Source of the DNA: Paraburkholderia sp. D15
GTDB lineage: Bacteria > Pseudomonadota > Gammaproteobacteria > Burkholderiales > Burkholderiaceae
Assembly: GCF_029910215.1 (NCBI RefSeq)
Contig: NZ_CP110396.1
Coordinates: 2,232,001-2,296,000 of the forward strand
Reading direction: 5' to 3'
Length of the DNA: 64,000 nt
Shown here in pieces: positions 1-64,000 of the stretch; positions within the stretch are counted from its first letter, which is position 1; every line of letters begins with the position of its first letter. A program made the position numbers and the translations under genes. The notes under the pieces are model-generated. The model worked only from the letters and a program-made list of their open reading frames with translations. It did no database searches and was not told the origin of the DNA.

Positions 1-94
1 TCGCGCAGCCGGTCAGCAGCGCGCCGCAGCAGACGAGCGCGATGCTCGCGAGACGGGTGGTGTGATTCTTCAGGGAGAGAAGTGAGGTCAACAT
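1..94 (-). CDS. Lipoprotein N-terminus (partial, runs off window)
   Basis: The reverse strand opens with ATG at 94 and reads into the left edge without a stop. The 31 visible residues form a lipoprotein signal peptide: a short polar start ending in K and R, a hydrophobic stretch rich in Ala, Leu and Val, and an L-T-G-C lipobox close to the edge. The mature protein would therefore be anchored in a membrane through its N-terminal cysteine. The functional part lies outside the window, so no role can be given. The signal peptide is convincing; the rest is unknown. Confidence 0.6.
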   Translation of the reverse strand, partial: MLTSLLSLKNHTTRLASIALVCCGALLTGCA

Positions 95-314
95 GTCGAT
101 CCTGTGGCCGGCACACGGTGCCGCGATGTTCGTACGTCTCGTGCGGTGATCGGGCAACCGTGGATCGTCGATCACCGGCGAGACGCACTCGCACGTGAAA
201 CACCCTTGATCTCATGCGTCTTTCGTTTCCTGCTTCCTGTTTCCGACGCACCGGCAGCGAAACGAAGTATGCGTGGCACGCTCGCGCGACGCCATTCAAC
301 AATTATTTCGCGGT

Positions 315-350
315 GTGTCATGACACGGCGGGGCAGGGCCATGCATGGCC
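315..350. promoter_or_regulatory. Two adjacent perfect palindromes
   Basis: GTGTCATGACAC (315-326) and GGCCATGCATGGCC (337-350) are each perfect inverted repeats without a spacer, separated by 10 bases. Perfect palindromes of this type are typical of dimeric regulator sites, but no gene start lies close enough to name a target. Function is a guess. Confidence 0.25.
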
Positions 351-369
351 TGCGCCGCGTCAGGCCGGT

Positions 370-453
370 TCAATTCAAGGCGAGCTTGACGATGCAGCAA
401 AGAACGAAGACGAGCAGGGCGGCGGCAACGGCCATGTTGAGCGGGTAGCGCAT
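370..453 (-). CDS. Possible 27-residue single-pass membrane peptide
   Basis: ATG at 453 (reverse strand) opens a 27-codon frame ending in TGA at 370. Residues 7-25 are almost wholly Ala, Leu, Val, Phe, Ile and Cys, enough for one membrane helix, with a short polar N-terminus and a Lys near the C-terminal end. A weak GGTGA-type ribosome binding site lies just upstream. It resembles no small protein I can name. A frame this short can arise by chance, so this is a candidate only. Confidence 0.3.
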   Translation of the reverse strand: MRYPLNMAVAAALLVFVLCCIVKLALN

Positions 454-952
454 TCTTCACCAGGCTCCAGCGTTTCGGAGCTTCCATCCTAATCACCTGA
501 CGGAAGATGAAAAGTGGGCAGTGACGCGGCTGTGTGGGACAGCCAACGCACAACGCGAACAGCTTCGCGTCGTGCGTTGGCGGCAACGCTTCCACTTCAG
601 GGATGCCGGAAAAATCGTTGCATTGTCATCGAGTTGGGCGGTCGGGATGACCTGGCGTCCGGCAGCGTTACCGCGCGCCGCGCCACGACTTGCCGGACCT
701 TGCAACGGCACGCGGCCGCCTCCGCTGGCGCATTGAAGCCGGATAGCGCATGATTGACCCGATGTGCCGTCCGACCCCAGATGCCGCGAGGCGGGATGGG
801 CCGTGCGGTGCACGCCGCGCCGGCGGCGCATCGCGATGGCTTCGCGTCATGACGCAGGACGCCGCGATGCAGCACACGTACGCAGGGCAGCGTGATGCAG
901 GGCGCCGCCCACGCGCCGCCGGCGAGTACTCAACCGTTAAGGAGGATTTCGC

Positions 953-1378
953 ATGGACCGACCTGACGCCGCCAATCCGTTTGGCGATTTCACCAAAATG
1001 CTGGAGCAGTTCAAGCTCCCCGGCTTCGACGTACCCGCCATCATGGAAGCGCGACGCAAGGACATGGAAGCTCTCGTTCAGGCGAACCAGACGGCTTTCC
1101 AGGGCATGCAGTCGCTCGCGCAGAAACAGGCTGACATGCTGCGCACCACGTTGAGCGAATTGCAGTCGTTGACGGGGCAGTTGTCGACGGGCGGCGCGGC
1201 GCCGTCGTCGAAGGCTGCCGAGTTGATCCAGCAAAGCCTGCACAAATCGCTTGCCGACATGCAGCAGCTCGCGCAAGCCGCGTATCAGACGCAAGCCGAG
1301 TCGTATGCGGTGATCGCGAAACGCGTGGAAGAAAACGTGCAGGAATTGAAGTCGCTGCTTCAGCAACAGAAGAAGTAA
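953..1378 (+). CDS. Phasin family protein
   Basis: A 141-residue protein of the phasin family (amphipathic proteins that coat polyhydroxyalkanoate granules). The sequence is Gln, Ala, Leu and Lys rich, lacks cysteine, and from about residue 20 to the end is predicted helical with heptad-like spacing (motifs FGDFTKML, FQGMQSLAQKQADML and VEENVQELKSLLQQQKK). The length is somewhat shorter than the common 180-190 residues. A near-perfect ribosome binding site TAAGGAGG (938-945) fixes the start, which suggests strong translation, as expected for an abundant granule protein. The gene stands alone and ends in a strong terminator at 1433-1471. It could be a paralogue that serves another surface, but the family call is firm. 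Confidence 0.85.
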   Translation: MDRPDAANPFGDFTKMLEQFKLPGFDVPAIMEARRKDMEALVQANQTAFQGMQSLAQKQADMLRTTLSELQSLTGQLSTGGAAPSSKAAELIQQSLHKSLADMQQLAQAAYQTQAESYAVIAKRVEENVQELKSLLQQQKK

Positions 1379-1974
1379 GCGCGCGCGCGTCGCGCGTAAT
1401 CGCCGGTCTTCGCATTGCGCGATGCCGGACCGATGCCGTGAATGACACTTTGTCATTCACGGCATTTTTTTCTGGCCTCCGAAGCATCACCGGGGCGGCT
1501 GGTTTTCTTCCCGCGTCTCTTCACACGAAAGCCACCTGCGCGCGGCTTATCGTCAGAGGAAAATCGGCATCCGCGAGGTTTTATTCAGCGCCCGCTTACA
1601 TGAAAAACAGCGATGCGGGATGCATGGATGTTTTTTTGCCACAGCCGCTCGATTTCATGCGCGTGTTCGCTTTAAACGGCCTTGAACGCTAAAACGCACG
1701 CCTAAGCAGCGTCCTCTGGCGATCCACTTCCCGCCTGTCAAACAGCGACAAACGACGCCACGTCCCGCAGCGGTTTAAATCGCGCGGCAAACGATTGCAA
1801 CGTCACGCCCCGCTAGCTAAAGTTTCGCGCCGCCACTCCGTTGACGCATTCACGCAACCCAACCGGTGTGAATGCAGAACCGGCACCGCCGATCAGGAGT
1901 GCGCCCCTGGATATTCCCGTTCATGACAGGTTTTCCCGGCTCGTCATGAGCGTTTCACCTCGAAGGAAACTCTC
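1379..1974. other. Intergenic stretch between phasin and DUF2844 genes
   Basis: About 600 bases. Apart from the phasin terminator (1433-1471) and the ribosome binding site GAAGGAAA just before 1975, no gene or clear motif was seen. An open frame at 1438-1692 begins inside the terminator hairpin and is not credible. The promoter of the next gene pair should lie towards the right end. Confidence 0.5.
1433..1471 (+). terminator. Rho-independent terminator of the phasin gene
   Basis: A perfect 15-base-pair stem (1433-1447 with 1451-1465), a three-base loop and a run of seven T. It is one of the strongest terminators in the window. Confidence 0.9.
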
Positions 1975-2433
1975 TTGAAACCGATGCTTTCTACCCGCAT
2001 TGCGCGAGCAATGCTCGGGGCCGGCTGCGTGTTGTCGTTTGCCGCGCATGCCACGCTCGGCCAGAACGTCAGCACGATCGGCAGCGATCAGGCGCGTCTG
2101 CATGCCGTCGCGCACACGGCCACTACGCAAAGCGCGTATTCGGTACACCTGATCACGATGCCGTCCGGCACCCAGGTGCGCGAGTACGTGGCGTCCAACG
2201 GCATCGTGTTCGGCGTCGCGTGGGACGGTCCCACGCTGCCCGACCTCAAGTCGATGCTGGGCGCCTCGTTCGACACCTACGTCGCCGCGACCGCGACGCG
2301 CCGCGCCACGCCGCTCGCGGTTTCGACCAGCGATCTGGTGGTGTACTCGGGCGGCCATCTGCGCGCGTTCGCCGGTCACGCGTATCTGCCGCAAGCGGTG
2401 CCCGCGGGCGTCGATGCCGGCGTCATTCAATAA
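1975..2433 (+). CDS. DUF2844 domain protein, secreted
   Basis: A 152-residue protein matching the DUF2844 family, known mainly from Burkholderia and relatives and without assigned function. Residues 1-27 are a signal peptide (K-P, then a hydrophobic core ending in A-H-A). The mature part has the family's short beta-rich pattern with the conserved phrases TQVREYVASNG and FGVAWDGPTLPDL. The start is TTG at 1975, served by GAAGGAAA seven bases upstream; ATG at 1984 is an alternative. The DUF3443 gene follows after 11 bases, so the two are co-transcribed. This pair recurs in the genus, which suggests a shared periplasmic or cell-surface task. Confidence 0.75.
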   Translation: MKPMLSTRIARAMLGAGCVLSFAAHATLGQNVSTIGSDQARLHAVAHTATTQSAYSVHLITMPSGTQVREYVASNGIVFGVAWDGPTLPDLKSMLGASFDTYVAATATRRATPLAVSTSDLVVYSGGHLRAFAGHAYLPQAVPAGVDAGVIQ

Positions 2434-2444
2434 CGGAGCGAATC

Positions 2445-3755
2445 ATGCGTGACCATACTTCGCTTGCTCGTTCGCTTTCCGGTTCGCTTTCCGGTTCATT
2501 GCTGGCGTCTTCGTTGAAGACCTTCTTCGCCGCGACGTTGCTCGCGCTGCTGGTCGCCGCGTGCGGCGGCGGAGGCGGCGGCTCGGGCGGCACCGCTGCG
2601 TCGAGCAGTTCGGGCGGCACGACCACCGCGCTGTCCGCGCCATCGTCGCCGGCGCTCGCCGCGAATGCGGTGCGCGTGACCGTCGATTCGGGCGTGAGCA
2701 ACGTGCCGAACATGCCGTTCGTCAGCATCACGATCTGCACGCCGGGCACCTCGCAATGCCAGACCATCGATCACGTGCTGGTCGATACCGGTTCGTGGGG
2801 CGTGCGCATTTTCGCGTCGCAACTGCCGGCCTCGGTGGCGCTGCCGCAGGAGAAGGACAACGCGGGCAACTCGCTGGCCGAGTGCATGCAGTTCTTCGAC
2901 GGCTATACGTGGGGCTCGGTGCGGCTCGCCGATATGCAGATCGCCGGCGAAAAAGCCGCGTCGCTGCCGGTGCAGGTGATCGATCCGAACTACGCGTCGC
3001 TGCCGTCGACGTGCGCGAGTTTCGGCGCGTCGCGCAACACGCCGTCCGCATTGCAGGCCAACGGCATTCTCGGCATCGGCGTGTTCAAGCACGACTGCGG
3101 CGCGAACTGCGTGCAGCAGGCGGTGGACGGCACGTACTACGCGTGCAACGGCAGCACGTCGTGCACCTCGATTCCGCTGGCCGAGCCGTATCAGGTCGCC
3201 AACCCGATTCCGTATTTCGCCACCGACAACAATGGTTCGATGCTGAGCTTGCCGACCGTCTCGGGCGGCGCGCAATCGGTGAGCGGGCAACTGGTGTTCG
3301 GCATCGGCACGCAGACCAACAATACGTTGGGCGGCGCGCAGGTGATCGGCGTGAGTCCGTCGAACGGCACCTTCACGACCGTGCAGAACGGCACCACGTA
3401 CTCGCAAAGTATTCTCGACAGCGGCTCCACCGGGCTGTTCTTCGCGACCAGCGCGATGCCGGTCTGCGCGAGCCCGAACAGCTCGTACTACTGCCCGGCC
3501 TCGACCGAGCAGATGAGCGCGATGATCCAGGGCGTGAACGGCGTGACGAGCGCGGTGAATTTCAGCGTCGGCAATGCGACCGCGATTGCGCAGACGTACA
3601 GCGGCAGTTCGGCGCTGCCGCTGCTCGCGGGCCCGGCGTTCGTCAAGTCGACGATCTTCGATTGGGGTTTGCCGTTCTTCTACGGCCGCAACGTGTATGC
3701 GGCGGTGGAACAGCAGGTGACGCCGGGCGGCACGGGGCCTTACGTCGCGTATTGA
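2445..3755 (+). CDS. DUF3443 lipoprotein, pepsin-like aspartic protease candidate
   Basis: A 436-residue lipoprotein with lipobox L-V-A-A-C (Cys40), then a Gly/Ser-rich linker to about residue 70. It matches the DUF3443 family, of no assigned function. The body has two matching motifs, VLVDTGSWGVRIF at about 111-123 and SILDSGSTGLFF at about 322-333, each a hydrophobic strand followed by D-[TS]-G-S. Between them is NGILGIG (206-212), like the DGILGLG of pepsin-type enzymes, and GQLVFG (281-286) resembles their GELTFG strand. The 211-residue spacing of the two Asp fits a two-lobed aspartic protease. Several Cys suggest disulfides. Start ATG 2445 follows GGAGCGA. The family call is firm; the protease fold is my inference. 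Confidence 0.75.
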   Translation: MRDHTSLARSLSGSLSGSLLASSLKTFFAATLLALLVAACGGGGGGSGGTAASSSSGGTTTALSAPSSPALAANAVRVTVDSGVSNVPNMPFVSITICTPGTSQCQTIDHVLVDTGSWGVRIFASQLPASVALPQEKDNAGNSLAECMQFFDGYTWGSVRLADMQIAGEKAASLPVQVIDPNYASLPSTCASFGASRNTPSALQANGILGIGVFKHDCGANCVQQAVDGTYYACNGSTSCTSIPLAEPYQVANPIPYFATDNNGSMLSLPTVSGGAQSVSGQLVFGIGTQTNNTLGGAQVIGVSPSNGTFTTVQNGTTYSQSILDSGSTGLFFATSAMPVCASPNSSYYCPASTEQMSAMIQGVNGVTSAVNFSVGNATAIAQTYSGSSALPLLAGPAFVKSTIFDWGLPFFYGRNVYAAVEQQVTPGGTGPYVAY

Positions 3756-3831
3756 GCGATGGGAGGACGGGGCTGCGTTGAGTTGCCGGCGCGGCGAACA
3801 AGCGTCGGCTCGGCAACACGCCAGGACGGCG

Positions 3832-4983
3832 CTAGCCCGCCGCCGCATCAGGCGATGGTGACGGCGGCGATAGCGACGGCGGCGGCGCCACGGCACCCGC
3901 CGCCGTTTCCGTTTGCCGCGACCGGTCGCCCGCTTCCGCGATCACGCGATGCACGAAGCGCAGCTTGTCCACCACCGGCGCGGCGAGCGTAAACGGATAA
4001 CCGTCCGGCATGCCGAGACTCCGGTTCAGGCTGTTCAACGCGTAGGTCAGCGGAAACCAGCGCTTCATCAGGTTCTCGAAGCTCGCATCCTCCACCGGCG
4101 TGCGGTCGGTCAGCGTCGGCTCGCTCGGATCGTCGGGCAGCAGCGCGACGCCGTACGACGTCGACGTATCCAGCACGTCGACGATCAGCATGTAGTGCGC
4201 CCACGTCTCCGCCCAGTCTTCCCATGGATGCATCGTCGCGTACGCGCTGATGTACGACGCCTGCCAGTCGGCCGGCGCACCTTCCGCGTAATAGCGGTTC
4301 AGCGCTTCGCCATAGTCCGCGCTTTCGTCGCCGAACAGTGCGCGGAAGCGCTCCAGTCGCCGCGGCTCGTGTTCCACCAGCTGGCTGAAATAGTAGTGGC
4401 CGGTCTCATGACGGAAGTGACCGAGCAGCGTCCGGTACGGCTCGCCCATCGCGGTGCGGACCTGCTCGCGGTGCGCGTCGTCCGCCTCGGCGATGTTCAG
4501 CGTGATCAGCCCGTTGTCGTGTCCGGTCATCACATGGGCGCCATCGCCGCCGTCTTCGAGAAACTCGAATGCGAGACCATGCTCGGGGTCGGTCTGCCGC
4601 GACGGCACGTCGAGTCCGAATTCCGCCAGCGTGTACAGCAGGCGTCGCTTCGCCACTTCCAGCCGGTACCAGTAGAGCCGGTTGTCCGGCGCGCCCAGAT
4701 TCGGAATGGTCAGCGTCAGCTGGCACGAGCGGCACAACGTGTCCGGCGAATCGGCCGGGATCATCCAGTTGCAGACGTTTTCGACCGCGTAGTTATGGCA
4801 CTGGCGGAACAGCTTGCCTTGCACGCCGGGATGCAGGCTGCGCCAGGCGCCGTCGCCGGCGTCCTCGAACGCGCTGATCTCCCTGACCTCCGGCACATAG
4901 CCGAGCAGCGATTCGCACCGCTCGCAGCGCACGTTTTCAAAGAAGACCAGATGCGAGCAGTGATTGCAGTGGAAGGTTTTCAT
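3832..4983 (-). CDS. Zinc-binding metallopeptidase with double zinc ribbon
   Basis: A 383-residue cytoplasmic protein. The N-terminus carries C6-x2-C9 and C20-x2-C23, and a second set C62, C71, C84 and C87, which look like rubredoxin-type zinc knuckles. The catalytic motif HETGH is at about 192-196, within the phrase GHFRHETGHYYF, followed by the conserved WEDWAETWAHYM region. This is the putative zinc-binding metallopeptidase family that is often encoded beside the ATP-grasp/transglutaminase clusters. The start at 4983 (MKTFHC) is preferred over upstream frames because the zinc knuckle begins at once. The C-terminus is a Pro/Ser-rich tail. It is transcribed divergently from the transglutaminase-DUF2126 gene 334 bases away. 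Substrate unknown. Confidence 0.8.
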   Translation of the reverse strand: MKTFHCNHCSHLVFFENVRCERCESLLGYVPEVREISAFEDAGDGAWRSLHPGVQGKLFRQCHNYAVENVCNWMIPADSPDTLCRSCQLTLTIPNLGAPDNRLYWYRLEVAKRRLLYTLAEFGLDVPSRQTDPEHGLAFEFLEDGGDGAHVMTGHDNGLITLNIAEADDAHREQVRTAMGEPYRTLLGHFRHETGHYYFSQLVEHEPRRLERFRALFGDESADYGEALNRYYAEGAPADWQASYISAYATMHPWEDWAETWAHYMLIVDVLDTSTSYGVALLPDDPSEPTLTDRTPVEDASFENLMKRWFPLTYALNSLNRSLGMPDGYPFTLAAPVVDKLRFVHRVIAEAGDRSRQTETAAGAVAPPPSLSPPSPSPDAAAG

Positions 4984-5317
4984 CGACAAAGCCCGGTAGG
5001 TGGATGACGCGAGGAGCGACGTGTCGCCGCAATCTTTATGCCGCATTTGCCAGACGTCACCGGTTTAACGCACATTACATGCATGATCGTGGACGACGCT
5101 GCGCCGCTTTGGTGCGCGTCGCGGTAGAAGGCAATCGAAAGGCGGGGCGATCCCGAGGCGCGCGGCTCGCGTGTCCGGACGGCCGGCGGACGCGACACAC
5201 CGGATGACGGGCGATGTGTCGCGCACGGCGGGCGGTTCGCGGGATTCGTCGCGTCTGTCCCTAAAACGGCATGAAGCTTGCTTTTTGGCGGGCTGCCCCT
5301 TCGTCCAGGAGTCCGGT
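4984..5317. other. Divergent promoter region
   Basis: 334 bases between the divergent zinc-peptidase and transglutaminase-DUF2126 genes. It must hold both promoters, but I see no convincing -35/-10 pair or palindrome. The ribosome binding site AGGAG (5307-5311) for the GTG start at 5318 is clear. Confidence 0.4.
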
Positions 5318-8300
5318 GTGTCCATACGCGTCGCGTTGCATCACGTCACTCATTACCGCTACGACAGGCTGGTCGCGCTGTCGCCCCAGGTCGTGCGCCT
5401 GAGGCCTGCACCGCATTGCCGCACGCCGATCCACGCGTACTCGATGCGGGTCGAACCGGCGCAGCACTTCATCAACTGGCAGCAGGACGCGTTCGCCAAC
5501 TATCAGGCGCGGCTCGTGTTTCCCGAGAAGACGCGGGAATTCAAGGTGAAGGTGGACCTCGTCGCCGAAATGGCCGTGTACAACCCGTTCGACTTCTTTC
5601 TCGAACCGTCGGCCGAGCAATGTCCGTTCGATTACGCGCCGGGCCTCGCGCAGGAGCTTGCACCGTACCTCGTCAAGCGGCCGATGACGCCGCGCTTCGC
5701 CGAATTCGTCGCGAGCATCGACCGCACGCCGACCGGCACCGCCGACTTTCTCGTCGCGCTCAACCAGCGGCTGCAGCGCGAGATCCGCTATCTGATCCGG
5801 ATGGAGCCAGGCGTGCAGACGCCCGAGGAAACGCTGGTGAACGGCTCCGGCTCGTGCCGCGATTCGGGCTGGCTGCTGGTCGAAACGCTGCGGCAGCTCG
5901 GGCTCGCGGCGCGCTTCGTGTCGGGCTATCTGCTGCAGCTCGCGCCGGACGTCAAATCGATCGACGGCCCGAGCGGCACCGAAGTCGACTTCACCGACCT
6001 GCATGCGTGGTGCGAGGTGTATCTGCCGGGCGCCGGCTGGATCGGCCTCGATCCGACTTCCGGGCTGCTGGCCGGCGAAGGCCATATCCCCGTCGCGTGC
6101 ACGCCGGAACCGGGCAGCGCGGCGCCGATCTCCGGCGCGGTCGACGAATCCGAGGTCGAGTTCGAGCACACCATGTCGATCGAGCGCGTGCTGGAGACGC
6201 CGCGCGTCACGCGGCCGTTCAGCGAAGCGGTGTGGGCCGACGTGCTGACGATGGGCGCCGAAGTCGACCGTCAGCTCGACGCGATGGACGTGCGCCTGAC
6301 CATGGGCGGCGAGCCGACCTTCGTGTCGGTGCGCGACCGTGACGCGCCCGAATGGAACACCGACGCGCTGGGGCCCACCAAGCGCGGCTATGCGGTCGCG
6401 CTGATGGACAAGCTGCGTGCGCGGTACGGCGCGAACGGCTTCCTGCACATCGGCCAGGGCAAGTGGTATCCGGGCGAGCAACTGCCGCGCTGGGCGATGT
6501 CGTTGTACTGGCGCGCGGACGGCGAGCCGTGCTGGCAGGACCCCGCGCTGTTCGCCGACGAGCGCGATCCCGGCGCGTACACCGCCGCCGACGCGCAACG
6601 CTTTCTCGCGCATCTCGCGAACAAGCTGGACCTCGACACGGACTGCATCCAGCCCGGCTTCGAGGATGTCTGGTATTACCTGTGGCGCGAGCGCCGTCTG
6701 CCGGTCAACGTCGATCCGCTCGATGCGCGCCTCGACGACGAACTCGAACGCGTGCGCCTGCGCCGCGTGTTCGACTCGGGTCTGGGCAGCGCGACCGGGT
6801 TCGTGCTGCCGCTCGCGCGCGAACGCGACGTGCCGCACGCGGCGCCGAAATGGGTCAGCGGCCGCTGGTTCTTCCGCGACGAACGCATGTTCCTGATTCC
6901 CGGCGATTCGCCGATGGGGTATCGCCTGCCGCTCGATTCGCTGCCGTGGGTGTCGAAGACCGACTATCCGTATCAACACGCGCACGATCCGTTCGCGCCG
7001 CCGGTGCCGTTGCGCTCCGCCGCGCAGTTGCGCCTGCAGTACGACAGCGACGCGGGCGCGCTGAGCCCCAGCGCCGCGCGACGGGCGGCGGCCTTGTCTT
7101 CGTCGGCCGCGGATCTGTTGAGCGGCATGGCGGGCAGCGGCGTGCTGGCGTTCGCGCCGCAAGCCGGCGACGAAGCGCCGCCGGCGCGTGGGCAGTCGTC
7201 GACGGCAACGCTGCGCACGGCGATCTGTGTCGAGGCGCGCGACCCGAAACGCGCGGCCGGTCCGAAGGCCGAGACCGATGCGTTCGGCAGCGGCCGCTCG
7301 CTGCTGCACGTGTTCATGCCGCCGCTCACCGAACTCGACGATTATCTCGACCTGCTCGCGGCCGTCGAGGCAAGCGCCGCCGACCTGCACATGAAGGTCG
7401 TGCTCGAAGGCTATCCGCCGCCGCGCGATCCGCGTCTGAAGCTGCTGCAGGTCACGCCCGACCCCGGCGTGATCGAAGTGAACATTCATCCGGCGGCGAA
7501 CTGGGGGCAACTGGTCGACCATACCGAGTACCTGTACGAGTCCGCCGCGAAAAGCTATCTGAGCAGCGAGAAGTTCATGACCGACGGCCGCCACACCGGC
7601 ACCGGCGGCGGCAATCACTTCGTGCTCGGCGGGGCGACACCGGCCGACAGTCCGTTTCTGCGGCGGCCCGATCTGCTCGCGAGTCTGATCGCGTACTGGC
7701 ACAACCATCCTTCGCTGTCGTATCTGTTTTCCGGCCTTTTCATCGGACCGACCAGCCAGGCGCCGCGTATCGACGAGGCGCGCAACGACCAGGTCTACGA
7801 ACTCGAAATCGCGTTCCGCGAGTTGCAGCGGCAGATCGATCTGCTCGGCGGCCGCGACAGCGCGAACCTGCCGGCGTGGATGATCGACCGCGCGCTGCGC
7901 AATATCCTGATCGACGTGACCGGCAATACGCACCGCGCCGAGTTCTGTATCGACAAGCTGTATTCGCCCGACGGTCCGACCGGCCGCCTCGGCCTGCTCG
8001 AATTGCGCGGCTTCGAAATGCCGCCGCACGCGCGCATGAGCCTCGTGCAGCAACTGCTGTTGCGTGCGCTGGTGGCGCGCTTCTGGCGCACGCCGTACAC
8101 GCAGCGCCTCACGCGCTGGGGCACCGAACTGCACGACCGCTTTCTGCTCGGCAGCTTCGTGAAGATGGATTTCGACGACGTGCTCGACGACCTGAACCGC
8201 GCGGGTTTCGCGTTCGACGGCGAATGGTTCGCGCCGCACTTCGAATTCCGCTTCCCGCTGGTCGGCGAGACCACGGTGGACGGCGTGTCGCTGAGCGTGC

Positions 8301-8791
8301 GCAATGCGCTCGAACCGTGGCACGTGATGGGCGAGGAGGGCTCGGCGGGCGGCACGGTGCGCTACGTGGATTCGTCGGTGGAACGGCTCGAAGTGCGCGC
8401 GCTCGGTCTGAACGACAACCGCCACGTGCTGACCGTCAATGGCGTGCCGGTGCCGTTGCAGCCGACCGGGCGCGTCAGCGAATACGTGGCCGGCGTGCGG
8501 TTTCGCGCGTGGTCGCAGCCATCGGCGCTGCATCCCACCATCGGCGTGGACGCGCCGCTCACGTTCGATCTGATCGACACGTGGACCGGCCGCTCGCTGG
8601 GCGGTTGCCAGTATCATGTCGCTCATCCGGGCGGGCGCAATTACCAGACCTTCCCGGTCAATGCGTACGAGGCGGAAAGCCGGCGGCGCGCGCGCTTCTT
8701 CGCGACGGGCCATACGCCCGGGCCGCTCGCGGCCGGCGCGCCGCAACGCAGCCTGGAGTTTCCGTTCACGCTGGATCTGCGCTACTGGTAA
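5318..8791 (+). CDS. Transglutaminase-like domain fused to DUF2126
   Basis: A 1157-residue cytoplasmic protein. Residues 1 to about 300 are a transglutaminase-like cysteine peptidase domain with an N-terminal beta region (VALHHVTHYRYD) and the triad Cys180 (SGSCRDSGW), His229 (DLHAWCEVY) and Asp245 (GLDPTSG). From about 325 (LTMGGEPTFVS) to the end is DUF2126, a family proposed to be a circularly permuted glutamine-synthetase-like ligase; conserved blocks include TGGGNHFVLGG and LELRGFEMPPHARMS. The start is GTG 5318 because AGGAG (5307-5311) sits at the right distance; an upstream frame to 5171 lacks a site. The next gene begins 32 bases after the stop. The likely role is to make or cut amide bonds on an unknown peptide or protein. 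Confidence 0.85.
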   Translation: MSIRVALHHVTHYRYDRLVALSPQVVRLRPAPHCRTPIHAYSMRVEPAQHFINWQQDAFANYQARLVFPEKTREFKVKVDLVAEMAVYNPFDFFLEPSAEQCPFDYAPGLAQELAPYLVKRPMTPRFAEFVASIDRTPTGTADFLVALNQRLQREIRYLIRMEPGVQTPEETLVNGSGSCRDSGWLLVETLRQLGLAARFVSGYLLQLAPDVKSIDGPSGTEVDFTDLHAWCEVYLPGAGWIGLDPTSGLLAGEGHIPVACTPEPGSAAPISGAVDESEVEFEHTMSIERVLETPRVTRPFSEAVWADVLTMGAEVDRQLDAMDVRLTMGGEPTFVSVRDRDAPEWNTDALGPTKRGYAVALMDKLRARYGANGFLHIGQGKWYPGEQLPRWAMSLYWRADGEPCWQDPALFADERDPGAYTAADAQRFLAHLANKLDLDTDCIQPGFEDVWYYLWRERRLPVNVDPLDARLDDELERVRLRRVFDSGLGSATGFVLPLARERDVPHAAPKWVSGRWFFRDERMFLIPGDSPMGYRLPLDSLPWVSKTDYPYQHAHDPFAPPVPLRSAAQLRLQYDSDAGALSPSAARRAAALSSSAADLLSGMAGSGVLAFAPQAGDEAPPARGQSSTATLRTAICVEARDPKRAAGPKAETDAFGSGRSLLHVFMPPLTELDDYLDLLAAVEASAADLHMKVVLEGYPPPRDPRLKLLQVTPDPGVIEVNIHPAANWGQLVDHTEYLYESAAKSYLSSEKFMTDGRHTGTGGGNHFVLGGATPADSPFLRRPDLLASLIAYWHNHPSLSYLFSGLFIGPTSQAPRIDEARNDQVYELEIAFRELQRQIDLLGGRDSANLPAWMIDRALRNILIDVTGNTHRAEFCIDKLYSPDGPTGRLGLLELRGFEMPPHARMSLVQQLLLRALVARFWRTPYTQRLTRWGTELHDRFLLGSFVKMDFDDVLDDLNRAGFAFDGEWFAPHFEFRFPLVGETTVDGVSLSVRNALEPWHVMGEEGSAGGTVRYVDSSVERLEVRALGLNDNRHVLTVNGVPVPLQPTGRVSEYVAGVRFRAWSQPSALHPTIGVDAPLTFDLIDTWTGRSLGGCQYHVAHPGGRNYQTFPVNAYEAESRRRARFFATGHTPGPLAAGAPQRSLEFPFTLDLRYW

Positions 8792-8823
8792 AACGCGGCA
8801 CGCTCTCATACAACGACACGACC

Positions 8824-11529
8824 TTGGCCTTTCAATCGACTTTTCCCTTCGAGACGTCCGCGGCCCGCGCGGACGCTTCATCCCTGTTGCGCCTGCTGCC
8901 GGCCTACGAGGGACATTGGGACGAGTTGCGCGACGTGTCGGGCGCGTTGCGCGAGCCGTGGCGGCAGTTCTTCGAGCGGCTCGGCGAAGACGGCATCGCG
9001 CGGCTCGACGATCATCGCGCGTCGGTCGCGCAGCAGATCCGCGACAACGACATCAGCTACAACGTCTACGCGGATAACGGCGAACCGCGGCCGTGGGCGC
9101 TCGACCTGCTGCCGTTCCTGATCAGCGAGGACGAATGGGCGCACATCGAGCGCGGCGTGACGCAGCGCGCCCATCTGCTCAACGCGATCGTCGCCGACGT
9201 CTACGGCCCGCAGACCTTGCTGGCGCGCGGGCAGTTGCCGCCCGCGCTGGTGTTCGGCCACCCTGGCTATCTGCGTCCGGTGAAGGGTTACACGCCGCCA
9301 GGCGGTCAGTTCCTGCAGGTTGTCGCGGTGGATCTTGCGCGCACGCCGGGCGGCGACTGGACCGTGATGGCGCATCGCACCGAGGCGCCGTCGGGGCTCG
9401 GTTACGCGCTCGAAAACCGCCTGATCGTGTCGACGCTGTTCGCCGAACCGTTCCGCGCGATGCGCGTGAGCCGCCTCGCGCCGACCTATTCGCAACTGAT
9501 CGCCACGCTCGTGCAGGCCGCGCAGGCCACCATGCTGCACGACAGTCCTGGCGCCGAGACCTCGCCGCATATCGCGCTGCTGACACCGGGGCCGTTCAGC
9601 GAAACCTACTTCGAGCACGTGTTTCTCGCACGCTATCTCGGCGTCACGCTGGTGGAAGGCAAAGACCTGACCGTGCGCGACGACAAGCTGTATCTGAAGA
9701 CATTGGGCGGCCTCGAACGCGTGCACGTGGTGCTGCGCCGTCTGGACGACGCGTTCTGCGATCCGGTCGAGTTGCGCGCCGATTCGAGCATCGGCGTGCC
9801 GGGTTTGCTGCAGGTGATGCGCGCGGGCAACGTGATCGTCTCGAACGTGCCGGGCTCGGGTTTCGTCGAGTCGCCCGCAATGCACGGTTTTCTGCCCGGC
9901 ATCGCCGAAGTGCTGCTCGACGAAGATCTCGTGCTGCCCAGCGTGCCGACCTGGTGGTGTGGCGAAGCGGCCGCGCGCGAGCATGCGTTCACGCGTCTGG
10001 ACGAAGCCTTCATCGTGCCGACCTGGCCGCTCGGCGCGCGCGATGCGCCGCCCGGTATCGAGCAGGGCCGGCAAAAACTGTCGGCATGGCGCGAGCGGAT
10101 CGATGCGATGCCCGACAGCTTCACGATCCAGCAGGCGCAGCGTTTTTCCTGCACGCCGCGTTACGAGGACGGCACGATCGGGCGGCGTCCGTCGGTTCTG
10201 CGCGTGTATGCGATCGCCGACGTCAACGGCGGCTGGCATGTCATGCCGGGCGGCTTCACGCGCATGGCGGCGGAACGCCAGACCACCGTGTCGATGCAGT
10301 TCGGCGGCAGCAGCGTGGACACCTGGGTGCTGTCGAGCCAGCCGACCTCGACCTTCACGCTCCTGCCTTCGCCGATGCAGCCCGCCGACCTCGCGCGCAA
10401 GCATCGCACCGTGTCGAGCCGCGCGGCGGAGAACCTGTTCTGGGCCGGACGTTACGGCGAGCGCGCGGAAAACAATGTGCGTCTGCTGCGGCTGATTCTC
10501 GGCTCGCTGGAAGGCAACGACGCCGACGCGATGTTTCCCACGCTGGTCGAACTCGCGCTGTATTGCGGGCTCGTGCAGAGCGGCGACATGGCCGCGCCGC
10601 ATTCGCCGCAGGCGTTCGAACGCGCGCTGGTCGCGAATCTGAGCGAGAGCACCGGCGCGGCGAGCATCGGTCAGAATCTGACGTGTCAGGCGCGCTCGAA
10701 CGGCGAGGTGCGGGGACGCTTGTCGAACGATCATTGGCGCACGATTCTGGCCGCGCGCAACGATTTCCGCGATGCGTTGCAGACGTTGATGCCGGGCGCG
10801 GGGGCTCACCTGGGGCCGGGCGGCGGCGTGGCTGCAAATGGCGCGAACGGTGTAGGCGAAGCGAGCGGTGCGGGCGCCACGAACGGCGCCCATGGTCTTT
10901 CGGGGCGCGCCGACCGCAGCGAGCGCTACAACCGCTATGACCGCGTCACGCTGATGAACGCGCTCGAACACCTGTCGGTGCAGCTATCGGCGATCAGCGG
11001 CGCGCAAGGCGACCGCATGACGCGCGACGAAGCCTGGCGTCTGCTGTTCGTCGGCCGGCATATCGAACGCGTATCGGCGATGACGTCGATCCTGCGCGTC
11101 GTCGCCGACAAAGGGCAACTCGGCACGCCCGCAGGCTTCGATCTGCTGCTGCAACTCTTCGACAGCACGCTGACGTATCGCTCGCTGTATCCGGGCCGTT
11201 TCGAAGTGCCGGCCCTGCTCGATCTGCTGGTGTGTGAACCGACCAACCCGCGCGGCATCTACGGCGTCTACGCGCGGCTGCGCAAGAAGCTCGACGAGAT
11301 CTCGGCCGCGGCGGGCAGCGTGCGGCATCGGCCGTTCGCGGAATTGATGCCGCCGGCGGTCTCGTTGCCGACGCTGGAAAAACTCTGCACCGTCGATGAA
11401 AACGGCGCGTACAGCGATCTGATCGCGGTATGCGATCAGATCGGCGGTTTCGTCGGCGCCGCCGCGCATGAGATCAGCGCGCGTTACTTCAGCCACGCGA
11501 GCACGGTCGCCTTGCAGGTGTGGTCATGA
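8824..11529 (+). CDS. Circularly permuted ATP-grasp fused to alpha-E domain
   Basis: A 901-residue fusion. Residues 1 to about 500 match the circularly permuted ATP-grasp family (phrases SYNVYADNGEPRPW, LTPGPFSETYFEHVFLARYLG and LVEGKDLTVRDDKLY), an ATP-dependent carboxylate-amine ligase type. From about 530 the alpha-E helical domain begins (SRAAENLFWAGRYGERAENN) and runs to the end. It is interrupted by a Gly/Ala/Asn-rich linker at about 656-704 (10791-10935). In the second cluster of this window the same two domains are separate genes. No ATG fits; TTG 8824 is chosen as the first start after the preceding gene, without a good ribosome binding site. The stop overlaps the next start (ATGA), so the proteins are translationally coupled. 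Confidence 0.8.
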   Translation: MAFQSTFPFETSAARADASSLLRLLPAYEGHWDELRDVSGALREPWRQFFERLGEDGIARLDDHRASVAQQIRDNDISYNVYADNGEPRPWALDLLPFLISEDEWAHIERGVTQRAHLLNAIVADVYGPQTLLARGQLPPALVFGHPGYLRPVKGYTPPGGQFLQVVAVDLARTPGGDWTVMAHRTEAPSGLGYALENRLIVSTLFAEPFRAMRVSRLAPTYSQLIATLVQAAQATMLHDSPGAETSPHIALLTPGPFSETYFEHVFLARYLGVTLVEGKDLTVRDDKLYLKTLGGLERVHVVLRRLDDAFCDPVELRADSSIGVPGLLQVMRAGNVIVSNVPGSGFVESPAMHGFLPGIAEVLLDEDLVLPSVPTWWCGEAAAREHAFTRLDEAFIVPTWPLGARDAPPGIEQGRQKLSAWRERIDAMPDSFTIQQAQRFSCTPRYEDGTIGRRPSVLRVYAIADVNGGWHVMPGGFTRMAAERQTTVSMQFGGSSVDTWVLSSQPTSTFTLLPSPMQPADLARKHRTVSSRAAENLFWAGRYGERAENNVRLLRLILGSLEGNDADAMFPTLVELALYCGLVQSGDMAAPHSPQAFERALVANLSESTGAASIGQNLTCQARSNGEVRGRLSNDHWRTILAARNDFRDALQTLMPGAGAHLGPGGGVAANGANGVGEASGAGATNGAHGLSGRADRSERYNRYDRVTLMNALEHLSVQLSAISGAQGDRMTRDEAWRLLFVGRHIERVSAMTSILRVVADKGQLGTPAGFDLLLQLFDSTLTYRSLYPGRFEVPALLDLLVCEPTNPRGIYGVYARLRKKLDEISAAAGSVRHRPFAELMPPAVSLPTLEKLCTVDENGAYSDLIAVCDQIGGFVGAAAHEISARYFSHASTVALQVWS

Positions 11530-12416
11530 AGAACGCGCCGACCGTGCTGTCCGTCTCGCATCGCACGACCTATCACTACTCGACCTACGTCGAGACCGCG
11601 CAGCATCTCGCGACGATCCGGCCGATCGCCTGCGCGTGGCAACGCGTGGTGTCGCATAGCGAAAAGATCGAGCCGCGGCCGTCGTATCTGAACAGCCGCA
11701 CCGACGCATTCGGCAACGACGTGCTGTATTTCGCGCTCGACGCGCCGCACGAACGCCTGCAACTGGTCAGCGAAACCACGGTCGCGCTGACGCCGCGCTG
11801 GACCGATCTCGATCCGGAGGCGACGCCCGCGTGGGAAGAGGTCGCCGATGCGCTGCGCTTTCGCGTCGGCGGTCAGTTCCGGCCGGAAGCGGAGTTCTGT
11901 TTCGCGTCGCCGAACATCGTGCCGCGGCCGTCGCTGCGCGAATACGCCGCGCCGAGTTTTCCGGCGGGCATGCCGGTCGTCGCGGGTGCGATCGACCTGA
12001 TGCATCGCATTCATCGCGACTTCGCATACAAACCGTCGGCGACGATGTTCGATACGCCCGCCGAACGCGCGTTCGAGTTGAAGAGCGGCGTGTGCCAGGA
12101 TTTCGCGCAGGTGATGATCGGCTGTCTGCGCTCGCTGGGTTTGCCCGCGCGCTATGTGAGCGGCTATCTGCGCAACGATCCGCCGCCGGGGCAGCCGCGC
12201 CTGATCGGCGCGGACGCGTCGCATGCGTGGGTATCGGTGCATTGTCCCGACAGCGGCTGGATCGATCTCGATCCGACCAACGACGTGCTCGCGGATACCG
12301 ACCACGTGACGCTCGCGATCGGCCGCGATTACAGCGACGTGTCGCTCCTGCGCGGCATGATTCTCGGCGGCGGCGCGCACCGTGTCGAAGTCGGCGTGAC
12401 GGTGCTCGCGCTGTAG
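11526..12416 (+). CDS. Transglutaminase-like cysteine peptidase
   Basis: A 296-residue cytoplasmic protein of the bacterial transglutaminase-like family. An N-terminal beta domain (VLSVSHRTTYHYS) precedes the core with Cys190 (SGVCQDFAQ), His233 (ASHAWVSVH) and Asp249 (IDLDPTND). The phrase ARYVSGYL and a C-terminal GRDYSDVSLLRG are typical. Such proteins more often cut or transfer isopeptide bonds than cross-link proteins. Start ATG 11526 overlaps the stop of the ATP-grasp/alpha-E gene (ATGA); a GTG two codons upstream is possible. It ends the first ligase cluster. A paralogue lies at 56187-56987. Confidence 0.85.
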   Translation: MKNAPTVLSVSHRTTYHYSTYVETAQHLATIRPIACAWQRVVSHSEKIEPRPSYLNSRTDAFGNDVLYFALDAPHERLQLVSETTVALTPRWTDLDPEATPAWEEVADALRFRVGGQFRPEAEFCFASPNIVPRPSLREYAAPSFPAGMPVVAGAIDLMHRIHRDFAYKPSATMFDTPAERAFELKSGVCQDFAQVMIGCLRSLGLPARYVSGYLRNDPPPGQPRLIGADASHAWVSVHCPDSGWIDLDPTNDVLADTDHVTLAIGRDYSDVSLLRGMILGGGAHRVEVGVTVLAL

Positions 12417-12513
12417 CCGCCGCTTTTTTCCGTCAGACAAATTCTCTATACGTGCAGGCGAAATTACCGCTGCACGCTCATTTTTACCTCATTCGGGAAA
12501 TCCCTTGCTTCCT

Positions 12514-12532
12514 ATTCCCATTGAATGGGAAT
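12514..12532. promoter_or_regulatory. 19-base palindrome, candidate IclR operator
   Basis: ATTCCCATT-G-AATGGGAAT is a perfect inverted repeat with 9-base arms. It lies in an AT-richer stretch 66 bases before the IclR start at 12599. IclR proteins bind palindromes near their own genes, so an autoregulatory operator is likely. Confidence 0.5.
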
Positions 12533-12549
12533 CCTATTTTTGAAAAGCG

Positions 12550-12559
12550 AGAACGTTCT
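12550..12559. promoter_or_regulatory. Second short palindrome before IclR gene
   Basis: AGAACGTTCT is a perfect 10-base palindrome 17 bases after the larger 19-base palindrome. It may be a second half of the control region or chance. Confidence 0.25.
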
Positions 12560-12598
12560 GGCATTCTGATTCCGTGATTGATAGCGGTGGTGGTCGAC

Positions 12599-13348
12599 GT
12601 GAACGCGGAACAAGGTGTGACAGGAGCAGAACGGGTCTTGCTGGTGCTGGCGGCGCTCGCCAGTCATGGCAAGGCTATGTCGGTAAAGGATCTGCTGGGC
12701 GTGACCGGTCTCGCGCAGAGCACCTTGTACCGGCAGATCGCGCTGCTCAAGCGCTGGGGTTTCGTCGCGGAAAACGCCGGGCATTACGCGCCGGGGCCGA
12801 TCAGCCTGCAACTCGCGCTCGGTTTCGACGTGAACTCGCTGCTGGTCGAAGCGAGCCGCAGCGAGATGCAGCAACTGGCGCGCGCGTCGCAGGAAAGCAT
12901 CGGCCTCGTGGTGGCCGTCAAGCATCAGGTGATGTGCCTCGAAATGGTCGACAGTCAGCACTCGCTGCGCTGCTCGTTCGAAAAAGGCCGCGCGGTGCCG
13001 CTCAAGGCGGGCGCGTCGGCGAAATCGCTGCTGGCCTTCATGGCCGACAAGGCCCGCAGCGAAGTACTCGACAGCGTGTTCGACGACGACCCCGCCGGCC
13101 GCGCCGCGATCGAAGCCGAGCTCGAACAGATTCGCGCACAGGGTTACGCCGTCAGCGACAGCGAAGTCGACCCGGGCGTGTGGGGCGTGAGCGCACCGAT
13201 CTTTCATCGCGGCGGACGCAGCGCGGGCAGCAGCGCGTCGATCACGCTGATGGCGCCGTCCACGCGCGCCGCGGGCCGCGAGAGCCAATTCATCGACGGG
13301 ACGCTACGTACGGCCCGCGCCATTTCCGGGCACATGCAAACCGATTGA
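12599..13348 (+). CDS. IclR-family transcriptional regulator
   Basis: A 249-residue regulator. An N-terminal winged helix-turn-helix at about 5-65 (GAERVLLVLAAL, LAQSTLYRQIALLKRWGFV) is followed by the IclR effector domain from about 80 to the end (GRAVPLKAGASAKSLLAF, DSEVDPGVWGVSAPIF). It precedes, on the same strand, an amino-acid ABC importer and formimidoylglutamase genes, so it probably controls them and itself through the palindrome at 12514-12532. The start is uncertain: GTG 12599 gives the normal IclR N-terminus; TTG 12578 would add seven residues. The effector is unknown but could be an amino acid or a histidine breakdown product. Confidence 0.8.
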   Translation: MNAEQGVTGAERVLLVLAALASHGKAMSVKDLLGVTGLAQSTLYRQIALLKRWGFVAENAGHYAPGPISLQLALGFDVNSLLVEASRSEMQQLARASQESIGLVVAVKHQVMCLEMVDSQHSLRCSFEKGRAVPLKAGASAKSLLAFMADKARSEVLDSVFDDDPAGRAAIEAELEQIRAQGYAVSDSEVDPGVWGVSAPIFHRGGRSAGSSASITLMAPSTRAAGRESQFIDGTLRTARAISGHMQTD

Positions 13349-13443
13349 AACCTTGAAGCCGTTGGCGTCTCGTCGTCGATACGGATTCCGAATGAACGAG
13401 CTCACCGACAAACAAATGTGAAGAACCACAAGGAGCCTACCCC

Positions 13444-14199
13444 ATGAAACTGCACCGCCTGCTGTCCCTTGCCTGCGTCACCTTTGCCGTGACCTTCGCG
13501 GGCTTCCCCGGCGCGGCCTCCGCGCAAACGCCGGACGTGCTGAACGTCGCCACCGACGCCACCTTCCCGCCGATGGAATTCACCGAGAACGGCGCGCGCA
13601 CCGGCTTCGACGTCGACGTGATGAACGCGCTCGCCAAGGCCATGGGCAAGCGCGTGCAATGGACCGACATCGACTTCAAGGGGCTGATTCCCGGCCTGAT
13701 CGCACATCGTTTCGACGCCGCGATCTCCGGCATCTACATCACCGACGAACGCGCGAAAGTGGTCGACTTCACCGATTCGTACTACGCAGGCGGCCTCGTC
13801 GTGCTGGTGAAGAGCGATTCGCCGATCAAGTCGGTCACGGATCTGAACGGCAAGAAGGTGTCGGTTCAGGTCGGCACGAAGTCGGTGAACTTCCTGCGCG
13901 ACAACTTCCCGCAGATCAACCGCGTCGAAGTCGAGAAGAATCAGGAGATGTTCGACCTCGTCGGCATCGGCCGCGCGGACGCCGCCGTCACCGGCAAGCC
14001 GGCCGCGTATCAACTGGTGCGCACGCGCGGCGGTTTCCGCGTGCTCGACAAGCCGCTCACCACGGAAGCCTACGGAATCGCGGTTCGCAAGGACGAGCCT
14101 GAACTGAAGGCGTCATTCAACACCGCGCTCGCGAAGATCAAGGCGGACGGCACGTATGCCGCGTTCGTCAAGAAGTGGTTCGGCGCGAGCGCGCAATAA
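13444..14199 (+). CDS. Amino-acid ABC transporter substrate-binding protein
   Basis: A 251-residue periplasmic binding protein of the polar amino acid family (SBP_bac_3). A signal peptide spans residues 1-27 (cleavage after A-S-A). Family marks are LNVATDATFPPMEFTENG at the mature N-terminus, GFDVDVMNALA, and DAAISGIYITDERAKVVDFTDSYY. A strong ribosome binding site AAGGAG precedes ATG 13444. The permease follows after 17 bases. The ligand cannot be read from sequence. The formimidoylglutamase gene at the end of the operon suggests histidine, glutamate or N-formimidoylglutamate. Confidence 0.85.
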   Translation: MKLHRLLSLACVTFAVTFAGFPGAASAQTPDVLNVATDATFPPMEFTENGARTGFDVDVMNALAKAMGKRVQWTDIDFKGLIPGLIAHRFDAAISGIYITDERAKVVDFTDSYYAGGLVVLVKSDSPIKSVTDLNGKKVSVQVGTKSVNFLRDNFPQINRVEVEKNQEMFDLVGIGRADAAVTGKPAAYQLVRTRGGFRVLDKPLTTEAYGIAVRKDEPELKASFNTALAKIKADGTYAAFVKKWFGASAQ

Positions 14200-14216
14200 C
14201 AGGTTGAGTCAACATC

Positions 14217-14885
14217 ATGGCACTTGATTTTTCGCCGGTCCTCGCCGGCTGGACAGACATCATGCACGGCGCGCTCGTGACGGTCGAAGTGACCGCCGCG
14301 TCGCTCGCACTCAGTTGCGTGCTGGGTCTGCTGATCGGCATCGGCCGGCTGTCGCAGCAGCGGCGCGTGGTGTACGGCTTCTGCACGGCCTACCTGACGT
14401 TCTTCCGCGGCACGCCGTTGCTGGTGCAACTGTTTCTGCTGTTCTTCGGTTTGCCGCAGTTCGGCATCCTGCTGCCCGCTTTCGTCTGCGGGATGCTCGG
14501 GTTGGGTTTGTACTCGGCGGCCTATGTGTCGGAGATCGTGCGCGGCGCGATCCAGTCGGTGGATCGCGGGCAGATGGAAGCCGCGCGTTCGATCGGTATG
14601 TCGTCCGGCCAGGCGATGCGCGCGATCATTCTGCCGCAGGCGATCGTGCGGATGATTCCGCCGCTCGGCAACGAGTTCATCGCGTTGATCAAGAACTCGG
14701 CGCTGGTGTCGCTGTTGACGATCGACGATCTGATGCACGAAGGCCAGAAGATCATCAGCGTGTCGTATCGCTCGCTGGAAGTGTATCTGGCCATCGCGCT
14801 GGTTTATCTGGTGTTGACGCAGGCGACCAATTACGCGCTGCATCGCGTCGAGCGTCGTTTGCGTGCAGGAGGGATGGTGCAATGA
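14217..14885 (+). CDS. Amino-acid ABC transporter permease
   Basis: A 222-residue inner-membrane permease of the HisM/GlnP type with about five transmembrane helices. It shows the typical [19 protein letters not shown] segment and the EAA loop [21 protein letters not shown] that docks on the ATPase. It is probably a homodimer, since only one permease gene is present. Its stop overlaps the start of the ATPase gene (ATGA). Confidence 0.85.
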
Positions 14886-15667
14886 ATACCGTGAATACGG
14901 CGGCCCAGACGAATGGCCCCATCGTCAGCATTCGTGGGCTGACCAAATCGTTCGGCACGCACACCGTGCTCAACGGCATCGATTTCGATATCCAGCCGCA
15001 GCAGGTCGTGGTCGTGATCGGACCGAGCGGCTCGGGCAAGAGTACTTTTCTGCGCTGCTGCAACGGCCTCGAAGAGGCGGAAGGCGGCACGATCGATATC
15101 TGCGGGCACCGGCTGGTCGATCATGGCGCGATGCTCAAGGACCGCTCGCTGAACGCGCTGCGCACCGAAGTCGGCATGGTGTTCCAGTCGTTCAACCTGT
15201 TTCCGCATCTGTCGGTGCTGCATAACATCACCGTCGGCCCGCGCATGTTGCGTGGCGCCAGCAAGGCCGATGCGGAAGCCGCCGCGCTCGCGCTGCTCGA
15301 AAAGGTCGGGCTCGCGCACAAGGCGAATGTGATGCCGGCGAGTCTGTCGGGCGGTCAGAAGCAACGCGTGGCGATTGCGCGCGCACTGGCCATGCAGCCG
15401 CGCGTGATGCTGTTCGACGAACCGACGTCGGCGCTGGACCCGGAACTGGTCGGTGAAGTACTGCAGGTGATGAAGCTGCTCGCGAGCGAAGGCATGACGA
15501 TGGTGGTCGTCACGCACGAAATGGGCTTTGCGAAGGAAGTCGCCGACGTGGTCGTGGTGATGGACGGCGGCGTGATCGTCGAAGCCGGGCCGCCCGCCGA
15601 GATCTTCTCGGCGCCGACGCAGCCGCGCACGCGCGCTTTCCTGCAGGCCGTGCTGTCGCGAGCATGA
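14882..15667 (+). CDS. Amino-acid ABC transporter ATP-binding protein
   Basis: A 261-residue ATPase of the GlnQ/HisP group. Walker A is GPSGSGKST at 47-55; the Q-loop is in [14 protein letters not shown]; the signature is LSGGQKQR; Walker B is [13 protein letters not shown]; the H-loop is VVTHEMGFA. It starts at ATG 14882, overlapping the permease stop, and its own stop overlaps the hutG start (ATGA at 15664). The four genes 13444-16632 thus form one tightly coupled operon that drives import of the ligand bound by the 13444 protein. Confidence 0.9.
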
Positions 15668-16632
15668 GAGTTCCTTTCGATGACAAGCTGTGGTCCGGTC
15701 GCGTCGACGACGGCGAACCGGGCGACACGCGGCGGGTTTTCAATCAGGTCGTGCCGTTCGGCGACGGCGTTCAGGTTTGCGATGACACGCCGGTGATCGT
15801 CGGTTTCGGCTCCGATGAAGGCGTGCGCCGTAATCAAGGCCGTACCGGCGCCGCGCACGCGCCGAAGGAATTGCGGCGCGTGCTGGCGGGTCTGCCGGCC
15901 AAGCTGGCGCTGACCTCGCTCGCCGATGCCGGCGATGTGGTCTGCGACGACGGCGATCTCGAAGGCGCGCAGGCCGAGCTGGCCGGCGTGGTCGGCGAGG
16001 TGCTGGCGAGCGGCGCGCGACCGCTGGTATTCGGCGGCGGCCACGAGGTTGCGTGGGGGACATACTGCGGTTTGCGTCTGCATCAGGAACGCAAGGCGAT
16101 CGCGGATGCGACCTTCGTCGCCTCGCGCGAGTTGCTGATCATCAACTTCGACGCGCATTTCGACCTGCGCCGCAAGCGTCCGGCGAATTCGGGTACGCCG
16201 TTCGATCAGATCGCCGACGATTGCGCCGAACGCGGCGTGCCGTTCAACTACGTGTGCTTCGGCATCAGCGATCTGGGCAATACCGCTTCGCTGTTCGCGC
16301 ATGCGGTCGAACTCGGCGTGCACTACGTGCTCGATACCGACATGCAGGACGTGCACCTGCCGCAGCGTCTGATCGATCTGCAGACCTTGCTCGATGCGGC
16401 GGACGATGTCTATCTGACCATCGACCTCGACGTGCTGCCCGCCGCGACTGCGCCTGGCGTTTCGGCGCCCGCGGCCCTGGGTGTGCCCCTGTCGGTAGTC
16501 GAGGCGATGGTGCAGCGCGTGCGCGCGTCCGGCAAGCTGCGTGTGGCGGATATCGCGGAGTACAACCCCTCGCTCGATCAGGACAAGCGCACGGCGAGGG
16601 CGGCCGCGCGGCTTGCATACCGGTTGCTTTGA
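15664..16632 (+). CDS. hutG: Formimidoylglutamase
   Basis: A 322-residue ureohydrolase that splits N-formimidoyl-L-glutamate into glutamate and formamide, a late step of histidine breakdown. The dinuclear manganese ligands are all present: His127 (GGGHEVAWG), Asp163, His165 and Asp167 (DAHFDLR), Asp254 and Asp256 (TIDLDVLP). The length fits HutG rather than agmatinase or arginase, as does the motif GHEVAWGTY. The other hut genes are not in this window. Start ATG 15664 overlaps the ABC ATPase stop, so import and hydrolysis are co-expressed. It ends at a bidirectional terminator. A related guanidino-acid hydrolase activity cannot be excluded. Confidence 0.8.
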
Positions 16633-16652
16633 TACCGGTTGTCCTGAAACAG

Positions 16653-16690
16653 AACGGCTCGCCGGATCACTCCGGCGAGCCGTTTTACTT
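16653..16690. terminator. Bidirectional terminator between hutG and DUF2957 gene
   Basis: A perfect 14-base-pair stem (16653-16666 with 16671-16684) and four-base loop, with T-rich sequence on the right and A-rich sequence on the left. It lies between two convergent genes and can serve both. Confidence 0.85.
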
Positions 16691-16706
16691 TTCCCGCACC
16701 GCGCGC

Positions 16707-18329
16707 TTATTCCACGAACGCGCCGATCGACAGATACGGATTCACCTTGCCGATGTTGTTCGCCGGATCGTTGGTCGTGAAGGTCGGGTTGATGCCGTTC
16801 ATCAGCAGGCCGTACACGGGGCCGACCTTCACCATCACGCCGGTATCGCCGACGTTATAGAGCGCCGTGCTGCCCGACATCAATGCCTTGGTGGCGGTCA
16901 CGTTGACGAGGCCCGGCTGCGTCTGCGTGAAGTCGAGCGAGAAGTTGCTCGACACCGACGACGTGAACGGATTGAGCAACGCCGCCGCCGGACTCTGGAA
17001 CAAGGTTGCGCCGTAATTCACGCCCGGATTGAACGACGCGCTGCCGTCGGTACAGGTGCCCGACGCCGCGTAGATCGGCTGACCGTTCACGTAGATCGGA
17101 TTCGGGCTTTGACCGATGGTCGTGACGAGCGCGCAGGCCGAAGCGCTGTTCGCACCGATGTAACCGCCTTTCAGCCCCGTGCTTGCATCCACTTTGGTGG
17201 CGGGCGCCAGCAGCGAGATGCCGAGCTGATCGTCGAGCGCGTTGTTCAGGATGTTGACCGGATTGTTGTCGGTATGTGCGTAGCCGACGCGGATCATCAC
17301 CGGCACCAACTGGTTGTTCACCTTGCCGACGATCATGATGCCGTGCGCCTGACTCGGCGAGAACAGCAACTGCAACACGCCGACGCCGGCCACCGGATAG
17401 CCCATGTTCGGCGACGTCGGGCTCACCTTGCTGATGAACACGTTGTCGGGCGAGCCGTCGGCATTGGTGCGCAGCGTCCACGGCGCGCCGGTGAGCGTGC
17501 ACGAGTACGGCGACGAATCCGGCGTACAGGTGCCGTCCGCGTTCAGCGTTTCGCTCGCCTGCACGGCTTGCGGCGCCCAGCCGGTGGTCGTCAGGCCGTC
17601 CGTGCCCTGGGCGGGATTGCCTTCGGGATTCATGCGGAAGCCGACTTCGTTATACGCGCCGGCCACCTGCGTGAAGTCGGTGACGGTCTCGCTGAAGCCA
17701 AGGAACGGGTACGAGTCGAACGTGCGTTGCGGCACCACGCCGATCGGAAAACCGAGCGACGTCACGCCGGCAAACTGGATCGTCGCGCCTGGAATGCCGC
17801 CGCCGATAATGCCCTGGCCGACGAACAGGATCGGCGGGTCCGCCGGGTTGATGGTCACGCTATACGTGCCGTCGGCGGTCGCGCCGTTCTTCAGCACGAT
17901 CGCGCAGCGGTTCTGTTCGGCGGTCGGCAGCGCGAATGCGCCGCTCGGATTGTCGTAGTCGCCGGTGATCGTCAGGCCGGCGCGCGTGACGTTGACCTGA
18001 CCGACGGAGCTGGGCACCGCCGATTCGACGAAGGTCATCTGATACTTCTTGGTCGCCGAATTGAACTGCATCTTGATGTATTCGCCGCTGCCCGAGCCGC
18101 CGGTGTAGGTGGTCGAGTAATCGAGCGAGGAGGGGCACAGCTGGGCCGTGACGGGTTGCGTGCTGGGCGGCTGACCCTGCGCCGGGCAGCTGCTGCCCGA
18201 GCATTGCGGCACGGCGACCGCGCCCGGCGTGTCCGCCTTGCCGCCGCCGCATGCGGCCAGCACCACGGATAGCGCAAGCGCGCCCGTCAGTGTCGAAGCG
18301 GATGAGCCTGCCCATATTTTGAACGCCAT
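16707..18329 (-). CDS. Surface lipoprotein, DUF2957-type
   Basis: A 540-residue protein with a lipoprotein signal peptide (lipobox V-L-A-A-C near residue 27) followed by a Gly/Pro/Ser-rich linker. The rest is rich in Gly, Asn, Thr and Ser, with scattered Cys and beta-strand patterns typical of exported proteins. It resembles the DUF2957 family found in Burkholderia, which has no known function; this assignment is from memory of the family and is moderate. ATG 18329 is preceded by GGAGACAAAG. It stands alone, convergent with hutG across a shared terminator. Confidence 0.6.
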   Translation of the reverse strand: MAFKIWAGSSASTLTGALALSVVLAACGGGKADTPGAVAVPQCSGSSCPAQGQPPSTQPVTAQLCPSSLDYSTTYTGGSGSGEYIKMQFNSATKKYQMTFVESAVPSSVGQVNVTRAGLTITGDYDNPSGAFALPTAEQNRCAIVLKNGATADGTYSVTINPADPPILFVGQGIIGGGIPGATIQFAGVTSLGFPIGVVPQRTFDSYPFLGFSETVTDFTQVAGAYNEVGFRMNPEGNPAQGTDGLTTTGWAPQAVQASETLNADGTCTPDSSPYSCTLTGAPWTLRTNADGSPDNVFISKVSPTSPNMGYPVAGVGVLQLLFSPSQAHGIMIVGKVNNQLVPVMIRVGYAHTDNNPVNILNNALDDQLGISLLAPATKVDASTGLKGGYIGANSASACALVTTIGQSPNPIYVNGQPIYAASGTCTDGSASFNPGVNYGATLFQSPAAALLNPFTSSVSSNFSLDFTQTQPGLVNVTATKALMSGSTALYNVGDTGVMVKVGPVYGLLMNGINPTFTTNDPANNIGKVNPYLSIGAFVE

Positions 18330-19015
18330 TCTTTGTCTCCTCGTCAGTCGTCGTTCGTTATTTAATGTGCGCGATTTTAAAGTGCGCCATCGTCACGCAG
18401 ATACTGTCGTCCGTATATCGGTGCAATCATCGACGCGCATTCCGGCTGGCCGGTTTTTGCATTCTGGCTTGTCCGCGCTCAGCGAAAATCAACTCAATCA
18501 CGTCGGGTCGGATGGATGGGTTATTGCGTTGCATCAAACTAAATATCCGCCTTGATTAAACCCCCACGCCTTGCGCGAATTGCCCCGGGTCCGCTTCGAG
18601 GCATGGCACGCCGGCCGGTCCCGTCAATCGGAAAACCTCGCCGGATACTATGCCGAACCGTGGAGCTTGAACGCGGTGTCGATGTCGTTAATGCCGTGAA
18701 TCGAATGGGCGCATGCAAATGGCATCACGCTATGCGCGCTGACTATCTGGAATGGCATTAATGTCTCCGTGGCCTGTTATTAGATTTAATGGTTGCGGCT
18801 GAACATTAAGCCGCCACTTCGGACTTGTATATAGTGGCGCCAATCCAAACCCATGCAATCAGCTTTCGCGCCGTGTGGTGGGGCCTCGCGGCGAGAATTC
18901 AAACACACGTATGGTTCGGCGTTCTACCAGCCGGTACAGATTGCCGACGCGTCGAGTGGCATGCCGAATAAATTTCTCCTTGACTCTGTGCGTATGCACA
19001 CATAAACTGCATCGC
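18330..19015. other. Intergenic stretch with MarR promoter
   Basis: 686 bases, AT-richer than its surroundings, between the divergent DUF2957-type and first MarR genes. It contains the MarR promoter and operator at its right end (18980-19008). Small open frames at 18365-18761 show no ribosome binding site or family feature and are left out. Confidence 0.5.
18980..19008 (+). promoter_or_regulatory. Promoter with operator in spacer, first MarR gene
   Basis: TTGACT (18980-18985), a 17-base spacer and TAAACT (19003-19008) form a near-consensus sigma-70 promoter. The spacer holds TGTGCGTATGCACA; its reverse complement contains GTGCATACGCAC, identical to the sites before the second MarR gene and emrA. 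The expected start point is within a base or two of ATG 19016, implying a leaderless or nearly leaderless mRNA. Confidence 0.6.
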
Positions 19016-19438
19016 ATGAATCGCCCACTCTCTTACGACGAATGCAATTGCTTCGCGCTGCGCCAGGCGGCACGGCACGTCACGCAAATCTACGAGCGCC
19101 ATCTGAGCGGCGTGGGGTTGACGGCTGCGCAGTTCACCATTCTGGCCAAGCTTGCGCGCGCACCCAATTTGCCGATGGCGGATCTGGCGGATGCCATGGT
19201 CATGGAGCGCACCACGCTGGTCCGCGCGATGAAGCCGTTGCAGCGCGACGGTCTGGTGGTCGCCGAGGCGGCCGAGCATGACGGCCGCACGTTTCTGTTC
19301 AGTCTGACGGAGCAGGGCGAGACGACGTTCGACCAGGCTGCGGTGGCGTGGCGCGCGGCGCAGGACGAGTTCGAGAAGCAGTTCGGACATGGGCGCGCGA
19401 AGGCGCTGCGCAGCGAGTTGTTCAGCATCACCGGGTGA
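19016..19438 (+). CDS. MarR-family regulator 1
   Basis: A 140-residue winged-helix dimeric regulator. The recognition part is about 45-95 (LPMADLADAMVMERTTLVRAMKPLQRDGLV), with the wing DGRTFLFSLTEQG. Cys10 and Cys12 lie at the start of the first helix (ECNCFALRQAAR), a place where some MarR proteins sense oxidants. It is closely similar to the next gene. It precedes the efflux operon and carries the shared 12-base operator in its promoter, so it probably represses itself and the pump. Start ATG 19016 is chosen because the family N-terminus begins here; no ribosome binding site is seen, which fits the leaderless arrangement. Confidence 0.8.
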   Translation: MNRPLSYDECNCFALRQAARHVTQIYERHLSGVGLTAAQFTILAKLARAPNLPMADLADAMVMERTTLVRAMKPLQRDGLVVAEAAEHDGRTFLFSLTEQGETTFDQAAVAWRAAQDEFEKQFGHGRAKALRSELFSITG

Positions 19439-19475
19439 GTGACGGAACTGAGTGACGTAACTGAGTGACGAAACC
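19437..19475. repeat. Three 13-base tandem repeats
   Basis: GAGTGACGGAACT, GAGTGACGTAACT and GAGTGACGAAACC follow one another directly, beginning in the stop codon of the first MarR gene. They differ at one to three positions. Possible slippage-prone repeat; function unknown. Confidence 0.6.
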
Positions 19476-19552
19476 AGGTCACGAACCTGAGCATCGAATT
19501 TAAGCGGTCAGCGCATCGACCCGTTTGAACGGGCAACGGTGCATCCTGATAT

Positions 19553-19564
19553 GTGCATACGCAC
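19553..19564 (+). promoter_or_regulatory. Operator copy before second MarR gene
   Basis: GTGCATACGCAC, exact copy of the 12-base motif, 22 bases before ATG 19587. It follows a plausible promoter TTGAAC (19525-19530) with TGATAT (19547-19552) and would cover the transcription start. Confidence 0.55.
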
Positions 19565-19586
19565 TCACGAACAAGGAAGTGCAGCA

Positions 19587-20039
19587 ATGGAAGGGCTCTT
19601 CGACGACGACTGTTTCGCGATCCGCCAGGCTGCCCGCTACGTGTCGCAACTGTACGACCGGCATCTGTCGAACGTCGGGCTAACCATCACGCAGTTTTCG
19701 CTGCTGGGGCGCCTGAAGCGCACCGGTCCGATGTCGATGAAGCAGATGGCCGAAGCGATGCGGATGCAGCGCACCACGCTGGTCCGCACGATTCAGCCGT
19801 TGCGCCGCAACGGCCTGGTGTCGAGCGACGCGCTCGGCGCGGACGCGCGAGCCCTGCGGATCGCGTTGACCGCGGCGGGCGAGGAGCGGCTGAGCGCCGG
19901 CCGCTCGCATTGGTACGCGGCGCAAGCCGAATTCGAACACCGCTTCGGCGAACAGCGGGCGGCGGCGCTGCGCAGCGAGTTGTTCGCGATCACGCAGGAA
20001 CTGCCACCCGTTCCCGTTCCCGTCGACGGCAGCGGATGA
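19587..20039 (+). CDS. MarR-family regulator 2
   Basis: A 150-residue paralogue of the preceding regulator (matching phrases FAIRQAARYVSQLYDRHLS, MQRTTLVRTIQPLRRNGLV). The winged helix spans about 35-95 and Cys9 corresponds to Cys12 of the first. The C-terminus ends in a Pro/Val-rich tail. Start ATG 19587 is set by AAGGA (19573-19577); the longer frame from 19539 would include the operator. It is followed by a terminator and then the pump operon. Two paralogous repressors could form heterodimers or respond to different compounds; this is inference. Confidence 0.85.
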   Translation: MEGLFDDDCFAIRQAARYVSQLYDRHLSNVGLTITQFSLLGRLKRTGPMSMKQMAEAMRMQRTTLVRTIQPLRRNGLVSSDALGADARALRIALTAAGEERLSAGRSHWYAAQAEFEHRFGEQRAAALRSELFAITQELPPVPVPVDGSG

Positions 20040-20107
20040 ATACGATCCGGACACGCTCTAAACACACAGCCTGAACACAGCTCGCATCACCTTTAACCAC
20101 GCACAGC

Positions 20108-20135
20108 CGGCGCAATAGCAACGCGCCGTTTTTTT
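20108..20135 (+). terminator. Terminator of second MarR gene
   Basis: Six-base-pair GC stem (CGGCGC 20108-20113 with GCGCCG 20123-20128), nine-base loop and a run of seven T. It separates the regulator from the pump operon. Confidence 0.65.
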
Positions 20136-20146
20136 CAATCTGACGA

Positions 20147-20158
20147 GTGCATACGCAC
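20147..20158 (+). promoter_or_regulatory. Operator copy before emrA-type gene
   Basis: GTGCATACGCAC, third exact copy, 11 bases before ATG 20170. It would block initiation at the pump promoter, placing efflux under the MarR proteins. Confidence 0.55.
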
Positions 20159-20169
20159 ATATCGACACC

Positions 20170-21285
20170 ATGTCCACAACTCCTTCGACCATCGCGCCAC
20201 CCAGCGCGGCGCAGACCGCCAAACCGGCGCGACGCATTCCCTGGATGCTGCTCGCGGTGCTCACGGTGCTGGCCGTGCTCGCGCTGGCGGCGTCGTACTG
20301 GTTCTTTGTCGGCCGTTTCGTCGAGACGACCGACGATGCCTATGTGGGCGGCGACGTCACCGTGATGGCGCCGAAGGTCAACGGTTTCGTGACGGAGGTG
20401 CTAGTGCGCGACAACCAGTTCGTGCACGCGAACCAGGTGTTGATCCGCCTCGATTCGCGCGATTACGACGCGCGCCTCGCGCAGGCCAGCGCGGAAGTGG
20501 AAAGCGCGCAGGCGTCGGTGATCGAATTGCAGGCGAAGAAGACCCTGCAACTCGCGACCATCAACGAGCAGGCCGCCGAGGTGCGCGCGTCGGGCGCCGA
20601 CCTGACGCGCACGGCCGCCGACCAGACACGTTACCGCGCCCTCGTGAAGGACGACGCGGTCTCGAACCAGGTGGTCGAACGCGCGGACGCGGATCTGACC
20701 AAGGCGCACGCCGCGGTCGATCGCAGCAGCGCCGCGCTGATCGCCGCGCAACGCCAGATCGCGGTGCTCGACGCGCAGATCGGCGACGCCCAGGCGCGCG
20801 TCGCCACCGCCCAGGCCGCGCAGCGCGTCGCGGCGCTGAACGTCGAGTACACGACGATCCGCTCGCCGATCGACGGCTATGTCGGCAATCGCACCGCGCG
20901 CGTGGGGCTGCTGGCCAACACGGGCGTATCGCTGCTGACCGTGGTGCCCGCGAGCGGCCTGTGGGTCGACGCCAACTTCAAGGAAGACCAGTTGAAGAAG
21001 ATGCACGTGGGCGACAGCGTGGACGTCGCGCTCGACGCATCGAGCAAGCGGCTGCACGGCGTGGTGGAAAGCCTCGCGCCGGCCACCGGCGCGACCTTCA
21101 GCGTGCTGCCCGCCGAGAACGCCACCGGCAACTTCACGAAGATCGTGCAGCGCGTGCCGGTGCGGGTGCGTCTGGACGTGCCGAAGGACATGCAGGGCGT
21201 GCTGCGTCCCGGCCTCTCGGCGACGGTGAAGGTGCACGTCGATGCCGATGCCGGCGCCAACGGTCAAACGCCGGCCCGCGGATAA
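20170..21285 (+). CDS. emrA: EmrA/HlyD-type efflux periplasmic adaptor
   Basis: A 371-residue membrane fusion protein: a single transmembrane helix at about 23-47, then ETTDDAYVGGDVTVMAPKVNGFV, the lipoyl-half hallmark of the EmrA group, a long alpha-helical hairpin at about 95-210 (Ala/Gln-rich), and the second lipoyl half with a beta-barrel (IRSPIDGYVGNRTARVGLLA, WVDANFKEDQLKKMHVGDSV). It links the inner-membrane EmrB-type pump to the outer-membrane channel encoded downstream. No strong ribosome binding site is seen. First gene of a three-gene operon, repressed probably by the adjacent MarR proteins. Confidence 0.85.
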   Translation: MSTTPSTIAPPSAAQTAKPARRIPWMLLAVLTVLAVLALAASYWFFVGRFVETTDDAYVGGDVTVMAPKVNGFVTEVLVRDNQFVHANQVLIRLDSRDYDARLAQASAEVESAQASVIELQAKKTLQLATINEQAAEVRASGADLTRTAADQTRYRALVKDDAVSNQVVERADADLTKAHAAVDRSSAALIAAQRQIAVLDAQIGDAQARVATAQAAQRVAALNVEYTTIRSPIDGYVGNRTARVGLLANTGVSLLTVVPASGLWVDANFKEDQLKKMHVGDSVDVALDASSKRLHGVVESLAPATGATFSVLPAENATGNFTKIVQRVPVRVRLDVPKDMQGVLRPGLSATVKVHVDADAGANGQTPARG

Positions 21286-21292
21286 GCCGATC

Positions 21293-22882
21293 ATGAATTC
21301 CGCCCTCGCCAATCCCGCCGTCCCGGCGAACCCCGCCGACCTGCCGACCCGCACCAAGGTGCTGGCCTTCACGCTGATGTGCATCGGCTTCTTCATGGCG
21401 ACGCTCGACATCCAGATCGTGGCGTCGTCGCTTAAGGACATCGGCGGCGGTTTGTCCGCGAGTCAGGACGAACTTTCGTGGGTGCAGACCTCCTACCTGA
21501 TCGCCGAGATTCTGGTGATTCCGATGTCCGGCTGGCTGACCCGCGTGTTCTCCACGCGCTGGGTTTTCGCCTTCTCCGCGCTGGGCTTCACCGTCACCAG
21601 CATGCTGTGCGGCCTCGCGTGGGACATCAACTCGATGATCCTGTTCCGCGGCTTGCAGGGCGCGCTCGGCGCCGCGATGATCCCGACCGTGTTCACGACC
21701 GCCTTCGTGCTGTTCCCCGGCAAGCAGCGGCTGATCGCGTCCACCACGATCAGCGCGCTCGCCACGCTGGCGCCGACGGTGGGCCCGGTGATCGGCGGCT
21801 GGATCACGTCGCAATGGTCGTGGCACTGGCTGTTCTATCTGAACCTCGTGCCGGGCGTCGCCGTCACGCTGATGGTGCCGAAGTACGTGCACTTCGATAA
21901 CGTCGATCTGTCGCTGTTGAAGAAGGGCGATTACCTTGGCATTCTGCTGATGTCCGGTTTCCTCGGCTGCCTCGAATACGTGCTGGAAGAAGGCCCGCGC
22001 AAGAACTGGTTCGGCGACGACGCGATCGTGTTCTGCACCTGGGTGTCGGCGATCTGCGGCTTTCTGTTCATCGTGCATGCGTTCACCGCGAAGGAACCGA
22101 TCGTCGATCTGCGCGCGCTGGCGATCCGCAACTTCGGTATCGGCAGCCTGCTGTCGTTCATCACCGGCATCGGGATTTTCTGCGCGGTGTTTCTCACGCC
22201 CGTGTTCCTGTCGCGCGTGCGCGGTTTCGACTCGTTGCAGATCGGCGTCGCGTTGCTGTCGGTCGGCTGTTTCCAGTTGCTCGCGATGGTCGCGTATTCG
22301 CTGCTCGCACGCGTGGTCGACATGCGGCTGCTGCTGGTGTTCGGCCTCGTGCTGTTCGGCGTGGGCTGTTATCTGTACGTGCCGCTGACCAATCAGTGGG
22401 GCTGGCAGGAGCTGCTGATTCCGCAGGCGCTGCGCGGCATCGGCCAGCAGTTCTGCATTCCGCCCATCGTGACGATGGCGCTCGGGTCGCTGCCGATGTC
22501 GCGGCTGCGCTCCGCGAGCGGCCTGTTCAACCTGATGCGCAATCTCGGCGGCGCGATCGGCATCGCGGTCAGCAGCACGATGCTCAACGACCGCCTGAAC
22601 CTGCATTACGAGCGGCTCGACGAACATCTGAACGCCGGTCGTCCGGCGCTCGAAGCGATTCTGCAGCAACAGGCCGCGCACTTCGCGGCGGTCGGCGGCG
22701 ATGCCTTGAACGCCGCCAATGCAGGGCTCGGCGCATTGCACGCGGTGCTATTGCGCGAAGCGCTGGTGCTGACCTTCTCCGATACGTTTTACGCGCTGTC
22801 GATGTGTTTCGTGGTCGGCTTGCTGAGCGTGCTGTTCTCGCGCCCGTTCGGCAATTCCGCGCCGCCGCCCGACGCTCACTGA
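21293..22882 (+). CDS. emrB: EmrB/QacA-type MFS drug exporter
   Basis: A 529-residue major-facilitator proton antiporter of the 14-helix DHA2 family. Motif D1 is present near helix 1 (ATLDIQIVASSLKDIGG), motif A-like SGWLTRVFSTRW follows, and motif C is ATLAPTVGPVIGGWI. The later DHA2 regions RGIGQQFCIPPIV and SASGLFNLMRNLGGAIGIA are clear. The start at ATG 21293 lies seven bases after the emrA stop; an upstream frame overlaps emrA and is not used. It exports hydrophobic drugs, fatty acids or phenolics as part of a tripartite pump. The substrate cannot be told. Confidence 0.85.
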   Translation: MNSALANPAVPANPADLPTRTKVLAFTLMCIGFFMATLDIQIVASSLKDIGGGLSASQDELSWVQTSYLIAEILVIPMSGWLTRVFSTRWVFAFSALGFTVTSMLCGLAWDINSMILFRGLQGALGAAMIPTVFTTAFVLFPGKQRLIASTTISALATLAPTVGPVIGGWITSQWSWHWLFYLNLVPGVAVTLMVPKYVHFDNVDLSLLKKGDYLGILLMSGFLGCLEYVLEEGPRKNWFGDDAIVFCTWVSAICGFLFIVHAFTAKEPIVDLRALAIRNFGIGSLLSFITGIGIFCAVFLTPVFLSRVRGFDSLQIGVALLSVGCFQLLAMVAYSLLARVVDMRLLLVFGLVLFGVGCYLYVPLTNQWGWQELLIPQALRGIGQQFCIPPIVTMALGSLPMSRLRSASGLFNLMRNLGGAIGIAVSSTMLNDRLNLHYERLDEHLNAGRPALEAILQQQAAHFAAVGGDALNAANAGLGALHAVLLREALVLTFSDTFYALSMCFVVGLLSVLFSRPFGNSAPPPDAH

Positions 22883-22892
22883 GGAATTCAAC

Positions 22893-24380
22893 ATGAAACC
22901 GATCGTAGTCAAACTCCTCGCGAGCGCCGCCCTGCTGACGCTCGCGGCCTGCGCGGTTCAACCGGCCACGCACGCGGATCTGCCGCAGACGGTGAAGACC
23001 GTCGCGCCGGAAAGCTGGAACGTCGACGCGCCGCAAGACAGTGTGAGCGCCGACGCGTGGTGGGCGCAATTCGGCGATCCGGCGATGCATCGCCTCGTCG
23101 AGTCGGTGCTGACCGGCAATCTCGACGTGCAGGCCGCGATGGAGCGCGTCCGGCAGGCGCAGGATCTGGCGACGCAAAACCGCGCGGCCCTGCTGCCCGA
23201 ACTGAACGCGAGCGCGACTGCCGCCGACTCGCGGCAGAACACGCCGCCGCCGCTCGGCTATGTGCGTCAGGCCGGCGCCGGTGTCACGGCGAGCTGGACG
23301 CCCGACGTATTCGGCGGCGAACGCCTCGCCGTGCTCGCGGCGCAGGCGCAGGTGTCGGGCCGTCAGGCAGCGTTGAATCAGGTGCGGCTCGCGCTCGCGG
23401 CCAACACGGCGGCGGCGTATATCGATCTGCGCTGGGCGCAGGCGCAATTGCAGATTCTCAGCGAGAACGAACAGATTCGCGCCCGCGCGCTGAAGCTCAC
23501 GCAGCAGCAATTGCACTACGGCCTGGCGACGCAACTCGACGTCTCGCGCGCGCAGAACCAGTTACAGGATCTGCAGGCGCAGATTCCGCGCATGCAATCC
23601 ACCGTGCAGCATCAGTTGAGTCTGATCGCGGTGTATTCGGGCCGTACGCCGGAAAGCGTCGATGCGTTGCTGCTCGCCGACGCGCACGACATTCCGACGC
23701 CGGCGCAAAGCGTGCCGCGCATGTTGCCTTCCGAAGCATTGCTGAAGCGGCCCGACGTCCGCACCGCGTATGCGACGGTCGAACAACGCGCCGCCGAAGT
23801 GGGCGTGTCGCGCGCGCAGCGCTATCCGCAATTCCGCCTCGATCTCGCCGACGGCCTGCTCGCTTCGTCGTACCTCGGTTTGCCGACCTTGACCGACAAC
23901 CTGTTCAGCGCGGCGTTGAGCGCGACGAGCCCGATCTTCAACGCGGGCCGCATCACCGCGAATATCGACGCGAGCGAGAGCCGCATGCGCGAATCGCAAC
24001 TCGGTTTGCAGCAGACCCTGCTTCAGGCGCTGAAGGAAATCGAGGACAACCGCAGCGATCTGGTCAGCGGTTCCGTGCAGGTGCAACGTCTGGGCGGCGC
24101 GCTCGACGCGTCGAACCACGCGCTGAAGCTGTCGACGGAGCTGTACAAGAACGGCGCGTCGAGTTTCCTCGACGTGCTGACCGCGCAGGAGGTGTATCTG
24201 CGCGACTCGGAGTCGTTGAACCAGGCGAAACGCGAGCATGCGCTCGCGGCGGTCGCGTTGTACCGCTCGCTGGGCGGCGGATGGGATGCGCACGACACGC
24301 CCGACACGCCCGATACGCCGGGTACGCCCGCGTCCGTGACGGCCGTCACGGCCGTCACGGCCGTATCGTCGAACAACTGA
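22893..24380 (+). CDS. NodT-family outer-membrane efflux lipoprotein
   Basis: A 495-residue TolC-like channel. The lipobox is L-T-L-A-A-C (Cys20). Family marks are WWAQFGDPAMHRLVESVL near the mature start, SASWTPDVFGG-like phrase TASWTPDVFGGERLA, LTQQQLHYGLATQLDV, and the second repeat ending KNGASSFLDVLTAQEVYL. Two outer-membrane-factor repeats are visible. The C-terminal 25 residues are a repetitive Asp-Thr-Pro then Thr-Ala-Val tail encoded by 9-base repeats (24294-24362). Start ATG 22893 follows GAGGAA. It completes the EmrA-EmrB pump. Confidence 0.85.
   Translation: MKPIVVKLLASAALLTLAACAVQPATHADLPQTVKTVAPESWNVDAPQDSVSADAWWAQFGDPAMHRLVESVLTGNLDVQAAMERVRQAQDLATQNRAALLPELNASATAADSRQNTPPPLGYVRQAGAGVTASWTPDVFGGERLAVLAAQAQVSGRQAALNQVRLALAANTAAAYIDLRWAQAQLQILSENEQIRARALKLTQQQLHYGLATQLDVSRAQNQLQDLQAQIPRMQSTVQHQLSLIAVYSGRTPESVDALLLADAHDIPTPAQSVPRMLPSEALLKRPDVRTAYATVEQRAAEVGVSRAQRYPQFRLDLADGLLASSYLGLPTLTDNLFSAALSATSPIFNAGRITANIDASESRMRESQLGLQQTLLQALKEIEDNRSDLVSGSVQVQRLGGALDASNHALKLSTELYKNGASSFLDVLTAQEVYLRDSESLNQAKREHALAAVALYRSLGGGWDAHDTPDTPDTPGTPASVTAVTAVTAVSSNN
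24294..24362 (+). repeat. Two sets of 9-base coding repeats in nodT tail
   Basis: Four units of about GACACGCCC (24294-24329) encode Asp-Thr-Pro-like triplets, and three units of GTCACGGCC (24336-24362) encode Val-Thr-Ala. In-frame 9-base units can expand or shrink without a frameshift. Confidence 0.7.
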
Positions 24381-24519
24381 GCGGCGGGAGAGAAGCATGC
24401 ACCCCGCATCGACGCGTGCCGCTTTCGTGAGCACGCGCGCGCCGCGCGCTGCAAAACCTTTTTATCTACCGCCGGTTTCGTTTAGCATCTGTGCCACTTT
24501 CACAAGAACGTCACGAGAC

Positions 24520-25797
24520 ATGGCACTCATCGCACGAAACCTCCTCGGTATTGCCGTCCTGTTGTTCATCGCGTATCTCTTCTCCGCCAACCGGCGCGCG
24601 ATCCGCTTGCGCACCGTGATCGCCGCGCTGCTCACGCAGATCGGCATCGGCGCCTTCATTCTGTTCGTGCCGGTCGGCAAGTCGATTCTCGACGCCGCCG
24701 CGTCCGGCGTGAATCACGTGCTCGCCTACGGCAACGCCGGCATCGAGTTCCTGTTCGGCGGCCTCGTTCAGCCGAAGATGTTCCAGGTGTTCGGCGACGG
24801 CGGCTTCGTGTTCGCCGTGCGCGTGCTGCCGGCCATCATCTTCGTGACCGCGCTGATCGCCGTGCTGTACTACCTCGGCGTGATGCGCTGGATCGTGCTG
24901 GTGCTCGGCACGGTGTTCCAGAAGCTGCTGGGCGTGTCCAAGCTCGAATCGTTTTCCGCGGTCACCACGATCTTTCTCGGCCAGAGCGAAATGCCCGCGG
25001 TGGTCAAACCGTTCGCGCGCGACATGACCGGCGCCGAACTGTTCGCGGTGATGTCGAGCGGCATGGCGGCGGTGGCGGGCTCGGTGCTGGCAGGCTACGC
25101 GGGGCTCGGCGTGCGGGTCGACTATTTGCTCGCCGCGTCGTTCATGGCGGTGCCGGGCGGGCTGCTGTTCGCGAAGATCATTCACCCGAGCACCGAACCG
25201 AGCCGCGTGCAGCTGCAGCATCTGAACTTCGACGAGAAGCGGCCCACCAATGTGATCGAAGCCGTGACGTCGGGCGCCACCGTCGGCCTGAAAATCGCGG
25301 TGATGGTCGGCGCGATGCTGATCGCTTTCGTCAGTCTGATCGCGCTGCTCAATGGGATTGTCGGCGGCATCGGCGGCTGGTTCGGGCATCCGGATCTGTC
25401 GATGCAGTCGATCCTCGGCATGGTGTTCGCGCCGCTCGCGTATCTGATCGGCGTGCCATGGAACGAGGCGGTGATCGCGGGGAATTTTCTCGGCCAGAAG
25501 GTGATTCTCAACGAGTTCGTCGCTTACGCTTCGCTGTCGCCGTATCTGAAGGACGCTGCCAGCGTCACGGCGGCTGGCCTGCAGGCGCTCGATCCGCGTA
25601 CCATTGCAATCCTGTCGTTTGCGTTGTGCGGCTTCGCGAATTTTTCGTCAATCGCGGTGCTGACGGGCGGGTTCAGCGCCGTCGCGCCCGAACGCCGCGC
25701 CGAAGTCGCGCGCTACGGCCTGCGTGTCGTGCTGGCGGGCACGCTCTCGAACCTGATGAGCGCGACCATCGCGGGCATGTTCATTACGCTGCATTGA
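24520..25797 (+). CDS. Concentrative nucleoside transporter (NupC/CNT)
   Basis: A 425-residue inner-membrane symporter of the CNT family. It has the family's order of domains: an N-terminal pair of helices (RNLLGIAVLLFIAYLFS), the gate region GNAGIEFLFGG, the nucleoside-binding signature SAVTTIFLGQSEMPAVVKPF, and the C-terminal NEFVAYASL and SFALCGFANFSSIAVL. Start ATG 24520 is chosen because it begins the first helix; upstream frame lacks family similarity. The cytidine deaminase and nucleoside hydrolase genes follow, so this is a nucleoside uptake and salvage operon. Confidence 0.9.
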   Translation: MALIARNLLGIAVLLFIAYLFSANRRAIRLRTVIAALLTQIGIGAFILFVPVGKSILDAAASGVNHVLAYGNAGIEFLFGGLVQPKMFQVFGDGGFVFAVRVLPAIIFVTALIAVLYYLGVMRWIVLVLGTVFQKLLGVSKLESFSAVTTIFLGQSEMPAVVKPFARDMTGAELFAVMSSGMAAVAGSVLAGYAGLGVRVDYLLAASFMAVPGGLLFAKIIHPSTEPSRVQLQHLNFDEKRPTNVIEAVTSGATVGLKIAVMVGAMLIAFVSLIALLNGIVGGIGGWFGHPDLSMQSILGMVFAPLAYLIGVPWNEAVIAGNFLGQKVILNEFVAYASLSPYLKDAASVTAAGLQALDPRTIAILSFALCGFANFSSIAVLTGGFSAVAPERRAEVARYGLRVVLAGTLSNLMSATIAGMFITLH

Positions 25798-25813
25798 AGC
25801 GAGGATTGGCTGG

Positions 25814-26203
25814 ATGAAGATGGAACAACTGCTGGAACGCGCGGGCGTCGCGCGAGAAAAGGCCTACGCGCCGTACTCGAAATTCAGGGTCGGCGCCGCG
25901 TTGCTGACGAAGGACGGCACGGTATTCGACGGCTGCAATGTCGAGAACGCGTCGTACGGTTTGTGCAATTGCGCGGAACGCACCGCGTTTTTCAGCGCGA
26001 TCGCGGCCGGCTATCAGCGCGATCAGTTCGCCGCGCTGGCCGTGATCGGCGACACCGACGGACCGATCGCGCCATGCGGCGCATGCCGCCAGGTGATCAT
26101 CGAACTGGGTGGTCCGGACCTGCCGATCCGACTCGGTAATCTGCACGGCGCGACGCGTGACACCACCGCGCGCGAACAACTGCCGGACGCGTTCTACCTA
26201 TGA
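25814..26203 (+). CDS. cdd: Cytidine deaminase
   Basis: A 129-residue homotetrameric-type enzyme that turns cytidine and deoxycytidine into uridine and deoxyuridine. The zinc ligands Cys53, Cys88 and Cys91 and catalytic Glu55 are present (NCAERTAFF, PCGACRQV). The N-terminal substrate loop AYAPYSKFRVGAAL is canonical. GAGGA lies upstream of ATG 25814, and the stop overlaps the next gene's ATG (ATGA). It acts on the nucleosides brought in by the neighbouring transporter. Confidence 0.92.
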   Translation: MKMEQLLERAGVAREKAYAPYSKFRVGAALLTKDGTVFDGCNVENASYGLCNCAERTAFFSAIAAGYQRDQFAALAVIGDTDGPIAPCGACRQVIIELGGPDLPIRLGNLHGATRDTTAREQLPDAFYL

Positions 26204-27174
26204 GCCCGGCAAGCAGGCACAAGGTCATCTACGACACCGACCCGGGTGTGGACGACGCGATGGCGCTGGTATTCCAGGCGTTGCATCCGGATATCGAACT
26301 GCTCGGTCTGACGAGCGTGTTCGGCAACGCGACGATCGAGACGACCACGCGCAACGCGCGCTTTCTCGCCGGCCGTTTCGCGCCAGGCGTGCCGGTCGCG
26401 CAGGGCGCGGCCGCGCCGCTCGCACGCGTGGCGCCCGAGCCGCTGGCGTGGATTCACGGCGACAACGGCCTCGGCAATATCGCGCTCGACATGAACGCCG
26501 CCGCCGCGCTCGACGAGCGCCCGGCGCACCGTTTCATCATCGACACGGTGCGCGCGCATCCCGGCGAGGTCACGCTGGTGGCCGTCGGCCCGTTGACCAA
26601 CCTGGCGCTCGCGCTCGCCGACGATCCGCACATCGCCACGCAGGTCAAGCAGGTGGTGATCATGGGCGGCGCATTCGGCACGGATGGCGTGCTCGGCAAT
26701 GTGACGCCGGCTGCGGAGGCGAACATTCTCGGCGACCCGCATGCGGCCGATATCGTCTTCGGCGCGGGCTGGCCGGTGGCGATCGTCGGGCTCGACGTCA
26801 CGCAGCGCACCATCATGAGCCGCGCGTATCTGGCGTCGCTGCGCGAACGCGGCGGCGCGGCGGGACAGTTCGTGTGGGACGTGTCGCGTCATTACGAAGC
26901 GTTCCATGAAGAGAGCGCGCAGCTCGAAGGGATCTACGTGCACGATTCGTCGGCGGTGACTTACGTGCTCGCGCCGCATCTGTACACCACGCGCAGCGGG
27001 CCGGTGCGTGTGGTCACCGAGGGGATCGCGATAGGTCAGACGATCCAGAAGCCGTCGACGATGCCGGTTCCCGCACCCGACTGGGACCGCCGTGCTTCCT
27101 GCGAGGTGTGTCTCGGCGTGGACGTCGCGGGCATGCTGGCGCTGTACGAAAGCACGATCCTCGGTACGCTTTGA
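26200..27174 (+). CDS. Inosine-uridine-preferring nucleoside hydrolase
   Basis: A 324-residue calcium-dependent hydrolase that splits ribonucleosides into base and ribose. The N-terminal DTDPGVDDAMAL motif supplies the calcium ligands and catalytic Asp (about 12, 14, 18, 19). VGPLTNLALAL, MGGAF and the C-terminal HDSSAV loop are also typical. It is translationally coupled to cdd, so cytidine could be deaminated and then cleaved. The purine or pyrimidine preference cannot be told, so no Rih letter is given. Confidence 0.88.
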   Translation: MSPASRHKVIYDTDPGVDDAMALVFQALHPDIELLGLTSVFGNATIETTTRNARFLAGRFAPGVPVAQGAAAPLARVAPEPLAWIHGDNGLGNIALDMNAAAALDERPAHRFIIDTVRAHPGEVTLVAVGPLTNLALALADDPHIATQVKQVVIMGGAFGTDGVLGNVTPAAEANILGDPHAADIVFGAGWPVAIVGLDVTQRTIMSRAYLASLRERGGAAGQFVWDVSRHYEAFHEESAQLEGIYVHDSSAVTYVLAPHLYTTRSGPVRVVTEGIAIGQTIQKPSTMPVPAPDWDRRASCEVCLGVDVAGMLALYESTILGTL

Positions 27175-27298
27175 AGCAATCGCGGGGAACGCGTTGCGCC
27201 AGGTCGCGTCAGGCGCGGCGCGTTCCGCCCATTCACTGCATGCGATGCGCGGCGCCACGGCCGCCGCGCGAGCGGCATCAACAATCGAGGAACCAACG

Positions 27299-28234
27299 AT
27301 GCGAATTCTTGTTGTAGGAGCGGGCGCGGTGGGCGGTTACTTCGGCGGACGGCTCGCCGAGGCAGGCCAGGATGTGACCTTCCTCGTGCGTCCGGGCCGC
27401 GCGGAAAAACTCCAGCGCGACGGACTCGTGATCCGCAGCGCGCGCGGCGACCTCACGCTGCGCGACGTCAAGACGATTCTCGCCGGCGTGAGCGCCGAAC
27501 CGTTCGACGTGGTGCTGCTCAGTTGCAAGGCGTACAGCCTGGACGACGCGATCGATTCGTTCGCGCCGTTCGTCGGCGAGAACACGGCCGTGCTGCCGCT
27601 GCTGAACGGCATGCGTCACATCGACGTGCTGAGCGAGCGGTTCGGCGCCGCGCGCGTGCTGGGCGGTCAGTGCGTGATCGCCGCGACGCTGAACCCCGAG
27701 CAGCAGATCGTGCATCTGAACGAGTCTCACGCCATCACGTTCGGCGAACTGGCGGGCGGTGCGTCCGCACGCGTCCAGGCGATTTCGGACGCGATGGCGG
27801 GAGCGAATTTCGACGTCGCCGTCAGCGACAACATTCTGCTGCGCATGTGGGAGAAGTGGGTGTTCCTGGCCACATTGGCGGGCAGTACGTGCTTGATGCG
27901 GGGTGCCGTCGGCGATATTCTGGCTGCGCCGGACGGCAGACGCGTGATCGAGACGCTGCTCGGCGAATGCCGGGCGGTCGCCGCCAACCAGGGCTTCACG
28001 ATGGGCCCCGACTTCGAGGCGCGCGCCACGCAGACGCTGTTCACGCCGTCGCCGCTGACGGCGTCGATGCTGCGGGACGTGGAGAACCACTCGCATACCG
28101 AGGCGGATCACATTCTCGGCGATCTGATCGCGCGTGGCGGCGACGCGCAGCAGGGCGAGCACGCGCTGTCGTTGCTGCGCATCGCCTATAGTCATCTGAA
28201 GGCGTATGAAGCGAGGCAGGCTCGCACGTCCTGA
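27299..28234 (+). CDS. Ketopantoate reductase family protein
   Basis: A 311-residue NADPH-dependent reductase homologue (PanE/ApbA). The Rossmann motif GAGAVGGYFGG is at 7-17; Asn103 (LLNGM), the catalytic Lys186 (EKWVFLAT) and the C-terminal SHTEADHILGDLI helix match the family, which reduces 2-dehydropantoate to pantoate in coenzyme A synthesis. Start ATG 27299 follows GAGGAACCA. Burkholderia genomes often hold several paralogues, and there is no pantothenate gene nearby, so it may act on another 2-oxo acid. Confidence 0.8.
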   Translation: MRILVVGAGAVGGYFGGRLAEAGQDVTFLVRPGRAEKLQRDGLVIRSARGDLTLRDVKTILAGVSAEPFDVVLLSCKAYSLDDAIDSFAPFVGENTAVLPLLNGMRHIDVLSERFGAARVLGGQCVIAATLNPEQQIVHLNESHAITFGELAGGASARVQAISDAMAGANFDVAVSDNILLRMWEKWVFLATLAGSTCLMRGAVGDILAAPDGRRVIETLLGECRAVAANQGFTMGPDFEARATQTLFTPSPLTASMLRDVENHSHTEADHILGDLIARGGDAQQGEHALSLLRIAYSHLKAYEARQARTS

Positions 28235-28347
28235 GCGAACGCGGTTGCCGGCCGGCATCGACCGGTAACCGGGCACCGGCCAGCGGCCACATTCGGCGTC
28301 AGGGACGAGGCAGGCCGCATCGCACTAGCCAACTTCGGAGGTGCAGC

Positions 28348-28647
28348 ATGCCGAGTCCATCCGGATCGGTGGCGGCGCTCAGCAGCGCGTCGGCCACGAT
28401 CTTTTCGATCGGGATCGTCTTTCTCGGCTACTGGGGCATGTACGAGCCGACCACGTGGCGTTTCGCCGACGTGATGGTCGTGCTGATCGCGCTGGTCGGC
28501 TTCGGCTGTCTCGGCCTCGTGCCGTGGATGGCGACCACGCCCGTCGATTCGGAGAGCAACGACACCCGCATCCGCATCGCGCGGCATCTGTTTCTGGCCG
28601 GCGTATGCGCGATCTGGCTCGCGGTTGGGGTGTCGCTGGTTTTCTGA
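28348..28647 (+). CDS. Small three-helix inner-membrane protein
   Basis: A 99-residue protein with about three predicted membrane helices (about 13-31, 40-60 and 80-98) and a short charged loop (DSESNDTRIRIARH) between the last two. A strong ribosome binding site CGGAGGTG precedes ATG 28348, so it is probably real. I do not recognise the family. It stands alone between the reductase gene and a convergent operon. Confidence 0.6.
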   Translation: MPSPSGSVAALSSASATIFSIGIVFLGYWGMYEPTTWRFADVMVVLIALVGFGCLGLVPWMATTPVDSESNDTRIRIARHLFLAGVCAIWLAVGVSLVF

Positions 28648-28653
28648 TCAAAT

Positions 28654-28684
28654 GACGCGGCGTGACTTCGCATTACGCCGCGTC
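28654..28684. terminator. Inverted repeat between convergent genes
   Basis: A perfect 10-base-pair GC-rich stem (28654-28663 with 28675-28684) with an 11-base loop, between two converging genes. There is no T run, so it is only a possible terminator. Confidence 0.4.
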
Positions 28685-28722
28685 CCTCGCTCCACTTCCC
28701 TCGACGTTCCTTCCACGCTCGA

Positions 28723-29769
28723 TCAACGCTCGATCTGCCGGTTCCAGCGCGTATCCCACTGCGCGCGGTGCGCATTGATCGTGTCCCAGTCCACCACCGT
28801 CACCTTTTTCACGAGGTCGTCGACATTGCCGAGGCTTTGCTGCATCGGCGGCGTCATCTTCGCGAGACGGTTGGTCGGAATCTGCTTGCCCGCTTCGGCG
28901 GCCTTGGTCTGCGCCGGCGCCGACAGCAGGAATTGCGCGAGCTTCTGCGCGAGTTGCGGGTCGGGGTTGTTGTTGACCACGCACAGATCGACCAGCAGCA
29001 GCACCGGCCCTTCCTTCGGATTCACGTACGCGACCGGAATGCCCTTGTCCTGCAGATCGCTGACACCGGTCGGGGTGAGCGGAAACAGACCGGCCTCGCC
29101 CGTCTGAACCATTTCGGAAATCTTCGCCGAGTTCGGCACGTACTCGACCACGTTGGGTCCGACCGTGCTCGCCCATTTCGTGAAGGCGGGTTCGACGTTC
29201 TGCTCGCTGCCGCCCATCAGACGGTTGATCGCGAGAAAGCCGTGCAGGCCGAAGGTGCTGCTCGAGGCCGACTGGAACACCACCTTGCCCTTGTATTTCG
29301 GATCGGCGAAATCCATCCACGAGGTGGGCGGCGCCCAGCCTTTCTCGGCAAACAGCTTCTTGTTGTACGCGATGCCGGTCATGCCAAGCTGCACGCCCGC
29401 GCCCATGTCGTCCTTCATGCGCGCGAACGGGTAGAGCTCCTTGAGCACCGGCGCGTCGTCGAGCTTCTTGCACACGCCCATGCTGACCGCGCGCGCCATC
29501 ACGCCGTCGTCGAGGAACACCACATGAATCTGCGGGCTGGCCTTGTTGGCGAGTAGCTTCGCAAGAATGTCCGACGACGTGCCCGGCACCACCACCACCT
29601 TCACGTTGTTGGCTTTCTCGAAGTCGGGCAGCACCTGGCTCGTGTACATCTTTTCCATCGGGCCGCCGTTCATGCCGATGTAGATCGTTTTGGTCTCCGA
29701 CCACGCGGAGGTCGCCGCGCCGAATGCGCATAAGGCGGCCAGCGCCGCGATCGTCTTGAACAGTTTCAT
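28723..29769 (-). CDS. PotD-like ABC substrate-binding protein
   Basis: A 348-residue periplasmic binding protein (SBP_bac_1 type, iron/putrescine/opine group). A signal peptide spans about 1-24. Mature features are IYIGMNGGPMEKMYTSQVLPDFEKANN, DIHVVFLDDG-like phrase IHVVFLDDGVMARA, and GMTGIAYNKKLFAEKG. It is the last gene of a minus-strand operon that begins at 35855 with the ATPase, permeases and dehydrogenase subunits, 31 bases after the beta subunit stop. Start ATG 29769 is preceded by GGAGCCCCACC. The ligand is probably the dehydrogenase substrate, such as an opine, imino acid or amine. Confidence 0.8.
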   Translation of the reverse strand: MKLFKTIAALAALCAFGAATSAWSETKTIYIGMNGGPMEKMYTSQVLPDFEKANNVKVVVVPGTSSDILAKLLANKASPQIHVVFLDDGVMARAVSMGVCKKLDDAPVLKELYPFARMKDDMGAGVQLGMTGIAYNKKLFAEKGWAPPTSWMDFADPKYKGKVVFQSASSSTFGLHGFLAINRLMGGSEQNVEPAFTKWASTVGPNVVEYVPNSAKISEMVQTGEAGLFPLTPTGVSDLQDKGIPVAYVNPKEGPVLLLVDLCVVNNNPDPQLAQKLAQFLLSAPAQTKAAEAGKQIPTNRLAKMTPPMQQSLGNVDDLVKKVTVVDWDTINAHRAQWDTRWNRQIER

Positions 29770-29800
29770 GGTGGGGCTCCTGGGTAGCGCTGCGCGGACG

Positions 29801-30994
29801 TCAAGCCGCGGATGAGAGGTTGGATGAATGAGCGGATGAAGCAGCGGCATGGGTTGGGGTATGGAGGCCGGCGAGGGCGTCGCTGCCGGTTCCGGCAAAC
29901 CGCCCGATCGAAAACGCGTCGAGCGGGGTGGCCGTGACGCCGTCGATCACGAGATCGGCGAGCACGTCGCCGACGCCCGGCGCCAGCAGAAACCCGCCGC
30001 CCGAAAAACCGAACGCATGCAGCAGACGCGGCACGCTGCGGCTCGCGCCGATCACCGGATTGCTGTCCACGGTCTCGCCTTCCACACCGCTCCACGTGCG
30101 GATCAGCAGCGCCTCGCGCAACCCGGGCAGCAGCGCGCAGGCGTCGCGCATCACGGTGCGGGTGGTGTCGGCGGAAGGCTGGCCGTATTCGCCGTCGCCG
30201 TGTCCGCGGCCGCCGCCGATCACGCAATTGCCGCGCGCGACCTGCCGCGCGTAGATGCCGCCGCCGTACACGCCGAGGTTGTGCGTGATGAAAAGCGGCA
30301 GCGGCTCGGTGACCCACATGTTCGGGTAGATCGGTTTCATCGGCACGGTCTCGCCGAAATAGCCGGCTACCGTGTTCGCCCACGCGCCGGCCGAATTGAT
30401 CAGCCAGTCGGCGCTGATGCGTGCATTGCCGGCGCGCATCTGGAAGCGTTTGCCGTCGTGATGCAGATCGCCGAGTTCGGTTTGCTCGCGTACGTCGGCA
30501 CCGGCCGCACGCGCGGCGCGTGCGAACGCGGGCGACACGAGGCGCGGATTCGCGTGCCCGTCGCTCGCGCACAGCGAGCCGCCCACGGCCGCCGGGCCCA
30601 GCCACGGAAAGCGCGCGCGGAATGCGGCGCCGTCGAGCAACTGCGTGTGCAGTCCGTGCTCGCGTGCCATGTCGGCCCACGCCTGCAATGCGGCGAGATC
30701 CGCGTCGCTGCGCGCGAGCCGCAAATGACCGGACACCGTGAATTCGCCGTCGATGCCGATCAGTTCCGGCAAGCGGTCCCAGATACGCCGCGCGCGCAGC
30801 GCGAGCGGCAACTGTTCGGCGGAGCGGCCCTGGCAGCGCACGCCGCCGTAGTTCACGCCGCTCGCCTGCGCGCCGCAATAGCGCCGTTCGAACAGACCCA
30901 CGCGCAAGCCGCGCCGCGCGAGCGCCAACGCCGCCGACGAACCGACCAGCCCGCCGCCCGCAATCGCGACATCGTAGTGTTGCGTGTCACTCAT
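29801..30994 (-). CDS. FAD amine/imino-acid oxidase subunit (DadA-like, beta)
   Basis: A 397-residue flavoprotein of the D-amino acid oxidase/glycine oxidase family. The FAD-binding GGGLVGSSAALAL is at about 13-25, and the C-terminal GFSGGGFLLAPGVGDVLADL closes the FAD site. In heterotrimeric dehydrogenases such as D-hydroxyproline dehydrogenase, opine oxidase or hydrogen cyanide synthase, such a subunit carries the substrate site and pairs with the two subunits encoded upstream. The start at 30994 overlaps the upstream gene by eight bases. The real substrate cannot be read out. Confidence 0.8.
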   Translation of the reverse strand: MSDTQHYDVAIAGGGLVGSSAALALARRGLRVGLFERRYCGAQASGVNYGGVRCQGRSAEQLPLALRARRIWDRLPELIGIDGEFTVSGHLRLARSDADLAALQAWADMAREHGLHTQLLDGAAFRARFPWLGPAAVGGSLCASDGHANPRLVSPAFARAARAAGADVREQTELGDLHHDGKRFQMRAGNARISADWLINSAGAWANTVAGYFGETVPMKPIYPNMWVTEPLPLFITHNLGVYGGGIYARQVARGNCVIGGGRGHGDGEYGQPSADTTRTVMRDACALLPGLREALLIRTWSGVEGETVDSNPVIGASRSVPRLLHAFGFSGGGFLLAPGVGDVLADLVIDGVTATPLDAFSIGRFAGTGSDALAGLHTPTHAAASSAHSSNLSSAA

Positions 30995-32432
30995 CGCGCG
31001 CCTCCTCGGGAATCTCGGCGAGGTCTCCGGCGATCATCTCCGGCGAGAGGGGAATCGGCTTGATGGGCGCCTGACCGCGCAGACGGCCAACGTCGGCGAG
31101 CGGCTTGCCGGTTTCTTCGGCGAGCAGGGTCATGGCCGCTTCGCCGCACATGCGTCCCTGGCAGCGGCCCATGCCGACGCGCGTGAGCGCCTTCAGACGA
31201 TTGATCTCGCTCGCCTCGCCGCCGCGGATGCAGCGCCGCAACGTGCCCGCGTCGATCTCTTCGCAGCGGCAGACGGGCATGTCGTCGGGCCACTGCGCGG
31301 CGCATTTCGCGGGCGGCGCGAACGCGGTGTCGATCCCTTCGCGGAATACCGCGATGCGCTTGAGTGTGCGTTCGAGTGCGGGTGCGTCCCACGTCACGCC
31401 GGACCTGTCCGTATTCCGTGGATGCGCGATGCCCAGATCGTCGAGCAGCGCCAGCGCGACGCGGCGGCCCGCGAGTTCGGCGGCGTCCGCGCCCGCGATG
31501 CCCGCGCCGTCGCCGGCAAGATAGAGACCGGGCACGGAGCTGCGGCCGGCCGCGTCGAGTTCGGGCAGCCAGCAGCGCTGGGTCGCGTCGAAGCGGAAGC
31601 GGCAGCCCGCGAGGTCGGCGAGTTGCGTCTCGGGCTTCAGGCCGAAGCTCATGCCGAGCGCGTCGCAAGCGAGGGTTTCGCCCGGCGAGCCGGCTGCTGG
31701 CGCGCGAAACTCGATGCCGCTCACGCCCCGTTCGCCGCGAACGCCGAGCAGGGTCACGCCGCGTTCGATCCGCACGCCGCGCGTCTTCAGCCAGCCGACG
31801 TAGTAAAGCCCTTTCGCGAAGGTCGACGGCTGACGCGCGAGCTTCGGCGCGGCGGCGATCTGGCGCGACAGCGGGCTGGTATCGAGCACGGCGGCCACCT
31901 GCGCGCCGGCCTTCACGTACTGATACGCGACCAGATACAGCAACGGACCCGTGCCGGCCAGCACCACGCGCCGGCCGATCGCGCAGCCTTGCGACTTCAG
32001 CGCCACCTGTGCCGCGCCGAGCGTGTAGACGCCGGGCAAGGTCCAGCCAGGTAGCGGCAGGACACGATCGGTCGCACCGCTGGCGACGATCAGATGCGAG
32101 TACGGCACGCGAATTTCGCGGCCCGCGTGCAGCGTGTCGAGGTGAGCGGATTCGCAGGCCCACACCAGGGTGTCGGGACGATAGTCGAGTTGCGGCAGGA
32201 GCTTCGCCATCGTCGAATGCAACGCGTCGGCCTTGTGCGCCTCGAAACCGTACAACTCTTTTTTCGTGCGCTGGAAGCCGCCGTCCGCCGGCGGCTGCCG
32301 ATAGATCTGGCCGCCCCAGCGCGCGTTTTCGTCGAGCACGAGCGGGCGGACGCCGGCTGCGACCAGGGTCTCGGCGGCGCGCACGCCGGCCGGTCCCGCA
32401 CCGACGATCACCACGCGGCGGTCGTCCGTCAT
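30987..32432 (-). CDS. NAD/FAD-binding dehydrogenase subunit with [2Fe-2S] (alpha)
   Basis: A 481-residue flavoprotein of the pyridine-nucleotide-disulfide type. Two dinucleotide folds are seen (VVIVGAGPAGVRAAETL at the N-terminus, VVLAGTGPLLYLVAYQYV in the middle). A C-terminal BFD-like domain has Cys388, Cys390, Cys424 and Cys429 (VCRCEEI, GRCQGRMCG) as [2Fe-2S] ligands. This matches the alpha subunits of opine oxidase, D-hydroxyproline dehydrogenase and HcnB. Start ATG 32432 overlaps the ferredoxin-like gene stop (ATGA), so subunits are made together. It passes electrons from the substrate flavin towards the respiratory chain. Confidence 0.82.
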   Translation of the reverse strand: MTDDRRVVIVGAGPAGVRAAETLVAAGVRPLVLDENARWGGQIYRQPPADGGFQRTKKELYGFEAHKADALHSTMAKLLPQLDYRPDTLVWACESAHLDTLHAGREIRVPYSHLIVASGATDRVLPLPGWTLPGVYTLGAAQVALKSQGCAIGRRVVLAGTGPLLYLVAYQYVKAGAQVAAVLDTSPLSRQIAAAPKLARQPSTFAKGLYYVGWLKTRGVRIERGVTLLGVRGERGVSGIEFRAPAAGSPGETLACDALGMSFGLKPETQLADLAGCRFRFDATQRCWLPELDAAGRSSVPGLYLAGDGAGIAGADAAELAGRRVALALLDDLGIAHPRNTDRSGVTWDAPALERTLKRIAVFREGIDTAFAPPAKCAAQWPDDMPVCRCEEIDAGTLRRCIRGGEASEINRLKALTRVGMGRCQGRMCGEAAMTLLAEETGKPLADVGRLRGQAPIKPIPLSPEMIAGDLAEIPEEARDE

Positions 32433-32872
32433 CGCGATGCTCCGGCGTTGCCTTGAGGTTGCGATGGCGTTTGCGCCTGCAATCGCGACACGACGCGCAT
32501 GCCTTCGGTCACCAGCGTCGAGCACGCGCGCAGACGCTTGCCGTCTTCGCCGCGCATCCAGCAGTCCTGGCAGGCGCCGATCAGACAGAAGCCGGCACGC
32601 GGCGCGCCGCTGAATTCGCTGTCGCGCACGCGGCGTTGATGCATCAATACGGCGGTGAGCAGCGTGTCGCCTTGCAGTGCCTCGACTTCCCGGCCATCGA
32701 GAAAGAAGCGCAGCGGTTCACGCCGCATTTCCGCGACGCGAACGAATTGCGGCTGGTCGGCATCGCGCGCGGCGGAATCGATCGTCATCGCGGCAGGCGA
32801 CGCGAGCGGCGAATTCGCGGCGGCACCCGAGGCTGAAGGCGACGGCGGAGGGGAGGACGGATCGAACGACAT
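32429..32872 (-). CDS. (2Fe-2S)-binding dehydrogenase small subunit (gamma)
   Basis: A 147-residue ferredoxin-like subunit (Fer2_4 type). Cys96, Cys101, Cys104 and Cys117 (GFCLIGACQDC, RLRAC) bind a plant-type [2Fe-2S] cluster. The first 40 residues are a Pro/Ser/Ala-rich tail; ATG 32788 (residue 29) could be an alternative start, since the ribosome binding site at 32872 is weak. It is the third subunit of the dehydrogenase, like HcnA. Overlaps the alpha subunit gene by four bases. Confidence 0.78.
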   Translation of the reverse strand: MSFDPSSPPPSPSASGAAANSPLASPAAMTIDSAARDADQPQFVRVAEMRREPLRFFLDGREVEALQGDTLLTAVLMHQRRVRDSEFSGAPRAGFCLIGACQDCWMRGEDGKRLRACSTLVTEGMRVVSRLQAQTPSQPQGNAGASR

Positions 32873-32913
32873 AAGCGTGTAACCGGTGAATGCCATCAAT
32901 GCGGTGAAAGCCA

Positions 32914-33708
32914 TCAATGCTGGCCAATAAGAATGCGGTTGAGCCCGTACACGCGATCGAGCAGCAGCATCGCGCCGCCGGTGATGAAGATCACCAGCGC
33001 GGACACGGAAGCCATCATCGGATCGATCGATTCGGTCGCGTACATGTACATACGCACCGGCAACGTGACGGTTTGCGGCGAGGTGACGAAGATCGACATC
33101 GTCAATTCGTCGAAGCTGTTGATGAAGGCCAGCAGCCAGCCGCCGGTGATGCCCGGCAGAATCATCGGGAAGGTGATGCGGCGGAACGTGGTCCACGCAT
33201 CCGCGCCGAGCGAGTTCGCCGCATGTTCGACGCTGCGGTCGAGACCGCTGACCGACGCGAGCACCAGCCGCATCACGAACGGCGTGATGATGATCATGTG
33301 CGCGAGCACGAGCCACGCGAACGAGCCGGTCGCGCCGATCAGCGCGAAGAAGCGCAGCAATGCGATGCCGAGTACGAGGCCCGGGATCACCAGCGGCGAC
33401 AGCAGCAACCCGTTGAGAAAGCCGCGCCCCGGAAAGCGCGCGCGGCCGATCGCCAGCGCGGCGGGCAGCGCGACGATCAGCGACAGCGTGGCCGACGCGA
33501 ACGCCAGTTTCAGGCTGTTGAAGAACGCCGAGATGAAGTCGGGGTATTGCAGGATCGCGCGAAACCAGCGTAGCGACAGACCGTGCGTGGGCAGCGTCAG
33601 CGTTTCGTCGGGCGTGAACGCGACCAGCACGACGATCACGAGCGGCGCGAGCACGAACGCGATGACGAGCGTATGGAAAATCAGCGCAATGGGGCCGTTC
33701 TTTCTCAT
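32914..33708 (-). CDS. PotC-like ABC transporter permease
   Basis: A 264-residue inner-membrane permease of the spermidine/putrescine group with about six helices. The EAA-like loop is EHAANSLGADAWTTFRRITFPMILPG; the N-terminus PLVIVVLVAFTPDETLTLPTHGLSLRWF is typical of PotC/YdcV proteins. It pairs with the PotB-like permease encoded upstream (34771). Confidence 0.85.
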   Translation of the reverse strand: MRKNGPIALIFHTLVIAFVLAPLVIVVLVAFTPDETLTLPTHGLSLRWFRAILQYPDFISAFFNSLKLAFASATLSLIVALPAALAIGRARFPGRGFLNGLLLSPLVIPGLVLGIALLRFFALIGATGSFAWLVLAHMIIITPFVMRLVLASVSGLDRSVEHAANSLGADAWTTFRRITFPMILPGITGGWLLAFINSFDELTMSIFVTSPQTVTLPVRMYMYATESIDPMMASVSALVIFITGGAMLLLDRVYGLNRILIGQH

Positions 33709-33814
33709 GATGGGGGCAGCCGATGAGGTGACGAAGTGAACCGCTAAATGAGCCGTTGGATGAGCCGTTGCGGCGAATCGACGCGGGAAGCGAGACGCAG
33801 CATCGGCATCGGCG

Positions 33815-34771
33815 TCAGCCGAGGCTTCTCGTATAGCGCCGCTCCAGCACCCGGTAATACGTGAGCATCACCACCAGATTCGCGACGAGCAGCAACAGCG
33901 CTATGGTCGCGCCGAGCGGCCAGTTCAGCGAGCCGAGGAATTCGTCGTAGACGGCGGTGGCGGCGACTTTCAGGCGCCGTCCGCCGAGCAGACCGGGAAT
34001 CGCGAAGGCGCTCGCCGACAGGCCGAACACCATCAGACTGCCCGACAGGATGCCCGGCGTCAGTTGCGGCAACACGATACGGCGCAGCATGGTGGCGGGC
34101 GACGCCATCAGCGACAGCGCGGCGTTTTCGGTTTGCGGGTCGAGCTTCTGCAGCGCGGTCCACACCGGAATCACCATGAACGGCAGCATCACGTGCACCA
34201 GGGCGATGACGATCGCGAAGGTCGTGTACTCCAGCTTGTAGGGGCCGAGGCCGAACAGACCGAAGGCCTGGTTCACGAGGCCATTGCTGTTCAGCAGCAT
34301 GCTCCAGCCGAACGCGCGCACCACCACCGACACCAGCAGCGGCGCGAGGATCACCAGCAGAAACAGCGAACGATACGGGTCGCGCATGCGCGACAGCACA
34401 TACGCTTCCGGCGTGCCGATCGCGACGCACAGCAGGGTCACCAGAAACGCGATGCCGAAGGTGCGCAGGAAAATCGTGTGGTAGTACGAGGAGCCCAGCA
34501 CTTCCGCGTAATTGCCGAACTGGAAGGCCGCGATGGGGCCGCTCGCCGGATCGAAACGGTAGAAGGTCAGCACCAGCGTCATCAGCAGCGGCACCAGCAC
34601 CAGCGTCGCGAACAGCAGGAATGCCGGCGCGCACATCACCCACAGCGGCAGGAACGCGTGCCACGGCGCGCGCTTCGCGTTACCGGTCTGGCCGGCGTTG
34701 CCCGGGGTGCCGCGATCGACGTCGCCGCGCTTCGCGTCGTCCTGGCCGGCGGTGCGAAGCGTACTAGCCAT
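33815..34771 (-). CDS. PotB-like ABC transporter permease
   Basis: A 318-residue permease, first of the pair. About six helices follow a charged N-terminal tail of about 40 residues. The EAA-like loop is ENAALSLMASPATMLRRIVLPQLTPG. The start at 34771 is chosen as an ATG overlapping the ATPase stop; an ATG three codons earlier (34780) is possible. Co-transcribed with the ATPase. Confidence 0.82.
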   Translation of the reverse strand: MASTLRTAGQDDAKRGDVDRGTPGNAGQTGNAKRAPWHAFLPLWVMCAPAFLLFATLVLVPLLMTLVLTFYRFDPASGPIAAFQFGNYAEVLGSSYYHTIFLRTFGIAFLVTLLCVAIGTPEAYVLSRMRDPYRSLFLLVILAPLLVSVVVRAFGWSMLLNSNGLVNQAFGLFGLGPYKLEYTTFAIVIALVHVMLPFMVIPVWTALQKLDPQTENAALSLMASPATMLRRIVLPQLTPGILSGSLMVFGLSASAFAIPGLLGGRRLKVAATAVYDEFLGSLNWPLGATIALLLLVANLVVMLTYYRVLERRYTRSLG

Positions 34772-35855
34772 GATGCGCATCCCGTTGAATGAAGCGGATC
34801 GCGTCGCTGTTCCAGTCGACGCCGACTGCCGCGCCTTCCGGCAGCGGCTCGGTGCCTTCGTTCTGGCAGCACACCAGCACTTCGCCGAGCCGGCTATCGA
34901 GCCGGTACAGCCACTGGCTGCCGAGGAAGAAGCGGCTTGTCACGGTGGCCGGCACGCGGCCGCCGTCCGGTGCGCACAGGCGCAACTTTTCCGGGCGGAT
35001 GCACAAGGTCACCGCGTCGCCGACGCCGACCGCGCGTTCGCGCGCCGGCATCTGCGCGGTGCGGCCCGTTTCCGCGAGATCGTGACCGAGGTCGATACGG
35101 ATCGCGTCGCCGTCGCACGCCACCACGGTGCCGGGCAGCATGTTGGCCTTGCCGATGAACTGCGAGACGAAGCGATTTTCCGGGCGCTCGTACGCTTCGT
35201 ACGGCGTGTCGATCTGCGTGATGCGGCCGGCCTCCATCACCACCACGCGGTCGCTGATCGACAGCGCCTCGGACTGGTCGTGCGTGACCATGATCGTGGT
35301 CGTGCCGATCTTGCGTTGAATGCTGCGCAGTTCGAATTGCATGTCTTCGCGCAGCTTGGCGTCGAGATTCGACATCGGTTCGTCGAGCAGCAGCACCGGC
35401 GGCGCGATCACGATCGCGCGGGCAATCGCCACGCGTTGCCGCTGACCGCCGGACAGCTCGCGCGGAAAGCGGTGCGCGAGCGCGTCGAGCCGTACCAGCG
35501 CAAGCGCCTCGCGCACGCGTTCCTTGCGCTCGGCCTTGTCGATATTGCGCATCTCCAGGCCGAAGCCGACGTTGTCGGCCACGCTCATGTGCGGGAACAG
35601 CGCGTAGCTCTGGAACACGATGCCCAAGCCGCGCTTATTCGGCTTCATGTGCGTGATGTCGCGGCCGTCGAGCGTGATGCGCCCGCGCGTCGTTTCGACG
35701 AAGCCCGCGATCATTTGCAAGGTGGTGGTCTTGCCGCAGCCGGACGGCCCGAGCAACGACACGAACTCGCCTTTTTCCACCGACAGGTTCACGTCCGCGA
35801 CTGCATGCAGATCGCCGAACGATTTCGTGACGTCCGTGAGTGTGAGAAACGACAT
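34764..35855 (-). CDS. PotA-like ABC transporter ATP-binding protein
   Basis: A 363-residue ATPase: Walker A GPSGCGKTT, Q-loop VFQSYALFPHMSV, signature LSGGQRQRV, Walker B LLLDEPMSNLD, H-loop VTHDQSEAL, then a C-terminal TOBE-like regulatory domain from about 280. It starts the operon 35855-28723, which encodes the full importer and the three-subunit dehydrogenase. The promoter lies in the divergent region shared with the IclR gene. Confidence 0.88.
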   Translation of the reverse strand: MSFLTLTDVTKSFGDLHAVADVNLSVEKGEFVSLLGPSGCGKTTTLQMIAGFVETTRGRITLDGRDITHMKPNKRGLGIVFQSYALFPHMSVADNVGFGLEMRNIDKAERKERVREALALVRLDALAHRFPRELSGGQRQRVAIARAIVIAPPVLLLDEPMSNLDAKLREDMQFELRSIQRKIGTTTIMVTHDQSEALSISDRVVVMEAGRITQIDTPYEAYERPENRFVSQFIGKANMLPGTVVACDGDAIRIDLGHDLAETGRTAQMPARERAVGVGDAVTLCIRPEKLRLCAPDGGRVPATVTSRFFLGSQWLYRLDSRLGEVLVCCQNEGTEPLPEGAAVGVDWNSDAIRFIQRDAHHG

Positions 35856-36141
35856 GGTCTGGCCTTTGGATGTTGCGACGCCGATTCGAGCGTTGCTGCC
35901 TCGATGGAGCCGACTCTAGCTAGCCAAATTGCAGGACGTCAATTTCAAATTCCGTTCAACGGTATAAAACTAAGAAAAATTCCGATTGATGAAATGTTTT
36001 ACGAGATTAGCCTTGAATAGTTCCGATCCGTGATGTCCGGAATACCCCTAAGAATCAGCGTATGAGTGCGTCACCGGCGAATTTCGTGCACTATTTCGCT
36101 GACGGATAAAACATCTTATAGTGTTCCACTCAATGAAATAA
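35856..36141. other. Divergent control region of ABC/dehydrogenase operon and IclR gene
   Basis: 286 AT-rich bases between the divergent genes. Contains the inverted repeat CCGTTCAACGG (35952-35962), which could bind the IclR protein, and A/T-rich stretches that could hold the promoters. No exact promoter is claimed. Confidence 0.45.
35952..35962. promoter_or_regulatory. Short inverted repeat, possible IclR site
   Basis: CCGTT-C-AACGG is a perfect inverted repeat with 5-base arms, in the divergent promoter region. It is short and could be chance. Confidence 0.25.
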
Positions 36142-37041
36142 ATGCGAGCGAACTCAATGAAATCTGCCGCCCAACGAGATACCGCGGATGCAACGGCAGA
36201 CGCTGCCGCGTCGCCCGGTCCCGGCATGCTGGAGCGCGGGTTCGCGGTGATCCGTGCGCTGTCGGAAGCGCAGGCCGACGGCGGGCGCGTCACGCGACTC
36301 GCGAAAGCGGTGGGGCTTACGCAGGGCACCGTGCACCGCATCCTGCACGCGCTGATCGCGGAGGGCATCGTCGAGCAGGACGAGAACAGCAAGCTGTACC
36401 GGCTGAGCGTCGACTTCTTCGCGCTCGCCGCGCAGGCGGGCAATCCGAGCGGCATGCGCACGCTGTGCCGGCCGGCGCTGCTGCGCTTGTGCGCGAGTCT
36501 CGGCGATACGATCTTCCTGCTCGTCAAAAGCAGTTTCGACGCGGTGTGTCTGGACATCTGCGAAGGGCCGTTCCCGATCCGCTCGTTCACCGGCGACATC
36601 GGCGGGCGGGTGGCGCTGGGCGTCGGGCAGGGGAGTCTGGCGATTCTCGCGTTTCTGCCCGAGGCGGAGCGCGAGGAGATCATCCGCTTCAACGTGCCGC
36701 GAATTCGCGGCTATGGCGTGCTCGACGAGGTGTATTTGCGCACCGAGATCGAACGTGTGCGGCAACTCGGCTACGCGGGGCGCAACAGCGGCGTGCTCGA
36801 CGGCATGGCGGGGGTGGCCGTGCCGATTCTGGATCGCACGGGCGTGGCGGTGGCGGCCTTGAGCGTGGGCACGCTGGCCGCGCGGCTCGGCGACGATCGT
36901 CTGCCGATGGTGGTCGAGTTGCTGCGCCGTCAGGCCGAGGCGATCGGCCCGCAAACCAATCCGTTCGACGTCGCGCTGCGCCGGCCGATGCACGGTCTGT
37001 CGCGCGCGATGACCACCGGGCGCATCACCGGCGATGCATGA
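36142..37041 (+). CDS. IclR-family transcriptional regulator
   Basis: A 299-residue regulator with a 30-residue Ala/Asp-rich extension, then the winged helix (MLERGFAVIRALSEAQ, VGLTQGTVHRILHALIAEGIV) and the IclR effector domain. It is divergent from the ABC/dehydrogenase operon, so it most likely controls it, with the operon substrate or product as effector. ATG 36157 is an equally possible start. The gene ends just before a terminator that also serves the OprD porin gene from the other side. Confidence 0.82.
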   Translation: MRANSMKSAAQRDTADATADAAASPGPGMLERGFAVIRALSEAQADGGRVTRLAKAVGLTQGTVHRILHALIAEGIVEQDENSKLYRLSVDFFALAAQAGNPSGMRTLCRPALLRLCASLGDTIFLLVKSSFDAVCLDICEGPFPIRSFTGDIGGRVALGVGQGSLAILAFLPEAEREEIIRFNVPRIRGYGVLDEVYLRTEIERVRQLGYAGRNSGVLDGMAGVAVPILDRTGVAVAALSVGTLAARLGDDRLPMVVELLRRQAEAIGPQTNPFDVALRRPMHGLSRAMTTGRITGDA

Positions 37042-37060
37042 TGGGGATTGCAGCGGCGCA

Positions 37061-37106
37061 AAACAAAAAAGGCGTCGCGTCCTCCTTCGCGGAGAGCCGT
37101 GACGCC
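37061..37106 (-). terminator. Terminator of OprD-type porin gene
   Basis: On the minus strand a GGCGTC...GACGCC stem (37101-37106 with 37071-37076) with an inner CTCC/GGAG pairing is followed by a T-rich run (complement of 37061-37070). It lies just after the porin stop. Confidence 0.65.
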
Positions 37107-37120
37107 TCGCAGCCTTAACC

Positions 37121-38704
37121 TTAGAACACCTTCACCGGCACATTCACGACCAGACGGTATTCCATGTTGTTGCCGTCCGAGTAGTGATACTGGCTGTTGT
37201 GCCACATCGCGATGAACGTGATCTTCGTGTCCTTGAAGCGGCCGCTTTGCAGCGTGTAGCTCGGAATGAAGCCGAACTCGTGGTGATGGCCGTGCACCGG
37301 TTCGCCGTTCTTCCAGTACAGGTCATGCAGTGCCGCCGTCGGCGACGCATTCTGCGCCGCGCCCGCCGATGCATCCGCGTTCCAGCCGTACTCGCCCCAG
37401 AACATCGCCTTCAGACCCGGCAGACCGGCGTACTTGCCGTCGAACGTATAGCGCAGTTGCAGCGATTGCTCGTGCGGCGCGTTGTAGTCCACGTCCATCG
37501 AGTTGGTCAGGTAGATGCCGTTGGTCTCGTTCACGTAGTCGAAGAACTGGTCGCCGAGCACCTGCTGATAGCCGAGCAACAGCGCGTGCGGACCGTGCTG
37601 CGCCGAGATCGACACGCTGTACGCGTTGCTGTTGATGTGGCCTTGCTTCGACGCGCCGGTGTCGTGCGTCGAGTAGATGTTGGCGAAGCCGCTCCACTTG
37701 ATCGTCGACGGATCGCCGAACGACTGCGCGACCGAACCGTAGTACTGACGCCAGACATCGTCGGCCTGATCGACGTAAAGCGACGCATCGCCGTTCTGCG
37801 CGTAATGCCACGTGCCGCCCACATACGTCAAACGGTCGATACGTGTGCCGCCATACGACGTGGTCAGGTTGGTCAGGTTTGTGTGGCCACGCGCGTCGAC
37901 CCGGGTGAAGCTACCGGCTTCGAGCGTGGTGTGCACGAGGTCGTTGCTGACCATCGAGACGCCGAGGAAAGTCGGCGGCAGCGCGCGGTTGTCGTGCGGT
38001 TCGAGAAACGGATTGGTGACGGTCTGCAAACCGTATTTCACGACCGTTTCCGAAATGCGTCCCTTGATGTCGTACATGCCGGGGTAGGCCCACGCGAGCT
38101 GCTGCGAGCCGCCGCCGTCCTTGCCGACGTGCACCATGTTGCTCGCGCCGTTGCCGCCGTCGAGCTTCAACGCCGCGAACAGCGACGCGTCCACGCCGAA
38201 GCCGACCACGCCCTGCGTGAAGCCGGACTCGTAGTTGGCCTGCGCGCCCTGGATCCACGCGTGACGGTAGATCGTGTTGGGCGCCTGGAAGTAGTCGGAG
38301 TAATTGCGGAATTGCAGATTCAGATGACTGTCGGCGATAAAGCCCTTGCTGGCCGCCTGGCTCGACAGCGGCGTGGCGGGCTCGACGGTTTGAGCGGCCT
38401 CGGCGTTGACGACCGCGTTGGTGGTGTCGGGCTGATCGGCCGGCACCTGACCGCCCTGATCCGCGCGGCGCTTGCCGGATTTATTCGCCGAGGCGCCCGG
38501 CGCCGTTTCTGCCGCGTGCTGCGTGGTGGAAGGCGACGCCTGCGCGAGCGTCTGGGTACGCGACGTGGTGGAGGTGGGCTCCGTGACGCCGTCGTCGGCA
38601 TACGCACTGGCGGCGAGCGTCAGCGCGGGCAGCGTGAATGCGCAATAAAAAAAGGTCGCTGCGCCGGACTTTTTCGTCCGGTTTTTTGTTCGGCTAGCTT
38701 TCAT
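37121..38704 (-). CDS. OprD-family outer-membrane porin
   Basis: A 527-residue porin. A signal peptide of about 36 residues (basic start, ALTLAASAYA end) is followed by a Thr/Ser/Ala-rich region of about 85 residues not typical of the family, then the OprD-like barrel from about 120 (GFIADSHLNLQFRNYSDYF, RHAWIQGAQANYESGFTQGVVGFGVDAS) and ends in Phe, as outer-membrane barrels do. OprD porins take up amino acids, peptides or aromatic acids. It sits beside a dipeptide ABC importer, which suggests peptide uptake. The extended linker after the signal peptide is odd. Confidence 0.82.
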   Translation of the reverse strand: MKASRTKNRTKKSGAATFFYCAFTLPALTLAASAYADDGVTEPTSTTSRTQTLAQASPSTTQHAAETAPGASANKSGKRRADQGGQVPADQPDTTNAVVNAEAAQTVEPATPLSSQAASKGFIADSHLNLQFRNYSDYFQAPNTIYRHAWIQGAQANYESGFTQGVVGFGVDASLFAALKLDGGNGASNMVHVGKDGGGSQQLAWAYPGMYDIKGRISETVVKYGLQTVTNPFLEPHDNRALPPTFLGVSMVSNDLVHTTLEAGSFTRVDARGHTNLTNLTTSYGGTRIDRLTYVGGTWHYAQNGDASLYVDQADDVWRQYYGSVAQSFGDPSTIKWSGFANIYSTHDTGASKQGHINSNAYSVSISAQHGPHALLLGYQQVLGDQFFDYVNETNGIYLTNSMDVDYNAPHEQSLQLRYTFDGKYAGLPGLKAMFWGEYGWNADASAGAAQNASPTAALHDLYWKNGEPVHGHHHEFGFIPSYTLQSGRFKDTKITFIAMWHNSQYHYSDGNNMEYRLVVNVPVKVF

Positions 38705-38973
38705 TGAGTACGTCTCTGATTATTGTGGTGAATCTTTGGCTGGCGGTTAGCCAGTCCACGCTTATCGCCTGTTCTGCTGATGGCAGGACGAGCGAATCCA
38801 TCGGCGCGATTGGCGGTCGCGCCGGGAAATCGGTTTTTTTATCGGTGGAAGCTTTATCTGTTGCGGTCTTGCGTTGGCGCTGTATGACGGAATCGGATGC
38901 GGTGAAGTCGAGTTGATGCCGGTGCCTGAATGCAGGCGGTTTGATTGCGGTGGATAGAATGACGGGTATTGCT

Positions 38974-41003
<2,030 letters not shown>

Positions 41004-41004
41004 G

Positions 41005-41919
41005 TCAGCGGTCCTTCGGGTCGAACGCGTCGCGCAAACCGTCGCCGACGAAATTCACGGCATACAGCGCGACGCACAGCATCACGGCGGGGCACAGCAG
41101 CAGCCAGGGCATCGAATCGAGTTTCTGCGCGCCGTCCTGAATCAGCACGCCCCAGCTCGTCATGGGTTCCTGCACGCCGAGGCCGAGGAACGACAGCACC
41201 GATTCGGTCAGCACGATGTTCGGCACCGTCACGCTCGCGTAGACCACCACCACGCCGAACAGATTCGGCACGATATGGCGCGCGATGATCGAGCGCGAGT
41301 TCACGCCGATGGCCCTGGCCGCATCGATGAATTCGCGCGAGCGCAGCGACAGCGTTTGACCGCGCGCCACGCGCGCCATGTCGAGCCACGAGAACGCGCT
41401 GATGGTGAGCACCACCAGATAGAACGCGCGGCCGAACAGCGTCATCATCAGAATCGCGATCAGCATGTAGGGGATCGCGTACATCATGTCGACGATGCGC
41501 ATCATCACCGCGTCGACGCGTCCGCCCAGGTAGCCGGCGGTCGCACCGTACGCGACGCCGATGAGTCCCGACACCAGCGTGCCGAGCAAGCCGACTTCGA
41601 GCGACACGCGCCCGCCTTGCAGCGTGCGCGCGAGCAGATCGCGGCCGAGTTCGTCGGTGCCGAACCAGTGCATGTTCTGCAGCGTGGGCGGCAGGCTGAT
41701 CGCGCTCCAGTCGCTATCGATCGGGCCGTTCGGCAGCAGCCACGGACCGGCCACGCAGGCGATCACGATCAGCAGCAATACGACGAGGCCGGTGAACGCC
41801 GCGCGGTTGCGCACGAAGCGCGCGGCGGCGGTGGCGAGCGGGCCGCGCGAACGCGGCGCGTTGGCGATGGCCGCGAGCGGATCGAGCGCCGCGGCAGCCG
41901 TTTGAAGAGAGCGGGCCAT
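41005..41919 (-). CDS. Dipeptide ABC transporter permease (DppC-like)
   Basis: A 304-residue permease with about six helices. The conserved HWFGTDELGRDLLARTLQGGRVSL start of the domain and the EAA-like loop DAARAIGVNSRSIIARHIVPN are typical of DppC/OppC. It is one base from the DppD gene and three bases after DppB. Confidence 0.88.
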   Translation of the reverse strand: MARSLQTAAAALDPLAAIANAPRSRGPLATAAARFVRNRAAFTGLVVLLLIVIACVAGPWLLPNGPIDSDWSAISLPPTLQNMHWFGTDELGRDLLARTLQGGRVSLEVGLLGTLVSGLIGVAYGATAGYLGGRVDAVMMRIVDMMYAIPYMLIAILMMTLFGRAFYLVVLTISAFSWLDMARVARGQTLSLRSREFIDAARAIGVNSRSIIARHIVPNLFGVVVVYASVTVPNIVLTESVLSFLGLGVQEPMTSWGVLIQDGAQKLDSMPWLLLCPAVMLCVALYAVNFVGDGLRDAFDPKDR

Positions 41920-41922
41920 GGA

Positions 41923-42861
41923 TCAGTACCGGATGCGCGGATCGAGCCACGCGTACGCGAGGTCGACCAGCAGGTTGAACAGCACGGCGACGACCGTCGT
42001 CAGCACGACGAGGCCGAGCACCAGGGTGTAGTCGCGATTGATCGCGCCGTTGACGACCAGTTGGCCGAGGCCCGGCAGCGCGAACACCGACTCGGTGACC
42101 ACCGCCGCGGTGATCGACGAGATGCAGATCGAACCGAGCAGCGACACGACCGGCATCAGCGCGGGCTTCATCGCGTGCCGCAGGACGATCGTGCGGCCCG
42201 GCAGACCCTTGGCGCGCGCGGTGCGGATGAAGTTGCCCGACAGCACTTCGATCATGCTGCCGCGCATGACCCGCGCGATCCCCGCCACGTTGATGATGAC
42301 GAGCAGCACGATCGGCAGCACGCGGTAGCGCCATTCGCCGTCGCCCCAGCCGCCGGCGGGCAGCCAGCCCTGGCCTTCGGAAGTCTTCAGCAGGATCGCG
42401 AAGATCCACACCAGCACCGGGCCCAGCACGAACGGCGGCACCACGTTGCCGAGATTGCCGAGCACCATCACGAAGTGATCGATGAAACGATCGCGCCGCA
42501 CCGCGGCCAGCGTGCCGAGCGTGACGCCGATCACGAGCGCGATCGGCACCGATACGCCGCCCACGCCGAGGCTCACCGGCAACGCTTTCCACACCAGATC
42601 GTTGACGCTCCAGTCGGCGTAGCGGAACGACGGCCCGAGGTCGCCGTGCAGCAGCGCGCCGAGGTAGTGGACGTACTGCAGCCACAGCGGTTCGTCGAGG
42701 TGATACTTGGCGTTGAGGTTCGCCATCACGGCCGCCGACAGGTGTTTCTCCGTGTCGAACGGGCCGCCCGGGGTGAGATGCAGCAACAGATAGCACGCGG
42801 TGATCACGGCGAGAATCGTCGGGATCGCCCAGAGCGTGCGGCGCAGCGTATAGGCCAGCAT
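41923..42861 (-). CDS. Dipeptide ABC transporter permease (DppB-like)
   Basis: A 312-residue permease. The N-terminal helix with the PGGPFDTEKHLS phrase and the loop IRTARAKGLPGRTIVLRHAMKPALMP are hallmarks of DppB/OppB. It pairs with the DppC-like permease next in the operon. Confidence 0.88.
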   Translation of the reverse strand: MLAYTLRRTLWAIPTILAVITACYLLLHLTPGGPFDTEKHLSAAVMANLNAKYHLDEPLWLQYVHYLGALLHGDLGPSFRYADWSVNDLVWKALPVSLGVGGVSVPIALVIGVTLGTLAAVRRDRFIDHFVMVLGNLGNVVPPFVLGPVLVWIFAILLKTSEGQGWLPAGGWGDGEWRYRVLPIVLLVIINVAGIARVMRGSMIEVLSGNFIRTARAKGLPGRTIVLRHAMKPALMPVVSLLGSICISSITAAVVTESVFALPGLGQLVVNGAINRDYTLVLGLVVLTTVVAVLFNLLVDLAYAWLDPRIRY

Positions 42862-42877
42862 GACGGTGCTCCCGCGC

Positions 42878-44497
42878 TTAGTGCTTGATCAGATACATGT
42901 CTTGCGTGGCGCGCATGTCGAGGTAGTTGGTCGGCTTGTAGCCGCCCACGTACGGCTTGACCAGACGATCCGCGGAGTACTGGAACAGCGCCACCAGCGG
43001 GTAATCGTTCATGGCCAGGTCGTGCGCCTGCGTGAACAGCGCGGTGCGCTTCGTGTCGTCGAGCTGCTGGTTGCCTTCGTCGATCAGCTTGTCGACCTGC
43101 GGGTTGCAGTAGTGCTGGTCGTTCTGCACGCTGTTGCAGCGGATCAGATCGAAGAACGAGTTGGCGTCGTTATAGTCGACGAACCAGCCGTCGCGCGAGG
43201 CCTGCACCTTGCCGTCGTGACGCTGCTTGAGCAGTACCTTGAATTCGACGTTTTCGAGCTTGGCGTTCACGCCGAGCTTGGTGCGCCATTCCGATGTCGC
43301 GAACAGCGCGACCTTCTTGTGCAGGTCGTTGGTGTTGTAGGTGAGCGAGAACGTCAGCGGCTTCGCGTCCGAATAGCCCGCGCTCTTCAGCAGATTGCGC
43401 GCGTAGTCGACGCGTTTGGCCATCGGCCAGCTCGCCCATTCCGGCTTGAAGACGCCGGCGCCTTGCGTGCCCGTGGCGATCAAGCCGTACAGCGGCACTT
43501 CGCCGTCGGCGGTCAGCCGCTTGGTCAGCAGGTCGCGGTCCAGCACCATCGCCAGCGCCTGGCGCACGCGTTTGTCCTTGAAGGCGGGGTCGTCGTTATT
43601 CAGGCTGTAGTAGTAGGTGGCGATCTGCAGACCGGTCTGCAATTCGGAGCCGAACTGCTTGCTCACCTGCGTGTAGATGCCCGACGGAATCGTGTACGTA
43701 TAGTCGAACTGGCCGGCCTGATACATGCGCATCGCCGTCTCGTCGTTTTCGATCGGCAGGTAGGTCACTTTCGTGATCACGACCTTGGCGGCGTTCCAGT
43801 AGGTCGGGCTTTTGGTCGCCACGAGGCGGTTGTTCGGCTGCCAGTCGGCGAGCACATACGGACCGTTGCCGACGAAGTTGCCCGGACGCGTCCAGTCGCT
43901 GCCGAACTTCGCGACGACCGCGCGGTTGACCGGCGTCATCGGCGCCATCGCCGTCAATTGCGTGAAGAAGGTCGCGGGGACTTCGGTCGTCACTTCGAGC
44001 GTGTACGGATCGACCGCGCGCACGCCGAGGCTCGACAGCGGTGCCTTGCCCGCCAGAATCGCCTTCGCGTTCTTCACGAATTCGACCAGCACGGTGTACT
44101 TCGAACCCGTCTTCGGATCGAGCACGCGCTGCCACGAGTACACGAAGTCGGCCGCCGTGACCGGCTGACCGTTGCTCCAGCGCGCGTCGTGGCGCAGCTT
44201 GAAGACCCAGGTGGTCGGCCCGGTACGGGTCCACGATTCGGCGACGCCCGGCACGATCGCGCCGCTCGCGTCCATGCGCGTCAGGCCTTCGAGCAGATCG
44301 AACGCGATCGTATTGCCGGTCCACGATTCGATGTGCGCGGGGTCGAGCGATTCGGTTTCGCCCGGCACCTGGCGCGTCATTTCCTGCGTGGCGGCAAGCG
44401 TGACGCCCGGGGGCACCGTCACGGCGAAGGAGGCGGAGGGCTGAAACGTGAGGACGAGCGCGGTCAGCGCCGTCGCGTGGACGAACGGGATTTTCAT
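42878..44497 (-). CDS. Oligopeptide ABC transporter substrate-binding protein (OppA-like)
   Basis: A 539-residue periplasmic protein of the SBP_bac_5 family. The signal peptide spans about 1-24; the mature start PGVTLAATQEMTRQVPGETESLDPAHIE and WVFKLRHDARWSNGQPVTAADFVYSWQR are typical of OppA. The start ATG 44497 begins the signal peptide; the longer frame to 44632 is not credible. First gene of the minus-strand dpp-type operon, which lies between an OprD porin and an XRE-cupin regulator. The peptide range is unknown. Confidence 0.88.
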   Translation of the reverse strand: MKIPFVHATALTALVLTFQPSASFAVTVPPGVTLAATQEMTRQVPGETESLDPAHIESWTGNTIAFDLLEGLTRMDASGAIVPGVAESWTRTGPTTWVFKLRHDARWSNGQPVTAADFVYSWQRVLDPKTGSKYTVLVEFVKNAKAILAGKAPLSSLGVRAVDPYTLEVTTEVPATFFTQLTAMAPMTPVNRAVVAKFGSDWTRPGNFVGNGPYVLADWQPNNRLVATKSPTYWNAAKVVITKVTYLPIENDETAMRMYQAGQFDYTYTIPSGIYTQVSKQFGSELQTGLQIATYYYSLNNDDPAFKDKRVRQALAMVLDRDLLTKRLTADGEVPLYGLIATGTQGAGVFKPEWASWPMAKRVDYARNLLKSAGYSDAKPLTFSLTYNTNDLHKKVALFATSEWRTKLGVNAKLENVEFKVLLKQRHDGKVQASRDGWFVDYNDANSFFDLIRCNSVQNDQHYCNPQVDKLIDEGNQQLDDTKRTALFTQAHDLAMNDYPLVALFQYSADRLVKPYVGGYKPTNYLDMRATQDMYLIKH

Positions 44498-44639
44498 CGG
44501 TTGAAGTCGCAGGAAAGGTCGAGAGAAGAACGCTGACGCCGGAGCGCCCGGTTTATCCGCGGTGCCCGGGCCAGGGCGGCCCTTGTTGCTTGTCCGGCAT
44601 ACAGGATTCCTTACATGTTGTAATGCAGGCAATCCCTGG

Positions 44640-44652
44640 CCGGTTCAACCGG
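44640..44652. promoter_or_regulatory. Inverted repeat upstream of peptide importer
   Basis: CCGGTT-C-AACCGG is a perfect inverted repeat with 6-base arms between the XRE-cupin gene stop and the OppA-like start. Loop too small for a hairpin terminator, so it suggests a protein site, perhaps for the adjacent regulator. Confidence 0.3.
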
Positions 44653-44668
44653 AAAAGATGCCTGCTTT

Positions 44669-45241
44669 CTAAAACAGCCTTGGTGTGCCCACCCAGACGA
44701 CCACCGACTCGATCTTCGCGGTGTTCACCCAGCTGTGCGGCACCGTCGATTCGTAATGCGCGCTGTCTCCCGCGTGCAATTCGAACGTTTTGCCTTCCAG
44801 CGTCAACGACACTTCGCCGTCGATCACATACATGAACTCTTCACCGGCATGCGTCGTGACTTCGGAGCGCTTCTGCCCGGGTGGCATCCTCACGAGGATC
44901 GCCTCGAGCTGACGGCCGCCCGTCAGATTGGTCAGCCGTGCAAACAGATTGGCCGAGTCCGCAAAACCGAAAAACTTCAACTGCTCGCCGCGGCACACCG
45001 AGCGTTCTTCGCTGGGCGTGTCGACGAAATACTGCACCGTTACCCCGAGGGCGTGAGCAATGCCGGCCAGCGACGTGATGGACGGCGACGCGAGACCGCG
45101 TTCCACTTGCGACAGAAACGGCTTGGAAATGCCTGCCGCCGTTGCCGTGTCATCCAGGGTGCGTTTCAGCCGATGGCGAAGCGCGCGAATCTTGCTGCCG
45201 ATTTCAAGTGCCGGATTGCTCTTACGAATTGTCGTGACCAT
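44669..45241 (-). CDS. XRE-family regulator with cupin domain
   Basis: A 190-residue regulator. Residues about 13-70 are a helix-turn-helix of the XRE type (IRALRHRLKRTLDDTATAAGISKPFLSQVERGLASPS), and about 115-188 is a cupin_2 sensor (HAGEEFMYVIDGEVSLTLEGKTFELHAGDSAHYES). Such proteins often control uptake or breakdown of amines, peptides or amino acids. It lies just upstream of the peptide importer and probably controls it. Its promoter region has repeated GTTTGAT elements. Confidence 0.85.
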   Translation of the reverse strand: MVTTIRKSNPALEIGSKIRALRHRLKRTLDDTATAAGISKPFLSQVERGLASPSITSLAGIAHALGVTVQYFVDTPSEERSVCRGEQLKFFGFADSANLFARLTNLTGGRQLEAILVRMPPGQKRSEVTTHAGEEFMYVIDGEVSLTLEGKTFELHAGDSAHYESTVPHSWVNTAKIESVVVWVGTPRLF

Positions 45242-46015
45242 AGCAGGAGGAAATTAGCCCGTCAAAATTTGTTTGATATAAGTAAATATGGTTTGATTAC
45301 GGTCCGGACTGGGCTGCGGGCCGTTTGAGCCCCCGGAAATGCTAAAGACCGCAATTTGGAGACAACGCTCTATGTTGCCAGAACTGAAAGTCCGGAAGCC
45401 ATATTGACCGGATTATTGTGAGAAACGGCAGCAACTCGGCGGTAAAAGTTGCTGTTTGCACGATGATACGTGCAGATATGCCATCCAGGTGTCAGGGAAC
45501 GTCGGCCGGAGAGATTACCGAATCTTTCGGGGGCGGATGGAGGGCTTGACAACGCGAAAGTGGGAAATGAATCGGAAGGGTGTCGTTTAGGTGGTTTCCC
45601 TGAGTGACGCGAGACGTTTCTCTTCGGAGAATCGCCCCGCCTGGCGGATCGGCTCCGCGCATGCGCATCGCATGCAGAGACCGGCCGCCACTTAACTTTC
45701 CGCGCGTAGCGATCCTGCGCGGCGGAGCACTGACCGGCACGTTCCATCCGAACGGCGTCCGGCGTAAGGACTTGACCATCACTGCCGACCTTTTTCCGCC
45801 GCAGGCGCACGGCCTGCCGCCGCCCGACGCGGCCGCCGCGTGTGAACCCTCGGCGCGTCGCGCGCCCGAGCTTTGCCTCGCGATGCGCGTCACTTTCATT
45901 CCCCGCTTGTCCCGATTGCCCTGACTGTTTTGCCGGCCTGCTGGTCGAGGTCCTGTTTTTCGCGCCGCGCGGCACTTTCGCGCGGCGTCGCAACCGTTTG
46001 AACTAGAGGTACACG
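45242..46015. other. Divergent intergenic region XRE/POT genes
   Basis: 774 bases. The left 350 bases are AT-richer and hold the XRE promoter side with repeated GTTTGAT (45271-45297); the right part is GC-rich. A weak hairpin (45429-45453) was seen without clear function. The open frames here lack ribosome binding sites and family marks. No gene is called. Confidence 0.45.
45271..45297. promoter_or_regulatory. Direct repeat GTTTGAT spaced by two turns
   Basis: GTTTGAT occurs at 45271-45277 and 45291-45297, exactly 20 bases apart, in the AT-rich region upstream of the XRE-cupin gene. Such spacing places both copies on one face of the helix. Candidate autoregulatory site. Confidence 0.35.
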
Positions 46016-47557
46016 ATGAATTCATTTACGCCACCGGGCGCTCGCGTCTCGCAGACCCGCTCGTTCTCGACGGTCTTTCTGATCGAACTGTGGGAACGTT
46101 TCGGCTACTACGGCATGGCGGCCCTGCTCGTGCTGTTCATGATCGACAAGCTCGGCTTCACCGATAGCCACGCCACGCTTACGTGGGGCGCGTTCACGGC
46201 GCTGGTCTATGCGTCGCCGTCCATCGGCGGCTGGATCGGCGACAAGATTCTCGGCGCGCGCCGCACGATGATCTTCGGCGCCGGCGTGCTGGCGGCCGGC
46301 TACTTCATGCTGGCGCTGCCGAACGAGCAACTGCCTTATATGTATGCGACGCTCGGCGTGATCGTGGTGGGCAACGGTCTGTTCAAGGCGAATGCCGCGA
46401 ATCTCGTACGCCGTATCTACGAAGGCGACGATGCGCGCATCGACAGCGCGTTCACGATTTACTACATGGCGGTCAACATCGGCTCGACGGTGTCGATGCT
46501 CGCGACGCCGTGGATCAAGGACCATTGGGGTTGGCACACGGCGTTCGCGGTGTGCTGCGCCGGCATGCTGCTGTCGATGCTGAACTACGTGATCATGTTC
46601 CGCACGCTCGCGCATATCGGTTCCGCGCCGGACGCCGAACCGGTGCGCTGGAAGCGCGTCGGCGCGGTGGCGCTGGGCGGCCTCGCGCTGGGCGCGGTGA
46701 CGATGTTCGTGCTGCAGCACAAGGCGATCGCGGTCGCGTGCGTGTACACCGCGGGTATCGCGATCCTGGCGATCTTCGGCTACATGCTGTTGAAGTGCGA
46801 ACGCTCGGAGCGCTCGGGTCTGGTGGCCGCGCTGATCCTGACCGCGCAGGTGATTCTGTTCTTCGTGTTCTACGTGCAGATGTCCACGTCGCTCACGCTG
46901 TTCGCGCTGCGCAACGTCGATCCGCGTTTCATCCTGTTCGGTCAGACCTGGTTCACGTGGAGCGCCGCGCAGTTTCAGGCGCTCAATCCCATCTGGATCA
47001 TGCTGCTGAGCCCGCTGCTCGCGCTGCTGTATACGAAGCTGGCGAAGAGCGGCAAGGACGTGCCCGTCGCGGTGAAGTACGCGTTCGGTTTCGCGGTCGT
47101 CGCGGCCGGCTTCTTCGTCTACGCGGCGAGCGGCAACTACGCGGTCAACGGCCGCGTGTCGTCGTGGTTCATGGTCGGCGGCTACGGTTTGTACTCGCTC
47201 GGCGAACTGCTGGTGAGTGGCCTGGGTCTCGCGATGATCGCGCGCTACGTGCCGGCTCGCATGAGCGGTTTCATGATGGGCGCTTATTTTGTCGCGACCG
47301 GCGTGTCGCAGTATCTCGGCAGCGTGGTGGCGAATTTCGCGCAGATGCCGTCGGGCAATATGGATCCGCTCGAATCGCTGCCGCTGTACACCAAACTGTT
47401 CACCGGCCTCGGCTGGCTGGCGGCGGTCGGCGCGCTGGTCGCCGTGCTGCTGCTGCCGCTGATGCGCAAGCTGTCGCGCGAACATCAGCGTTGCGCCGAC
47501 GAGGCGCGCGCGGATGCGCATCGCAATGCGACGTTGAGCGGCGCGGTGGCGGAGTAA
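46016..47557 (+). CDS. POT-family proton-dependent peptide transporter
   Basis: A 513-residue major-facilitator symporter of the PTR/POT family, which takes up di- and tripeptides with protons. The hallmarks are ELWERFGYYGM (the ExxER region) in helix 1, GGWIGDKILGARRTM and FTIYYMAVNIGS. About 14 helices are predicted. ATG 46016 follows TAGAGGT. The operon with the DppABCDF-type importer and OprD porin nearby shows a peptide-uptake theme across 37-47.5 kb. Confidence 0.9.
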   Translation: MNSFTPPGARVSQTRSFSTVFLIELWERFGYYGMAALLVLFMIDKLGFTDSHATLTWGAFTALVYASPSIGGWIGDKILGARRTMIFGAGVLAAGYFMLALPNEQLPYMYATLGVIVVGNGLFKANAANLVRRIYEGDDARIDSAFTIYYMAVNIGSTVSMLATPWIKDHWGWHTAFAVCCAGMLLSMLNYVIMFRTLAHIGSAPDAEPVRWKRVGAVALGGLALGAVTMFVLQHKAIAVACVYTAGIAILAIFGYMLLKCERSERSGLVAALILTAQVILFFVFYVQMSTSLTLFALRNVDPRFILFGQTWFTWSAAQFQALNPIWIMLLSPLLALLYTKLAKSGKDVPVAVKYAFGFAVVAAGFFVYAASGNYAVNGRVSSWFMVGGYGLYSLGELLVSGLGLAMIARYVPARMSGFMMGAYFVATGVSQYLGSVVANFAQMPSGNMDPLESLPLYTKLFTGLGWLAAVGALVAVLLLPLMRKLSREHQRCADEARADAHRNATLSGAVAE

Positions 47558-47649
47558 ATGACGCCGGCGTGCCGGCACGCCGGCACGTAGACCTGTCGAC
47601 CTCTGGCAAGGCGGCGCACCTGCGCTGCCTTGCCGACAGCAACGCACCC

Positions 47650-47689
47650 TGCAAAACGGCGCGCCTCGAACGAGGCGCGCCGTTTTGCA
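47650..47689. terminator. Large hairpin after POT gene
   Basis: A perfect 19-base-pair stem (47650-47668 with 47671-47689) with a two-base turn; the outer arms have A4 and T4 tracts, so it works as a terminator on the plus strand and possibly also on the minus strand. Confidence 0.75.
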
Positions 47690-47805
47690 TTGATAAGCCG
47701 CGACCTCGTTCCGGGAATTGCAGCTTCCTCCCGCGGAGGTAAGCTTAGGGCCGTCACTGGTCTTTCGACCTGATCATTTGCCGGATAGTTGAGGTAGCCA
47801 ATCGG

Positions 47806-49284
47806 ATGGACATCCATATCGTCGTCGAAGGACATCACGACCTGTCCGGACAGATCTATCGGCAACTGCGCGCGGGCATTCTCGAAGGGCGTCTTGCCGG
47901 CGGCACGCGCTTGCCGTCCACGCGCGATCTCGCGACGCAACTGGGCGTGTCGCGCAAGACCACGCTCGACGTGTTCGAGCGCCTGCTCGCCGAGGGCTAT
48001 CTCAGCGCCCGCGCGGGCTCGGGCACCTTCGTCGCGGAGGGTCTCGAACGCCTGCCGGCAGCGAGTTCCGCGCACGCGCGCGAGGTCGACTCCGCGCGCG
48101 AACACGCGAAGCCTGGCGCACGCAGCGCGGCGCGCGCGCAGCCGCTCTGGGACGAGATGCCGGACATCCTGCCGCTGCCACGCGCGACGGTGCCGTCGCC
48201 GCTCGATTTCGTCGGCGGCGCGGTCGACAAGTCGCTGTTTCCGTTCGACGTGTGGCGCCGTTGCGTGAATCACGCGCTGCGCGCGCAGGCGCGCAGTCCC
48301 GGCACTTATCGCGAGGCGGGCGGCGAACAGGAACTGCGTCTCGCGATCTCGCGTTACCTCGCGTTCAACCGCGCGGTGTCGAGCAACTGGGACGACGTGA
48401 TCGTCACGCAGGGCGCGCAGAACGCGCTCGATCTTATCGCGCGCATCACGTTTCGTCCCGGCGATGTCGCGGCGATCGAAGACCCCGGGTATCCGCCGGT
48501 GCATGCGTGCTTCCAGGCGGCCGGCGCGCGCGTCGTGCCGGTGCCGGTGGATAGCGAAGGCTTGATCGTTGCCCGGCTGCCGGACAACGCGCGGCTCGTG
48601 TATGTGACGCCGTCGCATCAGTTTCCGCTCGGCATGCCGATGAGTCTGGAACGGCGCGTCGAGTTGCTCGAATGGGCGCAGAAGCGCGGCGCGGTGATCA
48701 TCGAGGACGATTACGACTGCGAGTACCGCTTCGAAGGCCGGCCGATGGAGCCGCTGAAGAGTCTCGATCGCGCGGGACTCGTCGCATACGTGGGCACGTT
48801 TTCCAAGACCATCTTTCCGGAGTTGCGCATGGGCTACGTGGTGCCGCCCGCGTCGCTGCGCGGCGCGCTGCTCAAGGCGCGCCAGATCGTCGATGGACAT
48901 GGCTGCACGCTCACGCAGACCGCGCTCGCGTCGTTCATGCTCAACGGCGATTTCGCCAAGCATCTGCGGCGCATGCACAAGACCTACGCGGCGCGTCGCG
49001 CGATGCTGCTGCATCACTTGCAGGGCGATCTCGCACGCTGGTTCGAACCGATCGTGCCGACGGCGGGCATTCACATGGCGGCGCACCTGAAAGCGCCGTT
49101 GAGCGAGGCAGCAGTAGTCGCCGCGGCGCGCAGCGAAGCCGTCGGCATCTATGGGCTCGCGCCGTTTTATCTGCGCGCGAAACCGCGGGCGGGACTGATC
49201 TTCGGCTACGGCAGCATCGCGGTCGAACACGTCGATGCGTCGCTCGCGAAGCTGGCCGAGGTGCTGCCGCGCATCGCGCGTTGA
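47806..49284 (+). CDS. MocR/PdxR-type GntR regulator with aminotransferase domain
   Basis: A 492-residue regulator. Residues about 10-80 are a GntR winged helix (GQIYRQLRAGILEGRLAGGTRLPSTRDLA, SRKTTLDVFERLLAEGYL). From about 115 follows a fold-type I aminotransferase domain with PLP-binding Lys334 (GTFSKTIFPELRMGYV) and EDDYDCEYRFEG. Such proteins sense PLP or an amino acid as aldimine. It stands alone between the POT gene and the nucleotidase; its target is not evident here. Confidence 0.85.
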   Translation: MDIHIVVEGHHDLSGQIYRQLRAGILEGRLAGGTRLPSTRDLATQLGVSRKTTLDVFERLLAEGYLSARAGSGTFVAEGLERLPAASSAHAREVDSAREHAKPGARSAARAQPLWDEMPDILPLPRATVPSPLDFVGGAVDKSLFPFDVWRRCVNHALRAQARSPGTYREAGGEQELRLAISRYLAFNRAVSSNWDDVIVTQGAQNALDLIARITFRPGDVAAIEDPGYPPVHACFQAAGARVVPVPVDSEGLIVARLPDNARLVYVTPSHQFPLGMPMSLERRVELLEWAQKRGAVIIEDDYDCEYRFEGRPMEPLKSLDRAGLVAYVGTFSKTIFPELRMGYVVPPASLRGALLKARQIVDGHGCTLTQTALASFMLNGDFAKHLRRMHKTYAARRAMLLHHLQGDLARWFEPIVPTAGIHMAAHLKAPLSEAAVVAAARSEAVGIYGLAPFYLRAKPRAGLIFGYGSIAVEHVDASLAKLAEVLPRIAR

Positions 49285-49465
49285 GATGAAGCGCCGGCCT
49301 CACCGTAGTCGCCAGCAGTCACGATAAACATTACTTAAGCCTATCGACTTCCATACAAATCATTGTCACAAAGCAGCCGTACGCTTGCGCCTCTGTAATT
49401 GTTTGTAATGCAAAGCCGGCCTCACCGACCGGCACGACAACATAACGAACTGGAGGGCAGTCAGG

Positions 49466-51559
49466 ATGCAAGTGAAGTCGATGGCAGGAAAGTGGCAGCG
49501 TGCACGCGGCGCGTTGAGCGCGATAACGACCCTTGGCACATTGAGCGCGCTCGGTCTGTCGGCATGCGGCAGCGGCCTCGATGCCGACAAGCCGGCGTCG
49601 ACGGCCGCGCAGCAAACGACGGTGGCGAACGGCACGACCGCGACGCTCGCGTTGCTCGAAACGACCGACATCCACACCAATCTGCTCAGCTACGACTACT
49701 ACAAGCTGGCCGAAGACAAGTCGCTCGGGCTGGAGCGCACGGCGACGCTGATCGCGGCGGCGCGCAAGGAATTCCCGAACACGATGCTGCTCGACGACGG
49801 CGACACGATCCAGGGCACCGCGCTCGCCGACTACCAGGCGCAGGTCGCGCCGATCGATTGCAAGACCACGCTGGGGGTCTACAAGGTGATGAACCTGCTG
49901 AAGTACGACGCGGGCACGATCGGCAATCACGAATTCAACTACGGCCTGCCGTTTCTCGCACAGGTCACGGGCAACGCGTTCGACGTGCCGAACATGAGCC
50001 CGGTGGCGTCGCAACCGAAGTGCGCGGGCCCGCAATTTCCGCTGGTGCTGTCGAACGTGCTCGGCGCGAAATCGCAGCAGCCGATCTTCAAGCCGTACAC
50101 GATTATCGAACGCACGCTGACCGCCAGGTCGCCCGACGGCAAGACCGTCAGCGCGCCGGTGAAGATCGGCGTGATCGGCTTCACGCCGCCGGCGATCATG
50201 TCGTGGGACAAGCGCTGGCTCGATGGCAACGTTTACACGCAAGGCCTCGTGGAAAGCGCGTCGAAGTACGTGCCGGAAATGAAGGCGAAGGGCGCGCAGA
50301 TCATCGTCGCGATGTCGCACGGCGGCCTCGACAATTCGACCTATTCGCCGTCGATGGAAAACGGCAGCTACTATCTGTCGAAAGTGCCGGGCATCGACGC
50401 GATGCTGATCGGCCACTCGCACCAGGTGTTCCCGGACAAGAACAGCACCGTCACGCAGTTCAACCTGCCGGGCGTCGACAAGGTGAAGGGCACCGTCAAC
50501 GGTGTGCCGACCGTGATGGCGAATTTCTGGGGCAAGCACCTCGGCGTCATCAAGCTCGCGCTGAACTACGCGAACGGCACGTGGACAGTCGATCGTAATT
50601 CGAGCACCGCGGAAGCGCGCGCGATCCAGAACGCGGACAACAGCTACGTCGCGGTCGATCCGTCGATCTCGCAGGCGATCGCGGCCGAACACGCGGCGAC
50701 CATCAACTACGTGAAGACGCCGATCGGGTCGACCGATTTCCGCATGACGACCTACTTCGCCGACGTGGGCGACGTGTCCGCCATCGAGATCGTCAACCAG
50801 GCGCAGGCCGCGTACACGCAGGACTACATCAGCGCGAATCTGCCGCAATACGCGGGCATTCCGGTGTTGTCGGTAAGCGCGCCGTTCAAGAGCGGTTTCG
50901 GCGGCGGTAACGATTTCACCGACGTCGCGCAAGGCAACGTGGCGATCAACAACGCCGCCGACCTGTACCTGTACCCGAATACGATCTACGCGGTGAAGGT
51001 GACGGGCGCCGACCTGAAGGCCTGGCTCGAAACCGCGGCGAAGCGCTTCAACAAGATCGATCCGGCCAACACGGCGGCGCAGGCGCTGGTCAGTACCTAC
51101 CCGGGCTACAACTTCGACATGATCACGTCGAAGGACTTCAGCTACGAAATCGACGTGACGCAGGCGGTCGGCAACCGGATTCGCAACCTGAGCTATCAGG
51201 GTGCGCCGATTTCGGACACGCAGTCGTTCATCGTCGCGACCAACAACTATCGCGCGAGCGGCGGCGGCAATTTCCCGGGTCTCGACGGCAGCAAGACGAT
51301 CTACGCGTCGCCGGATGCGAGCCGCGACGTGCTGATCGCGTACATCAAGAAAGTGGTGGCGATCAAGGCGGCGACCAACGGCAGCGATCGTAGCTGGCGC
51401 TTCACGAAGGTCGCGACCGCCGGGCCGGTGACGTTCAAGGCGGCGCCGAATCTGGTCTCGCTTGCACAGGCCAACGGCATCAACAACGTCGCGCAGATCC
51501 AGGCCGACGACGGCACCGGCAAGGGGCTTGCGGTGTACTCGGTCAACCTGAATCAATGA
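49466..51559 (+). CDS. CpdB-type 2',3'-cyclic phosphodiesterase/3'-nucleotidase lipoprotein
   Basis: A 697-residue exported enzyme. A lipobox G-L-S-A-C (Cys34) marks it as a lipoprotein. The metallophosphatase domain shows ETTDIHTNLL, DDGDTIQGTALADY, GTIGNHEFNYGLPF, AMSHGGLD and GHSHQVFP metal ligands; the C-terminal 5'-nucleotidase domain has NNYRASGGGNFPGL. The TDIHTN/NHEFNYGL pattern fits CpdB rather than UshA. It releases nucleosides from 2',3'-cyclic or 3'-nucleotides in the periplasm, which the CNT transporter at 24520 could import. GGAGG precedes ATG 49466. It overlaps the next gene (ATGA). Confidence 0.85.
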   Translation: MQVKSMAGKWQRARGALSAITTLGTLSALGLSACGSGLDADKPASTAAQQTTVANGTTATLALLETTDIHTNLLSYDYYKLAEDKSLGLERTATLIAAARKEFPNTMLLDDGDTIQGTALADYQAQVAPIDCKTTLGVYKVMNLLKYDAGTIGNHEFNYGLPFLAQVTGNAFDVPNMSPVASQPKCAGPQFPLVLSNVLGAKSQQPIFKPYTIIERTLTARSPDGKTVSAPVKIGVIGFTPPAIMSWDKRWLDGNVYTQGLVESASKYVPEMKAKGAQIIVAMSHGGLDNSTYSPSMENGSYYLSKVPGIDAMLIGHSHQVFPDKNSTVTQFNLPGVDKVKGTVNGVPTVMANFWGKHLGVIKLALNYANGTWTVDRNSSTAEARAIQNADNSYVAVDPSISQAIAAEHAATINYVKTPIGSTDFRMTTYFADVGDVSAIEIVNQAQAAYTQDYISANLPQYAGIPVLSVSAPFKSGFGGGNDFTDVAQGNVAINNAADLYLYPNTIYAVKVTGADLKAWLETAAKRFNKIDPANTAAQALVSTYPGYNFDMITSKDFSYEIDVTQAVGNRIRNLSYQGAPISDTQSFIVATNNYRASGGGNFPGLDGSKTIYASPDASRDVLIAYIKKVVAIKAATNGSDRSWRFTKVATAGPVTFKAAPNLVSLAQANGINNVAQIQADDGTGKGLAVYSVNLNQ

Positions 51560-52326
51560 GCGCGCCGATGAAAGCGCCGATGAGCGCGCGATTCGCGTTG
51601 ACGCTGGCGGCGGCTTTCGCGGTCGTCGTCGGCACGCTCGCCACGCTGGCGGCCACGCACGTGTCCGATGCGCAGATCGACGACTGGCAGATGCAGGGTG
51701 CGTCCACGCACGATGCGTCGCCGGTGTGGCGATTGCGTCTGACGGCGGCGTTCGGCAACGCGGCGGCGCGCGAGGCGCTGGCCGACGTGTCGATCAGCTC
51801 GACACGACTCGACGAGCGCCGCGATGGCGTCGAGTTGTATCGGCAACTTGCGCTCGACGGCGCGCCACGCGCGCAAGCCACGCTGGGTCATCTGCTGCTG
51901 CGCGGTGTGCCCGGCATCGCGCCGGACTACGCGGAGAGCCGCCGTTGGCTGGAGCAGGCCGTCACGCACGCGCCGCTCGACGCTCAGGCCGCGTACGATC
52001 TGGCGACGCTGCATCGCAACGGCTACGGCGTCGCGCGCGACGATGCGCTGGCATTGCACTGGCTTGCGCGCGCCGCGCAGGCGGGGCTGCCGCTCGCGCA
52101 ATTCCAGCTCGCCAACGAGTACCGTTTCGGCGCGACATTGCCGCACGACGATGCGCTCGCGCTGCAATGGCTGACGCGCGCGGCCAACGCGGAGTTACCC
52201 GAAGCCAACCTCGCGCTGGCGATCGCGTATCGCAACGGCGAGCTCGGCCTGAAACGCGACGTCGACGAATACTGGGCGCACGTGAAGGAAAGCGAGCACG
52301 ATCTGAAGCACGTCAGCCGACAGTAA
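51556..52326 (+). CDS. Sel1-repeat protein with signal anchor
   Basis: A 256-residue protein. An N-terminal hydrophobic segment at about 12-33 is a signal anchor or signal peptide. From about 90 come at least three to four Sel1-type tetratricopeptide-like repeats (AQATLGHLLLRGVPG, AAYDLATLHRNGYGVARDD, AQFQLANEYRFGATLPHDD). It is translationally coupled to the nucleotidase, so it probably assists or interacts with it in the periplasm. Function is otherwise unknown. Confidence 0.75.
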   Translation: MSAPMKAPMSARFALTLAAAFAVVVGTLATLAATHVSDAQIDDWQMQGASTHDASPVWRLRLTAAFGNAAAREALADVSISSTRLDERRDGVELYRQLALDGAPRAQATLGHLLLRGVPGIAPDYAESRRWLEQAVTHAPLDAQAAYDLATLHRNGYGVARDDALALHWLARAAQAGLPLAQFQLANEYRFGATLPHDDALALQWLTRAANAELPEANLALAIAYRNGELGLKRDVDEYWAHVKESEHDLKHVSRQ

Positions 52327-52823
52327 GCGGCGTCGAGCGCGGGTTCGATTCACGCTTCGAACGCCGCATCGGAACGCGCTGCGCGTTTCTGCCGCAGAGG
52401 AAAATTAGCCGCCCCCGGCAGCGAAACAGGCTGCCGGGGGCGTGTTTTTTCCGCTGCGTGGAGATGAACGGCGAGCGCTTGACGAGTGCGCGACGGACGC
52501 GATCGTCCACCCGTTCATGCGTTTTCGCGCCGCACACCGCCGAATCCGTTATCGCCGGATAGGTCGATACGCATGCATCGAAACGCCTTGTAACGTGCGT
52601 TACCGATTTGTGTTGTCGGCCTCGACGACCTGCTCCGACACACGTTTACCCGCTAAAACAAGCATCAAAATGTGTTGCGAAGTCTGCACGACGCAACAAA
52701 CCCTGGGCGTTATACACAAAAGAGTCGCGCAAATCGTATTAGCGCTTGTAGAATCCGGCCTTGAAGCGTGCACATACCGTGTGCGCTTCGTGCTATTCAC
52801 TGACCACAACAGGTAGGAGAAAC
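52327..52823. other. Intergenic region Sel1/HU genes
   Basis: 497 bases. Holds the terminator of the Sel1 gene at 52411-52450 and the control region of the HU-like gene, with AGGAG just before 52824. No promoter could be assigned with confidence and no gene is called. Confidence 0.45.
52411..52450 (+). terminator. Rho-independent terminator of nucleotidase/Sel1 operon
   Basis: A perfect 12-base-pair GC-rich stem (52411-52422 with 52430-52441), seven-base loop, then six T. Very strong. Confidence 0.9.
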
Positions 52824-53276
52824 ATGCCGACTTCCGCAAAAAAGGTGGCCAAGAAGGCTGCTGCCCCGGTACCGACCAAGAAGGTTGCTGCAAAGAAAGT
52901 TCCTGCGAAGAAAGCTGTCGCAGCTAAGAAGGTCGCCGTGAAGGCGTCCGGCGCTCCGTCGCCGATCAAGGACACCTTCACGAAGGCCTCGCTGGCTGCA
53001 CACGTCGCGGAACGCGCCGCTGTGGAACCGAAGACCGCCAAGGCCGTGCTGGCCGCGCTCGAAGATACGATCCTCGGCGCCGTGCACAAGAAGGGCGCTG
53101 GCGAATTCACGCTGTCGGGTCTTCTGAAGATCGTCGTGCAAGCTGTGCCGGCGAAGAAGAAGCGCTTCGGCAAGGACCCGTTCTCGGGTGAAGAGCGCTG
53201 GTTCCCGGCCAAGCCGGCTAGCGTGCGCATCAAGGCACGTCCGCTGAAGAAGCTGAAGGACGCTGCTGCGGGCTAA
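52824..53276 (+). CDS. HU-family DNA-binding protein with Lys/Ala tail
   Basis: A 150-residue nucleoid protein. Residues about 5-43 are a Lys/Ala-rich, histone H1-like tail of PAKKA and AAKKV repeats; the rest is an HU/IHF fold (LAAHVAERAAVEPKTAKAVLAALEDTILGAVHKKGAGEFTLSGLLKIVV), with a modified C-terminal arm (KKKRFGKDPFSGEERWFPAKPASVRIKARPL). It resembles the tailed HU proteins of Burkholderiales. Start ATG 52824 follows AGGAGAAAC. It stands alone with a strong terminator. Confidence 0.88.
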   Translation: MPTSAKKVAKKAAAPVPTKKVAAKKVPAKKAVAAKKVAVKASGAPSPIKDTFTKASLAAHVAERAAVEPKTAKAVLAALEDTILGAVHKKGAGEFTLSGLLKIVVQAVPAKKKRFGKDPFSGEERWFPAKPASVRIKARPLKKLKDAAAG

Positions 53277-53709
53277 ATGCGTTTGGAGCGTTGGCGGGTT
53301 TGGACATCGGGCTTAAACATCGGGTTTAAACATCGTTAACGTTTCATCCATTCCGCGGTACAGGTTGTTCGAAATCCCCGTGAGTGCAAACTCACGGGGA
53401 TTTTTTCATGGGCGCGACGCGCCGCTCGCCGGCCTTCGTCCGCATTCGGGAACGTTCGATCGCACCCATCGCGCACCGCGAATCGAACGACACACGCACC
53501 GCCATGCTGCGGATGCACCGTACTAGCGCATCATGAGCCGCCGCAGTACGATGGCAGCGAAGCCGTGCCGGTCGGGATGCGCTGTTAGCGTGCACGTATC
53601 GTGGGTTGTGCGCGAAAAGCTCAATGGCATAGCGCTTGCTTGATCGATTGTCGAACACCGAATGCGCAGCGCATTCGCCTTCTATCCGACAACAAGAGCG
53701 GGGCGTGAC
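53277..53709. other. Intergenic region HU/ATP-grasp genes
   Basis: 433 bases. Holds the HU terminator (53374-53406). The right part should contain the promoter of the ATP-grasp operon, but none is obvious. Open frames on the minus strand here are Arg-rich shadows. Confidence 0.45.
53374..53406 (+). terminator. Terminator of HU-like gene
   Basis: 11-base-pair stem including the A-T closing pair (53374-53384 with 53391-53401), six-base loop and T6 run. Confidence 0.9.
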
Positions 53710-55119
53710 ATGCGATGCTATGACGAGATGCGTCATCATGACGATGCCGTGCGGCCACACTACGCGCGCTTTGAGCGGTGGCTGGTGAAGCAGGGCAACG
53801 AGGCGATCGCACGCAAGCGTGCGGAAGCCGACCTGCTGTTTCGCCGGGTCGGCATCACCTTCGCGGTGAACGGCGACCTGTCCGGCACCGAACGGCTGAT
53901 TCCCTTCGACCTGATTCCGCGCATCATTCCGCGCGGCGAATGGCAAACGCTCGAAGCGGGTTTACGTCAGCGCGTGCAGGCGCTCAATCTGTTTATCCAC
54001 GACGTCTATCACGATCGCAACATCGTGCGCGCCGGCATCGTGCCGGCCGAGCAGGTCTATACCAACGCGCAGTATCGTCCCGAGATGCAGGGCGTGAATG
54101 TGCCGCTCGGTGTTTACGCGCATATCGCCGGTGTCGATGTGGTGCGCGCGGGCGACGAGGGCGAGTTCTACGTGCTCGAAGACAACTTGCGCGTGCCCTC
54201 CGGCGTCTCCTACATGCTCGAAAACCGCAAGATGATGATGCGGTTGTTTCCCGAGCTGTTCGTGCAGAACCGCATCGCGCCGGTCGCGCATTATCCCGAC
54301 CTGTTGCTCGATACGCTGCGCTCGGTCGCGCCGGAAGGCGTCGACGATCCGGTGGTCGTGGTGCTCACGCCGGGCATGTACAACTCCGCGTATTTCGAGC
54401 ACACCTTCCTCGCGCAGCAGATGGGCGTCGAACTCGTCGAAGGCAAGGACCTGTTCGTCGACGACAACTATGTGTTCATGCGTACCACGCAAGGACCGAA
54501 ACGCGTCGACGTGATCTACCGTCGCGTCGACGACGATTTTCTCGACCCGCTCGCGTTCCGCAACGATTCGGCGCTCGGCGTGCCGGGCTTGCTGACCGCG
54601 TATCGCGCGGGCCGCGTCGCGCTCGCGAACGCGATGGGCACCGGCATCGCCGACGACAAATCGATCTATCCGTATGTGCCGGAAATGATCGAGTTCTATC
54701 TCGGCGAGAAGCCGATTCTCAACAACGTCCCCACGTTTCAGTGCCGCAAACCCGACGATCTGGCGTACACGCTCGCGCATCTGCCGGAGCTGGTCGTGAA
54801 GGAAGTGCATGGCGCCGGCGGCTACGGGATGCTGGTGGGACCGGCCTCGACGAAGGCCGAAATCGAGTCGTTCCGCGAGCGGCTGATCGCGCGGCCGGCG
54901 GGTTATATCGCGCAGCCCACGCTCGCGCTTTCCGCGTGTCCGACCTTCGTCGAAGCCGGCATCGCGCCGCGCCATATCGATCTGCGGCCGTTCGTGCTGT
55001 CCGGCAAGACCGTCACGATGGTGGCTGGCGGCCTCACGCGGGTCGCGCTGCAGGAGGGTTCGCTCGTGGTCAACTCGTCGCAGGGAGGCGGGACCAAGGA
55101 CACCTGGATGGTCGACTGA
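53710..55119 (+). CDS. Circularly permuted ATP-grasp family protein
   Basis: A 469-residue paralogue of the first half of the fusion at 8824-11529. Shared marks include VLTPGMYNSAYFEHTFLAQQMGVELVEGKDLFVDD and ALGVPGLLTAYRAGRVALANAMG, and the C-terminal SLVVNSSQGGGTKDTWMVD typical of the free-standing form. It should ligate a carboxylate to an amine with ATP. The start ATG 53710 is chosen because the family N-terminus begins soon after; ATG 53728 is an alternative. It begins the second ligase cluster and is followed by the alpha-E gene. Confidence 0.83.
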   Translation: MRCYDEMRHHDDAVRPHYARFERWLVKQGNEAIARKRAEADLLFRRVGITFAVNGDLSGTERLIPFDLIPRIIPRGEWQTLEAGLRQRVQALNLFIHDVYHDRNIVRAGIVPAEQVYTNAQYRPEMQGVNVPLGVYAHIAGVDVVRAGDEGEFYVLEDNLRVPSGVSYMLENRKMMMRLFPELFVQNRIAPVAHYPDLLLDTLRSVAPEGVDDPVVVVLTPGMYNSAYFEHTFLAQQMGVELVEGKDLFVDDNYVFMRTTQGPKRVDVIYRRVDDDFLDPLAFRNDSALGVPGLLTAYRAGRVALANAMGTGIADDKSIYPYVPEMIEFYLGEKPILNNVPTFQCRKPDDLAYTLAHLPELVVKEVHGAGGYGMLVGPASTKAEIESFRERLIARPAGYIAQPTLALSACPTFVEAGIAPRHIDLRPFVLSGKTVTMVAGGLTRVALQEGSLVVNSSQGGGTKDTWMVD

Positions 55120-55222
55120 AGCGGTTGTCCGCGCAGACCCGTTACGTGCTTCGATAGGTTCGACGCGGGTCGCTTGTCATCAGCTAACTCATCAGCTCAT
55201 TCATCAGATACGGAACGCCGTC

Positions 55223-56173
55223 ATGCTAAGCCGCACCGCCGATCACCTCTTCTGGATGGCCCGCTACATGGAGCGCGCGGAGAACACCGCCCGCATGCTC
55301 GACATCAACCTGAAAGCGCTGCTATTGCCGCAGACGCCCGAGCAGGAAGCGCGCGCGCAACGTTCGGTGCTGCGCATCTCCGAACTCGAAACCGCGTTCG
55401 CGCAACGCTACGACGAACCGACGCGCGAACACGTGCTCGATTTCATGGTGGCGGACGCCAACAATCCGTCGAGTATTCACTCGTGTCTGCAGGCCGCGCG
55501 CGAAAACGCCCGCGCGGTGCGCGGCACGCTGACCACCGAATGGTGGGAAACCATTAACGATACGTGGCTCGAATTCAACGAACGGATCGCGTCGGGGCAG
55601 GCGGCCGGCAATCCGGGCGCGCTGTTCGAGTGGGTGAAGTTCCGCTCGCATCTGTCGCGCGGCGTGACGATCGGCACCGCGTTGCAGGACGACGCGTTTT
55701 TCTTCACGCAGCTCGGCACCTATCTCGAACGGGCCGACAACACCGCGCGGATTCTCGACGTGCGCTTCGCGGATGTCGAGCCGAATTCACGCGATGCCGC
55801 GCGCCAGCTCGAAGACTTCTACTACTGGACGTCGATCCTGAGTTCGGTGTCGGCGCTGGAGATCTATCGCAAGGTTTATCGCGACGTGGTCACGCCCGCG
55901 CGCGTGGTCGAGTTGATGATCCTGAACCAGCAGATGCCGCGCTCGCTGCTCGCCTCGCTCGACGGGGTCTGCGCGAATCTCGCGATGTTGCGCACCTCGG
56001 GCTCGAACCAGACCGAACGTTTCGCCGGCAAACTGCGCGCCGAACTCGTGTACTCCGACATCCGGCAGATTTTCGAAGCCGGCCTGCACGCCTATCTGAC
56101 GCAGTTCCTGGCTCGCGTGTTCGAGCTCGGCAATCTGGTCGCGCGTACCTATCTGATGCTGCCCGTTGCCTGA
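55223..56173 (+). CDS. Alpha-E domain protein
   Basis: A 316-residue all-helical protein. It opens with MLSRTADHLFWMARYMERAENTARML, the family signature, which also appears inside the fusion at 8824-11529. The internal arrangement of Arg/Glu-rich helices is conserved. Alpha-E proteins always go with the permuted ATP-grasp and are proposed to hold the substrate or partner. The mechanism is unknown. Starts 104 bases after the ATP-grasp gene. Confidence 0.85.
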   Translation: MLSRTADHLFWMARYMERAENTARMLDINLKALLLPQTPEQEARAQRSVLRISELETAFAQRYDEPTREHVLDFMVADANNPSSIHSCLQAARENARAVRGTLTTEWWETINDTWLEFNERIASGQAAGNPGALFEWVKFRSHLSRGVTIGTALQDDAFFFTQLGTYLERADNTARILDVRFADVEPNSRDAARQLEDFYYWTSILSSVSALEIYRKVYRDVVTPARVVELMILNQQMPRSLLASLDGVCANLAMLRTSGSNQTERFAGKLRAELVYSDIRQIFEAGLHAYLTQFLARVFELGNLVARTYLMLPVA

Positions 56174-56186
56174 CGGAGTTCTCTTT

Positions 56187-56987
56187 ATGTTTCTGACGAT
56201 CCGCCACGACACGTCCTATCGCTACGAAGCGACGGTTCACTATTCGATCCAGCAGCTACGTCTGACGCCCGCGAGCGGCGCCTCGCAGGTGGTGCGGCGC
56301 TGGAGCATCGACGCGCCGGGCAAACTCGACGCCACCTTCGACGCGTACGGCAACGTGCTGCATACGCTGGTCATCAACAAGCCGCACAACGAAATCCGTC
56401 TACATGTGTCCGGCGAAGTCGACACGCTGCCGCTGATCGACGGTCATTTGCCCGACGGCGTCGGTCCGATCCCGCTCGAACATTTCACCTGCTCGACGCG
56501 GCTGACCGAGGCCGATGCGGCGATTCGCGAGCTGGCCGCGACGGTGCCGGCGCTCGCCAGTGCATCGAATCTGATCGCCTTGTCCGAGCAGATCGTGCAG
56601 CGCGTGAAGTACAACCCGGGCGTCACCGAGGTCACCAGCACGGCCGGCCAGGCGCTCGCGCTCGGCAACGGCGTGTGTCAGGACCACGCGCATCTGATGC
56701 TCGCCTGCTGCCGCGCGCGTGGCGTTCCGGCGCGCTACGTGAGCGGCTATATCGAACCCGGCGAGGTCGAACATGCCGCGAGTCATGCGTGGGTGGACGT
56801 GTGGCTCGAAGGCAAGGGCTGGATTTCCGTCGACGTCACGCATGCCGCGTTTGCGAGCGAGATCTATTGCCGGCTCGCCGTCGCACGCGATTACGAGGCC
56901 GCCGCGCCGGTACGCGGACGGCGTGTTGGGGGGCTGGAGGAACAACTGAAGGTGTCGGTGACGGTCAGTTCGCAGATGCCGCAATAG
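56187..56987 (+). CDS. Transglutaminase-like cysteine peptidase
   Basis: A 266-residue protein of the family. N-terminal beta region (FLTIRHDTSYRYEATVHYS) and core triad Cys164 (NGVCQDHAHLM), His200 (ASHAWVDVW) and Asp216 (ISVDVTHA). It lacks the usual D-P-T after the Asp. The start at ATG 56187 follows GACGGAG; the frame from 56166 overlaps the alpha-E gene. It belongs to the second ligase cluster. Confidence 0.87.
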   Translation: MFLTIRHDTSYRYEATVHYSIQQLRLTPASGASQVVRRWSIDAPGKLDATFDAYGNVLHTLVINKPHNEIRLHVSGEVDTLPLIDGHLPDGVGPIPLEHFTCSTRLTEADAAIRELAATVPALASASNLIALSEQIVQRVKYNPGVTEVTSTAGQALALGNGVCQDHAHLMLACCRARGVPARYVSGYIEPGEVEHAASHAWVDVWLEGKGWISVDVTHAAFASEIYCRLAVARDYEAAAPVRGRRVGGLEEQLKVSVTVSSQMPQ

Positions 56988-57188
56988 CGGCATGGCGTCA
57001 TCGCGCAGCGATGCAGTCGCGTATGGCACGCGGCCGGGCATGAGCATGAGCATGAGCGCCCCGGCAGCGAGCGTTAGCCCACATTGCCATTCAGTTTGCC
57101 CGCGCCGCCGCCGTAATACGGAAGAGCGGTGCGTGCGCGCCGCATTACAATAGCGCCGTTCAGCAGCCTCCAGCGGGATCTTTTCCTC

Positions 57189-58061
57189 ATGACTTACTGT
57201 GTCGCGATGACCGTCGACGACGGCCTCGTGTTCCTCTCCGATACGCGCACCAATGCGGGCGTCGATCACATCAGCACCGCGCGCAAGATGTCGGTGTTCG
57301 AGCAACCCGGCGAGCGCGTGCTCGTGCTGCTGGGCGCGGGCAATCTGTCGCTCACGCAGGCCGTGCTGCACGAATTGTCCGAACCCACCGATCCTACCCA
57401 GCCGACGCTGTGGAATGCCCCCACCATGGCCGACGCCGCGCGTGTGATCGGCCGCGCGGTGCGGTGCGTGCATCAGCGCGAGGCGGAGGCGTTGCAGGAA
57501 TTCGGCGTCGATTTCAATTGCAGCTTCATTCTCGGCGGGCAGATTGCGGGCAGCCGGCCGCGTCTTTTCATGATTTACGCGGCGGGGAATTTCATCGAAG
57601 CGTCGGCGGTGAATCCGTATTTCCAGATTGGCGAAGCCAAATACGGCAAGCCGATCATCGACCGGGTGCTGACGCCGTCCACGCCGCTCGACGAAGCGGC
57701 CAAGTGCGCGCTGATCTCGATGGATTCGACGCTGCGCTCGAATCTGTCGGTCGGCTTGCCGCTCGATCTGCTGGTCTACGAGAAGGATTCGCTGCGCGTC
57801 ACGCGCTTCGTCTCGATCGATCACGACAACGCGTACTTCGAGATGATTCATCGCACCTGGGGCGAGCGGCTGCGTCAGGTGTTCGGCGAGATTCCCGATC
57901 CGGACTGGCGGGAGACGACTGGCGCGCCGGTGTTGCGTCAGGAGCGTGCGCTGGTGCTGCATCGCGCGCCGGTCGGCGCGGATGGCGTCGAGCATGAATT
58001 CGATGCCAAGCCCGCGCAGACGTTGGCGCAGGCTGAGAAGGGGAAAGCGCAGCGGCGCTAG
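57189..58061 (+). CDS. Anbu (proteasome-like) peptidase
   Basis: A 290-residue Ntn-hydrolase of the Anbu family, ancestral-type proteasome relatives. After removal of Met1 the N-terminal Thr is the nucleophile (MTYCVAMTVDDGLVFLSDTRT); the Asp17 position (LSDTRTN) and a Lys at position 32 (ISTARKMSVF) match the proteasome triad Thr1/Asp17/Lys33. The C-terminal extension of about 40 residues is charged. It sits at the end of the second ligase cluster, about 200 bases after the transglutaminase gene, with a terminator after it. Anbu assembles in rings or helices; its substrate is unknown. Confidence 0.85.
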   Translation: MTYCVAMTVDDGLVFLSDTRTNAGVDHISTARKMSVFEQPGERVLVLLGAGNLSLTQAVLHELSEPTDPTQPTLWNAPTMADAARVIGRAVRCVHQREAEALQEFGVDFNCSFILGGQIAGSRPRLFMIYAAGNFIEASAVNPYFQIGEAKYGKPIIDRVLTPSTPLDEAAKCALISMDSTLRSNLSVGLPLDLLVYEKDSLRVTRFVSIDHDNAYFEMIHRTWGERLRQVFGEIPDPDWRETTGAPVLRQERALVLHRAPVGADGVEHEFDAKPAQTLAQAEKGKAQRR

Positions 58062-58128
58062 GCGCGAGTAGTCGATGGACGCCGCGCCGGCGTGCTGGCG
58101 TGGGACGAAGGTCGTTACGCGGTTCGAC

Positions 58129-58150
58129 AAGGCCGCTGACGGCCTTTTTT
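58129..58150 (+). terminator. Terminator of Anbu gene
   Basis: Stem AAGGCCG/CGGCCTT (58129-58135 with 58140-58146), four-base loop and T run. Confidence 0.85.
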
Positions 58151-58224
58151 GTTATCTATCGCGCCAGTGTGAGTCCGGTATCGATTTTTCATGCTGAAGG
58201 GCTACGTGCTCAAAAACCCCAGAC

Positions 58225-58264
58225 GAAAAAAAACCAGCCACCGGCTTGCGCCCGCGGCTGGTTT
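58225..58264 (-). terminator. Terminator of porin gene (minus strand)
   Basis: On the minus strand a 9-base-pair stem (58256-58264 with 58231-58239) is followed by a run of T (complement of the A run at 58225-58233), just after the porin stop. Confidence 0.75.
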
Positions 58265-58300
58265 TGAACTGCCTCACCATCAGCAGTCCATCAAGTCCAT

Positions 58301-59467
58301 TTAGAACTTGTGGCGGATACCCAGGCTAACGATCGTCTGGTTGATGCTGTTCGACTGTGCGCCGTAGTCAGCGACCGAAGCCGTTGCCGACACGATCGGA
58401 CCCGGAACGCCGGTCGAGCTGACGCTGCGCTGGTTGCCGTTAGCATGTTGCCATGCGCCGACCAGGTAGACGTCCGTGCGCTTCGACAGGTTGTAGTCGC
58501 CGCCCAGCGAGATCTGGTGGTACGTTGCCGTCGCGTCGCCGTTGCCGTGCGTGTACGTGTAGCCCAGGCCCAGCAGTGCTGCCGGCGTGACCTGATAGTT
58601 CACGAAACCAGCGCCGACGTTGTACTTCTGCGTCGTGCCGAAGCCCGAAGCTGCGTCAGGCTTGTACTGCACGTTGCTGTAGCGCAGGCCGGTCGTGATC
58701 GGGCCGACCACGTATTGCGCTGCGATCGAAGCGATACCGATCGACTTGGCCGATGCGTACGCTGCGTTTTCCAGGCCGCCGTCGAACGTACCGTCCGACG
58801 TGCCACCCCAGCCAGCGCGCGGCACTGCCGACGACGCGTTCTGCAGGCGGAAGTAGCCGGCTGCAACGCTGAACGGACCCGTTGCGTACGTTGCCGCGCC
58901 TGCCCACGATTGACCCGAGCCCGTTTGGCCTGCGACGCCGCCCAGCGCGTACATGCCTTCGAACTGGAAGCCGCTCCACACCGGCGAGGTGTACTTGATT
59001 GCGTTGTTCGTGCGCGAGCTGTTGTCGTTGTTGTCGACGTCGCCTGCGGTCGTGAACGTGCTGCCCCAGTAGTTGTCAGCCGTCAGCGGCTGAACCAGGT
59101 CGACCAGCGGGTCGTACTGGCGGCCGAGCGTGACCGTACCCCATTGGTCGCCCGTCAGACCGACGTAGGCTTGACGGCCGAACATCTTGCCACCTTGACC
59201 CAGCGAGCCGTTATTCGGGTTGAAGCCGTTTTCCAACTGGAAAATCGCCTTCAGGCCGCCGCCCAGGTCTTCCGTACCCTTCATGCCCCAGCGATTGCCC
59301 TGCAGGTTGCCTGCAGCCATCTGGTATTGGCTCTTGCCGCCGTTGTTGGACACGTACTGGATCGAGTCATCCAGAACGCCGTACAGGGTAACGCTGCTTT
59401 GTGCATGTGCCACGCCGGTAGCGCCCAGAAGCGCCAGCGAGAGGGTAGACAGTGCGATTCGTTTCAT
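58301..59467 (-). CDS. Gram-negative trimeric porin
   Basis: A 388-residue outer-membrane porin of the Burkholderia type. A 22-residue signal peptide (MKRIALSTLSLALLGATGVAHA) leads to QSSVTLYGVLDDSIQYVSN, and the sequence ends in HKF with terminal Phe for BAM insertion. The barrel has the NRWGMKGTEDLGGGLKAIFQLE and PLGRQYDPL-like VTLGRQYDPL motifs. The start 59467 is chosen since the SD GGAG (about 59475) precedes it; an upstream GTG at 59479 is not needed. It is a general diffusion pore. Confidence 0.9.
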   Translation of the reverse strand: MKRIALSTLSLALLGATGVAHAQSSVTLYGVLDDSIQYVSNNGGKSQYQMAAGNLQGNRWGMKGTEDLGGGLKAIFQLENGFNPNNGSLGQGGKMFGRQAYVGLTGDQWGTVTLGRQYDPLVDLVQPLTADNYWGSTFTTAGDVDNNDNSSRTNNAIKYTSPVWSGFQFEGMYALGGVAGQTGSGQSWAGAATYATGPFSVAAGYFRLQNASSAVPRAGWGGTSDGTFDGGLENAAYASAKSIGIASIAAQYVVGPITTGLRYSNVQYKPDAASGFGTTQKYNVGAGFVNYQVTPAALLGLGYTYTHGNGDATATYHQISLGGDYNLSKRTDVYLVGAWQHANGNQRSVSSTGVPGPIVSATASVADYGAQSNSINQTIVSLGIRHKF

Positions 59468-59892
59468 CCATTTCTCCACGCAGATGATTAGTTTCGTTGT
59501 TGCGGAAAGGAGAATAGCGCAGGGGGTCTACCGGTACGAACTGGAAAAAAAAGACTGTCTCCAAAAACTGACAAACGCGCAAAGCCTTGTATTTAAAGCC
59601 TGTTAACGATTATTTCTGTTCTTGCAATATTAATTCGTAAATTGCGCATTATTGTTGTTTTGTAGACAGTGAGTGTTTGGTTACCTGTACTTTCGACACT
59701 TGTTTGAAGGTATTTCGTAATGCAGTTGTCTAGCTGCCTGCCGTACTTTGCAGTAAACGTATAAAAATCGAGCACTGCTTCCTTGACGGGGGCGCTGGAC
59801 AGAACCTGGGTGGTATGAGCAGGCGCAACCGTGCCGGCGACGCGGCGCAACCCTGCTGGTTGCACGTCGTTGCGTGATGGTTGGCGTTTTTT
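59468..59892. other. AT-rich region upstream of porin gene
   Basis: 425 bases. The part at about 59560-59780 is clearly AT-richer than the rest of the window and lies upstream of the porin gene, as expected of a strongly expressed and regulated promoter region. A possible -10 element lies at about 59511-59516 (minus strand). An open frame at 59593-59865 lacks a ribosome binding site and family marks and is not called. Confidence 0.45.
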
Positions 59893-61290
59893 TTAGCGGT
59901 CGCGCGAATCGTTGTCGTTGCGACGGCGCGCAACGGTCGCGGCGGCCAGACCTGCCGCTGCCGCGAACAGCACCGAGGTCCACGGGTGGCGTTTGACGTA
60001 GCGATCGGCCGCGACCGCCTTGCGGCTCGCTTCGATCAGCGTGACGGCGGCGAGTCGAGTCGCTTGCGCTTCGGCGAGCACCATCGTGCGGCCGACCTTG
60101 AGTGCAGTTGCGCGTGCCGACGCCTTCTTGCGGGCTTGCACGCGAAACGCCGCGGCCGGCGCGGCGCCGGGCGCCGAACCGGCGGCCGCGCGGGCGGACG
60201 GAATCGCGAGTTTCGCCGCTGCAGTCGCCGCGGCAGTCGTATCCGCCACTCCATCCGACGCCGCAAGGGCAGCCGCAGCCGCAGCCGCGTCGCCGCGCGG
60301 CAGACGTTGCTCGGCGTGGCGCCGTGCATCGGCGGAAACCGTCGATGCGGCCAATACCGACGCCAGCTTCGCGCGGCTACCCGGCGGCAGATTGTCCTGC
60401 ATGCCCCAGCCGCCACGCGGATCGTGCATGCGTCCGCGTGCCGCCGAAAATTCCGCGCCGAGCAGCAGCACTGCCGCCGAGAAATACAGCCACATCAGCA
60501 GCACCGCGAGCGACCCGGCCGCGCCGAACGAACTGGCCATGCCGGCGTGCGCGATATACAGCGCGAAAAGTTTTTTGCCCGCCGAGAACAGCACGGCCGC
60601 GACGATCCCGCCGACAAACGCATCGCGCCATCGCACCTTGTCGTCGGGCAAAAATTTGAGCAGGCCGGCGAACGCGAACGCGAGCACCAGCAGCCCGACG
60701 CCAAGCTGCATCAGATTGCCGATCACGACGTACGGCGAGTTGCCCCACAACCATTTGCCGATGAACGTGATGACCGTATCGAGCACCAGCGAAACGATCA
60801 GCAGAAACGCGACGCCGAGCACGAGGCCAAACGAGATCAGCCGCACCCGCACCAGCGCGATCACGCTCGACGAACGCGGCCCGGAGTACGGCCACACTAT
60901 ATTGAGTGCGCTATTGAGCGACGAGAACGTCGCCGACGCGCCGATCGCCAGCATCGTGAACGAGATGATCGCCGCGACGCCGCCCGCGCTGCCGCTGTGA
61001 TGCGCGTTTTCGACGATGGTCTGCACGCCCGCCGCCGCCTGGTCGCCGAGCAGGCCGTGAATGTGATTGAACAGTTCGCCGCGTGCGGCTTCGGCGCCGA
61101 AGAACCAGCCGGCCACCGCGATCACCATCACCAGCGTCGGCGCGAGCGAGAACGCCGCATAAAAAGCGATGCTCGCGGCCATGGCCGCGCAGCGGTCCTC
61201 GGCAAACTGTTTGAATGCGCCGATGGCCCAGTTCGCCTGCTTGCGGGCCACGTGCTGAAGGTTCTCGGCGGAAAGCGTGTCGATGTCCAT
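59893..61290 (-). CDS. YihY/BrkB-family membrane protein with DUF883-like tail
   Basis: A 465-residue protein. Residues about 25-290 are the BrkB/YihY domain with six transmembrane helices (AASIAFYAAFSLAPTLVMVIAVAGWFFG, AGSLAVLLMWLYFSAAVLLLGAEFSAA). This is followed by an Ala-rich linker (about 325-420) and a C-terminal tail with VKRHPWTSVLFAAAAGLAAATVARRR, very like the C-terminal membrane anchor of ElaB/YqjD (DUF883) proteins. Typical BrkB proteins lack this. The start ATG 61290 is the first of the frame. The family's role is not firmly known; older links to serum resistance are weak. Confidence 0.78.
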   Translation of the reverse strand: MDIDTLSAENLQHVARKQANWAIGAFKQFAEDRCAAMAASIAFYAAFSLAPTLVMVIAVAGWFFGAEAARGELFNHIHGLLGDQAAAGVQTIVENAHHSGSAGGVAAIISFTMLAIGASATFSSLNSALNIVWPYSGPRSSSVIALVRVRLISFGLVLGVAFLLIVSLVLDTVITFIGKWLWGNSPYVVIGNLMQLGVGLLVLAFAFAGLLKFLPDDKVRWRDAFVGGIVAAVLFSAGKKLFALYIAHAGMASSFGAAGSLAVLLMWLYFSAAVLLLGAEFSAARGRMHDPRGGWGMQDNLPPGSRAKLASVLAASTVSADARRHAEQRLPRGDAAAAAAALAASDGVADTTAAATAAAKLAIPSARAAAGSAPGAAPAAAFRVQARKKASARATALKVGRTMVLAEAQATRLAAVTLIEASRKAVAADRYVKRHPWTSVLFAAAAGLAAATVARRRNDNDSRDR

Positions 61291-61531
61291 GGTCGTCTTC
61301 TCGATGGGTGCCTACGTCGCCGTGCGGGCATGCGAGGCGTTGAAACCGCCTCCGACGCACGCAATGCCGGTGATGCCCCAGGCGCGGCGTTCATACAGCC
61401 AACCTTTCGCAAAGCCTGTGCCTGTCACTATAACAAGCGTGCCGCGCCGGCGCGGCCGCGGCGACACCGGTATTTCGTCCCGTTAGAATGTAGATCGCCT
61501 TCCATCTTCTTCCGCTTATTTTCCGCCCGCC

Positions 61532-62080
61532 ATGCACTCGCACGAACCCGTTCAGCAGCTCGAGATCATTCCGCCCACGCAATGGAGCGCGCAGTTGCCC
61601 GCGCACGTCGTCGAACAGTTGCCCGCGCAGGGCGTGACGGTGTTCGCCGTCAGCGACGATGCGTCGGATACCGCCGCGTTCAGCGCGCGCTACGGCTTCG
61701 GTCTGGAAGATTGCGCGAACACGATCGTGGTCCGCTACAAGAAAGACGGCGGTGAGCATTACGCCGCGCTGGTGTCGCTCGGTTCGCTGAGGCTGGACAT
61801 CAACGGCGCGGTGAAGGCCGCGCTGGGCGCGCAACGGCTTTCATTCGCCAAACGGGAAGCGGCGGTCGAACACAGCGGGATGGAGTTCGGCGGCATCACC
61901 GCCTTCGGTTTGCCGGACGACTGGCGCGTGCTCGTCGATGCCGCCGTGATGGAGCGCGCGCAGATCGTCATGGGCGCGGGCGTGCGCGCCGCCAAGCTGT
62001 TATTGGCGCCGGACGTGCTGCGCCAATGGCCGCGCTGCGAAGTGGCGCAGCTGACGTTGCCGGCGCAGTCGATGGAGTAA
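61532..62080 (+). CDS. YbaK/EbsC-type aminoacyl-tRNA deacylase-like protein
   Basis: A 182-residue protein of the YbaK superfamily, editing enzymes that hydrolyse misacylated tRNA. The phrases SLGSLRLDINGAVKAALGAQRLSFAKREAAVEHSGMEFGGITAFGLP and GAGVRAAKLLLAP are typical. The N-terminal ANTIVVRYK has Asn63 where YbaK/ProX proteins have the catalytic Lys of (A/F)KT; thus it may bind rather than cleave, or use another mechanism. ATG 61532 has no strong ribosome binding site. It stands alone. Confidence 0.7.
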   Translation: MHSHEPVQQLEIIPPTQWSAQLPAHVVEQLPAQGVTVFAVSDDASDTAAFSARYGFGLEDCANTIVVRYKKDGGEHYAALVSLGSLRLDINGAVKAALGAQRLSFAKREAAVEHSGMEFGGITAFGLPDDWRVLVDAAVMERAQIVMGAGVRAAKLLLAPDVLRQWPRCEVAQLTLPAQSME

Positions 62081-62303
62081 GCGGGGCAGCGACGCTCAGC
62101 GGCATTGCCGCAAAAGCCGCCATGACTGCGTCGCTTTTCCAAAGATAGTTGCACGCGCAATCAACCCACGCCCCACGCCGTCCTGAAGTTTTTCTCCGTC
62201 TCGCCGTTAATCCAGAGAGTGCCATGAACCGCCGGGGCGTTCGCCTCGCGCGGCGGGTCGACTCATAAAGACAACGCAAGACAAAGCGACAAGGGACACG
62301 GAG

Positions 62304-63860
62304 ATGGAAAGGTTTCGCCTGAAAGTGCGGCTCTGGCTCGCACTCGCGGTTATGTGCCTGGGCATTCTGGCAATCGGCCTTTGGGGCGCGTTCAAGGCGC
62401 GCGACACGATGATCGCCGGCCGCGAGGCCGAGTTGAAGAGCGTGGTCAGCGTCGCCTATAGCGTGCTGGATCGTTACAACGGCCTCGCTGCGGCGGGCAC
62501 CATGCCGCTCGCCGAAGCGCAACGCACGGCCATGGCCGATCTGCGCGCGATGCGCTACGACGGCGCCGGCGGCTATCTCGTGATCGAAGACGCGCACGCG
62601 CGGGTGCTGATGCACGGCGTACGCGGCGATCTCGAAGGCAAGGACATGAGCGGCTTCACCGATCCGCAAGGGCGCCACGTATTCAAGGACGGCTCGGATC
62701 TCGCCGAACGCGACGGCGACGGCTTCATCCATCTGCAATTTCTCAAGCCGGGTTCCAATCAGATGGCGCCGAAGATCAACTACGTGCGCCTCTACAAACC
62801 GTGGGACTGGACGATCGTCACCGGCGTCTTCACCGACGATATCGACGCCGTGTTCTATTCGACGCTGCTGCAATACGTCGGCGCCGCACTGATTCTGTGC
62901 GTGGTGGTGTCGCTGGTGATCGGCGTGATTCTGCGCAGCATCCTGCGGCAACTTGGTGGCGAACCCGCTTACGCGGCGGAAATTGCCGCACGTATCGCCG
63001 ATGGTGAACTCGATCTCGTGGTCGACACGAAACCCGGCGATGAAAGCAGCCTGCTGGCCGCGATGCAGCGGATGCAGCACCGCCTCGCGCAGGCGATCAC
63101 GCAGATTCGCAGCGGCGCCGCGTTGATTTCGTCGGTGTCGCATGAGATTGCGGCAGGGAACGCCGATCTGTCGCGACGGACCGAGCAGCAGGCGAGCGCG
63201 CTCGGCGAAACGGCGTCGAGCATGGAGCAGATCACCGCGACCGTGAAGCAGAACGCCGACAACGCGAAACAGGCGAGTCAACTGGCGCACAACGCGTCCG
63301 AAACGGCGGCGCGCGGCGGCGAGGTGGTGGGGCAGGTGGTCGAGACGATGCGCGGGATTTCACAATCGTCGCATCGAATCGGCGACATCATCGGCGTGAT
63401 CGAGGGGATTGCGTTTCAGACCAATATTCTCGCGTTGAACGCGGCGGTCGAGGCGGCGCGCGCGGGCGAGGAGGGCCGTGGTTTTGCGGTGGTGGCCGGC
63501 GAAGTGCGCAGCCTCGCGCAACGCAGCGCCGCGGCCGCGAAGGAGATCAAGGCGTTGATCGAGGAATCGGCGGCGCAGATCGACGGCGGGTCGCAGTACG
63601 TGGGCCGCGCGGGCGAAACCATGCAGGAAGTCGTGCAGGCGGTGCGCCGCGTGACCGACATCATGGGCGAGATCAGCGCGGCGTCGGTCGAACAGAGTTC
63701 GGGCATCGAGCAGGTCAACATCGCGGTGGCGAGCATGGATCAGACGACCCAGCAGAACGCCGCGCTCGTCGAGGAAGCGAGTGCATCCGCCGAAGTGCTG
63801 AAGACGCAGACGGGTCAATTGGCCGAAGCGATCGCCGTGTTTTCGTTACCGCCTGCGTGA
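62304..63860 (+). CDS. Methyl-accepting chemotaxis protein with Cache domain
   Basis: A 518-residue chemoreceptor. Helix 1 at about 9-30, a periplasmic single-Cache-type domain about 33-185 ([43 protein letters not shown]), helix 2 about 188-213, HAMP and then the signalling domain. The hairpin tip [32 protein letters not shown] is perfect for the family. The start ATG 62304 is preceded by GGACACGGAG. There is no C-terminal CheR-binding pentapeptide. The Cache_2 type often binds small organic acids; the ligand is unknown. An inverted repeat (63951-63974) lies downstream. Confidence 0.9.
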
Positions 63861-63950
63861 GAAAGGCAGTGACGGTAAGGCGCCGAACCGGCGATTCGAT
63901 GCGGTAAAAAAGAAAAGAGCACGGGAGAATTTACTTTCGGAGGACACGAC

Positions 63951-63974
63951 GCGCAACCGGTTGGCCGGTTGCGC
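63951..63974. repeat. Inverted repeat downstream of chemoreceptor gene
   Basis: Perfect 10-base-pair stem (GCGCAACCGG with CCGGTTGCGC) and a four-base loop TTGG, without a T run. It may be a terminator of either flanking gene. Confidence 0.4.
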
Positions 63975-64000
63975 GTTGCGTCTTTCCGGTCGTGCTCATA

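What the first reader, a model, noticed from the sequence alone, without database searches (positions are those of the whole stretch)
53710..58061. Second cluster: ATP-grasp, alpha-E, transglutaminase and Anbu protease
The same families recur 41 kb away, with the ATP-grasp and alpha-E domains as separate genes and a proteasome-like Anbu peptidase (Thr1, Asp17 and Lys at position 32) at the end of the operon. Together the two loci divide the components: DUF2126 and the zinc peptidase in one, Anbu in the other. That both lie in one 64-kb window suggests two paralogous systems acting on different substrates, or one system split in two with shared partners.
Basis: partly seen in the sequence, partly recalled or inferred. 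Interest (0 to 1): 0.85.

Follow-up and report, generated by a model that had tools for sequence, protein, structure and literature searches.

The report
Split nitrogen-starvation ligase system with Anbu
This is the known four-gene Anbu operon (a bacterial proteasome relative with peptide-bond-making partners); comparison with other genomes suggests that it and a second cluster 41 kb away are two halves of one modular system used in nitrogen shortage, with the proteasome relative given its own promoter.

Summary
[quoted passage not shown] The other locus holds DUF2126, an ATP-grasp/alpha-E fusion and a transglutaminase, with a divergent zinc peptidase.

Both readings offered are partly right. 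Trees show fused and stand-alone ATP-grasp/alpha-E to be old, separate paralogues. Yet the loci behave as modules of one system. The only two matches to a sigma-54 pattern in the window precede these two operons, and such sites recur in relatives (ATP-grasp 43 of 73, alpha-E 0 of 79). All 60 DUF2126 genomes searched outside the family have a stand-alone alpha-E; it lies beside Anbu, DUF2126, both (8 clusters) or neither. Where it lies at DUF2126, Anbu is often an orphan.

New detail: Anbu has its own -10-like element (22 of 31 and 15 of 26 loci; 0 of 249 other starts). Published P. putida promoter fusions agree (ATP-grasp nitrogen-responsive, Anbu constitutive); RNA-seq is mixed, and one rpoN mutant still induced the partners.

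Best reading: a nitrogen-limitation amide-ligase system with a separately expressed Anbu hydrolase; substrate unknown.

The parts
53514..53530 (+). NtrC-like palindrome TGCACCGTACTAGCGCA
   Evidence: not above chance on its own in the window; 10 of 12 consensus positions, a kind of site enriched upstream of the sigma-54 sites in relatives
53625..53640 (+). sigma-54-type -24/-12 element TGGCATAGCGCTTGCT before the Anbu operon
   Evidence: one of two matches in the window (0.13 expected)
53710..55119 (+). stand-alone circularly permuted ATP-grasp ligase
   Evidence: PF14403/PF04174; solved relative 3n6x, 5e-220
55223..56173 (+). stand-alone alpha-E; two tandem halves, each with an ER motif
   Evidence: PF04168; half against half BLASTP 1e-6; model pLDDT 90.8
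56187..56987 (+). transglutaminase-like (Cys-His-Asp triad present)
   Evidence: PF08379 and PF01841; triad
57146..57151 (+). -10-like element TACAAT, candidate promoter of Anbu alone
   Evidence: sequence; TACAAT 35-44 nt before Anbu in 17 of 31 family loci, TANAAT in 22 of 31 and 15 of 26
57189..58061 (+). Anbu, proteasome-like Ntn hydrolase
5100..5116 (+). NtrC-like palindrome TGCGCCGCTTTGGTGCG
5267..5282 (+). sigma-54-type element CGGCATGAAGCTTGCT before DUF2126
5318..8791 (+). transglutaminase + DUF2126 (putative amidoligase)
   Evidence: PF08379, PF01841, PF09899; fold matches to transglutaminases and, weakly, glutamine synthetases
8812..11529 (+). ATP-grasp/alpha-E fusion (start approximate)
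11520..12416 (+). transglutaminase-like, second copy
3832..5046 (-). zinc peptidase with zinc ribbon, divergent
   Evidence: PF15887, PF10005

Best explanation
The two loci are separated halves of one modular amide-bond system used under nitrogen limitation. When nitrogen is short, NtrC with sigma-54 RNA polymerase turns on both operons (inferred here from sequence elements; NtrC dependence is published for a homologous cluster in another species). The stand-alone ATP-grasp/alpha-E pair and the DUF2126/fusion pair would make amide or peptide bonds: the ATP-grasp fold, and the glutamine-synthetase fold that DUF2126 seems to have, belong to ligases of that kind (reaction inferred). The papain-like transglutaminase domains and the zinc peptidase would transfer or cut those bonds (inferred). 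Anbu, which in Burkholderiales has a promoter element of its own and so would already be present, would hydrolyse the product or tagged protein and return amino acids (inferred). The stand-alone pair is the shared core on which both Anbu and DUF2126 depend (inferred from co-occurrence and position).
Against: No substrate or product is known, and no chemistry was tested. In PMC7801951 an rpoN mutant still shows PP_2686-2688 up 14-20 fold (and the urt genes up 7-17 fold), which speaks against sigma-54 dependence in that strain; in its relA/spoT mutant Anbu rises 4.81 fold, and its text cites other studies in which PP_2685 is nitrogen-induced. In PMC8050072 RNA-seq (nitrate against ammonium) Anbu mRNA rose, log2 4.44. 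Y. bercovieri Anbu showed no peptidase activity and no specific binding to operon partners (PMC6376114). Anbu and DUF2126 are near-independent among alpha-E genomes (odds ratio 0.57, p 0.065). Three Anbu genomes have no alpha-E match (G243, G391, G478). TACAAT anywhere in 80 nt also precedes 2 of 28 DUF2126 genes. The -10 element is not evident before Anbu in most of the 13 loci fetched outside the family. The counts are not corrected for phylogeny. The DUF2126 model is weak (mean pLDDT 60.7), and Foldseek lists no glutamine synthetase in its 50 rows.
Confidence: 0.57

Rival explanations
1. Two independent paralogous systems. The Anbu operon and the DUF2126 operon act on different substrates and merely sit in the same nitrogen regulon; their neighbourhood in one window is a leftover of synteny.
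For: Deep split of fused and stand-alone ATP-grasp/alpha-E. Near-independence of Anbu and DUF2126 given alpha-E. Each operon has its own transglutaminase. Linkage at 18-53 kb was seen only in 7 of the 12 own-genus genomes that hold both.
Against: DUF2126 was not found without a stand-alone alpha-E in the 60 genomes searched outside the family; inside it 63 of 66 have an intact one. Clusters uniting all parts exist. Orphan Anbu genes often go with a stand-alone alpha-E placed beside DUF2126.
Confidence: 0.27
2. A proteolysis system. Anbu degrades proteins for amino-acid supply under nitrogen shortage, and the partners prepare or unfold its substrates rather than synthesise anything.
For: Split-ring structure and inhibitor binding (PMC5666114); nitrogen induction of the partners, and of Anbu in some data sets.
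Against: More than a third of the DUF2126 genomes lack Anbu (48 of 129) although the ligases stay. The Anbu promoter was constitutive in the one promoter test read. No peptidase activity was seen.
Confidence: 0.12

Closest known systems
Anbu operon (ATP-grasp, alpha-E, transglutaminase, Anbu) of Valas & Bourne 2008 and Iyer et al. 2009, as described in PMC6376114 and PMC5666114 (passages read)
   Same: Same four genes in the same order, catalytic Thr1/Asp17/Lys32
   Different: Here a candidate sigma-54 promoter leads the operon and Anbu has a -10-like element of its own; in relatives the four genes need not stay together, and Anbu may stand alone
B. cenocepacia H111 I35_5080-5083 (NtrC regulon, PMC5491218)
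   Same: ATP-grasp, alpha-E, transglutaminase and a large transglutaminase-domain protein in one NtrC-controlled cluster
   Different: There in one cluster; the like-built genus group g12 has no Anbu match in any of its 14 DUF2126 genomes (that g12 is Burkholderia is inferred); here the parts are split, with Anbu on one side
P. putida PP_2685-2688 (PMC7801951, PMC8050072)
   Same: Anbu, transglutaminase, a hypothetical protein in the place of alpha-E, and ATP-grasp in one operon; the last three nitrogen-induced
   Different: Promoter of its Anbu not compared by sequence here; induction persisted in an rpoN mutant
Pupylation and proteasome of actinobacteria (recalled, nothing read)
   Same: Glutamine-synthetase-fold ligase together with a proteasome relative, linked to nutrient limitation
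   Different: No Pup-like tag, ATPase ring or alpha subunit was sought here; the ligases include ATP-grasps
rlo operon of P. aeruginosa (PMC12239564, passages read)
   Same: ATP-grasp, transglutaminase domain and a peptidase in one operon
   Different: By that paper an inactive membrane transglutaminase, an ATP-grasp with 24% identity to RimK and a retropepsin-like protease

Membership tests
Anbu (proteasome-like family) | N-terminal Thr1 with Asp17 and Lys32/33 | tested here: met
   (69 of 70, the window's among them)
Anbu (proteasome-like family) | sequence match to solved Anbu structures | tested here: met
   five distinct sequences, 1.2e-71 to 4e-98
Anbu (proteasome-like family) | split-ring assembly and hydrolase activity | not testable with these tools
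   needs protein
Anbu operon | ATP-grasp, alpha-E, transglutaminase, Anbu in order on one strand | tested here: met
NtrC/sigma-54 regulon | -24/-12 element before the first gene, absent before inner genes | tested here: met
NtrC/sigma-54 regulon | NtrC sites upstream of the -24/-12 element | tested here: inconclusive
   enriched in the set of relatives; in the window alone not above chance
NtrC/sigma-54 regulon | NtrC- and sigma-54-dependent transcription in this organism | not testable with these tools
   only homologues, from papers: NtrC-dependent in B. cenocepacia; still induced in a P. putida rpoN mutant
Glutamine-synthetase-like amidoligase (DUF2126) | glutamine synthetase fold | tested here: inconclusive
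Transglutaminase-like (papain fold) | Cys-His-Asp triad | tested here: met
   by motif: 73 of 73 DUF2126, 47 of 48 second transglutaminases, 43 of 62 Anbu-operon transglutaminases with all three; the three window copies have it
Pupylation | Pup-like tag protein and AAA+ unfoldase | not tested
   named as analogy only

The most novel reading that the evidence does not exclude
A proteobacterial counterpart of pupylation: under nitrogen starvation two kinds of ligase (ATP-grasp/alpha-E and a glutamine-synthetase-fold DUF2126) attach an amino acid or peptide tag to proteins or peptides, and a separately expressed proteasome relative, Anbu, or the zinc peptidase and transglutaminases where Anbu is absent, removes the tag or recycles the tagged material. 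Alpha-E would be the adaptor, its two ER repeats binding ligase and substrate.
Probability: 0.12. Interest if true: 0.88.

Novelty: new member of a known kind. Interest (0 to 1): 0.5.

Why it matters
By the papers read, the function of Anbu is still open. Three points make it testable: the ligase partners look nitrogen-controlled while Anbu has a promoter element of its own; one stand-alone ATP-grasp/alpha-E pair seems to serve both Anbu and DUF2126 loci; and nature has made strains with the parts joined, split or orphaned. They say in which condition, in which strains and with which double mutants to look for a substrate.
Full report
WHAT IS THERE. Anbu starts at 57189 and has Thr1, Asp17, Lys32. 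The other locus is a transglutaminase-DUF2126 protein (5318-8791), an ATP-grasp/alpha-E fusion (to 11529) and a second transglutaminase (11520-12416), with a zinc peptidase on the other strand (3832-5046). The genome (8.3 Mb, 3 contigs) has two alpha-E matches, both here, and one proteasome-family match elsewhere, presumably HslV (in which Anbu itself did not score). The organism is close to Paraburkholderia (names of near alpha-E proteins; best named locus L114, P. polaris, 97% identity).

KNOWN OR NOT. The Anbu operon is in print: PMC6376114 and PMC5666114 (passages read) give the same four genes and cite Iyer et al. 2009 and Valas & Bourne 2008 (Iyer not held; neither read). 'Putative amidoligase enzyme' is Pfam's own description of DUF2126. 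I found no paper that joins the DUF2126 cluster to Anbu or describes a promoter element of Anbu itself in searches of the held open-access library; subscription papers, Iyer et al. included, may do so. PMC8050072 tested an Anbu promoter fragment without describing its sequence in the part read.

REGULATION. A sigma-54 pattern (YGGCAY-N5-TTGCT, recalled consensus) matches twice in 64 kb, at 5267-5282 and 53625-53640, expected 0.13: one before each operon. In the genome there are 29 matches against 15 for the reversed pattern, so single matches elsewhere mean little. In 60 loci of family relatives plus the window, a site with at least 10 of 11 positions lies within about 300 nt before the ATP-grasp in 26 of 41, DUF2126 in 10 of 28, the zinc peptidase in 4 of 21, and before alpha-E (40), transglutaminases (32 and 29), fusion (29), Anbu (31), HU (10), porin (14) and YihY (11) in none; at 9 or more of 11 YihY has 8 of 11. 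In 80 named loci, nearly all Burkholderiales (the best 80 of 588 by alpha-E similarity): ATP-grasp 43 of 73, DUF2126 18 of 36, zinc peptidase 1 of 3, YihY 1 of 4, alpha-E 0 of 79, transglutaminases 0 of 32 and 0 of 8, Anbu 0 of 26, fusion 0 of 17; resampled DNA about 1% for the first two. NtrC-like palindromes (10 or more of 12) precede 15 of 35 and 13 of 61 of those sites, 2% resampled, controls 0 of 130 and 3 of 138.

Anbu stands apart. The transglutaminase-Anbu gap has a median of 102 nt (52 pairs), against -1 for alpha-E-transglutaminase (71 pairs). A TANAAT element lies 22-50 nt before Anbu in 22 of 31 family and 15 of 26 named loci, and before 0 of 117 and 0 of 132 other starts (only genes whose alignment reaches the start were used, so just 4 + 4 Anbu-operon transglutaminases). 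TACAAT anywhere in 80 nt: Anbu 17 of 31, DUF2126 2 of 28, eight other gene kinds 0 of 117. In the window it is TACAAT at 57146-57151. It is not evident in most of the 13 Anbu loci fetched outside the family.

Published data are mostly, not wholly, in line. PMC7801951 (passages and its tables): on nitrogen limitation P. putida wild type PP_2688, 2687, 2686 rise 14.7, 11.0, 12.6 fold, PP_2685 (Anbu) 1.12; in the relA/spoT mutant 32.8, 16.6, 37.3 and 4.81; in the rpoN mutant still 19.6, 16.0, 14.2 and 1.45. The last is against sigma-54 dependence there, though the same mutant also keeps the urt genes induced 7-17 fold; its text cites other work in which PP_2685 is nitrogen-induced. PMC8050072 (section 8 read): promoter of PP_2688 induced 3.7-fold, of PP_2685 'nitrogen-agnostic'; in its RNA-seq PP_2685 is up log2 4.44, which read-through from the first promoter could explain. 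PMC5491218 (passages and table rows): the B. cenocepacia cluster depends on NtrC. PMC3597751 (passages) linked these domains to urea metabolism domains in marine metagenomes.

DESCENT. An ATP-grasp tree of 69 rows (degenerate L054 left out; the tool warns of long branches) puts all 29 fused forms on one side of a 100/100 branch. Stand-alone ATP-grasps at DUF2126 loci fall in two places: g12 (3 rows) and an 11-row group beside Anbu-operon ATP-grasps of g3 and g24. The alpha-E tree (42 rows, 4 of them fused) gives the same picture. So the two loci in the window are old paralogues; I read the two places as two joinings of the stand-alone pair with DUF2126.

CO-OCCURRENCE, FAMILY. 150 genomes (stand-alone = listed alpha-E rows at 8.3e-86 or better, the list being cut below about 1e-55): stand-alone alpha-E 114, Anbu 96, DUF2126 66. 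Anbu without an intact stand-alone alpha-E: 2 (G065, with a partial match near Anbu; G089, whose Anbu has a stop inside). DUF2126 without one: 3 (G059 and G065 with a partial match listed; G113 with three alpha-E matches of which only the fused one is listed). Of 66 DUF2126 genomes 36 have the stand-alone alpha-E within 9 kb. Of the 12 own-genus genomes with both loci (of 15 sampled), 7 keep them 18-53 kb apart. Of 97 Anbu copies 17 have no intact alpha-E within 6 kb, 10 of these in 9 genomes whose stand-alone alpha-E is at the DUF2126 locus. Leaving out G065, orphaning is 9 of 16 genomes with that long DUF2126 cluster against 0 of 27 without (p 2e-5, not corrected for phylogeny). The 7 Anbu copies without adjacent intact partners that I fetched keep their catalytic residues; beside one (L052) a remnant of the transglutaminase gene can be read in the upstream DNA (my reading).

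CO-OCCURRENCE, PHYLUM. 397 genomes: DUF2126 129, alpha-E 232, Anbu 161. DUF2126 with alpha-E 129 of 129 (the fused domain alone would give this), Anbu with alpha-E 158 of 161. Of the 123 DUF2126 genomes outside the family I picked 60, spread over 50 genera: all 60 have an alpha-E of the stand-alone score class (5e-72 or better; frames not checked one by one), and 36 have Anbu. In 32 of the 60 it lies within 15 kb of DUF2126. Eight hold DUF2126, Anbu and the stand-alone alpha-E in one cluster (G151, G159, G167, G185, G225, G305, G405, G501). In 20 of the 36 Anbu genomes no stand-alone alpha-E lies within 8 kb of Anbu, and in 11 of those 20 it is beside DUF2126. Among alpha-E genomes Anbu and DUF2126 are near-independent (odds ratio 0.57, p 0.065). 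Of the 80 named loci 26 hold Anbu, 37 DUF2126, 4 both.

MECHANISM. Shown: gene content, sequence elements, co-occurrence, partner position. Shown elsewhere: nitrogen response of homologues; phosphate release from ATP by one ATP-grasp; no peptidase activity of Anbu. Inferred: control by NtrC and sigma-54 here, ligation of an amide bond, hydrolysis by Anbu, a shared product. I put 0.57 on the modular one-system reading, 0.27 on two independent systems in one regulon, 0.12 on a mainly proteolytic role.

Noticed in passing
window 55223-56173: Alpha-E is a tandem duplication: residues 12-100 align with 164-257 at 27% identity (BLASTP 1e-6), each half with an ER motif.
   Followed up: partly
L044/L045, L050-L053, L059/L060: Anbu genes without their operon partners but with catalytic residues kept, in genomes whose stand-alone ATP-grasp/alpha-E pair sits at the DUF2126 locus.
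   Followed up: yes
L046, L048: At the DUF2126 locus a stand-alone ATP-grasp is present without an alpha-E match beside it.
   Followed up: no
L054 (G049): A second Anbu operon with a partial ATP-grasp match and fragmented alpha-E and transglutaminase matches, but an intact Anbu frame.
   Followed up: no
window 12578-16632: Downstream of the DUF2126 operon lie an IclR regulator, an amino-acid-type ABC transporter and an arginase-family gene, possible nitrogen salvage genes; the regulator and transporter are kept beside the operon in L039.
   Followed up: partly
window 37121-49284: Between the loci: OprD porin, dipeptide/oligopeptide ABC transporter genes, a POT-family peptide transporter and a MocR-type regulator.
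   Followed up: partly
genomes G243, G391, G478: Three genomes of one genus group (g67) have Anbu without any alpha-E match.
   Followed up: no
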